Source: Chloroflexota bacterium | GTDB lineage: Bacteria > Chloroflexota > Anaerolineae > Anaerolineales > VGOW01 | Reading direction: 5' to 3' | Length of the DNA stretch: 32,012 nucleotides | NCBI GenBank assembly: GCA_016197225.1 | Contig: JACPWC010000005.1 | Location: 1-32,012 of the forward strand | In this document: positions 1-32,012 of the stretch, in pieces | How positions within the stretch are numbered: the stretch's first letter is position 1 | How the letters are laid out: every line of letters starts with the position of its first letter | The notes under the pieces: model-generated | Told to the model about the DNA's origin: nothing | The model's input: only the letters and a program-made list of their open reading frames with translations | The model's database searches: none | Position numbers and translations under genes: made by a program

Positions 1-165
1 GCCGGCGATGCGCTCGGTTCGTTCAATTGGTGGATGCGGCTGATGACGGGGTTACTGCTCGGCATCGGCGTTGTCTGGCTGGTGTATCCAATGATGGAGG
101 AATGGATGACCGACACGGTTCGCGAGATCGAAGCCAAGTTTAGAAACGCAGGCATTCCTCAATAA
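1..165 (+). CDS. C-terminal end of an unrecognised small membrane protein (partial, 5' end outside window)
   Basis: Frame 1 is open from the first base and stops at TAA 163-165, giving 54 residues. One hydrophobic stretch (about residues 11-30, with WWMRLMTGLLLGIGVVW) looks like a single membrane helix. It is followed by a short charged tail rich in Glu, Arg and Lys that would lie in the cytoplasm or periplasm. I do not recognise the family. A riboswitch-controlled transcript begins about 85 bases downstream, so this is the last gene of the preceding unit. Confidence 0.55.
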   Translation, partial: AGDALGSFNWWMRLMTGLLLGIGVVWLVYPMMEEWMTDTVREIEAKFRNAGIPQ

Positions 166-214
166 CGCGCACGCCGTTTTGCCCATACTCAATTCTGGCC
201 GGTAATTTTGAATC

Positions 215-244
215 TTGACACTGCTCCCCAACCTGTTGTAACAT
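215..244 (+). promoter_or_regulatory. Putative sigma-70-type promoter for the SAM riboswitch transcript
   Basis: A perfect TTGACA lies at 215-220. The best -10 candidate is TAACAT at 239-244 (18-base spacer, 4 of 6 matches). Transcription would start near 250, about 25 bases before the P1 stem of the riboswitch. The -10 element is weak, so the call rests on the -35 box and the position. Confidence 0.4.
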
Positions 245-273
245 CGCCCCCAACAACTCAATAACTATACACA

Positions 274-448
274 CTCTTATCCAGAGAGGCGGAGGGACCG
301 GCCCTGTGAAGCCTCGGCAACCTAGGGTGGTCGTGTGGTCCTGTAGTCTAGTAGTCGAATAGTCTGACTGCTTGACCACAAGACCAGGTGACTACCAGAC
401 TAAACTAAGGTGCCAATTCCGGCAGATGATGTTTCTGGAAGATGAGAG
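274..448 (+). promoter_or_regulatory. SAM-I (S-box) riboswitch with enlarged P3 arm
   Basis: The conserved SAM-I core is present in order. The P1 5' strand CTCTTATC (274-281) pairs with GATGAGAG (441-448). The AGAGAGGCGGAGGGAC block (about 281-298), the P2 loop around GAAGCCTCGGCAACC (308-322), GGTGCCAATTCCGGCAGAT (409-427) and the P4 side all match the family consensus. SAM-I riboswitches bind S-adenosylmethionine and usually switch off methionine and cysteine genes by terminator formation. A terminator at 470-506 and a Cys/Met PLP enzyme lie directly downstream. The arm between AACC and GGTGCC is unusually long (about 85 bases) because it holds a periodic repeat (328-402). Confidence 0.93.
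328..402 (+). repeat. 8-nt-periodic palindromic repeat array inside riboswitch P3
   Basis: Five units TRGTC begin at 328, 336, 344, 352 and 360, exactly 8 bases apart. Five reverse-complement-type units GAC(C/T)(A/G) begin at 366, 374, 382, 390 and 398, also exactly 8 apart. The two halves fold on each other: 328-340 pairs with 374-386 with one mismatch, and 344-348 pairs with 366-370. The array therefore forms a long hairpin and can slip in 8-base registers. Confidence 0.8.
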
Positions 449-469
449 GGTGACAATTTTGATCTATTG

Positions 470-506
470 CGCCCCCATCTTTTGTAAGAGTAGGGGCGTT
501 TTTGTT
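470..506 (+). terminator. Rho-independent terminator (riboswitch expression platform)
   Basis: CGCCCC (470-475) pairs with GGGGCG (493-498) around a partly paired loop, followed immediately by five T residues (499-503) and TTT at 505-507. It lies 22 bases after the riboswitch P1 stem and before the coding start, which is the expected position for SAM-controlled attenuation. Confidence 0.8.
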
Positions 507-520
507 TACCCCCACCCCGG

Positions 521-557
521 CCCTCCCCCGTTTGGAAATGCACCAAACAGGGGAGGG
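521..557 (+). repeat. Long hairpin overlapping the Shine-Dalgarno region of the PLP-enzyme gene
   Basis: CCCTCCCC plus GTTTGG (521-535) pairs with CCAAAC plus GGGGAGGG (543-557), giving about 14 pairs with one mismatch and a 7-base loop. The 3' arm contains the GAGGGGGA ribosome-binding sequence (553-560) of the start at 568, so the hairpin could mask it. It looks like one of the short palindromic repeats scattered through this genome. Confidence 0.7.
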
Positions 558-567
558 GGAGAACACA

Positions 568-2001
568 ATGATGACTACCGAACTCAATCTAAAATCGGCA
601 ATCTCCAACCTAAAATCTCAGCCCGGCCCGTCTACCACCGCCGTGCACGCCGGAACCGAGCGGCCTAACGCCCACCACGCGCTCACGCCGCCGGTGGTGC
701 AAACGGCCACCTACACCTTCGCCGACACCGCCGACCTGTGCGACTTCATGGACGCGCGAATGTGGGGCGCGGCCAAAGGCCGAACCGAGTATGGCCGCTA
801 TGGCAACCCCACTGTGGCCGCCGCCGAGGCCAAGCTGGCCGCGCTGGAGGGCGCGGAAGCGGCAGTGTTGTACTCGTCCGGTATGGCCGCAGTGACTTCG
901 ACTCTGCTCACCCTGTTGCAGTCCGGTTCGCACGTGGTGATCACGGATGACTCGTATCGCCGCACGCGCCAGTTCTGCTTGAACTTCCTCAAGAAGTTTG
1001 GGGTGGATTGCACCGTCGTGGCGATGGGCGACTACGAGGCAATGGAGGCCGCCATTCGCCCGACCACCCGCCTCATCATTTCCGAGTCGCCGACCAACCC
1101 CTATTTGCGGGTGTTGGATTTGGGGCGGGTGGCCGAGATTGCCAAACGGCATAACGTGAAGACGCTGGTGGATGCGACGTTTGCGACGCCGCTCAACTTG
1201 CGACCGCTGGAGTTTGGGATCGATCTGGTTTTGCACTCGGCTACAAAGTATTTAGGCGGGCACAACGATTTGCTGGCCGGGGTGGTGGCCGGGAGCGAGC
1301 AGTTGATCGCCTTGCTTCGCCAGCAGTTGTGGATGTTGGGCGGGGTGCTCGACCCGAACAATGCTTATTTGCTAGTGCGCGGACTCAAGACATTGGCGCT
1401 TCGTGTGGAACGGCAAAACCAAAACGGTCAGCGCCTGGCCGAGTTTCTGGAGAATCACCCGAAGGTCGAACGAGTCTGGTACCCCGGCCTCCCAGGTCAC
1501 CCTGATCATGAGACGGCCAAACGTCAGATGACCGGGTTCGGCGGGGTGATCAGCTTTGAAGTCAGAGGGGGCCTTTCGGCAGGCTCAGGGGAACCTTTAT
1601 CGGCGGCGAGCCGGGTCGTGGATGGAGTCCGAATCCCGATCATCGCGCCGAGTCTGGGCGGAGTCGAGAGTCTGATCGAGCAACCGGCGTTGATGTCGTA
1701 TTATGAGATGTCTACCGAGGAGCGGCTGGAAGTTGGCATCGAACGTGACGCCGCCTCCGGCGATGTTGAAGAAGGCCGACGCCGCCGACGTGCCGGTGGT
1801 GGTTTTGCCGGAAGGCGCGAACCTGCGCGAGGTGCACCGGGCGACGTTGACTCTGATCACCAACCGGCAGGCGCACATTGCCCAGCGCACAACGCAGACT
1901 TACCACTGGCTGGCCCAACTTTCGGCGGAGAGCAAGGGGCTGGAGGCCATTGCCGGCGCGATGGCGGCTCTCACCGGCCACCACGTAGTGGTGCAGGATA
2001 A
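568..2001 (+). CDS. Cys/Met metabolism PLP enzyme (cystathionine gamma-synthase / O-acetylhomoserine sulfhydrylase family), C-terminus replaced after about 1740
   Basis: This is a trans-sulfuration enzyme using pyridoxal phosphate in methionine/cysteine synthesis, which agrees with the SAM riboswitch upstream. Visible motifs include TRTEYGRYGNPT-like sequence near the N-terminus (GRTEYGRYGNPTVAAAE), the YSSGMAA cofactor-binding loop, SESPTNPYLRV, and the PLP lysine in HSATKYLGGH (Lys227 from this start). ATG 568 is chosen because GAGGGGGA lies 7 bases upstream. The first 18 residues appear to be encoded by an AATCTAAAATC-type repeat. Family similarity stops at about residue 391 (…EERLEVGI, base 1740). 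The usual last 25-30 residues, which include the Arg of the (V/L)R-S-x-G-(I/V)-E motif, are missing. The frame then runs about 87 residues out of frame through the downstream regulator gene, so the product is probably inactive if the sequence is correct. Confidence 0.85.
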   Translation: MMTTELNLKSAISNLKSQPGPSTTAVHAGTERPNAHHALTPPVVQTATYTFADTADLCDFMDARMWGAAKGRTEYGRYGNPTVAAAEAKLAALEGAEAAVLYSSGMAAVTSTLLTLLQSGSHVVITDDSYRRTRQFCLNFLKKFGVDCTVVAMGDYEAMEAAIRPTTRLIISESPTNPYLRVLDLGRVAEIAKRHNVKTLVDATFATPLNLRPLEFGIDLVLHSATKYLGGHNDLLAGVVAGSEQLIALLRQQLWMLGGVLDPNNAYLLVRGLKTLALRVERQNQNGQRLAEFLENHPKVERVWYPGLPGHPDHETAKRQMTGFGGVISFEVRGGLSAGSGEPLSAASRVVDGVRIPIIAPSLGGVESLIEQPALMSYYEMSTEERLEVGIERDAASGDVEEGRRRRRAGGGFAGRREPARGAPGDVDSDHQPAGAHCPAHNADLPLAGPTFGGEQGAGGHCRRDGGSHRPPRSGAG

Positions 2002-3124
2002 ACGGTTGAGTCCGATTGCGGTGGTGGAGCCGGAGTCGAAAATCTCCAATTGGAATGAAATTCTGGACGGACTCGGCAAGGTGGAGTCTCTGCCTGCCGG
2101 TTGGGCCGACCGCAAACAAGTGGCGGCGCGCAATAATGAAGTGGAGCGGCAGAAGATTGCAGGCAGTTTGTCGCGGCTGGTGATGCCGGTTGTGGTCGGG
2201 CGGCTGGCGCGTGGCTATGTGTCGGTAGTTGCCGATGATGACGATCTAGACTCGCTGGATGTGCTGGTGATTGAGCAGGGTGCGGCGGCGTGCGGGCTGG
2301 AAATGTCGCGCACCAAAGCAGTGAGCGAGGCCACCAAGCGTTTGCGTGGCGATTTCATTGACGCAGTGCTGGCTGGCACGATCTCGAAGCAGGAGATCAA
2401 ACGTTGGGCCGAGCGCATCGGCCACGACATTACCGCGCCGCACGCGGCGGTGATCTTCGCCTGGCCGGAGATTCCGAACCCGCCGACCATTCGCCGTTTG
2501 GAGACCATTGTGAACGGGGAACTTGGGTTGGGGCGGGTGGAGACGCTGGCCCGGGTGGGCGAGAATGAGGCCAGTGTGTTTGTGGCGCTGGGCGTTGACG
2601 GCTCGCTGAAGCAAGCGCGGGCGCTGGCGCAGGCGGTGTGCGATCAGGCATCGAAAGAATACCCGAAGATCAAGTTGTTGTGCGGCCTGGGCCGGCCGGC
2701 GGCTACGATCTCCGACTGGCACACGTCGTACAAAGAGGCCGGGCAGGCCCTGGCGGCGGCGCGGCGCATTAGCGACGGCGGGCCGCTGTACTTCGGCGAC
2801 CTGTCGGTCCATCGTCTGTTGTTTCAGCTTGAGGGCCACCCGGAGTTGGCCGCCTTTTGTAACGAGACGTTGGGCGCGTTGATTGAGTACGACACTGCCC
2901 ACCACAGCAATCTCCTTCAAACACTGTCCGCCTACTTCGTCCATCACGGCAACCTGTCGCAGACAGCGGAGGCGCTTTACATCCATCGTAACACCTTGCA
3001 ATATCGTATGGATCGCATCGCCGAAATCTCCGGCTTCGATCTCGACAACCCCGAGACGCGGCTGTCGGTGCAGTTGGCGTTGAAGGCTTACCGGCTGTTG
3101 TATCCGCAGTCGGACTCAAAGTAA
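1703..3124 (+). CDS. PucR-type transcriptional regulator, N-terminus truncated
   Basis: The protein resembles PucR/CdaR-like regulators of purine or amino-acid catabolism. The end of a PucR N-terminal domain is visible (PPAMLKKADAADVPVVVLPE, from about base 1751). A linker and a GGDEF-like central region with ERIGHDITAPHAAVIFAWPE follow. A C-terminal helix-turn-helix is clear: HHGNLSQTAEALYIHRNTLQYR near base 2940-3010. The first 80 or so residues of the usual domain are absent, because the sequence upstream of about 1741 belongs to the PLP-enzyme gene in another frame. Possible starts are ATG 1703, inside the neighbour, or ATG 1763, which leaves only LKKAD onward. The DNA-binding half is intact. 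Its target cannot be read from the sequence. Confidence 0.8.
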   Translation: MRCLPRSGWKLASNVTPPPAMLKKADAADVPVVVLPEGANLREVHRATLTLITNRQAHIAQRTTQTYHWLAQLSAESKGLEAIAGAMAALTGHHVVVQDKRLSPIAVVEPESKISNWNEILDGLGKVESLPAGWADRKQVAARNNEVERQKIAGSLSRLVMPVVVGRLARGYVSVVADDDDLDSLDVLVIEQGAAACGLEMSRTKAVSEATKRLRGDFIDAVLAGTISKQEIKRWAERIGHDITAPHAAVIFAWPEIPNPPTIRRLETIVNGELGLGRVETLARVGENEASVFVALGVDGSLKQARALAQAVCDQASKEYPKIKLLCGLGRPAATISDWHTSYKEAGQALAAARRISDGGPLYFGDLSVHRLLFQLEGHPELAAFCNETLGALIEYDTAHHSNLLQTLSAYFVHHGNLSQTAEALYIHRNTLQYRMDRIAEISGFDLDNPETRLSVQLALKAYRLLYPQSDSK

Positions 3125-3128
3125 TGGG

Positions 3129-3190
3129 ACGCAGATGAACACGGATGAACGCAGATTCTTCTCTGAATCTGTGTGTTTCGCGTTCGGCTT
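3129..3190 (+). repeat. Degenerate intergenic repeat with hairpin
   Basis: GCAGATGAACACGGATGAAC is followed by a perfect 7-bp hairpin, CAGATTC (3152-3158) with GAATCTG (3165-3171), and TGTGTTT. The wording matches a widespread family of ACGCAGAT-type palindromic intergenic repeats. It may also act as a weak terminator for the regulator gene. Confidence 0.5.
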
Positions 3191-3232
3191 ATCTCTCATC
3201 TTTTCTTTTGTTCCAGCAGCGGCAAAACAAAC

Positions 3233-3739
3233 GTGGACATTGAGATACAACCAGCTTCTCTGAGCGACAAGCCCATCCTTCGCAATCTGCTGGAACTGTG
3301 CCAGCACGATTACAGCGAATTTGATAGCGCTGACGTGGATGAGCACGGGCTTTTTGGTTACAACTACCTCGACAATTATTGGACGGAGCCTGGCCGCCAC
3401 CCATTCCTGGTGAGAGTGTCGGGCAAGCTGGCCGGGTTTGTGCTAGTCCGGCTTCTGGACTCGGCTGACAACCAACCCACTTACTCAATGGCCGAATTCT
3501 TCATCTTGAGAAAGTATCGCCGGCTTGGAGTGGGCCGCGAAGTAGCTCGTCGTATCTTCGACAAGTTTCAGGGCAAGTGGAGTGTGGCGCAGGAAGACGG
3601 CAATCGTCCAGCGCAAGCCTTTTGGCGGAAAGTGATCGCCGAGTACACAAACGAAGATTATGAAGAAGTCCAACGGCAGGATGATGAGTGGCGGGGGCCA
3701 ATCCAGATGTTCAATCCAAGAGAGACGGCACGCCATTAG
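3233..3739 (+). CDS. GNAT-family N-acetyltransferase
   Basis: A predicted cytosolic acetyl-CoA-dependent acetyltransferase of about 168 residues. The acetyl-CoA pyrophosphate-binding motif is visible as RRLGVGREVARRIFDKF near residues 97-113. It is preceded by the strand with MAEFFILRKY and followed by NRPAQAFWRKV, the usual C-terminal part of the fold. GTG 3233 (VDIEIQPAS…) is preferred over ATG 3173, because the upstream 20 residues are encoded by repeat sequence and look unlike a GNAT N-terminus. No strong ribosome-binding site is visible. The substrate is unknown. A second acetyltransferase-like gene follows after about 107 bases with nothing clear between them. Confidence 0.75.
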   Translation: MDIEIQPASLSDKPILRNLLELCQHDYSEFDSADVDEHGLFGYNYLDNYWTEPGRHPFLVRVSGKLAGFVLVRLLDSADNQPTYSMAEFFILRKYRRLGVGREVARRIFDKFQGKWSVAQEDGNRPAQAFWRKVIAEYTNEDYEEVQRQDDEWRGPIQMFNPRETARH

Positions 3740-3846
3740 TGTGCATCCTGCCTAACCCTCATTTCCCCAAGTTTCTCCAGTTTTACCGTAGACCCTCCAT
3801 CCGCTGTGTTCTAAAATTCACAGTACAGGGTGATTGGAGGTGCTTC

Positions 3847-4239
3847 GTGAACTGCATCAAACTTACTGTCAATGCTTATACTCAACCGCGCATGAAGGCC
3901 TTTGAAGCTAAAGCGGGCCTGCCCAACACCGTTTCGGAGCAGATGCTCAAAGAGGTGAACAGGCCGCCTATGGCCGAGTATTACGCGGTTGAAGAGGGCC
4001 GCGAGTGGTTGGGCCGGATGCGACTGACCACTGGCGGCCTCAACGCCATTCTGGTGGACGCGCTCGACGTTCTGCCCGGCCAGCCTAACGAAGCTGAGGT
4101 TGCCAGCCTCCTGCTCGATCAAGCACGCGCGGTGGCCGGAGCCAGCAATCGCGTGCTCACCGTGCTCACGGCGAATCAGGAAGAGCGGTGGGCGGCTTAT
4201 GGCTTCAAGGCGGCCACCCCGGCGCTGACGCTGGCGTAA
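3847..4239 (+). CDS. Small acetyltransferase-like protein (possible GNAT)
   Basis: A 130-residue protein starting at GTG 3847, chosen because GGAGG at 3836-3840 is placed 6 bases upstream. The C-terminal half has an alternating pattern ending in RVLTVLTANQEERWAAYGFK, which resembles the last strand-helix pair of GNAT enzymes (N…Y…GF). A clear acetyl-CoA loop (R-x-x-G-x-G) is not visible, so the family call is tentative. The gene is followed by a strong terminator at 4283-4312 and looks monocistronic. Confidence 0.6.
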   Translation: MNCIKLTVNAYTQPRMKAFEAKAGLPNTVSEQMLKEVNRPPMAEYYAVEEGREWLGRMRLTTGGLNAILVDALDVLPGQPNEAEVASLLLDQARAVAGASNRVLTVLTANQEERWAAYGFKAATPALTLA

Positions 4240-4282
4240 GAAGTCGCGGATACAACGCTCCGCGGTTCCCACAAAAAAATAT

Positions 4283-4315
4283 GAGCCGACGTTTCCAAAC
4301 GTCGGCTCTTTTGTT
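4283..4315 (+). terminator. Strong Rho-independent terminator
   Basis: GAGCCGACGTTT (4283-4294) is perfectly complementary to AAACGTCGGCTC (4297-4308), followed by TTTTGTTGT. A run of A residues (4273-4279) precedes the stem, so it could also terminate in the other direction. It separates the acetyltransferase-like gene from the nucleotidyltransferase. Confidence 0.9.
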
Positions 4316-4316
4316 G

Positions 4317-4322
4317 TATAGT
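4317..4322 (+). promoter_or_regulatory. Putative -10 element for a leaderless transcript
   Basis: TATAGT at 4317-4322 ends 7 bases before the GTG start at 4330, directly after the terminator. There is no ribosome-binding sequence between them. This spacing places the transcription start at or next to the start codon. No -35 box is evident. Confidence 0.35.
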
Positions 4323-4329
4323 TGCCCTT

Positions 4330-5139
4330 GTGTCATCCTCTGCTACCCATCCCACGCCGCACCCAGACATCAACGCTGTCCTGAGCGCATTGTTATCAGG
4401 CGCGCAAATGATTTTGGGAGAACGTTTTATCGGCCTGTATCTTTGCGGCTCGCTTGTCAGCGGTGATTTCAATCCTCAGACAAGCGACATTGATTTTGTC
4501 GTCGTCACCGCCGACGAGCTTCCGGGCGATGTGGTTTCGGCTTTGAAAGCGATGCACACCCGCCTCGCAGCCAGCGGCCTGAAGGGGGCGGCGAGATTAG
4601 AAGGCGACTACATTCCGCTGTTGGCGCTCCGCCGCTACGATCCACGGCGGGCAAGTTACCCGCATCTTGGCGTGGACGGGCATTTTGACGTGGAACATCA
4701 TGGGAGCGATTCGGTCATTCAACGCCACACCCTTCGAGAACAGGGAGTCGGGATAGCCGGCTCATCCCTACAAACCTTGATTGATCCGGTTGAACCGAAT
4801 GACTTACGGCAGGCCGCGCTGGAGTTGCTGCGCGAGTGGTGGTTACCACAACTCCATCACCCCTTTCGGTTGCGCAGTAGCGAGTATCAAGCCTATGCTG
4901 TTCTCACAATGTGCCGGGCGCTCTACACACTACAACATGCAACAATCGTCTCAAAGCCGGTCGCGGCGCGGTGGGCGCAGGAAGCGCTTGATGAGCGTTG
5001 GGCAGAGCTAATTGGGCAAGCCTTGGCATGGCGGCCCGACGCGCAATCGGACAATTTGATTGAAACGCTGGACTTTATCAGGCATATGCTTGAACGCAGT
5101 CAGCAGTTTGAGGCGCTCATTTATGAACAAACTCGCTAA
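4330..5139 (+). CDS. Nucleotidyltransferase with C-terminal DUF4111 (AadA/ANT-like)
   Basis: The protein has 269 residues. The polymerase-beta nucleotidyltransferase signature is clear: GS at 40-41 in [12 protein letters not shown], then SDIDF with Asp53 and Asp55 as metal ligands. The C-terminal half has [17 protein letters not shown] and the [19 protein letters not shown] segment typical of aminoglycoside adenylyltransferase-type proteins (DUF4111), where substrate and ATP contacts are made. The family transfers AMP to small hydroxylated molecules, including streptomycin and spectinomycin. A chromosomal copy among housekeeping genes does not prove resistance. GTG 4330 is the only reasonable start. 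The 3' end overlaps the next gene by 17 bases. Confidence 0.8.
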
Positions 5140-6148
5140 CGAAACCAGCCCTTACTTGCTTCAGCACACCCACAACCCGGTTGAGTGGTATCCGTGGGGC
5201 GAAGAGGCGTTAGCCAGGGCCAAAGCCGAGGACAAGCCGATCTTTCTCAGCATAGGTTATGCGGCATGCCACTGGTGTCACGTCATGGCTCATGAGAGTT
5301 TTGAGAACGAGCAAATCGCGGCCCTGATGAACAAGTATTTTGTAAACGTGAAAGTGGATCGCGAAGAACGACCCGATCTCGACGCGATTTACATGGACGC
5401 CGTCGTGGCCTTGACCGGGCATGGCGGCTGGCCCATGAGCGTCTTTCTCGCGCCAGACGGTATGCCGTTTTGGGGCGGCACGTATTTTCCGCCCGCGCCC
5501 CGGGGCGGCATGCCGGGCTTCGCGCAAGTGCTGGAAGGCATTCACGAGGCCTGGATCAACCGGCGCGACACGGTGTTCAAGGGCGGCAAGGAAGTGCTCG
5601 ATCACATTCAGCAGAACCAGTCCGCTGAAGTGCCGGGCAGCGGCGGGTTGACTCAGGAGACGCTGCCAGAGGCGGCTCAAGCCTTGTGGAGTCAGTTCGA
5701 CTGGCGAAACGCCGGGTGGGGGTCAGCGCCAAAGTTTTCCCAACCGATGACGCTCGAATTTTTGATCCGCCATCACCTGCTCGCCAACGATCCGCTCGCG
5801 CTCGAAATGGCGACCAAGACTCTTGACGCGATGATGCGCGGCGGCATGTACGACCAACTTGGCGGCGGCTTTCACCGTTACGCCACCGACGCCATCTGGC
5901 TCGTGCCACACTTCGAGAAGATGCTGTACGACAACAGCCAACTCGCTCGCGTCTACCTTCATGCCTGGCAGGTGACGGGAACCCGCCACTATAAAAGATG
6001 CGCCGAAGAAATTCTCGACTACGTTTTGCGCGAGATGACCGACGCGGGCGGAATAGCGAGGGTCGTCTTTATCGTTCGTGGCGGCGCGGCCAGGCCAAGT
6101 TCAACGCTTATCTTGAAGATTACACGGGAGTCGTCGAAGGTTTGCTGA
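5123..6148 (+). CDS. YyaL/DUF255 thioredoxin-domain protein, N-terminal fragment (frame lost near 6050)
   Basis: The N-terminal thioredoxin-like domain of the YyaL/spermatogenesis-associated-20 family is clear: [20 protein letters not shown] at the start, then [15 protein letters not shown] with the CxxC cysteines at 49 and 52, then [14 protein letters not shown] and [13 protein letters not shown]. The beginning of the (alpha/alpha)6 barrel follows ([20 protein letters not shown]). ATG 5123 is the family's usual start and overlaps the preceding gene by 17 bases. The correct frame ends around LREMTDAGG (about base 6050), after which translation is nonsense to 6148. The normal next segment (DADSEG…, …KVLTAWNGLM) is missing. 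The continuation lies in another frame just downstream. Confidence 0.85.
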
Positions 6149-6723
6149 CGTTGTACGAAACGACGTTTGAGACTCGGTGGTTTACGGCGGCGCAGGAACT
6201 AACCGAAACGATGATTGCCCGCTTTGCCGATCCACAGGGCGGCTTCTTCGACACCAGCGACGATCACGAGTCGCTGGTCGTCCGGCCTAAGAGCGTGCAA
6301 GACAACGCCGTGCCGTCGGGCAACGCGCTGGCGGCTACTGTTTTGCTCAAGCTGGCCGCCCTGACCGGCGAAGGCCGTTACTCCGAAATAGCCGAGAAGA
6401 TGATCCAGTCTGTTCAGCCCATCCTGTCACGCTACCCGACCGGTTTCGCGCAATGGCTGGTGGCGCTGGCGTTTGCCCTGAGCAAGCCCAAAGAGATCGC
6501 CATCATTGGCGAGCCGGGGCAGGGCGATGTGAACGAAATGCTGGAAGTGGTGCGGGGCGCGTACCGCCCGTTTCAGGTCACGGCAGTGGGCGGCGAAGAT
6601 TCAATTGTGCCGCTGTTGGCCGGGCGGCCACAACTTGGCGGCAAGGCCACGGCTTACGTGTGCGAGAACTTTACTTGCAAGCAACCGGTGAATGAAGTTG
6701 AGAAGTTGCGGGAATTGCTGTAG
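5998..6723 (+). CDS. YyaL/DUF255 protein, C-terminal fragment
   Basis: From about base 6053 this frame matches the C-terminal half of the same family: [20 protein letters not shown], then [18 protein letters not shown] and [13 protein letters not shown], ending with the Cys-containing [13 protein letters not shown] tail. Residues before about position 18 are an artefact of the open frame. The two halves add up to roughly 530 residues, against about 680 usual, so 140-150 residues are missing between them as well as the frame change. The gene is a pseudogene if the sequence is right. Confidence 0.8.
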
Positions 6724-6738
6724 CGCGAACGGAGTACA

Positions 6739-6817
6739 CCACGAAGACACCAGGACTCGAAGTTTCACGAAGAAGACAGAAAACTTTGTGTGCCTTTGTG
6801 CCTTCGAGCCTTCGTGG
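6739..6817. repeat. Intergenic inverted repeat between convergent genes
   Basis: CCACGAAG (6739-6746) and CTCGAAG pair with CTTCGAG and CTTCGTGG (6810-6817). The text (CACCACGAAGACAC…CTTTGTGCCTTCG) belongs to a common CACGAAG-type repeat family. It lies between two genes that converge, so it may serve as a bidirectional terminator. Confidence 0.6.
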
Positions 6818-6824
6818 CGAATCG

Positions 6825-7997
6825 CTACCCAATCGGCAAATTCACCCGAAACGCCGTCCCGATTCCCACTTCGCTCCCCACCTCAATCTTGCCGCCGTGC
6901 CGCTCGACAAGGTGCTTGGCAATCGCCAGTCCCAGCCCTACGCCGCCAAAGCGGTGGCCGTCCATCTCGTCCAAATGAAAATACTTATTGAAGATTTTGG
7001 GCATGTGCTCTTGGGGAATGCCCACGCCTTGATCGATCACCGCAACACAGGCCACCATTCCCTGCTGGGTGATGTTGACCTGCACTTCGCCGCCGTTCGG
7101 GCTGAACTTGATGGCGTTGTCGAGCAGGGCATTGAACACCCGTGAGAGACTCTCGACACTGCCTTGAATGGAAGGCAAGTTGGGGTCGAGGCCGATGGCG
7201 AGCTTGACCTTGTTGGCGGCGGCCTTTTGCTGGTTGGCGCTCACCACGTGAGTCACTACCGCGTTCAAATCCAGATTCTCAAAGTGCGGCACGATCTCTT
7301 CCATTTCGTGCAGGAACAAGATGTCGTTGACGAGAGTGGTGATGAGATCAAGATTGTGGCCCACGATGTCGAACGCGCCGTTGAGGTGCTCGCCCTTCAA
7401 CACCCCGGTCTGGATCAATTGCAGGTAGCCTTTGGCCGACGTCAGCGGCGTGCGTAGCTCGTGAGAGATGGTGGTCAGAAACTCGGTGCGGAGCCGTTCC
7501 TGCTCGCTTAGCTCACGGTAAGCGGCGGCCAGCTCTTCGTTCTTCATCCGCAGTTCGCCGATCGTCATCTGGTCGTTGTTGCGCAAGCGCCCGACGACTT
7601 CGCGCACCACCGTCACGGCCATGGCCGGGCTACGGTAAAGCACAGCCTCGAATGGCTTGCGGTAAATTTCCAGAACAGTTGTGGGTTCGAGGGTACGCAC
7701 GGTGGCCACGCGGGGCACGCTGTGAACGAGCGCCATCTCGCCGAAGAATTCGTGGCGGCCCAACCGGTTCAGCACCCGGCGGTCGGTGGGACTCATGGCC
7801 TTGGCCACTTCCACCGAGCCGGAGATGATGACGTAGAACACGTCCTCGATCCGGCCTTCCTGGCACAGCACCGTGTCTGCCGGGTAGTCGCGAATTTCGC
7901 CGCGCTCCACCAGTTCGGCATAATCCTGCCCGGCCAGGCCGGGAAAGACCACGCTCAACAGCTCAACGGATTCGGCGAGAACGAGAGGTGATTTCAT
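6825..7997 (-). CDS. Sensor histidine kinase with N-terminal cyclic-nucleotide-binding-type domain
   Basis: A 390-residue soluble kinase with no membrane segment. Residues 15-125 form a cNMP-binding-type beta-roll with the cassette FGEMALVHSVPRVATV (85-100), which includes the Glu and Arg that contact cAMP or cGMP in active members. A coiled linker (about 140-170) leads to the H-box FLTTISHELRTPLT with phospho-acceptor His179. The ATPase domain has an N-box (LLDNAIKFSP, Asn294), a G1 box (DQGVGIP) and a G2 box (GVGLGLAIA). The start at 7997 gives the complete cNMP fold. The gene is on the - strand, 44 bases downstream of rsmD and probably co-transcribed. No response regulator is adjacent, so it is an orphan. 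It would couple a cytosolic ligand to a phosphorelay. Confidence 0.9.
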   Translation of the reverse strand: MKSPLVLAESVELLSVVFPGLAGQDYAELVERGEIRDYPADTVLCQEGRIEDVFYVIISGSVEVAKAMSPTDRRVLNRLGRHEFFGEMALVHSVPRVATVRTLEPTTVLEIYRKPFEAVLYRSPAMAVTVVREVVGRLRNNDQMTIGELRMKNEELAAAYRELSEQERLRTEFLTTISHELRTPLTSAKGYLQLIQTGVLKGEHLNGAFDIVGHNLDLITTLVNDILFLHEMEEIVPHFENLDLNAVVTHVVSANQQKAAANKVKLAIGLDPNLPSIQGSVESLSRVFNALLDNAIKFSPNGGEVQVNITQQGMVACVAVIDQGVGIPQEHMPKIFNKYFHLDEMDGHRFGGVGLGLAIAKHLVERHGGKIEVGSEVGIGTAFRVNLPIG

Positions 7998-8041
7998 GTC
8001 AGCCGTTTATGAAATTTCCAAGACCTGGCAAGTCTGGATAG

Positions 8042-8605
8042 TCAACTGCCCGGGCGTTCGTAGATGCAGATCATTGTACTCCCATATTTGCGTTGATCCA
8101 CCAGCGCCAGGTGGGTCAAATTCTTCTCCACGTACTCCACCGGGTCAATCTGAACGACGGCCCAACCGTCCGGGTTAAGCCAGTCGGGCTGGGCGTCAAC
8201 CAGGGCCAGGGCCTTCACCCAAAGCTCCTGATACTGAGGCGGGGCGATGTAGATGTAGTCGAATGACGTAAGCGGCGTTGATTTGAGGTATTCCAGCGCG
8301 TCGCCCCGTAGCACCCGGCTCTGCCCGGTGAAGCCGACGATGTCTAAATTCTCTTTGATCGTTTTGATGGCTAACTTGTCCGAGTCAATAAACATGGCTT
8401 GCGCCGCGCCCCGGCTGAGGGCTTCGATGCCGACACTGCCCGTGCCGCCGAACAGATCGAGAAACGCCGACCCGACGATGCCGCCGCCGATGATGTTGAA
8501 GGCCGCCTGCTTGACTCGATCCATCACCGGGCGCGTGCTGTCACCCGGAACCAGTTTGAGCCGCCGGCCTTTGGCCGCGCCGGCGATTACCCGAATACCA
8601 GACAT
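8042..8605 (-). CDS. rsmD: 16S rRNA (guanine966-N2)-methyltransferase RsmD
   Basis: A 187-residue SAM-dependent methyltransferase that modifies 16S rRNA during small-subunit assembly. It starts MSGIRVIAGAAKGRRLKLVP, the family's characteristic N-terminus, so ATG 8605 is used rather than the upstream in-frame ATG at 8659. RPVMDRVKQAAFNI and the SAM-binding motif FLDLFGGTGSVGIEALSRGA are clear. Motif IV, normally (D/N)PPY, reads APPQY (121-125); this first-position change is worth noting. It lies on the - strand between the decarboxylase-family gene and the histidine kinase. Confidence 0.88.
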   Translation of the reverse strand: MSGIRVIAGAAKGRRLKLVPGDSTRPVMDRVKQAAFNIIGGGIVGSAFLDLFGGTGSVGIEALSRGAAQAMFIDSDKLAIKTIKENLDIVGFTGQSRVLRGDALEYLKSTPLTSFDYIYIAPPQYQELWVKALALVDAQPDWLNPDGWAVVQIDPVEYVEKNLTHLALVDQRKYGSTMICIYERPGS

Positions 8606-8608
8606 GGA

Positions 8609-8705
8609 TTCACCGCCAAGACGCGACCCCGCAAAGAGAAGCGGGGCAGGCGAGCGCAAAGAAAACCAAAGAATTTCTTTGCGTCCTTTGCGGCTTCGCG
8701 GTTCA
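8609..8705. repeat. Intergenic palindromic repeat between rsmD and the URO-D-family gene
   Basis: ACCGCCAAGACGC at the left and CTTTGCGTCCTTTGCGGCTTC at the right are imperfect inverted copies of a CGCCAAGACGCAAAG-type repeat. A small internal hairpin, CCCCGC (8628-8633) with GCGGGG (8641-8646), interrupts the left part. It fills the whole gap between the two genes and may end transcription of the upstream - strand gene. Confidence 0.6.
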
Positions 8706-9464
8706 AATTAGTTGGCCATCTCTCGCGCCGCTCGCAAGTTCGCGCGCGGGGCGGTGGTGGGCGTGACACAGCCCGTGCCCAGAATCAGCCGCCGCCCGTT
8801 CGTTTCGGCAATGGCCGACTGCGCTTCGGCGCGCACGGCTTCGGGCGTGCCGCGCACCATCGTCTCCCACTGCCGCCAGCCGCCGCAGACCGCGCCTTTG
8901 AATTTCTGCGCGCCCGCGCCGAGCGTTGGCGGGGTCTCGCGGTCGTGCCAGTTGATCACCTGCGCCGGGTAGCCCGCCACAAGATCGAACATCACGTCCT
9001 CGCCGTGCAGGTGCGCCGCGTTCAGCCACAGCTCGCCCGCCGCGTCCAGGATTTGCCGGTCGTATGGCTCGGAAGATCGTTTGGATGAACGGCGTCCCAG
9101 CGGGCAGGCCGTCGCGAATCAACTCCAGCGCCCGCACTTGCCCGCCGAGCGAACCGGCGCGCGGGTCGAGCGGCTTGAGAGTTGCCCAGTCGCCGGGCCG
9201 GGAGATGGGGCGGCGGGTGTAGTCGCGGGTTCCTTCGGGGTTGCCCTGCCACTCGTCGCTTGCCCCCCAGTCGCGGATGCAAAACGAACTGGCCGGAGTC
9301 ACCTTCACAAAGTCAAAGTCATAGAGCGATTGGAACTCAAGCGTGGCGGCGGCCAAATCTTCCGGGCGCTGATCGTCCACCGGAAAATGCCGCCATAAGG
9401 CGACGGCGAGTCGGTCAACCGGCTTGCCATTCATTGTGGCTTCAAGTCGCTCTCGTTTGTCCAT
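8703..9464 (-). CDS. Uroporphyrinogen decarboxylase (URO-D) family protein, N-terminal fragment (frame lost near 9070)
   Basis: The start KRERLEATMNGKPVDRLAVA is typical of the URO-D/methyltransferase superfamily, which includes HemE and corrinoid methyltransferases such as MtbA-like proteins. The family features continue through FVKVTPASSF and GTPFIQTIF (residue 131, base 9071). After this the frame gives nonsense to its stop at 8703. ATG 9464 is preceded by a TAAAAT box only 6 bases away, suggesting a leaderless start. The sequence looks more like the URO-D-like branch than true HemE, so no heme role should be assumed. The C-terminal half is in another frame (to 8708). Confidence 0.75.
   Translation of the reverse strand: MDKRERLEATMNGKPVDRLAVALWRHFPVDDQRPEDLAAATLEFQSLYDFDFVKVTPASSFCIRDWGASDEWQGNPEGTRDYTRRPISRPGDWATLKPLDPRAGSLGGQVRALELIRDGLPAGTPFIQTIFRAIRPANPGRGGRAVAERGAPARRGRDVRSCGGLPGAGDQLARPRDPANARRGRAEIQRRGLRRLAAVGDDGARHARSRARRSAVGHCRNERAAADSGHGLCHAHHRPARELASGARDGQLI
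8708..8995 (-). CDS. URO-D family protein, C-terminal fragment
   Basis: This frame carries the C-terminal half of the same gene. Similarity begins upstream of the first ATG, at about base 9070 (EPYDRQILDAAGELWLN, then HLHGEDVMFDL), and continues with YPAQVINWHDRETPPTL, CGGWRQWETM and GRRLILGTGCVTPTTAP before the stop at 8708-8710. The two halves total about 250 residues against a usual 340-350, so about 90-100 residues are missing at the junction. An independent protein starting at 8995 is unlikely to fold as an enzyme. Confidence 0.7.
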   Translation of the reverse strand: MMFDLVAGYPAQVINWHDRETPPTLGAGAQKFKGAVCGGWRQWETMVRGTPEAVRAEAQSAIAETNGRRLILGTGCVTPTTAPRANLRAAREMAN

Positions 9465-9470
9465 AGCGCT

Positions 9471-9476
9471 ATTTTA
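9471..9476 (-). promoter_or_regulatory. Putative -10 box for leaderless URO-D-family transcript
   Basis: On the - strand TAAAAT is followed by six bases and then the ATG at 9464, with no ribosome-binding sequence. It mirrors the + strand box at 9507-9512 in the 54-base divergent intergenic region. Confidence 0.4.
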
Positions 9477-9506
9477 TCCCTAACCGGCACGGACGCAAAA
9501 TGAAGG

Positions 9507-9512
9507 TAAAAT
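9507..9512 (+). promoter_or_regulatory. Putative -10 box for leaderless pterin-operon transcript
   Basis: TAAAAT ends six bases before ATG 9519, with no Shine-Dalgarno sequence between. It would start the transcript at or very near the start codon of the phosphatidyltransferase gene, which heads the pterin operon. No good -35 hexamer is visible. Confidence 0.4.
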
Positions 9513-9518
9513 CTTTTC

Positions 9519-10313
9519 ATGGACAAAGTCCCGCCTCAGGCGACGTTTCTGGACTTGAGCGACTACGCCCGGCCGGCCGCGTTGTGGTTGGTGCGGACTC
9601 TGCTTGCCACGCCGATCACCTCCATTCACCTGACCCTGGCTTTCACCATCGTCGGTCTGGCCGCGGCCCTTTTGTTTGCGCTGGATCGCTGGTTGCCGCT
9701 GGCTGGGGCACTCCTGCTCCTCAAAAGCATGTTGGACGCCGCCGACGGCTCGCTGGCCCGCGCCCGGCAAAAGCCTTCGCGTGTTGGCCGCTTCCTGGAC
9801 TCGGTGTGTGATTTCGTGGTGATGGTCGCCGTGTTTGGCGGCATTGCCGCCGGCCAACAACTGCGGACTGGTGAGATTGGCCGCTTCGCGTGGTTATTGG
9901 CGGCGCTGGCCGTTCTCTTTGCCACTTTGCAAGGCTCGGTCTTTAGTTACTACTACGTTCGCTACCGCGCCCAGACCGGCGGCGACCAGACCAGCAACGT
10001 GGACGAGAGCGCAAGCGGCGGCTATGCCGGCGACAACCCGACCGCGCTGAAAATTTTGCATACCCTCTATCGCCTCGTTTACAGTTGGCAGGATGCGCTG
10101 ATGGATCGCCTGGATCGCCTCGTCGCGCCGAAAGCCGCTCAACTCAGGCCGGCATTTCTCACCGCCACCACCGTGCTGGGCTTAGGCTCACAACTTTTGA
10201 TCATCGCCGTCTGCGCCGTGTTCGGCCAGCCGGTCATTGCCTTATGGTCGTTCGTCACCGTTTTCAACCTCTACTGGCTGGCTTTGCTCGCCGTTCGCCG
10301 TTTCGCCTCATGA
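9519..10313 (+). CDS. CDP-alcohol phosphatidyltransferase family membrane protein
   Basis: A 264-residue integral membrane enzyme of the family that transfers a phosphatidyl or other phospho group from a CDP-alcohol to a second alcohol (as in PgsA and PssA). The complete signature D-x2-DG-x2-AR-x8-G-x3-D-x3-D is present, with Asp73, Asp76, Gly77, Ala80, Arg81, Gly90, Asp94 and Asp98. Several hydrophobic helices are visible (about 39-72, 97-115, 122-145 and 205-250). The gene starts at ATG 9519, apparently without a leader, and its stop overlaps the PTPS gene by four bases (ATGA), so the two are translationally coupled. The acceptor alcohol cannot be read from sequence. Linkage to pterin genes is unusual. 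Confidence 0.88.
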   Translation: MDKVPPQATFLDLSDYARPAALWLVRTLLATPITSIHLTLAFTIVGLAAALLFALDRWLPLAGALLLLKSMLDAADGSLARARQKPSRVGRFLDSVCDFVVMVAVFGGIAAGQQLRTGEIGRFAWLLAALAVLFATLQGSVFSYYYVRYRAQTGGDQTSNVDESASGGYAGDNPTALKILHTLYRLVYSWQDALMDRLDRLVAPKAAQLRPAFLTATTVLGLGSQLLIIAVCAVFGQPVIALWSFVTVFNLYWLALLAVRRFAS

Positions 10314-11386
10314 AAACCGTTGCCTGCAAACGCTTTGAATTTTCGGCGGCGCGTGAACTTGCGGACCGAATGCAAGGCCACAACTTCAGCCTGTGGGTCG
10401 GTGTCGCCGGCCCGGTGCAAGCCGACACCGGCATGGTCATCAACATGGCTGACTTGAAGGATATTGTGACTAATGTGCTCGACCACTATGATCACCGCCA
10501 TCTCAACACTCAACTCAGCGTTGAGCCGACGACGCCGAACATCGCCCGGTCACTGTGGAACGACCTTTCTTCCCGTTTGCAACTTGACTCTGTTGAGCTG
10601 GCCGAAGAGGACGGGGAAGCCGCTACTGTTACAGAAACGGCTGTAACCGCGATCCTTCACGGCACGTTCGCGGCGGCTCATCGCACCCACGCGCCGCGTT
10701 TGAGCGACGAAGAAAATTTGGCTCTTTATGGAATCTGCGACAACCCGGCGGGGCATGGGCACAACTACCGGGCGCAACTTTTTCTGCCGCCCGGCCAAAC
10801 CGTAGATCGAACGGTGTGGGCTGAGTTCGATCACAAAAACTTGTCGGTAGACATTCCCGATCTGGCGGGCCGTAACGTCGTCACCGAAGCTGTGGCCGAA
10901 CTGCTCGCCCGCCGTGTGCCTCAGGCTGGCCGAGTGCGCGTGTATGAAACGCCGGAGTTCTTTGCCGAGTATCATCGCGGCGACGCCAACTACCGGCTGG
11001 GGCGGCGCTACCGTTTCAACGCCGCCCACCGCCTGCACAGCCCGGCCCTTTCGGCTGAAGAGAATCAGCGGCTTTACGGCAAGTGCAACCGCCCCGAGCC
11101 GCACGGCCACAGCTACGTCGTCGAAATCGTCATTAAGAGTCCGCTCGACCCGCAAACTGAGGCGGCTTATGATCTGGGCGCGCTAGACAAAACGGCAGTA
11201 GGCATTCTGGGTGAACTGGACTATACCTGGTTGGACGCTGACGTGCCTGCGTTTCGAGATCGGCCCAGCACAGGCGAGAATATTGCTTGCCGCTTGTGGG
11301 AGCAATTTAGGGCGGCGCTGGATTGTGAAGTGGAGTCGGCGCGGTTGTGGGAGACGCCGAACAACCAGTTCCGGGTTGTCTCGTAG
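10310..11386 (+). CDS. Protein with three tandem 6-pyruvoyl-tetrahydropterin synthase (PTPS/QueD)-like modules
   Basis: PTPS converts dihydroneopterin triphosphate, the FolE product, to 6-pyruvoyl-tetrahydropterin. QueD makes the 7-deazaguanine precursor from the same substrate. The 358 residues contain three repeats. Module 1 (about 5-95) has FEFSAAR, QGHNF, DHRHLN and PTTPNIA, but Arg15 stands where the zinc His should be and the Cys is missing. Module 2 (about 115-222) has FAAAHR (His124), Cys143 and HGH (149-151). Module 3 (about 232-358) has [10 protein letters not shown] (His240), Cys259, HGH (265-267) and STGENIA. Modules 2 and 3 thus keep the zinc ligands and Cys, while module 1 looks degenerate. 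ATG 10310 overlaps the upstream stop. FolE is 41 bases downstream. Confidence 0.88.
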
Positions 11387-11406
11387 GGCAAATTGCCAAT
11401 TTGCCC
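11386..11406 (+). repeat. Palindromic intergenic repeat at the PTPS stop codon
   Basis: GGGCAAATTG (11386-11395) is the exact reverse complement of CAATTTGCCC (11397-11406), separated by one base. The palindrome starts at the last base of the PTPS stop codon and ends 21 bases before the FolE start. The TAGGGCAAATTG…TTGCCCCA wording suggests a dispersed repeat family. Confidence 0.7.
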
Positions 11407-11427
11407 CACATCTCTGGTGAGGAAGCG

Positions 11428-12003
11428 ATGCACTACACAAAATTACAGGAAGCGGTCAAAGAAATTCTGGTTGGCGTTGGAGAAGACCCGGAGCGCGAAG
11501 GGCTGGTGAACACGCCTCTGCGGGTGCGTAAAATGTACGAGGAACTGCTCGCCGGTTACCACATTGACCCTGCGACCCTGATCAACGGCGCTTTGTTCAA
11601 CGTCGAATATGACGAAATGGTAGTGGTGCGCGACATCGAGTTTTACAGCCTGTGCGAGCATCACATGCTCCCGTTTTTCGGCCATGCTCACGTGGCTTAC
11701 ATTCCCAAAGGCAAGATCATTGGCCTGTCGAAAATTCCGCGCATCGTAGACATGTTTGCTAAACGTCTGCAAGTGCAGGAACGTATGACGCGCCAGATCG
11801 CCGAATTATTGGAAGAGGTGCTCGATCCGCAGGGGGTGGCGGTGACCATCGAGGCCACCCATTTGTGTTCGGTGATGCGCGGCGTAAAGAAAGCCAACTC
11901 GCGCATGGTAACCAGCGCCATGTGCGGCGAGTTCAAGAATAACCCCAAGACTCGCACCGAGTTTCTGGAGCACATACATCGCCCGGTCGCCAGAGATTTG
12001 TAA
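11428..12003 (+). CDS. folE: GTP cyclohydrolase I
   Basis: A 191-residue enzyme that converts GTP to 7,8-dihydroneopterin triphosphate, the first step of folate and biopterin synthesis. The family is unmistakable: [20 protein letters not shown] with zinc ligands Cys76 and His79, [20 protein letters not shown], and [14 protein letters not shown] with Cys147. ATG 11428 is chosen because GAGGAAG lies just upstream and the N-terminus then has the usual length. It lies between the PTPS and carbinolamine dehydratase genes, all in one direction. Confidence 0.96.
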
Positions 12004-12009
12004 TCGCTT

Positions 12010-12044
12010 TGTAGAGCGATTTGCCCGCTTCGCGTCGCTCTACA
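12010..12044 (+). repeat. Intergenic hairpin after folE
   Basis: TGTAGAGCGA (12010-12019) pairs perfectly with TCGCTCTACA (12035-12044) around a 15-base GC-rich loop. There is no T-run, so it is more likely a dispersed palindromic repeat, or an RNA-stability element inside the operon, than a terminator. Confidence 0.65.
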
Positions 12045-12071
12045 CGCCCGGATCGCAAAGGAGATGCAACC

Positions 12072-12368
12072 ATGACTCTCTTTACCGTTGACGAAATCAA
12101 GGCCAGCCTGGCAGACTTGCCGGGCTGGGAAGTGCGCGACGGACTGTTGACCAAGACTTTCACCGTCAAGTCGTTTGCCCATGCTGTGTTATTTATTGGC
12201 GCTATCGGCCAGTTGGCCGAAGCCGTCAACCATCACCCCGACCTGAACCTGCACGGTTACAACAAGCTGACGGTCAACCTTTCGACTCATAGCGCCGGCG
12301 GGCTGACGAACAAGGATTTTGATCTGGCAGAACAAATTGAGAAGTTGCCGCACAAGCCGTTGAAATGA
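12072..12368 (+). CDS. Pterin-4a-carbinolamine dehydratase (4a-hydroxytetrahydrobiopterin dehydratase)
   Basis: A 98-residue protein with the catalytic signature NHHPDLNLHGYNKLTVNLST, including His54, His55 and His73, and GGLTNKDFDLAEQI at the C-terminus. It regenerates quinonoid dihydrobiopterin from the hydroxylated cofactor produced by aromatic amino acid hydroxylases. Some bacterial homologues also act in molybdopterin metabolism. ATG 12072 has AAAGGAG at 12057-12063, 8 bases upstream. Its stop overlaps the next start (ATGA), indicating translational coupling with the dehydrogenase. Confidence 0.92.
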   Translation: MTLFTVDEIKASLADLPGWEVRDGLLTKTFTVKSFAHAVLFIGAIGQLAEAVNHHPDLNLHGYNKLTVNLSTHSAGGLTNKDFDLAEQIEKLPHKPLK

Positions 12369-13063
12369 AAACAGCCATTATCACCGGCGGCGGGTCGGGC
12401 ATTGGGTTTGCAATTGCCCGGTCGCTGGCGAAAGAAAAATTTCGGGTCGGGTTAATTGGCCGGCGGGGAGTGGCGGTAGAGGCGGCTTCCCAGGCGATCA
12501 ACCGGTCGGGGGGCGACTCCTGGTGGGGGGCCGTTGACGTTCGCGATGAGGCGGCGGTGTCGGCGTTCGTCGAGTCGGCTGTCGCTCAGTACGGCAAGAT
12601 CGATCTGCTGGTCAACAACGCGGGCGTGTTTAAGATGAGGCCAATCGAAGAGACGACGGTTGAATTTTGGGATGAGACTTTGGACATCAACCTCAAAGGT
12701 GCATTCATTTTCTCAAAGGCCGTGTGGCCGCACATCTCCGGCGGGCAAATCATCAATATCAGTTCGGTGGCCGGGATTCAAGCATTTCCGGGTAACGCCG
12801 CTTACTGCGCCTCAAAGTTTGGGCTCAACGGTTTAAGCGAAGTGCTGGCGCTGGAGGGCAAGGCGCGAAACATTCGCGTTCACCTGGTTTGCCCCGGCAA
12901 CACCCAAACGCAGTCGTGGGACGACCAGGCTCCGGCAGAAGTGCAGGCGCGGATGATGCCGCCCGAAGCAGTGGCCGAGGTGGTGCGCTGGCTGGCCGTC
13001 AGCCCGCCCGAAGTGACGTTTGACAAAGTGGCGGTAAACCCGGCGCGCGATCCCTGGCGCTAG
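12365..13063 (+). CDS. Short-chain dehydrogenase/reductase (candidate pterin/sepiapterin-type reductase)
   Basis: A classical SDR of 232 residues. It has TGGGSGIG (7-14) for cofactor binding, Arg33-Arg34 after the second strand (favouring NADPH), NNAG (84-87), and the catalytic Ser133/134, Tyr147 and Lys151 in AAYCASKFG. SDRs of this type reduce many carbonyl compounds. The position at the end of a FolE-PTPS-dehydratase operon, with a 4-base overlap, makes reduction of 6-pyruvoyl-tetrahydropterin (a sepiapterin reductase role) the best guess. This is inference from context. Sequence alone would also fit a general FabG-like reductase. Confidence 0.85.
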   Translation: MKTAIITGGGSGIGFAIARSLAKEKFRVGLIGRRGVAVEAASQAINRSGGDSWWGAVDVRDEAAVSAFVESAVAQYGKIDLLVNNAGVFKMRPIEETTVEFWDETLDINLKGAFIFSKAVWPHISGGQIINISSVAGIQAFPGNAAYCASKFGLNGLSEVLALEGKARNIRVHLVCPGNTQTQSWDDQAPAEVQARMMPPEAVAEVVRWLAVSPPEVTFDKVAVNPARDPWR

Positions 13064-13074
13064 AGCAATTTCAC

Positions 13075-13131
13075 AGACACCCAGTGTCTTTGCGTAGCGC
13101 CCCGGCGCGAAGCGGACGCCTGGTGCCTGCC
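13075..13131 (+). repeat. Intergenic repeat/hairpin after the pterin operon
   Basis: AGACAC (13075-13080) pairs with GTGTCT (13084-13089) across a 3-base loop, followed by TTG. The outer CAGACACC…GGTGCCTG halves form a second, imperfect inverted repeat. It marks the boundary between the pterin operon and the polysaccharide cluster and may be a weak terminator. Confidence 0.45.
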
Positions 13132-13179
13132 ACAAACCATCGCCAACATTTTCTGCTAAACCTCTAGCCGACACCCGGC

Positions 13180-13185
13180 TATAAT
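13180..13185 (+). promoter_or_regulatory. Consensus -10 box (TATAAT) for a leaderless polysaccharide-operon transcript
   Basis: A perfect TATAAT is followed by exactly six bases and the ATG at 13192. No Shine-Dalgarno sequence or clear -35 hexamer is present. This would drive the long polysaccharide operon with a leaderless first cistron. Confidence 0.6.
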
Positions 13186-13191
13186 CAGATC

Positions 13192-14559
13192 ATGTTCGGC
13201 AAACTTCGCCGCCTGGTTCTGACCTTGATTCTGGCCGATGCGTTCCTGACTCAAGTGGCGCTGTGGGTCGCCGATTCCATGCGCCGCTTTTTGCCGCTGG
13301 GGCGCGCGATTGACACGACCGGGTCGTTTCTCAACCCCTACATTTATTTGATCATCGCCGTCTTGTGGCCGGTCGTCTTCTACGTCATCTCGGTGTACGA
13401 CGTGCGGCGCGACGTGCGGCCGGTGGGCAACGCGCGCATTCTGTTTGTGGCCGTGTCAACCGCCGTGTTTGTGTTGAGCGGTGTTCTGTATTTCACCTTC
13501 CGTGATACCCCCCGCCTGCTGATCCTCTATTTTTATCTTTTCGATCTGGTGCTGTTGGCGTCGGCGCGGCTGACGGTTGGCCTGGTGTTGCGTTTGATGC
13601 ACGCCAGTGGCCGCCCGCTGACCCGGATTCTGTTGGTGGGCGCGGGCGAGGCCGCCGAAGCCATCGCCCTCTCGCTCGCCAACCGGCTTGGTCACGGCAT
13701 CTCGATTATCGGGTGCGCCGACGACGATGTCGTCGAAGGGCCGCTGGGCATTCCGGTGCTTGGTTTGGTGGAAGACGTGTTGCGTCTGGTGCGCGAGTGC
13801 CGGATTGACGAAGTCATTATCTGCCTGCCCGCCTCGCGTTATGCCGACATTGAACAGCTCTCCTTCCAACTGCAAACCGAGCCGGTGCGGGTGCGCCTCG
13901 TGCCCGACTTTCTGAAATTGGTCATGGTACAATCCAGCGTTGAACTCATTGGCGGCTTGCCACTGATCGGTTTGCGCGAGCCGCGCATTGACGGCCCGGC
14001 CTGGGCGGTGAAGCGGCTGTTTGATCTCACCTTGAGTGTACTCCTGCTGGCGCTGGCCTCGCCAGCCATGCTGTTGGCGGCGCTGGCAGTTAAGCTGACT
14101 TCGCCCGGCCCGGTGTTTTATCATCAACGGCGCGTGGGCGAAAACGGCAAGCTGTTCTGGGTGCATAAGTTTCGCACTATGGTTGCCGGCGCTGAGCAGA
14201 ACCGGTTTGAGAAACGCCCCGACGATCCGCGTGTCACCCACCTGGGCCGCTTGTTGCGCCGGACGAGCATTGACGAACTGCCGCAGTTATTCAACGTCTT
14301 GCGCGGCGAGATGAGTCTGGTGGGGCCGCGCCCGGAGCAGGTGTTCATCGTCGAACAGTATGAACCCTGGCAACGTCAGCGGCTGGCCGTGCCGCCGGGC
14401 ATCACCGGCTGGTGGCAGGTGAACGGGCGGGGCGACCTGCCCATGCACCTCAACACGCATTACGACTTGTACTACATCCGCAACTACTCCCTCTGGCTGG
14501 ACTTGAAAATTTTGTGGAAGACGGCGGGGGTGGTGATAAAGGGGAGAGGAGCGTACTAA
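13192..14559 (+). CDS. Undecaprenyl-phosphate sugar phosphotransferase (polyprenyl glycosylphosphotransferase, WbaP/WcaJ type)
   Basis: A 455-residue membrane enzyme that starts lipid-linked polysaccharide assembly by moving a sugar-1-phosphate from a nucleotide sugar to undecaprenyl phosphate. Four hydrophobic N-terminal helices (within residues 1-135) precede a Rossmann-like central domain (LLVGAGEAAEAIALSLANR…). The C-terminal catalytic domain starts at about 262 (KRLFDLTLSVLLLALASP) with HKFRTM (about 325-330), RRTSIDELPQLFNVL, VGPRPEQ and PGITGWWQVNGR. The organisation matches the full-length WbaP/exopolysaccharide family. It is the first gene of the cluster and has a TATAAT box 6 bases before the start. 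Confidence 0.93.
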   Translation: MFGKLRRLVLTLILADAFLTQVALWVADSMRRFLPLGRAIDTTGSFLNPYIYLIIAVLWPVVFYVISVYDVRRDVRPVGNARILFVAVSTAVFVLSGVLYFTFRDTPRLLILYFYLFDLVLLASARLTVGLVLRLMHASGRPLTRILLVGAGEAAEAIALSLANRLGHGISIIGCADDDVVEGPLGIPVLGLVEDVLRLVRECRIDEVIICLPASRYADIEQLSFQLQTEPVRVRLVPDFLKLVMVQSSVELIGGLPLIGLREPRIDGPAWAVKRLFDLTLSVLLLALASPAMLLAALAVKLTSPGPVFYHQRRVGENGKLFWVHKFRTMVAGAEQNRFEKRPDDPRVTHLGRLLRRTSIDELPQLFNVLRGEMSLVGPRPEQVFIVEQYEPWQRQRLAVPPGITGWWQVNGRGDLPMHLNTHYDLYYIRNYSLWLDLKILWKTAGVVIKGRGAY

Positions 14560-14609
14560 ATTCTCCAATCTCTAATTCTCCAAGAGCGAGAATTAGAGAT
14601 TGGAGAATT
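14559..14609 (+). repeat. Perfect 22-bp inverted repeat between the sugar transferase and wecB
   Basis: The arm at 14559-14580 is exactly complementary to 14588-14609, with a 7-base loop. It contains the (A)TTCTCCAATCTCTAATTCTC motif. The repeat begins at the last base of the upstream stop codon, and its right arm contains the TGGAGA that may serve as the wecB ribosome-binding site. It is AT-rich in a GC-rich region. Confidence 0.9.
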
Positions 14610-14616
14610 GGCGATT

Positions 14617-15714
14617 ATGAAAATCATTTCCGTCTTTGGCACACGGCCCGAGGCCGTGAAGATGGCCCCGGTGGTGGCCGAACTTAGGAAGCACGCCAAC
14701 GTCGAGTCGAAGGTGCTGGTGACGGCTCAACACCGCGACATGCTGGATCAGGTGTTGGAGATTTTCGGCATCACGCCCGATTTCGATCTCGACGTGATGC
14801 AGGAAGACCAGACTCCGACCGATGTGGCCGCCGAAGTGCTCAAGCGCATTCAACCCATTTTGCGCGACGAGCGGCCCGACTGGATTCTGGTGCAGGGCGA
14901 CACGACGACGGTGCTGGCCGCGTCGTTGGCGGCCTTCTACAACCGGGTCAAAGTCGGCCACGTGGAAGCCGGCTTGCGGACTTATGACCGCCACAATCCA
15001 TTCCCCGAAGAAATCAATCGGGTGCTGGCTGATCAGCTTTCTGATTTGCATTTTGCGCCGACCGAGACCGCCAGGGCCGCCTTGCTCAAAGAGGCGATTC
15101 CACCGGAGCGCGTTCACGTTACCGGCAACACGGTGATTGATGCCCTGCGAGTCATTGTGGCTCGCCCGGCCAACGGCTCGTTGCCCTCATTTCCCGCTGA
15201 CAGGCGGCTGGTGCTGGTCACTGCCCATCGCCGCGAAAACTTCGGCCAACCCTTTGCCAACATGCTGGCCGCCCTCAAGCGCATCGCCGATCGCAGCGAC
15301 GTGCATTTGTTGTATCCGGTTCACCCGAATCCGAACGTGCGCGGCCCGGCTTACGAAGTGTTGGGCCATCATCCACACGTCACCCTTCTGCCGCCGATGG
15401 ATTATCTGGTCTTCGCTCATCTCATGGCGAAAGCGCATCTCATTCTCACCGACTCGGGCGGGATACAAGAAGAAGCGCCGGGGCTGGGCGTGCCGGTGCT
15501 GGTCATGCGCGCCGTCACCGAGCGCCCCGAAGCCGTGGCGGCAGGCACGGCCAAACTGGTGGGGACGGACACCGAGGCCATCTTAACAGAGGCGGCTAAA
15601 CTGTTGGATGATCCGGCGGCTCACGCGGCGATGGCGAAGGCAGTCAATCCATTTGGCGACGGCCACGCGGCGGAGCGGATCGTCTCAATCTTATTGCGAG
15701 GAGAATCTCATTGA
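14617..15714 (+). CDS. wecB: UDP-N-acetylglucosamine 2-epimerase (non-hydrolysing)
   Basis: A 365-residue cytosolic enzyme that interconverts UDP-GlcNAc and UDP-ManNAc. It has the N-terminal GTRPEAVKMAPVV, QGDTTTVLAASLAAFY, HVEAGLRTYDRHNPFPEEIN, HRRENFGQP, HPNPNVRG and DSGGIQEEAPGLGVPVLVMR, all diagnostic of the WecB family. ATG 14617 gives the canonical N-terminus. TGGAGA in the palindromic repeat is 10 bases upstream. Its product, ManNAc, would be a natural donor for the GT26 WecG/TagA-type enzyme at 27616. The stop overlaps the next start (TTGA). Confidence 0.95.
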   Translation: MKIISVFGTRPEAVKMAPVVAELRKHANVESKVLVTAQHRDMLDQVLEIFGITPDFDLDVMQEDQTPTDVAAEVLKRIQPILRDERPDWILVQGDTTTVLAASLAAFYNRVKVGHVEAGLRTYDRHNPFPEEINRVLADQLSDLHFAPTETARAALLKEAIPPERVHVTGNTVIDALRVIVARPANGSLPSFPADRRLVLVTAHRRENFGQPFANMLAALKRIADRSDVHLLYPVHPNPNVRGPAYEVLGHHPHVTLLPPMDYLVFAHLMAKAHLILTDSGGIQEEAPGLGVPVLVMRAVTERPEAVAAGTAKLVGTDTEAILTEAAKLLDDPAAHAAMAKAVNPFGDGHAAERIVSILLRGESH

Positions 15715-16703
15715 ACTTGCCGTCTCTGAAGGGGCAACGGATTCTGATCACCGGCGGCCTGGGGTTCATCGGCAGTAACTTGGCTCGCAAATGCCTTGAA
15801 CTGGGTGCGCAGGTGACTGTGTACGACTGCCTCGACCCGCGCTCCGGCGGCAACATGCACAACGTCCACGACATCGAAGGTTCGATTGAGATTATCCTCA
15901 ACGACATCCGCAACTTCGACGGCGTGAGCGCCTGCATTCGCAACAAGGATGTGCTGTTCAGTTGCGCCGCTTACACCTCGCACCCCAACTCGATGCTGGA
16001 ACCGTTGACCGATATTGACATCAACTGCAAAGGCATCATCAACCTGCTGGAAGCCGCCCGCCGTTTCAACCCTCACCTGAAAATCGTTCACGTCGCTTCG
16101 AGCACGCAAATCGGCAAGATGCACCTCAACCCGGTGGACGAACTGCATCCCGAATTTCCGATGGACATCTACTCGGCCAATAAAGTTGTGTCCGAGAAGT
16201 ATATGCTGATTTATCACAGCGCGTACGGGCTGGCGACTTCGGTGGTGCGACTCGCCAACACCTTCGGCCCCCGGTCCAATATCAAAAATAGCGACCTGGG
16301 CTTCATCAACTACTTCATTGGCCTGGCTCTGCAAGGCAAAGACCTGACGGTGTTCGGCGAGGGCAAACAGATGCGTAATATCAGCTACGTGGACGATTGC
16401 GCCTCGGCGCTGATCTTGGCCTCGCAAAGCGAGCGGAGCAACGGCGAAGTGTTCTTTGCCGTGAGCGACCGGCAGTACAGCATCGTCGAGATCGCCCAAA
16501 CGATCACGAATGTGATTGGCAAAAGCGGCGTGAGGTTTGTTGAGTGGCCCAAAGATCGTCAGATCATCGAGTTTGGCGATGCCATCATTAGCAACAAGAA
16601 GATAAAGGAGACGCTAAGCTGGTCGCCTGAGTGGGATTTGGAGCGGGGGTTGGGGCCGACGAAAGCGTATTTTGAGTCTTGCCTGGAGAAGTATTTGCGC
16701 TGA
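15711..16703 (+). CDS. NAD-dependent nucleotide-sugar epimerase/dehydratase (extended SDR)
   Basis: A 330-residue extended short-chain dehydrogenase. The NAD loop GGLGFIGSNLA lies at about residues 14-24. The catalytic Ser-rich strand is HVASSTQIG, and the Tyr/Lys pair is in DIYSANKVVSEKY. FGPRSNIKNSDLGFINYF, GKQMRNISYVDDCASAL and WSPEWDLERGL are typical of sugar epimerases. The start is TTG 15711, supported by GAGGAG at 15698-15703 and the TTGA overlap with wecB. It could be a UDP-sugar 4-epimerase or 4,6-dehydratase. The substrate cannot be decided here. Confidence 0.87.
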   Translation: MNLPSLKGQRILITGGLGFIGSNLARKCLELGAQVTVYDCLDPRSGGNMHNVHDIEGSIEIILNDIRNFDGVSACIRNKDVLFSCAAYTSHPNSMLEPLTDIDINCKGIINLLEAARRFNPHLKIVHVASSTQIGKMHLNPVDELHPEFPMDIYSANKVVSEKYMLIYHSAYGLATSVVRLANTFGPRSNIKNSDLGFINYFIGLALQGKDLTVFGEGKQMRNISYVDDCASALILASQSERSNGEVFFAVSDRQYSIVEIAQTITNVIGKSGVRFVEWPKDRQIIEFGDAIISNKKIKETLSWSPEWDLERGLGPTKAYFESCLEKYLR

Positions 16704-16716
16704 TGAGGGCGAGGCT

Positions 16717-18468
16717 ATGAAAGTGCTTGGGATTCATTACGGCCATAATGCGACAGTGTGTCTTATTGAAAATGGCACGATCACGTTTTGCCAAAGTGAA
16801 GAACGGCTGAACCGAATCAAAAACAGCACCGGCTTTCCTTTTCTAACCCTCGATTACATTTACAACCACATTGCGCCGCCCGAGGCAATTGATCTGGCTG
16901 TTGTCTTTCAAAAAACCATTTATGGCTATTTGCATTTGAAGAAGCATGGCTTCAAGTCTTTCCAGTATGGCTACTACTTGCGCGACGCCACGCTGAACGG
17001 CAAAAGCCTGAAGGAAAGACTCAAACAAACTGACCTGGGCTGGAGTCTGGGACTGATCAAGATTGCCGCCACTGAAAACGACAAGTCGCTCCAGAAAGAA
17101 GCGCACCGCTATTTCACCCGTAGCCTCAAATTGCCGCCGGAAAAAGTTCAATATTTGGATCACCATCTGGCTCATGCTTACAGCGCGCTTCTCAATACTC
17201 AAGATTGGGGCCGTGCGCTGATCTTTACTTTGGACGGAGTGGGCGACTGGAAATGCGCAACGGTGAACCTTTACGAGAATGGCAAGCTCACCGCTCTCAG
17301 CACAACCGATCATCGAAACTCTCTCGGCTACTATTACAGCGGAACGACAGCCATTTTGGGCATGAAAGCTGAGGAGCACGAGTTCAAGGTGATGGGACTG
17401 GCGCCGTATGCCAAGCCAACATATTACAAGCCGATCACTGATGAGCTTAGAAAATTGTTGACGATTGACGCCGACGGCAACTGGGTGAGCCGCCCCACGC
17501 TCAACCAGCTTATGCCAGAACTGGAACGGGTGTATCGTTTCCAGCGGTTTGATAACATCGCCGGCGCGATCCAGGAATTGACTGAGGAGCTGATCGCGCG
17601 CTGGGTGCGGTTCTGGGTTGAGAAAACCGGCTGTCGTAACGTGGCGGTGGCCGGAGGCGTGTTCATGAATGTCAAAGCCTGCCAGAAAATGGCCGAGATG
17701 GACACAGTGGATAAGTTGTTTGTCGTTCCCTCCGCCGCTGACGAGACAACGGCGGTGGGGTGCGCGGTGCGGGGCAGTATGGCTCTCGCGCCGCAAACGC
17801 CTGTTCAGCCGCTCCGTGATTTGTATCTCGGCATGGATTTTGACGATGCCAAAATCGAGAAAGCAATGGCAGAGATGAACGCCGGCGAACGCTATGATGT
17901 ATCTCGGCCAGAAAACATTAATTGTAAAATCGGCCATTTGCTGGCCGAAAACAAGATCGTCGCCCGGTGCTCTGGCCGGATGGAGTTTGGGGCGCGGGCG
18001 CTAGGCAACCGTTCCATTTTGGCTAACCCCAGCGACCGAAAGAACGTGCAGTTGATCAACGACGCCGTCAAGAGCCGCGACTTCTGGATGCCATTCACGC
18101 CAAGCATTCTCGAAGACGACATGCCGCGCTACGTCCAGAACCACGAGCGCATTTTTGCGCCCTATATGTGCATCACCTTCAACAGCACACCTGAAGCCCG
18201 GCGCGATCTCCCGGCGGCCCTGCACCCAAAGGACTTCACCGTCCGGCCTCAGTGCGTTCGCAAGGACTGGAATAGTGATTACTACGAGATTATCCGTGCC
18301 TTCAAAGATCAGACCGGCATCGGTGGAGTGCTGAACACCAGTTTCAATCTGCACGGTGAGCCGAATGTTTGCTCGCCGGTTGACGCGATTCGCACGGTGG
18401 ACAACTCTGGCCTTGCTTACCTGGCAATGGGAAGCTATTTGCTTGCCAAGCGTGATAACCAGCCATGA
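16717..18468 (+). CDS. Carbamoyltransferase of the NodU/CmcH family
   Basis: A 583-residue cytosolic enzyme that transfers a carbamoyl group from carbamoyl phosphate, via carbamoyl-adenylate, to a hydroxyl of a sugar or antibiotic. The N-terminal Kae1/YrdC-like part has LGIHYGHNATVCLIENG, EERLNRIKN, LDHHLAHAYSALL, FTLDGVGDW and VAVAGGVFMNVKACQ. The C-terminal CmcH-type domain has FGARALGNRSILANPSD, DFWMPFTPSIL and LNTSFNLHGEP. ATG 16717 gives the canonical start and follows a GAGGGCGAGG stretch. The carbamoyl acceptor is probably a sugar of this cluster. The stop overlaps the next gene by four bases. Confidence 0.95.
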   Translation: MKVLGIHYGHNATVCLIENGTITFCQSEERLNRIKNSTGFPFLTLDYIYNHIAPPEAIDLAVVFQKTIYGYLHLKKHGFKSFQYGYYLRDATLNGKSLKERLKQTDLGWSLGLIKIAATENDKSLQKEAHRYFTRSLKLPPEKVQYLDHHLAHAYSALLNTQDWGRALIFTLDGVGDWKCATVNLYENGKLTALSTTDHRNSLGYYYSGTTAILGMKAEEHEFKVMGLAPYAKPTYYKPITDELRKLLTIDADGNWVSRPTLNQLMPELERVYRFQRFDNIAGAIQELTEELIARWVRFWVEKTGCRNVAVAGGVFMNVKACQKMAEMDTVDKLFVVPSAADETTAVGCAVRGSMALAPQTPVQPLRDLYLGMDFDDAKIEKAMAEMNAGERYDVSRPENINCKIGHLLAENKIVARCSGRMEFGARALGNRSILANPSDRKNVQLINDAVKSRDFWMPFTPSILEDDMPRYVQNHERIFAPYMCITFNSTPEARRDLPAALHPKDFTVRPQCVRKDWNSDYYEIIRAFKDQTGIGGVLNTSFNLHGEPNVCSPVDAIRTVDNSGLAYLAMGSYLLAKRDNQP

Positions 18469-19409
18469 CAACGGTCAGCGTCATCATTCCTGCTTACAAT
18501 GCCTCGCGGTGGATGGCCGAGACATTGACGAGCGTGCTGGCCCAGGACTTCCCCGACTTTGAGGTGATTGTCGTTGACGACGGTTCCACCGACGATACCG
18601 CGACGGTAGTCGCTAAGTTTGAGCGTGTGCGTTACATTGCCAGACCCAATGGCGGTGAAGGCTCAGCGCGCAACGCCGGCATTTGCGCAGCAAACGGCGA
18701 GTATCTGGCGTTTGTGGATGCTGATGATCTCTGGGCGCAGGACAAACTTCGATTACAAATGGATCTATTGAAGCAGACTGGGTTGGCCTGGGTTTATTGT
18801 GATGCTGAAGTGTTTGACGGTGAAACGGGCAAGGGGCTCTACTTGTTGAGCCGGTTCAACCGCCCTCAAGTGGGTGACGTTTTACAATCCCTGTTGCTTC
18901 TCGACTTCATTCCCTGCCCCACGCCGCTCATCAGGCGCGATGTTTTTGAGACAGCCGGTTACTTTGACGAGACGGACATCTTGCGGATGCGAGCCGATTG
19001 GGACATGTGGTTGCGGATCGCGGCCCGCTACCCGGTCGGCTACATCAATTGCCCGTTGGCCCGCTACCGAGTCCACAATGCCAGCGGCACAAGCCGTGAG
19101 GCGGTGGAGGCCGCTTACCAGAGTGAGCTAACCGTGATCGAACGCGCCATCACCCGCGAGCCGGAGCAATTGGAACCGTTGAAAGCCCACGCGATTGCAA
19201 ACCTGGCCACGCGCATGGGGCGGCGAGCGGCGCGTAGCGGCGACCTGGCTGAAGCGCGGCGGTTGTTTGCCCAGGCAATTCGGCTAAGGCCGCTCTCGGC
19301 CCGTTCGTATGTTGACTGGCTCGGGGCGCTAACCAACCCCCCAGTTCTCGGCGTTGCGATCCGTTTGCGGCATTGGCTGATTGCCCATCGGCCAGTGATA
19401 TTAGGTTGA
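18465..19409 (+). CDS. Family 2 glycosyltransferase
   Basis: A 314-residue GT-A enzyme. It starts [20 protein letters not shown], followed by [24 protein letters not shown] and the metal-binding FVDADDLW (DxD). [11 protein letters not shown] represents the catalytic-base region. The last 90 residues are helical and TPR-like ([20 protein letters not shown]) and may support oligomerisation or partner binding. The start overlaps the carbamoyltransferase stop (ATGA). It is followed by gmd after a gap of 13 bases. It adds a sugar from a nucleotide donor that is not identifiable. Confidence 0.92.
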
Positions 19410-19422
19410 AAGAGGGTGTGGG

Positions 19423-20457
19423 ATGAAGCGAGCATTTATCACCGGCGTCACCGGGCAGGATGGCTCTTACCTGGCAGAGTGGCTGTTGAGCAAAGGCTAT
19501 CAGGTTCATGGTCTGGTGCGCCGGGCCAGCCTGTTCAACACCCAACGCATCAGCCCCATCTTTCAAGACCCGCATGAGACGACGGTCAACCTTTATTTGC
19601 ACTATGGCGACCTGCTGGACGCCAGCCTGATGCACCAATTGATCGCCGAGATCAAACCCGACGAAGTTTATAACCTGGCGGCGCAGTCGCATGTGCGCGT
19701 GTCATTCGATATGCCCCGCTACACCGCCGACACGATAGTGGCCGGCACGGTGAACCTTTTGGAAGCCATCCGCCGTGAAAAGCCGGACGCGCGTTTTTAT
19801 CAAGCCGCCTCCAGCGAAGTATTTGGCAAAGCGCAGGAAGTGCCTCAGCGCGAGACCACGCCGTTCTGGCCGCGCTCGCCTTACGGCGTGAGCAAGGCGG
19901 CCGCTTACTGGTTCACTGTGAATTATCGCGAATCATTCAAGTTGTTTGCGGCCAACGGCATTCTGTTTAACCACGAAGGGCCGCGACGCGGCGAGACGTT
20001 TGTGACCCGTAAAATCACGCGTGGCCTGGCCGAAATTTTGGCGGGCCGCCAGCAGAGAATTTTTCTGGGCAACCTGGAAGCGCGGCGCGATTGGGGCTAC
20101 GCCAAAGAATACGTGGAAGGCATCTGGCGAATTTTGCAAGCCGAAGCGCCTTCTGATTATGTGCTGGCGACAGGCGAGACTCACAGCGTCCGTGAATTCC
20201 TGCAAACGTGCTGTGACATTCTTGGCCTGGATGCGGCTCAGGTTGTTTCGATTGACCCGCGTTATCTGCGCCCGGCAGAAGTGGATTTGCTTGTGGGCGA
20301 CTCGACAAAAGCCAAACGGCAACTGGGGTGGGAGCCGAAGGCGCGTTTCAACGACCTGGTGCGCCTGATGCTGGCGGCTGATTTAGAAGCCTCGGGCCTT
20401 GACCCGGCGAAGTACGGGTTGGCGGCCTCAGAGGATAAGGCTGTGATCTCCGGCTGA
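19423..20457 (+). CDS. gmd: GDP-mannose 4,6-dehydratase
   Basis: A 344-residue NADP-dependent SDR that converts GDP-D-mannose to GDP-4-keto-6-deoxy-D-mannose. Diagnostic features are [62 protein letters not shown], the catalytic Tyr and Lys in [12 protein letters not shown], and [24 protein letters not shown] lies just before the ATG. Its product can go to GDP-L-fucose, GDP-rhamnose, GDP-perosamine or GDP-colitose, depending on the partners. The next two genes provide candidates for fucose- or colitose-type sugars. Confidence 0.95.
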
Positions 20458-20468
20458 AGGAGCAGGCG

Positions 20469-21440
20469 ATGACTTTTTGGAACGGGCGCAAAGTGCTGGT
20501 GACGGGGGGCAACGGCTTCATCGGCAGTCATTTAGTGGAGCTGTTGGTGGCCGAAGGAGCCGTCGTGACCACGACGGCCTCTTCTGAAGCAACACGTTTC
20601 CGTTTTCTAGAGGCGGTTAAAAGTGAGATTCGGATAGTGGCCGGTGATTTGGCCGACCCGGGTTGCGCGCAAGAGGCGGTTCGAGGCCAGGAAATCGTCA
20701 TACAGTTGGCGGCGCGGGTCGGCGGGATCGAATACAACCTCAAACATCCCGGCTCTATCTTTTACAACAACATGAGCGTCTTCATGTCGGTGCTGGAGGC
20801 GGCGCGCCGGGCCGGAGTTGAATTGTTTCTTGCCACCAGTTCGGCGTGTGTGTATCCGCGCTATTGCGCGATCCCTACTCCGGAAGAAGAGGGATTCAAA
20901 GACTGGCCGGAGCCGACTAATGAGGGCTATGGTTGGGCCAAACGGATGGAAGAGTTTCTGGGCGAAGCTTATGCCAAAGAATACGGGCTGAAGGTTCGAA
21001 TCGCCCGCCCCTACAACGCCTACGGCCCGCGCGACAACTTCGACCCGGCTTCCAGCCACGTCATCCCGGCTCTCATTCGCCGGATCGTGCAGGGCGAGAA
21101 TCCGATGGTGGTGTGGGGCGACGGCTCGGCCAGCCGCAGTTTTTTGTACGTGACCGACTTTGCTCGCGGGCTGATGGCAGTGGCGGAGAAATCGCCTCAG
21201 GTGGCGGCGATCAATATTGGCGCGAATGAAGAGACGACTATTCGCGAACTGGCCGAGACGCTCGTCCGTATTTCGGGCAAGCTGGTTGAGTTGCAGTTTG
21301 ACGCTTCGAAGCCGACGGGTCAACCCCGGCGTTGTTGTGACACCCGATTGGCCGAGAGCCTATTGGGGTTTCAGGCTCAGGTGCCGCTGGAAGATGGTTT
21401 GCGGCAGACGATGGAGTGGTATTCGCGGCATCTCGGGTGA
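20469..21440 (+). CDS. GDP-fucose-synthase/ColC-like epimerase-reductase
   Basis: A 323-residue extended SDR. The NAD(P) loop is TGGNGFIGS (12-20). The SSACVYP segment (124-130) supplies the catalytic Ser and Cys127, Tyr154 and Lys158 are in GYGWAKRM, and His197 is in DNFDPASSHVIPALIRR. In GDP-L-fucose synthase the equivalent Cys109 and His179 catalyse C-5 epimerisation, and both are kept here. The enzyme therefore probably epimerises and reduces GDP-4-keto-6-deoxymannose (to GDP-L-fucose) or its 3-deoxy form (to GDP-L-colitose, as ColC does). AAGGAG precedes the start. The context of gmd upstream and the ColD-like gene downstream supports this. The choice between the two products is open. 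Confidence 0.82.
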   Translation: MTFWNGRKVLVTGGNGFIGSHLVELLVAEGAVVTTTASSEATRFRFLEAVKSEIRIVAGDLADPGCAQEAVRGQEIVIQLAARVGGIEYNLKHPGSIFYNNMSVFMSVLEAARRAGVELFLATSSACVYPRYCAIPTPEEEGFKDWPEPTNEGYGWAKRMEEFLGEAYAKEYGLKVRIARPYNAYGPRDNFDPASSHVIPALIRRIVQGENPMVVWGDGSASRSFLYVTDFARGLMAVAEKSPQVAAINIGANEETTIRELAETLVRISGKLVELQFDASKPTGQPRRCCDTRLAESLLGFQAQVPLEDGLRQTMEWYSRHLG

Positions 21441-21450
21441 GAGGATGTTT

Positions 21451-22920
21451 ATGACGAAAAAGAGCGCACAGCAACTTGAAGAGTTGATGTTCAATCGCGA
21501 GCCTGCCGCCGAGGCTGGGCCGGGGTTGCCAGTATCAGAACGACTTGAGAAACAGTGGAACAATGAGAAGTTGTTCTGGCGCGAATTGGACGGACGCGAG
21601 CCGACGCCGGAGCAGGTTGAACAACGCTTGCGGGCGGGCCGGGGGCGGGCGCAAGAGTTGCGGAAGGCGATTCACAACCTGATCCGCGAATATGCCGAAG
21701 AGCTTTATCAACCGGCGAATATCCGCCAGTTGGAACTGGTGCGTTCGTCTTATGATGAAGAAGAGATGATTGCGGCGATTGATGTCGTGTTGGATGACCG
21801 AATGACGATGGGGCCGCGGGTGGCCGCCTTTGAGGACGAATGGTCGGCGTTCTTGCCCGCGCCGTTTTCGGTGATGGTCAATTCCGGCTCATCGGCGAAT
21901 TTGATGATGCTGTCGGCGCTGGCGTTTCCAGGCGTCGAGAGGCATCTGCAACCGGGCGATGAGGTTATACTCCCAGCAGTCGCCTGGTCAACGTCGCTCT
22001 TTCCGATTGCCCAGGTCGGTTGCCTGCCGGTGCTGGTGGACGTGAACCTTGACACGCTCAATATTGATCCGGCGCGGGTGGAGGCGGCCATCACGCCGCG
22101 CACGCGGGCGATCATGGCTGTGCATCTGCTGGGCAACCCATGCGACGTGCAGGCCTTGCTGGATATTGCCAGGCGGCATCACCTGTGGTTGATCGAAGAT
22201 TGTTGCGAGTCGCATGGCGCCAGCGTAGATGGCCGACAAGTGGGGACGTTTGGCGATCTGTCAGCATTCAGCTTTTTCTTTTCGCACCACATGACGAGCG
22301 TGGAAGGCGGCATGGTATGTGGGCGCGACAAAGCCCTCTGGCGCGACCTGTTGATTTCGATGCGGGCGCATGGCTGGATTCGCGGGCGCGATGATCACGA
22401 CGAGTGGGTGCGTCAATGCCCGGATATTGACCCGCGCTGGCTATTTGTCACCACCGGCTACAATTTGCGCCCCACCGAGATCAACGCCGCTTTCGGGCAG
22501 GTGCAACTCTCCAAGATGCCGGGATTTATTCAGAGGCGGGTGGCCACGCGCCAACGGGTGATGGAGTTGTTGCGGCCCTACGAGGAGTTCTTCTGCTTTC
22601 AACAAGAACTGCCAGGCCATCTGCACACCGCTTTTGGCTTTTCGTTTCTGGTTCGCCCGAACGCGCCCTTCTCCCGCGCCGAGTTCCAGGCTTACCTTGA
22701 GTCCTGCCGCATCCAAACCCGGCCCATCGTCGGTTCGAACCTGGCTCGCCAGCCGGTGATGAAATACGTGCCGCACCGCATCGTCGGGGACTTGCCCAAC
22801 GCCGACACAATCCACTTTCAGGGCGTGATGATAGCCAATCATCATAATGTGACTGTTTCTCAGCAAGACTATCTGGTGGAATCTGTTGACCACTTCGTGC
22901 GTCGGCGCGCTTTGGTTTGA
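21451..22920 (+). CDS. ColD-like PLP-dependent sugar 3-dehydratase (DegT/DnrJ/EryC1 family, Lys replaced by His)
   Basis: A 489-residue member of the DegT/DnrJ/EryC1 fold: MTMGPRVAAFEDEWS, VNSGSSANLMMLSAL, VAWSTSLFPIAQ, DCCESHGA and TGYNLRPTEINAAFGQ. At the site where aminotransferases have the PLP-anchoring lysine, the sequence is SFFFSHHMTSVEGGM (His279-His280). This is the hallmark of ColD and RfbH-type 3-dehydratases, which remove the C-3 hydroxyl. With gmd two genes upstream, the natural substrate would be GDP-4-keto-6-deoxymannose. The N-terminus has about 110 extra residues (RKAIHNLIREYAEELYQP is RfbH-like). ATG 21451 is preferred over 21445 because GAGAGG then has a workable spacing. 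It could instead act on a CDP-sugar. Confidence 0.85.
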   Translation: MTKKSAQQLEELMFNREPAAEAGPGLPVSERLEKQWNNEKLFWRELDGREPTPEQVEQRLRAGRGRAQELRKAIHNLIREYAEELYQPANIRQLELVRSSYDEEEMIAAIDVVLDDRMTMGPRVAAFEDEWSAFLPAPFSVMVNSGSSANLMMLSALAFPGVERHLQPGDEVILPAVAWSTSLFPIAQVGCLPVLVDVNLDTLNIDPARVEAAITPRTRAIMAVHLLGNPCDVQALLDIARRHHLWLIEDCCESHGASVDGRQVGTFGDLSAFSFFFSHHMTSVEGGMVCGRDKALWRDLLISMRAHGWIRGRDDHDEWVRQCPDIDPRWLFVTTGYNLRPTEINAAFGQVQLSKMPGFIQRRVATRQRVMELLRPYEEFFCFQQELPGHLHTAFGFSFLVRPNAPFSRAEFQAYLESCRIQTRPIVGSNLARQPVMKYVPHRIVGDLPNADTIHFQGVMIANHHNVTVSQQDYLVESVDHFVRRRALV

Positions 22921-22938
22921 GCCGGCGCATTTAGAACT

Positions 22939-23955
22939 ATGAAAGTTCTCCTGGCCGCGGCGAGGCACGACTACGGCGACAAGTCGCGGGGCCTCTCTAA
23001 CGAATACTACAATTTATTCCTGCCGCTTGAGCGAGTTGTGGACTCGGTCGTCCTTTTCGACTTCATGGAGCAGTTTCAGTCACAAGGCCGCGAGCGCATG
23101 AACCACGATCTGCTGGAGATGGTCAAGCGCGAGCGGCCTGATGTTGCCATTATCGTTCTACACACTGATCAAGTGATGCCGGAAGTGATAGATGAGGTCA
23201 ACCGGCACACGATCACGGTCGGGTATTTCTTCGACGACATGTGGCGGGTGAACTTCTCGCGCTTCTGGGCAAAGCATTTCACCTGGGTCACGACTTCGGA
23301 TGTCAACGGCGTCCGGAAGTTTCGTCAGGCTGGCTTCAGCAACACGATTTTTTTGCCGTTTGCCTGCAATCACCGCATCTTCGTCAAGAAAGACCTGCCC
23401 AAACTTTACGATGTTACGTTTGTCGGCCAGTATCATCCGCACCGCGCCTGGTTGTTGAACCAACTTAAGCGGGCCGGGATCAAGGCGCAGATTTGGGGTT
23501 ACAAGTGGGGGAATGGGCGGTTGGATCAGGACGCGATGGTGGACGTCTTTAATCAGAGCCGGATCAACCTGAACTTCTCGAACTGCGTTTCTTGGGACGC
23601 GAGGTATCTGTTGTCCTCGCCCAACGCCGTCAAAGACACGCTTCGGGCGCTGGTCAAGCGAGACGTCAAAACCCACGAGCAAATTAAAGGGCGGCATTTT
23701 GAGATCAATGCCTGTGGCGGCTTTCAGCTCTCTTACTATGTTGAAGGGTTAGAGCGATGTTACGCCATCGGCGAAGAAATGGCCCTCTATGCCGACCCTG
23801 ATGATTTGGTTGAAAAGATACGTTATTACTTGAAAGATGAGGACGAGCGAGAAACTGTTGCCCGGCGCGGCTACGAGCGCACGTTGACCGAGCATACAAT
23901 GGAGAAACGCTTTCAGCAACTCCTGACGGAAATCAGGCTACACCTGATTCAGTGA
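22939..23955 (+). CDS. CgeB-like glycosyltransferase
   Basis: A 338-residue GT-B-type protein of the CgeB/glycosyl-transferase-1-2 group. Recognisable parts are VGYFFDDMWRVNFSRFWAK, FLPFACNHRIF, YDVTFVGQYHPHR, INLNFSN and the C-terminal EINACGGFQLSYYVEGLERC with ADPDDLVEKIRYYL. The last is the usual nucleotide-sugar-binding end of the family. ATG 22939 lies 18 bases after the previous stop. Donor and acceptor are unknown. It probably adds one sugar to the repeat unit in the cytosol. Confidence 0.82.
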   Translation: MKVLLAAARHDYGDKSRGLSNEYYNLFLPLERVVDSVVLFDFMEQFQSQGRERMNHDLLEMVKRERPDVAIIVLHTDQVMPEVIDEVNRHTITVGYFFDDMWRVNFSRFWAKHFTWVTTSDVNGVRKFRQAGFSNTIFLPFACNHRIFVKKDLPKLYDVTFVGQYHPHRAWLLNQLKRAGIKAQIWGYKWGNGRLDQDAMVDVFNQSRINLNFSNCVSWDARYLLSSPNAVKDTLRALVKRDVKTHEQIKGRHFEINACGGFQLSYYVEGLERCYAIGEEMALYADPDDLVEKIRYYLKDEDERETVARRGYERTLTEHTMEKRFQQLLTEIRLHLIQ

Positions 23956-23958
23956 AGA

Positions 23959-25008
23959 GTGAAAAAGATTCTCATTCACACTTGGTCTCACGGCCATGGC
24001 CGACAGTTTGATCCCAACGTTCGCGATGCTAATAACGATCCTTACATTTACCTGCGCGAACGATTGGACGAATTAGGCTACAGCCTCGAAACGTCCGACG
24101 AGCATCCGCTGGACGATTGCGTCCGGATTCTGTTCTTCGACGCAATCTCCGTCAAGCCTTATGCTGGCTGGCGCGGAAAAATCAGGCGGGTCAACGAATA
24201 TCTGAAAGGGAAGCCACCGTTTCGTGACTTGTATGGCGAGTGCCGGCGCGCTGGCATGGCGGAACGCGCGGCCTTGTTCTTGTGGGAAGCGCCTGCCGTT
24301 AGCCCGGCCAACTGGGACTCTGATCTGCATGATTTGTTCTCTATCATCCTGACATGGAATGATGCGGTCGTTGACGGACGCAAGTTTCACAAGTTTTATT
24401 GGCCCCAGCCTCGCCGCTTTCCTCAAATTCCCAAAACTCCTTTCTCCCAAAAGAAATTGCTAGTGAATATCTCGATGAATAAGTTTTCCCGCCATCCACG
24501 CGAGTTATACTCGGCGCGGCGGGCAACGATCCGGCACTTTGAACAGAGACGGTCAGACGATTTTGACTTGTACGGTGTGGATTGGGATCGCCCGGCAGGG
24601 CCGTTTCAACGGCTCTTCCCTTTTATCTATCGCCCCTATCCATCTTATCGCGGGGTAATTCAGCACAAGTGGGACATTCTGCCAAAGTATCGTTTCAGCT
24701 TGTGCTACGAAAATGTCTACGGCGAGCCGGGGTGGATCACCGAAAAGATTTTCGATAGCATGCGGGCCGGCTGTGTGCCGATCTACTGGGGCGCGCCCAA
24801 CATCGCCGAGTACGTGGATGCCGACGCCTTTGTTGATCGCCGCCGTTTCCCGTCTGACCGTGAACTGGAAGAGTTCTTGATGGGTGTAACCGAGCGGGAA
24901 TATGAGCGTTATCAAAAAGCGATGGAAGCTTATCTGTCCAGCGAACACTTTGCCCGTTTCCTGCCGCCCGCCTTTGCCGACACGGTCATTCGTGTTCTGA
25001 AGTTGTAG
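23959..25008 (+). CDS. Fucosyltransferase-like glycosyltransferase (GT10)
   Basis: A 349-residue protein with the GT10 donor-binding region near residues 243-280: RFSLCYENVYGEPGWITEK followed by FDSMRAGCVPIYWGAPNI. This matches the conserved (F)ENS…YVTEKL…G.VPV..G block of alpha-1,3/4-fucosyltransferases, which use GDP-L-fucose. An N-terminal domain (HTWSHGHGR…) and the FLWEAP segment fit the rest of the fold. The start is GTG 23959, four bases after the previous stop. Its presence beside gmd and an Fcl/ColC-like gene suggests that it transfers the GDP-6-deoxy sugar made by those enzymes. Confidence 0.82.
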   Translation: MKKILIHTWSHGHGRQFDPNVRDANNDPYIYLRERLDELGYSLETSDEHPLDDCVRILFFDAISVKPYAGWRGKIRRVNEYLKGKPPFRDLYGECRRAGMAERAALFLWEAPAVSPANWDSDLHDLFSIILTWNDAVVDGRKFHKFYWPQPRRFPQIPKTPFSQKKLLVNISMNKFSRHPRELYSARRATIRHFEQRRSDDFDLYGVDWDRPAGPFQRLFPFIYRPYPSYRGVIQHKWDILPKYRFSLCYENVYGEPGWITEKIFDSMRAGCVPIYWGAPNIAEYVDADAFVDRRRFPSDRELEEFLMGVTEREYERYQKAMEAYLSSEHFARFLPPAFADTVIRVLKL

Positions 25009-25016
25009 ACGATCCA

Positions 25017-26549
25017 GTGAACCGCCTGCAACGCTCCTCCTTCAACATAATTTTCAGCGCGGCTGGCTGGGCCGTGCCTGCTCTGCTCAACTTCCTTTCC
25101 ACGCCGATCCTGCTGAAATTGTTGGGAGAAGCGGCTTACGGTTTGCAGACCCTGGTCGCCGTTGTCATCGGTTATCTCACGGTGATGGATATGGGTCTGG
25201 ACATTCCGGTCACTAAATTTCTGGCCGAGGATCATGCTCGGGGCGACTCCGAGTCAGAGAATCGCCTTCTCAACACTACTCTGCAACTCTATACCGGCAT
25301 TGGCATCGTTGGCATGGTCATCATCATGCTGGCCGCAGATGTTCTTGCCCGCCGTGTGTTTGAGGTGCCTGATGAGTTAATCCGTCAGGCCGTCGTTGTC
25401 TTCAGGCTGGCCGGCGTTGGCTTCCTGGCGAGTGTGATGAGCATGTGGGGCAAAGCAATTGCCAACGGTTTGCAACGCTATGATGTTGCCAGCAAGATTT
25501 CGATCGCGGCCAATCTGGCGGGTGTCACTATCGGCCTGGCGGCGGTATATGCTGGTTATGGCGTTACCGGCTACGTGTTTATCAGGGTGCTGGTGTCATT
25601 GCTGACCGGAGTGGCTTACTTAATTTCTGCTCACCAGTTAATACCGGGCTTCCGGTTACGATTGGCAATAGATATGCCAATACTACAGCGAGTGAAAAGC
25701 TACGCCAGTTTTGGGTTGATCCTGCGCCTGACAGGGTTGATTGTCGGCGGGCTGGATCGAACGTTGATCGGCGCCTGGCTTGGCGTGGCCGCCGTGGCGC
25801 TTTATGCTGTGCCCGCTCTTGTTTCCGCCGCATTCAGCCAGCTTATCGGAAACATGCTTCACTTCATCTTTCCGATGGCAAGCGAGTTATACAGCACCAA
25901 TCAATTCGAAGCACTGCAAAATATCTTTATTCGCTCGATGCGGTTTGTGGCTGGACTGGCTACAGCTATGATCGTTCCGCTTTTAGTCTTGGGCGACCTC
26001 TTTTTGAATTTATGGATTGGCCCGAATGTGACTGTCCAATCCGCCGCTGTTCTGCGATTATTACTCTTGACAGCTTATTTCCAGGCTGTCGCCGCCGTTC
26101 TGACAAATAACTTCGTTGTCGGGACAGGGCGGATTTCTGTTTTTTCGGTGTATGCCACCATCAACGGGCTAGTAGTCGGCGCGGGGTGCCTGTTATTCAT
26201 CCGCCCATTTGGAATACAGGGAGCCGGGCTGGCACAACTTATCAGCGAAGCTGTAGATATTATCTTTATGATCTTTGTTGTGCAGCGCTACCTTCAAATC
26301 TCGCCGCTTGCCCTGTTCCGAACCGCATATTTACGACCGCTTCTGCTGGGTCTGGCAATTGGCGCATTGGCTTTTCTGGCCCGCCCAATCGCCACTTCGT
26401 GGATCGGGTTGAGCATGGTAGTAGGCTGTTTGGAGATCATCTACCTGGTTGTAGGTTATCAGATCGGCGTATTCAGCGAAACTGAAGCGCGGGCCGCAGT
26501 CGGATTGTGGCAAGCCATGTCAAAGTTAATGAGGCGGGCTGGAGCATAG
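25017..26549 (+). CDS. Polysaccharide flippase (Wzx/oligosaccharide flippase family)
   Basis: A 510-residue integral membrane protein with about 12-14 hydrophobic helices. The N-terminus (SFNIIFSAAGWAVPALLNFL, TPILLKLLGEAAYGL) is typical of the MviN/Wzx-like polysaccharide transporter group. LTGLIVGGLDRTLIGAWLG is the conserved middle helix region. It should flip the lipid-linked repeat unit across the cytoplasmic membrane. The start is GTG 25017, nine bases after the GT10 gene, and the stop codon directly abuts the ATG of the next gene (26550). Confidence 0.9.
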   Translation: MNRLQRSSFNIIFSAAGWAVPALLNFLSTPILLKLLGEAAYGLQTLVAVVIGYLTVMDMGLDIPVTKFLAEDHARGDSESENRLLNTTLQLYTGIGIVGMVIIMLAADVLARRVFEVPDELIRQAVVVFRLAGVGFLASVMSMWGKAIANGLQRYDVASKISIAANLAGVTIGLAAVYAGYGVTGYVFIRVLVSLLTGVAYLISAHQLIPGFRLRLAIDMPILQRVKSYASFGLILRLTGLIVGGLDRTLIGAWLGVAAVALYAVPALVSAAFSQLIGNMLHFIFPMASELYSTNQFEALQNIFIRSMRFVAGLATAMIVPLLVLGDLFLNLWIGPNVTVQSAAVLRLLLLTAYFQAVAAVLTNNFVVGTGRISVFSVYATINGLVVGAGCLLFIRPFGIQGAGLAQLISEAVDIIFMIFVVQRYLQISPLALFRTAYLRPLLLGLAIGALAFLARPIATSWIGLSMVVGCLEIIYLVVGYQIGVFSETEARAAVGLWQAMSKLMRRAGA

Positions 26550-27623
26550 ATGAAAATCTTGTTTCTGCGCCCGCGTGCCGAACTGGGAGGGGCCAGCCGC
26601 CACATGCTGGCCCTTGCCACTGCCCTCGCCGAGCGCGGCCACGCCGTTACGCTGGGCACGGGCGGCGGCGAATGGCGCGATCAGTTTGCCCACCCCGTTT
26701 CCTTGCCACTCTACCCTTCAACAGCTCGTAACTTAATAGCTTCGATTGGACAAACGACGCAGGTGACGCATCGCGAAAAGATTGATGTGATTCACAGCCA
26801 CCACCGCTTTACAACCATCGTCGGTCGGGCAGTAGCCCGCCTCACCGGCCTGCCCCTGGTCTGCACCGTTCACGAATTCAAGACCGATGCTCGTTGGCTG
26901 TCGCGTTTGTGGATTGCGCCCTGGGTGTGCGCGATCAGTGACGCGCTTCGTGATCACCTCATCCAATTCTACGGCGTTAATCCGGCGTGTGTTACCGTCA
27001 CTCGGATAGGGGCGCTTCCAACTCTGCCCGACCCTTCTGCCGCTGACCGCTTACGTCACGCTTTGAGCGATGCGCCGTCAGGGCCTATCCTTGGTTACGT
27101 TGGCCGGCTTTCGCCAGAGAAAGGCGTAGCGACTTTGATTTACGCCTTGCCTCAGGTGCTTCAAGCACATCCAACTGCCCGCGTCGTCATCATCGGCGAC
27201 GGCATCGAACGTCGCGTATTGGAAACATTGGCTACCTCCCTGGGCCTTGGCGATCAAGTGTGCTTTATGGGCGAACAAGTAGATGCGCCCCAATTGATGA
27301 CCGCGATGGATGTGGTGGTTGTGCCGTCATTATCGGAAGGGTTTGGGTTGACGGCGGTTGAGGCGATGGCGGCGGCGAAACCGGTGGTGGCAAGCGCCGT
27401 TGGCGGACTGGTGGAAGTGGTTGAAGATGGGGTCACCGGGTTTTTAGTTCCACCAACTGATCCGGTTGCTTTGTCCGGGCGAATCATCGAGGTGTTAGCT
27501 AACCCGGCGCGGGCTGTTGCGATGGGAGCGGCCGGGCAGAAAAAAGTGGCCGAGTGGACTCCGGCGCAGGCGGCGGAAATAACAGAAGCGCTTTATCGGC
27601 GCGCTCTTGCCAATCATGCCTGA
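26550..27623 (+). CDS. Family 4 glycosyltransferase
   Basis: A 357-residue GT-B enzyme. The N-terminal acceptor domain starts MKILFLRPRAELGGASRHML. The C-terminal donor domain has ILGYVGRLSPEKGVATLI, VIIGDGIERRVLE, and the E-x7-E motif in EGFGLTAVEAMAAAKPVV followed by GGLVEVVEDGVTGFLVPP. All are standard for GT4. The ATG lies directly after the flippase stop. The 3' end overlaps the GT26 gene by 8 bases. The sugar donor is not evident. Confidence 0.94.
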   Translation: MKILFLRPRAELGGASRHMLALATALAERGHAVTLGTGGGEWRDQFAHPVSLPLYPSTARNLIASIGQTTQVTHREKIDVIHSHHRFTTIVGRAVARLTGLPLVCTVHEFKTDARWLSRLWIAPWVCAISDALRDHLIQFYGVNPACVTVTRIGALPTLPDPSAADRLRHALSDAPSGPILGYVGRLSPEKGVATLIYALPQVLQAHPTARVVIIGDGIERRVLETLATSLGLGDQVCFMGEQVDAPQLMTAMDVVVVPSLSEGFGLTAVEAMAAAKPVVASAVGGLVEVVEDGVTGFLVPPTDPVALSGRIIEVLANPARAVAMGAAGQKKVAEWTPAQAAEITEALYRRALANHA

Positions 27624-28374
27624 GTACCCTAATCAAAGAATCAATGTGTTAGGCGTGTGGATCGACTCGCTCGGTCTGGCCGAACTGCTGGAGCGTGTTT
27701 CTGCACTGGCGCGCGATGGCGAGCAACATACCGTGATGTATGCTAACGTTCACGTTCTCAACACTGTCGTAGAGGATGCGCTGCTGCGCCGCACTTTGAA
27801 TAACGCAGACCTCGTTTATTGCGATGGCGATGGAGTGCGTCTGGGCGCGCGTTTGCTCGGCCAGCATTTGCCGCAACGAATGACGGGTGCGGACTGGATT
27901 TATCCGGCGTGCGAGCACTGGCAGCAAGAAGGGCTGTCTGTTTTCTTTTTTGGCGGCGCGCCCGGTGTGGCTGACCGGGCTGTGGCAAAACTCAAGCGGC
28001 AGTATCCGGCACTCCGCATTGCCGGGACTCACGCCGGCTTCTTTACAGACTCTTCAGCCGTCGTCGCCGCCGTCAATGTCGCCCGCCCCGACATCTTGCT
28101 GGCCGGGATGGGCACACCGATTCAAGAGCGGTGGGTGGCTGAACATGCCACGCATCTTGAAGTGTCAGTAATTTGGACGGTGGGGGCGGTGATGGATTTT
28201 GTGTCTGGCGAAGCGCCGCGCGCGCCGCGCTGGATGCTCGGCTACGGGTTGGAATGGTTGGGCCGCCTCCTGGCCGAGCCACGGCGGTTGTGGCGGCGTT
28301 ATCTGATTGGCAACCCGCTGTTTTTGTGGCGAGTGCTTCAACAGCGATTGGGGTTGTTGCGCTTTGAAGATTGA
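27616..28374 (+). CDS. WecG/TagA/CpsF-family glycosyltransferase (GT26)
   Basis: A 252-residue enzyme of the family that transfers N-acetylmannosamine-type sugars to lipid-linked acceptors. It has INVLGVWIDSLG, TVMYANVHVLNT, NADLVYCDGDGVRLGARLLG, RMTGADWIYPAC, VFFFGGAPGV, DILLAGMGTPIQERWV and VGAVMDFVSGEAPRAP. ATG 27616 is preferred over TTG 27607, although both overlap the upstream gene. The wecB gene earlier in the cluster can supply UDP-ManNAc for it. A hydrophobic C-terminus may attach it to the membrane. Confidence 0.93.
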   Translation: MPEYPNQRINVLGVWIDSLGLAELLERVSALARDGEQHTVMYANVHVLNTVVEDALLRRTLNNADLVYCDGDGVRLGARLLGQHLPQRMTGADWIYPACEHWQQEGLSVFFFGGAPGVADRAVAKLKRQYPALRIAGTHAGFFTDSSAVVAAVNVARPDILLAGMGTPIQERWVAEHATHLEVSVIWTVGAVMDFVSGEAPRAPRWMLGYGLEWLGRLLAEPRRLWRRYLIGNPLFLWRVLQQRLGLLRFED

Positions 28375-28415
28375 TGGCAAGGTGGGCGAGCGTGTAATTT
28401 GTGATGAGGCAATCA

Positions 28416-30830
28416 ATGCAAACGGATATGAACCAGACCCGTGAGGCCAACCGCGCTTCTTCAGCCTCCGTCGGCTACTTGATCAAAGAAACCGTCCTGT
28501 TTTTGGCCTTTTGCTATCTGATGTTCTTTGTGAACACGTGGCGGGTTTACGCCAGTTATGATCACATCCGATTCGGCGTTGCGGCGCTTACGGTGATGTC
28601 ACTGGGGTGGCTGGCTCTCGGCATGTGGCGGGGCCATGGCGCGCTTCTGCCTATGCCGCTGACATGGCCTCAGCTTCTCTTTCTTGGAGTCTATTTGTTC
28701 ACTGCTCTCACTTCGACAGATCCTCGCCGCTCGCTGGATGAAGTCTGGGTAGCGGGCGCAAATATTTTTATCTTTGCTCTAACAGTGGAACTGGTAAATC
28801 GGGGTTGGCCGCGCGAGTTATTTGTCAAGACGCTATTGCTAGCGAGTACGTTGATCGTCGGCCTGGCTTGGTGGATGGCTATGGGCTGGTACCGAGCCTG
28901 GCTGACAACCTCGCCCGGATCGTGGGTGCCGGAAATTGCATATCGCTTGCCGTTGGCGAATGGCCTTGCCACTTTCTTCAATTTGCTGTTCATGGTTGCG
29001 CTAGCTCGCTTGGCCCCCTCGCACGCGCGTCTGCCTCGCGCCCTGCTGGTGGGCTGGGGTGTTAGTGTGCTTGGCCTCATCTTTCTGACGTTCTCACGCG
29101 GTGGCTGGCTGGGGTTTTTAGCCGGGGTTGTGACGCTGGCGGCGCTAAAAGTGCGCGATGCCGGCGGCGCTGAGTATTTGCGGCGCTTGAGAAATACTCT
29201 GCGGAAGAAGTGGCCTCTGGCATTAATGGCCCTGGCTCTCGGAGGAAGCGGGGCGGTGGTAATCATCTGGGTAGCCATCCGGTTGTTGGATAGCCCGGTG
29301 AAACTCCCGGCGCTGATCGCGCGTTCGCAGTTCTGGAATCCGGCCTGGCAATCGTTTCTGCAATCGCCATTTGTTGGAAGAGGGCCGTTAACTTTTGGAA
29401 GCGTTTACCTTTTGGGAAACTCGGTGCCGCCGTCCGCGTTCTACCCTCACGCTCACAGCATCTTCTTCAACCTGTTGGCCGAAACAGGCCTGGCCGGGTT
29501 AGCCGCCTTTGGAGTGTTGGCCGTGAGCGCGTTCCGCGCCTTGTGGAAGCAGGCGAATGTTTTGCGCGGCGATGACCGGGCGGTGGCGCTCGGCGCACTG
29601 GCCGGCGCGGCGGCCTTTGCCGCTCACAGTCTGGTGGATACGGTTCAGGTGGAGCCGGTGAACGCGGTAACGTTTGCCATCATTCTTGGTGTCGCCCTTG
29701 CGCCTGCCCAGGCTGTTGAGCGCCCCAAACGCCTTTCGACGGTTTTCGCTCGCCTGCCAATTTTTCTTGGCCTGGCGCTTTCGGTCTCCGGCTTTTACAA
29801 CGTGTGGCGGCTGACTCCTTTGCACGACGCTGTCGAGGCTTCGCAACAAGGGCAATGGACAGAGACCGCGACTTTGTTGGAGGAAGCTGCCCGGCGAGAT
29901 TCCAGATCGGCGATTATTTATCAACAGTTGGGTCTGGCGAAAAGTATTCTGGCCGCGCAGGGGCAACCCGAGGCTCTGGAACAGGCAACCGCCGCTTTTA
30001 CAGAGACGGTTCAACTTGATCCGGACTGGTGGTTGAATCACGCAAATCTCGCTGCGTTGTTCGAATCGCAAAACAATTACGTTTCCGCTCTGGCCGAATT
30101 GCAAATTGCAGCCAGGCTTGCTCCCAAATCGGCGTTGGCCCATTTGAATTTGGGCGTGGCCGCCGAGGGCGCAAGTGAGTGGTCAGCCGCCGGGCGCGCC
30201 TATCACGACACGCTCGACTTGCGCCCGGATTGGGCCGAGGCGTATTTCTGGCGGGCTACGCCCTTTCGCCGGCAAGTGCTGGCCGAGTGGCGGCAAATGG
30301 CCACAACTACGCCTGCGCCAACTCTGGCCGAGCTTGAAGCGGCGGCTCAGAGCGCAGATCGCGCGAACACTTACATTCGACTCGCTAGCGTCTATGTGGC
30401 GTTGGGGCGGTTGGATGAGGCTGAGACTCTTTTGCAGAAGGCAACGCTTGCTTTTTTTGGCGCAGGCGAGGAGCGCTTGGAACTGCTTTGGGTGGAAGCC
30501 GAGTTGGCGGCGGCGAGAGGAGATTTGGGAGAGGCGGCGGCAAGAGGCGAGGAAGCAGTGAAAGGCTATCAACTGCAATCAGCGTTTGGGCCGGGCGCGT
30601 TTGGCGAAGCGATCTATGGACTGATTGTTTTCCGGCAGGAGACGATGGCGGTTGATCTCGCGCCGCAGTTGACGCCTGCGCCGTTCACCGACCTGTGGGC
30701 AAGACGCATGTTGCAAGCGGGTGACTGGCACAGGGTGGTGGGCGATGAGGTGCAAGCCAATTCGATCTACAGAGATTTGCTGGCGCTGGTTCCCGATCAG
30801 GCCGAAGCGAAGAGCCGACTGCAACGGTAG
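28416..30830 (+). CDS. O-antigen ligase/polymerase (Wzy/WaaL-like) with C-terminal TPR domain
   Basis: About 804 residues. The first 450 contain 10-12 hydrophobic helices, with the family hallmark LTFSRGGWLGFLAG and the extracellular catalytic-loop motif FYPHAHSIFFNLLAETGL, then AAFAAHSLVDT. These match Wzy_C/O-antigen ligase enzymes, which polymerise or ligate repeat units outside the membrane. The remaining 350 residues form TPR-like helical pairs (AVEASQQGQWTETATLLEEA, ALEQATAAFTETVQLDPDWW, LGVAAEGASEWSAAGRAYHD), likely for protein contacts. ATG 28416 has GAGG six bases upstream. In-frame GTG 28401 and ATG 28404 lack one. It probably polymerises the unit flipped by the upstream Wzx-like protein. 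Confidence 0.9.
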   Translation: MQTDMNQTREANRASSASVGYLIKETVLFLAFCYLMFFVNTWRVYASYDHIRFGVAALTVMSLGWLALGMWRGHGALLPMPLTWPQLLFLGVYLFTALTSTDPRRSLDEVWVAGANIFIFALTVELVNRGWPRELFVKTLLLASTLIVGLAWWMAMGWYRAWLTTSPGSWVPEIAYRLPLANGLATFFNLLFMVALARLAPSHARLPRALLVGWGVSVLGLIFLTFSRGGWLGFLAGVVTLAALKVRDAGGAEYLRRLRNTLRKKWPLALMALALGGSGAVVIIWVAIRLLDSPVKLPALIARSQFWNPAWQSFLQSPFVGRGPLTFGSVYLLGNSVPPSAFYPHAHSIFFNLLAETGLAGLAAFGVLAVSAFRALWKQANVLRGDDRAVALGALAGAAAFAAHSLVDTVQVEPVNAVTFAIILGVALAPAQAVERPKRLSTVFARLPIFLGLALSVSGFYNVWRLTPLHDAVEASQQGQWTETATLLEEAARRDSRSAIIYQQLGLAKSILAAQGQPEALEQATAAFTETVQLDPDWWLNHANLAALFESQNNYVSALAELQIAARLAPKSALAHLNLGVAAEGASEWSAAGRAYHDTLDLRPDWAEAYFWRATPFRRQVLAEWRQMATTTPAPTLAELEAAAQSADRANTYIRLASVYVALGRLDEAETLLQKATLAFFGAGEERLELLWVEAELAAARGDLGEAAARGEEAVKGYQLQSAFGPGAFGEAIYGLIVFRQETMAVDLAPQLTPAPFTDLWARRMLQAGDWHRVVGDEVQANSIYRDLLALVPDQAEAKSRLQR

Positions 30831-30844
30831 CCGATAAGCATTCG

Positions 30845-32012
30845 ATGAATAATGTTGAAAAGTTGATTGCGTGGTTGGATGACGATTGGCGCTCTGTCGC
30901 GCTGTTAGCGTTGATCGTTCTCGCTTTTTTCTTGCCATCGTTGCTCATCCCCGATGTTTTGATTTGGCCCAACAGTGGCTTTGGCGCGGACATTATTCAC
31001 TTCCATTGGCCTGATCTGGTGAGCTTTGCTTCTCACTTGCGTCAAGGTCGTCTTGCGCTATGGGACTCGTCAATGGCATTGGGTATGCCCATCGCGGGTG
31101 ATCCCGGCGCGCTCTTCTTGTATCCACTTACACTGTTCTTTTTATTTTTACCACCCGCGTTGAGCTTCAACCTATTAGATGCCATTCATGTCTTCATCGG
31201 CGGCGTGTTCACGTTTTCGTTTTTGCGGAGCCACAACACCTCGCGCCCGTCAGCGTTGATCGGTGGATTGATCTTCGCCTTTGCGCCCAAAGTGATCATT
31301 CATCTCGCCGCTGGGCATTTGGGAGTGGTGTGGTGTTTGATGTGGTTGCCTGCCGTGCTGTTTGGCCTCAAACAGGCGATGGACGGATCGCTTTTCGCTT
31401 CACCGTGTGCAGGATTGGCGATGGCATTATCTATGCCGAACATGATTCAAATTTCATATTACATCATGCTTGTTGCGTCGGCGTTTTGGTGTTGGCACTT
31501 CGCGTCGGCAATATGGAAAAAAGAATGGACGCAAATACGTTGGTTGATGATTGTCTTTGCTGTTTATCTCGTCTCATTTATTTTGTTCGCATCGTTTGTC
31601 TTGTTGCCATTAAGCGAACTACTTCCTTATAACAGCCGCGCTAACTTCACGATTGGTGATGCAAACTTGTTCGCTTTGCCGCCCTATCTTCTCATCACGT
31701 TGTTTGCGCCTACCACGTTTCAATTTCCAGAGTGGACGATCTTTATGGGCGTGTTATCGCCATTGTTGATCGTAATCGCTTTCGTTCAATCACGCCGCGC
31801 CGCCAATTGGTTTTTTGTAGCGATGATTTTTTTGACATTGACCTTTTCACTTGGCACTGCTACGCCATTGTTTGAGTTTGCTTTTCGATTTGTTCCAGGC
31901 TTCGGCCTGTTGCGCGTCCCAGCCCGCGCTTGGTTCTTCGGCGCGTTTGCAGTTGCCGTGCTAGCGGGATTTGGCGCGGAGAAATTTTCAGATGCTCGAT
32001 TGATTGGTTATC
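30845..32012 (+). CDS. YfhO-like multi-spanning membrane protein (partial, continues past window end)
   Basis: The frame is open from ATG 30845 to the end of the window (389 codons), with no stop. It has many hydrophobic helices and the YfhO-type signature FGADIIHFHWPDLVSFASH, then GRLALWDSSMALGMPIAGDP, and further on FGLLRVPARAWFFGAF. YfhO-type proteins are GT-C-like membrane proteins linked to glycosylation of lipoteichoic acid or other surface polymers. It begins 14 bases after the polymerase gene. Base composition is clearly more AT-rich (TTT, TTG, ATT and AAA codons are frequent) than in upstream genes, which may mark a different origin for this part. Confidence 0.82.
   Translation, partial: MNNVEKLIAWLDDDWRSVALLALIVLAFFLPSLLIPDVLIWPNSGFGADIIHFHWPDLVSFASHLRQGRLALWDSSMALGMPIAGDPGALFLYPLTLFFLFLPPALSFNLLDAIHVFIGGVFTFSFLRSHNTSRPSALIGGLIFAFAPKVIIHLAAGHLGVVWCLMWLPAVLFGLKQAMDGSLFASPCAGLAMALSMPNMIQISYYIMLVASAFWCWHFASAIWKKEWTQIRWLMIVFAVYLVSFILFASFVLLPLSELLPYNSRANFTIGDANLFALPPYLLITLFAPTTFQFPEWTIFMGVLSPLLIVIAFVQSRRAANWFFVAMIFLTLTFSLGTATPLFEFAFRFVPGFGLLRVPARAWFFGAFAVAVLAGFGAEKFSDARLIGY

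Follow-up and report, generated by a model that had tools for sequence, protein, structure and literature searches.

The closest described systems come from cyanobacteria. STRR heptamers lie within the RNase P RNA gene of heterocyst-forming species (Vioque 1997, as cited as reference 108 in PMC2858038), and in Nostoc the P6b stem of the tRNA-Leu(UAA) group I intron, a self-splicing host, is built of heptanucleotide repeats of Class I (TDNGATT) or Class II (NNTGAGT), for which a one-way switch from Class II to Class I was inferred (PMC4476775). Two other systems share some features. Marine Beggiatoaceae have abundant intergenic TAACTGA repeats with proposed post-transcriptional roles; the paper describes direct repeats and a single indirect one, and does not use the word riboswitch (PMC4679880). 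The REPs tagged with GTAG or CGTC, which are present in Chloroflexi, are dispersed intergenic palindromes transcribable as hairpins (PMC3733652).

The window analysed here, a stretch of 32,012 nucleotides from a Chloroflexota bacterium, carries near its start a SAM-I riboswitch with an oversized P3 arm made of 8-nt units. We conclude that it is probably a SAM-I attenuator whose P3 was filled by a resident short repeat, tolerated as a peripheral helix. More generally, in this bacterium and many of its relatives, self-complementary 7- and 8-nt repeats occupy whichever peripheral arm of RNase P RNA and of the methionine and B12 riboswitches best tolerates them, and the core is apparently left intact. 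As in the STRR and trnL P6b cases, the units pair into a peripheral stem beside a conserved core, a short unit of constant period is repeated outside the RNA, and one unit class replaces another at the same RNA among relatives (metK, metC and cobalamin); as in P6b (PMC4476775), the units pair across the stem, the length changes by units and the replacement is repeated. The present arms switch among short, 7-nt and 8-nt forms with no direction established, in contrast to the one-way switch of Nostoc. From the STRRs, the Chloroflexota case differs in phylum, in unit sequences, in having 8-nt as well as 7-nt units, and in its riboswitch hosts; the dispersal of short tandem repeats over the genome and their presence inside the RNase P RNA gene are common to both. 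The cyanobacterial RNase P RNA and trnL intron repeats are the same kind of phenomenon, and we found no report of short-repeat arrays in riboswitches in the literature searched, outside which most subscription journals fall.

The riboswitch leader and its P3 array

The features of the leader and the gene behind it are as follows.

215-244, forward strand: putative sigma-70-like promoter (TTGACA, 18 nt, TAACAT), 30 nt upstream of the aptamer
274-448, forward strand: SAM-I riboswitch aptamer (cmscan RF00162 and fold), P1 strands 274-281 and 441-448
323-408, forward strand: P3 arm beyond GGCAACC, 86 nt, 8-nt period on both strands of the hairpin
328-364, forward strand: five TRGTC units at 8-nt steps, 5' strand of the P3 arm
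366-402, forward strand: five GAC(C/T)(A/G) (GACYR) units at 8-nt steps, 3' strand of the P3 arm
439-481, forward strand: predicted antiterminator, AAGATG (439-444) pairing with CATCTT (476-481)
470-507, forward strand: predicted terminator, CGCCCC (470-475) and GGGGCG (493-498), then TTTTTGTTT
568-2001, forward strand: gene for a Cys/Met-metabolism PLP enzyme, named metC here, behind the riboswitch

The first-pass annotation placed the array in the P3 arm of an otherwise intact SAM-I core and named a covariance model as the check. Positions 274 to 448 of the window score 82.8 bits with RF00162 (gathering score 44.4), the model is matched completely (1-108), and the extra length is located at the tip of P3, where the window has 79 nt and the model 9, so that the proposal stands. 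The promoter agrees with the consensus at 10 of 12 positions, where shuffled sequences lead one to expect 0.2 such matches, a resemblance to consensus and not proof of function. Downstream, the whole leader (274-510) folds into the aptamer followed by the terminator (-16.3 kcal/mol for 469-500), which a consensus scanner overlooked because its loop exceeds 8 nt. The predicted antiterminator overlaps both the 3' strand of P1 and the terminator and is similar to the latter in strength (-18.0 kcal/mol for 438-482); its role is one that we assume from what is known of S-box leaders. An attenuator, with terminator and antiterminator folds, thus lies between the aptamer and a gene of methionine/SAM metabolism (PF01053), as is expected of a SAM-I leader, and the folded leader, taken with established S-box knowledge, would imply SAM-dependent termination.

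The repeats themselves are exactly phased, as had been claimed for both strands: TRGTC starts at 328, 336, 344, 352 and 360, and GAC(C/T)(A/G) at 366, 374, 382, 390 and 398 (overlapping pattern matches in the sequence). The identity of the arm to itself at lag 8 is 0.64, a value reached by 0 of 500 shuffles, and its folding energy is -38.9 kcal/mol compared to -23.4 +/- 3.6 for shuffles. In the main register the outermost GACTA (398-402) has no partner, in keeping with the earlier observation on the outer units. The same annotation suggested that the arm can re-pair 8 bases away and that such slipping might be used. Direct evaluation of the structures gives -38.9 kcal/mol for the main register, -33.0 for the +8 register and -28.1 for the -8 register, and of the base pairs expected from the ensemble, about 27 belong to the main register and 0.05 to the +8 register. 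Re-registering is therefore possible yet rare at equilibrium, and its use is not borne out, since the alternatives are 6-11 kcal/mol worse and the mispairs bear no sign of selection for pairing.

Arrays in the genome, in other RNAs and across the class

The annotation also suspected a dispersed family, and a search of the 4.8-Mb genome with a three-unit octamer pattern agrees, giving 87 matches at about 30 places compared to 0 for the reversed control pattern (genome-wide array counts here come from pattern searches). Sixteen of the places are palindromic, having at least three units on both strands. The resident repeats comprise the 8-nt TRGTC type and the 7-nt types TTRGARR, CAGTRRT and TGATTNN, which form inverted arrays; TTRGARR has 78 matches in the genome, to be read against 33 for its weaker control. 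Among 101 genomes (this one and its relatives), the octamer pattern is present in 36 and the CAGT-type heptamer in 43, with 730 matches in G021, where the P3 of the metK riboswitch is itself composed of the CAGT-type heptamer. This heptamer reads NYACTGA on the opposite strand and in this, and in its intergenic abundance, resembles the TAACTGA repeat of Beggiatoaceae, which is direct where the arrays here are inverted.

Many octamer arrays sit in, and nearly fill, short gaps between open frames (open frames, not annotated genes). At seven loci of this genome (L084, L087, L088, L092, L098, L100 and L102) the array fills the inter-frame gap almost exactly; at two of them (L084 and L100) a GACCATG unit seems to contain the start codon of the next frame, and at L107 (303-464) a palindromic octamer array stops 8 nt upstream of a tRNA gene (392-464).

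Three other structured RNAs of the genome carry arrays. In the second SAM-I riboswitch (metK, L002), a TTAGAGG heptamer array of the TTRGARR family makes up the P3 arm, the cobalamin riboswitch has a TRGTC octamer array in its variable stem, between AACUGUAA and AGCCAGG, and the RNase P RNA has TGATTNN heptamer units in the stem preceding AGGGUGAAA. We identify this last stem from its position as P12; the STRR repeats of RNase P RNA reportedly concern P12 as well. In G006 the corresponding stem carries a GATGGCA array. TGATTNN resembles the Class I unit of Nostoc, TDNGATT, although units of this length are too short to show descent. The cobalamin aptamer has an optional P8-P10-P11 domain (Barrick and Breaker, PMC2258182), in which we infer that the octamer array lies. 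TPP riboswitches are uniform in length, and those checked contain no 7- or 8-nt array. The riboswitch of the window, put forward as an unusual single case, is thus an instance of something common across the class and extending to other structured RNAs.

A pattern for long P3 arms finds matches in 55 of 400 genomes at the level of the order and in 116 of 396 at that of the class; in each set, a few matches are not riboswitches. Among the fetched arms of the order of at least 40 nt, period 8 is found in 26 and period 7 or 14 in 11, with no other period at p<=0.01. For the rest of the class, 80 arms were chosen by eye from the list so as to avoid near-duplicates; period 7 is seen in 23 and period 8 in 9 (0.8 expected by chance), and no other period is significant among them. 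An assembly artefact is unlikely, as the same kind of arm occurs in genomes of many families. All 12 genomes with clearly periodic arms have dispersed arrays, compared to 26 of the 89 others (Fisher p 2e-6; the test covers octamer and CAGT-heptamer counts in the 101 genomes and ignores relatedness, and the arms contribute a few matches themselves). Some long arms are not periodic (those of family f12, which are GC-rich, and others in G174, G190 and G222), and P3 is therefore permissive in general.

Two further SAM-I loci among the relatives deserve mention. Three such riboswitches stand about 4 kb apart on one contig (G038:C410, 37507-45582), and at G027:C148 (L038) a riboswitch whose arm has an 8-nt period is followed by a longest frame that is membrane-like and is no known methionine gene.

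Turnover of the arms between orthologues

Orthologous metK riboswitches change from one arm form to another (short, 7-nt, 8-nt). Four arm classes, mapped on a tree of 56 MetK proteins, require 19 changes, and the well-supported branches force at least 8 changes for the 8-nt class and at least 4 for the 7-nt class. The sister genomes G084 (8-nt) and G023 (7-nt) have full support on this tree; within the window's own genus, G000 has a 7-nt and G004 an 8-nt arm, their sisterhood being weakly supported. The riboswitch before metC has 8-nt arms in G000 and G004 and a short arm in G003, which is not simply the arm of the window minus its array. Between G000 and G004, the core of the SAM-I riboswitch is identical at 85 of 89 aligned bases, the arm at 59 of 84 with gaps in addition, and units have turned over. 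The cobalamin variable stem behaves likewise in relatives of the same genus, with an 8-nt array in G004 and 7-nt arrays in G002 and G003 (the array in G002 was judged by eye, and the lag test is significant for the rest as well). An arm of unrelated sequence and no 8-base period in related genomes had been named beforehand as evidence against the first-pass proposal, and in part this is what we find: in relatives, the arm of the orthologous riboswitch is either short or a 7-nt array whose sequence is unrelated.

The consequence is that one odd riboswitch becomes a natural experiment across a class. The cost of a long arm should be directly measurable because the same aptamers bear short, 7-nt and 8-nt arms, even in close relatives. 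The distribution suggests that regulatory and catalytic RNAs have their outer parts shaped by the spread of repeats, and as a practical warning, riboswitches with such arms would escape strict length filters.

Proposed origin and tolerance of the arrays

We suggest that resident self-complementary repeats repeatedly colonise permissive peripheral helices. Any pair of strands can form a long hairpin, because the 5' units share one consensus and the 3' units its complement. Copying of one strand into the other by inverted duplication is rejected for the 16 palindromic arrays: neither strand of a hairpin copies the other, and the spacers pair at 0.502 within hairpins and 0.537 between them. As complementarity between spacers is no higher inside one hairpin than across unrelated ones, the pairing derives from the shared unit consensus. 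The repeats would be tolerated because they fold onto themselves, and an insert would survive purifying selection where it extends a peripheral helix at its tip and the core still folds correctly; the surviving sites would be P3 of SAM-I, the variable stem of cobalamin and P12 of RNase P RNA. Each strand would then gain, lose and replace units independently of the other, presumably by slippage, and whole arms would occasionally be swapped for another resident class. SAM, its binding presumably unaffected, would still switch the gene, formation of P1 removing the antiterminator and allowing the terminator to form. The route of entry and the near-neutrality of the arm are what we infer. We think that insertion as a repeat and slippage, the two origins first proposed, both act, since the arm is of the same unit class as the resident repeats of the genome and its units turn over locally. 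We saw neither a clean empty site nor, looking in passing, a target-site duplication.

Of course, the array could be a selected part of the riboswitch, which sets the pace of folding during transcription or tunes switching by moving between registers 8 nt apart. The hairpin is very stable, the +8 register would bring in the outer GACTA units, and long arms recur at the same site. We nevertheless judge this unlikely, since orthologues and paralogues manage with arms of 12-26 nt, sister genomes differ in both the class and the sequence of the arm, the other registers are costly, and the same arrays occur in RNAs that do not switch, such as RNase P RNA. Selection for pairing at the RNA level was also rejected, on a weak test: G-U mispairs are not in excess, A-C mispairs being commoner (109 compared to 64, p 8e-4). 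The A-C excess possibly comes from unit composition, and neutrality predicts more A-C than G-U only if that composition favours A-C.

Equally unlikely, in our estimation, is a process that generates 7- and 8-nt inverted arrays class-wide and delivers them preferentially to hairpin tips, the RNAs being regular targets and not passive survivors. The restriction to periods 7 and 8 is a question that the finding raises, and slippage alone gives no explanation for it.

Purely local growth, with a slippery motif born and expanded within P3 and unrelated to repeats elsewhere, seems to us rather less credible than either. The exact 8-nt phase and degenerate spacers are what slippage followed by mutation would leave, and the unit turnover between G000 and G004 fits as well, but the TRGTC unit is dispersed over the genome and present in two of its riboswitch classes, and periodic arms are confined to genomes rich in dispersed arrays. 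Slightly less credible again is the insertion into P3 of known mobile elements, either REPs moved by RAYT transposases or MITEs. The arrays are indeed dispersed, palindromic and mostly located in gaps between genes, and many units contain GTAG, the tag of REPs reported from Chloroflexi (PMC3733652). A REP, however, is a single short hairpin with a 5-13-bp stem and an unpaired tag (PMC3733652), and of a fixed family sequence, unlike these arrays of 7- and 8-nt units, which vary in length and spacer and have no fixed ends; as for MITE hallmarks, the 16 palindromic arrays include no conserved full-length copies, and their strands are not mutual copies. Least probable is that a DNA- or RNA-binding protein recognises the units, with P3 recruited as another site: the pentamer core is fixed, the spacer is free and many intergenic copies adjoin start codons, but one protein cannot account for the arms because the units differ within a genome (8-nt at metC, 7-nt at metK and RNase P), and strand sequence is not conserved beyond the unit.

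Filling of P3 by a resident repeat, the reading that we prefer, concerns the leader, and some observations were made in and around the gene behind it. A second inverted repeat lies at 521-557 (CCCTCCCCCGTTTGG / CCAAACAGGGGAGGG), between the terminator and metC; CCCTC/GAGGG hairpins like it fill the RNase P stem in G027 and G039. The metC product matches PF01053 (3.4e-122, residues 22-393), and its orthologues in G004 (86%) and G003 (81%) also stand behind SAM-I riboswitches. Homology stops near residue 392-393; at 1690-1760 the frame loses the homologous C-terminus and enters unrelated sequence, while the G004 protein goes on GIKDNLIRLALGIED. A gene for a PucR-type regulator starts directly where the homology is lost, in a different frame. 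Possible causes are a frameshift, a misjoin in the assembly or a deletion that fused the pair of genes. At the other end of the gene, the start of the protein (NLKSAISNLKSQ, window 585-622) is encoded by AATCTAAAATCGGCAATCTCCAACCTAAAATCTCA, which resembles the reverse complement of the TTRGARR family and is perhaps a repeat read as protein; G004 differs exactly in this region.

Follow-up and report, generated by a model that had tools for sequence, protein, structure and literature searches.

Which sugar does the glycosyltransferase family 10 (GT10) enzyme of this Chloroflexota bacterium transfer? The enzyme is a bacterial relative of those that add fucose to blood-group sugars. A first-pass annotation had proposed that this one transfers the GDP-deoxysugar made by its neighbours, possibly a colitose. 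We analysed the whole 32,012-nucleotide stretch of DNA that carries the gene (hereafter the window), which is contig C5 of a genome of 4.8 Mb in 126 contigs, listed as 97.95% complete. The results support the proposal: the enzyme would be an inverting GT-B transferase that most likely takes GDP-beta-L-colitose (3-deoxy-L-fucose) as its natural donor, a reading to which we give a probability of about 0.72. It is built on a colitose-like pathway, on a genome with one GT10, one ColD and no second strong Fcl, and on an association found across many phyla. Donor, acceptor, linkage and pathway direction are all inferred.

Sequence and structure comparisons confirmed that the open reading frame (ORF) at 23959-25008 is an intact, real gene of the GT10 family with a GT-B fold. 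The two blocks quoted in the annotation, YENVYGEPGWITEK and GCVPIYWGAP, were both present as exact matches. The ORF matched PF00852 (Glyco_transf_10) with 43.0 bits, above the gathering cut-off of 23.9, over profile positions 54-137 of 182 only; the E value of 5.3e-11 leaves low odds of a chance match. None of the NCBIfam models matched. A sequence search of the PDB returned five distinct sequences: Helicobacter pylori FucT (HpFucT; two entry sets, best 7.8e-11), the Arabidopsis and mango enzymes and human FUT9. A profile of 46 relatives reached HpFucT at 7.8e-28. The AlphaFold model (46 sequences) had a mean pLDDT of 95.9, and Foldseek placed HpFucT (2nzw) at the top with 7.0e-11, FUT9 scoring 1.8e-10. 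HpFucT was also first in the VIA-align list (2nzx_C, Z 18.9), in which many other GT-B enzymes scored 16-18, so that the fold alone cannot fix the donor. Every solved GT10 relative found in this way is a fucosyltransferase, in line with the view that the window enzyme is an ordinary GT10 fucosyltransferase, the ColC/Fcl-like enzyme of the locus also making GDP-L-fucose and the GT10 preferring it. We consider this improbable, for reasons that concern the neighbouring genes, the rest of the genome and the relatives of the enzyme.

The donor motif of the family is retained. The window GT10 carries the donor motif EN...[YW]xTEK as E251-N252...W259-I-T-E262-K263, and E251, N252, T261, E262 and K263 were invariant in 46/46 rows of the alignment. 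E110, kept in 44/46 rows, was aligned by profile, in a weak 7.7-bit stretch, with the glutamate of the FUT9 motif WMNLESPTHT, which we take to be the catalytic base of FUT9. By analogy with FUT9 and HpFucT, drawn partly from general knowledge of these enzymes, E110 is likely the base of the window GT10 and the 251-263 block is proposed as its donor grip. HpFucT (alpha-1,3/4, GT10; 2NZW/2NZX/2NZY) shares the EN...[YW]xTEK motif and superposes with an rmsd of 3.2 over 269 residues, but the identity over the fold is 14% and the context of the window gene is colitose-type. Human FUT9, another GT10 enzyme, similarly shares motif and fold, but is 18% identical over the fold and transfers fucose.

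The gene lies in a tight run on the + strand comprising gmd, a colC/fcl-like gene, a colD-type gene, a CgeB-like gene, the GT10, a Wzx-like flippase, a GT4, a WecG/TagA-like gene and an O-antigen ligase/polymerase-like gene (Table 1). It is the fifth gene from gmd (19423), starts 3 bases past the preceding gene and ends 8 bases before the flippase gene, in agreement with its earlier placement five genes into the same operon. A promoter and terminator scan gave no excess over shuffled sequence. Just upstream, an SDR and a NodU-like carbamoyltransferase are encoded (15711-18468), and the locus may make a carbamoylated sugar as well.

Table 1 Features of the gene run around the GT10 gene, in window coordinates
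Feature	Position	Strand	Basis or remark
gmd, GDP-mannose 4,6-dehydratase (first step to GDP-4-keto-6-deoxymannose)	19423..20457	+	TIGR01472, 490 bits (cut-off 415)
colC/fcl-like epimerase-reductase SDR (GDP-L-colitose synthase-like)	20469..21440	+	NF047922, 212 bits
colD-type PLP/PMP 3-dehydratase, DegT fold	21445..22920	+	His in FFFSHHMTSVEGG; best PDB match ColD 2gms
CgeB-like glycosyltransferase, other candidate user of the same donor	22939..23955	+	PF13524
GT10 glycosyltransferase, proposed colitosyltransferase	23959..25008	+	GTG start, 349 aa
Wzx-like flippase	25017..26549	+	PF13440, PF01943
GT4	26550..27623	+	
WecG/TagA-like gene	27607..28374	+	assigned by eye
O-antigen ligase/polymerase-like membrane protein with TPR repeats	28401..30833	+	PF04932, TPR

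The dehydratase matched ColD (2gms) with an E value of 1.5e-71. A histidine, aligned with ColD H188, occupies the position of the aminotransferase catalytic lysine (FFFSHHMTSVEGG), and no CxC-type cysteine motif was found in the 110 residues after it, whereas this motif was present in all RfbH-type relatives examined. The RfbH/E1 model NF011936 gave 332.9 bits, below its cut-off of 423. In a quick tree of 67 dehydrases the protein grouped with the E. coli O55 and O111 ColD enzymes (30 rows, SH-aLRT 98), a placement to be taken with caution given its long branch (1.13) and odd composition. Histidine in place of lysine (a trait of 3-dehydratases) and a missing [2Fe-2S] cluster are given as ColD traits in a review (PMC8987622). 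As judged from its His motif, the missing cluster motif and its place in the ColD clade, the protein is a ColD-type 3-dehydratase and not of the RfbH/E1 type; the sole hint of a GDP-sugar substrate is the adjoining gmd. The tree also contained a third group of His-type 3-dehydrases, with the motif V(A/G)HH(M/L)STIEGG and no cysteine motif (L052, L060, L065, L076, L092 and L125), which is sister to ColD (support 100, 6 rows) and adjoins fcl and GT10; it is called the sister type below.

The colC-like protein contains SSACVYP, YGWAK and SSHVIPAL, which hold the Fcl/ColC catalytic residues, and its best PDB matches were GDP-fucose synthases. With the Fcl model NF047922 (cut-off 500) it scored 212 bits, compared with 304 and 311 for the E. 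coli O55 and O111 ColC and 532 for E. coli Fcl. Like E. coli ColC, it therefore falls under the Fcl cut-off, yet it scores lower still. Retention of the GDP-fucose synthase motifs (SSACVYP, YxxxK, SSHV) agrees with fucose as the donor, and the gene could also serve fucose, but a ColD encoded in this run would draw off the intermediate that both routes share. The His-type, cluster-free ColD suggests that the local pathway is colitose-like. The E. coli O55/O111 colitose pathway (Gmd, ColD, ColC) uses the same three enzyme types and the ColD tree joins the two systems, although the window ColD has an N-terminal extension and is 35% identical to that of O55.

The low Fcl score of the ColC-like protein (212 bits against 304-311 for known ColC) and the divergence of the ColD-like protein (35% identity to E. 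coli O55 ColD) could also mean that the locus makes a different GDP-3,6-dideoxyhexose or a derivative of one, for example without C-5 epimerisation, and that the GT10 transfers this sugar; the upstream carbamoyltransferase and SDR (15711-18468) could act on such a sugar. Both proteins keep their catalytic motifs, and no further modifying gene is found within gmd-colC-colD-cgeB-GT10; we hold this to be the least probable of the readings considered here. If the sugar is colitose, Gmd would make GDP-4-keto-6-deoxymannose, from which the ColD-like enzyme would remove the C-3 oxygen, and the ColC-like enzyme would epimerise C-5 and reduce C-4 to give GDP-L-colitose. The GT10 would then put colitose, in alpha linkage, onto a lipid-linked repeat unit, and the Wzx-like flippase would export the colitose-bearing unit.

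The supply of donors was then considered across the whole genome. It contains one GT10 (23959-25008), one ColD-like match at 1140 bits, with four others at 23-141 bits, and one Fcl-like match at 209 bits, the next scoring 79 bits. A second gmd lies on contig C16 beside an Rmd-like SDR gene assigned by eye (L015:7606-9533), and the pair is probably a GDP-D-rhamnose route. The sole GDP-L-sugar route found in the genome would end in colitose, or in fucose should the ColC-like enzyme be lax. With no second GT10 in the genome, and no further Fcl-like gene scoring above 79 bits, the donor that fits best is GDP-L-colitose; as the genome is not closed, a gene may have been missed. The missing separate strong Fcl gene argues against an ordinary fucosyltransferase.

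Homologues of the enzyme were sparse nearby. Any match was restricted to 5 genomes, its own included, among 201 near relatives, and PF00852 was detected in 10/400 genomes of the phylum, so the GT10 gene is rare in this phylum. In genome G385 (L048/L055) the GT10 is 52% identical to that of the window, with ColD, FCL and CgeB nearby. Three GT10s were used to seed a scan of the collection, which yielded 392 confirmed stretches; the best 80 were taken, and many of their loci held colD, fcl, gmd and a CgeB-like gene. The order gmd-fcl-colD-cgeB-GT10 was frequent (the window, L086, L101, L139 and L157), and colD-(cgeB)-GT10 recurs across unrelated phyla. Cultured organisms with the cassette include Marinospirillum minutulum (L086) and Paenibacillus alkaliterrae (L077).

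To reduce bias, every PF00852 match was taken from 400 genomes of the phylum and from 369, 331 and 327 genomes of the classes of G566, G573 and G574, respectively, with up to 10 kb fetched on each side of a match. Together with the scan this gave 165 GT10 ORFs, which were reduced to 159 rows by dropping repeats or near repeats (L055, L086, L101, L122, L050) and one ORF that was too short (L163); L070 and L189 are the same gene counted twice. By profile score, 86 of these rows were classed as window-type (330 bits or more) and 73 as other GT10s, and 79 of the 86 came from the scan seeded with the window GT10 (best 80 of 392), which makes them a non-random sample. ColD or the sister type was found within 10 kb of 28/86 window-type rows but of only 1/73 other rows (Fisher p 5e-8), and the contrast held for the family-sampled rows alone, the seeded scan being left out (ColD or the sister type near 3/4 against 1/70, p 2.4e-4); the p values are guides only, since the rows are related and one gene was counted twice. 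Among rows flanked by 5 kb or more on each side, the counts were 22/57 for window-type and 0/47 for other rows. The scarcity of ColD next to other GT10s (1/73) is a further point against an ordinary fucosyltransferase.

More ColD genes were found farther from the GT10. A search with a ColD alignment of 49 genomes lacking ColD within 10 kb of the GT10 matched 27, which by motif reading comprised eight of the ColD type, one of the sister type and a remainder that was RfbH-type or unclear. Two further loci, L091 and L100, have gmd-fcl-colD about 10 kb away. In total, 14 more of the 86 rows had ColD or the sister type at a greater distance or at another place in the genome, L190 and L191 among them, giving 42/86 anywhere found. 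We also considered a CDP-dideoxyhexose donor for loci that have only an RfbH-type dehydrase within 10 kb. This was dropped as a leading idea because two of the roughly 11 such loci, L190 and L191, when extended, hold gmd-fcl-colD at about 10 kb, and because GMD was found in 16/18 genomes queried. The RfbH-type dehydrases of L091, L093, L094, L102 and L104, read by eye, adjoin apparent CDP-glucose pathway genes and an apparent gene for a transketolase-like or TPP-dependent enzyme, a set that would suit a branched dideoxysugar, yersiniose for instance.

The CgeB-like protein encoded at 22939-23955 is the other candidate colitosyltransferase, in which case the GT10 would add another GDP-sugar. 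In L054, L079, L139 and L157, among others, colD, a CgeB-like gene and GT10 follow one another directly. In L056, L077, L136 and L137, by contrast, GT10 follows straight after colD with no CgeB-like gene between them. CgeB-like genes also occur beside RfbH-type dehydrases (L091, L104), fitting another sugar, and the genome yielded no further GDP-L-sugar pathway. We regard this assignment as very unlikely, and colitose transfer by the GT10 itself as the better reading. In L136 (L136:409-4598) the GT10 that directly follows gmd-fcl-colD belongs to a different subfamily (169 bits), which suggests that the use of colitose by GT10 enzymes arose more than once.

The donor loop between EN and the aromatic residue was one residue longer than in HpFucT in 82/86 window-type rows and in 0/27 other readable rows, the pattern being unreadable in 46 other GT10 rows and one window-type row. 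As a signature of colitose the longer loop was rejected: the ColD-linked L056 and L136 have the short loop, and loop length is thus a marker of the subfamily and not of the donor. One report describes an H. pylori alpha-1,3-fucosyltransferase that tolerates a fluorine at C-3 of the donor (PMC12409901); on that evidence, a GT10 should still be able to transfer a sugar that lacks the C-3 hydroxyl.

Not all relatives fit a colitose donor. The window GT10 belongs to a clade of eight (support 100), five of which have ColD or the sister type within 10 kb. A sixth, L058, has it elsewhere in the genome, while genome searches gave no ColD match for L059 and, for L053, nothing but an RfbH-type dehydrase. 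Twelve window-type rows from Chlamydiota, Dependentiae and Verrucomicrobiota, which form a separate clade, had no ColD within 10 kb and no match in the genomes searched. Members of this clade include L088, L096, L108, L115, L116, L119, L123, L127, L129, L080 and L083. Another window-type GT10, that of Noviherbaspirillum (L120), is accompanied by FCL and GMD, whereas ColD was found neither within 10 kb nor by a search of the genome, as would be expected of a fucosyltransferase. On the subfamily tree the ColD label was scattered, with no significant clustering (135/500 shuffles as low). The Chlamydiota/Dependentiae clade, together with L120 and L053, led us to reject colitose specificity as a blanket claim for the whole subfamily.

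The O55 locus of E. coli (L192) contains a gene annotated as an alpha-1,2-fucosyltransferase that we take to be wbgN; we assume that its product belongs to GT11, a family with the motif GGLGNQ(M/L)FQY. WbgN uses GDP-L-colitose, the donor proposed for the window GT10, and like the GT10 gene its gene is clustered with colC and colD (L192). Unlike the window enzyme, however, WbgN is of another family, the O55 cluster having the GT11 motif and no GT10 match. A colD-like match was present in 86 of 5426 genomes, from which five E. coli colitose-type loci were drawn; their ORFs gave no match to the GT10 profile, unlike the window, and a GT11-motif gene was present in both O55-type loci among them. 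Conversely, the GT11 motif was absent from all ORFs of window positions 14001-32012. Two reports indicate that WbgN (the characterised alpha-1,2-colitosyltransferase of E. coli O55) accepts both GDP-colitose and GDP-fucose (PMC12723683, PMC11987014), and one of them that human FUT2, like WbgN, transfers both sugars (PMC11987014). Donor specificity is thus unreadable from such sequences, and a single transferase taking both sugars is compatible with fucose transfer by the window enzyme. Our literature search for colitose with GT10 or glycosyltransferase family 10, whose coverage mostly left out subscription papers, returned no paper.

Among the ColD-bearing loci, L090, L106, L124, L126, L071 and L137 have GT11-motif genes close to the GT10, and 10/28 ColD-linked rows have a GT11-motif gene in their locus. 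The two enzymes of such a locus might place two colitoses, one per family. We tentatively suggest, as an idea somewhat less probable than its converse, that a whole GT10 branch, found in archaea and across bacterial phyla, evolved to transfer colitose and has a gmd-colC-colD-(cgeB)-GT10 cassette of its own, and that some loci pair GT10 and GT11 to build Lewis-type motifs with two colitoses in place of fucose. If the colitose reading is right, GT10, a fucosyltransferase family by its solved members, would include a widespread set using colitose donors. Colitose-bearing glycans would become predictable from genomes outside enterobacteria and vibrios, and enzymes would be at hand for colitose glycans with linkages other than the alpha-1,2 linkage of WbgN. 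These enzymes would also allow a direct test of how the GT10 pocket handles a missing C-3 hydroxyl. Elsewhere in the window, positions 4330-5139 encode a protein with an aminoglycoside adenylyltransferase C-terminal domain (AadA_C, 56 bits).
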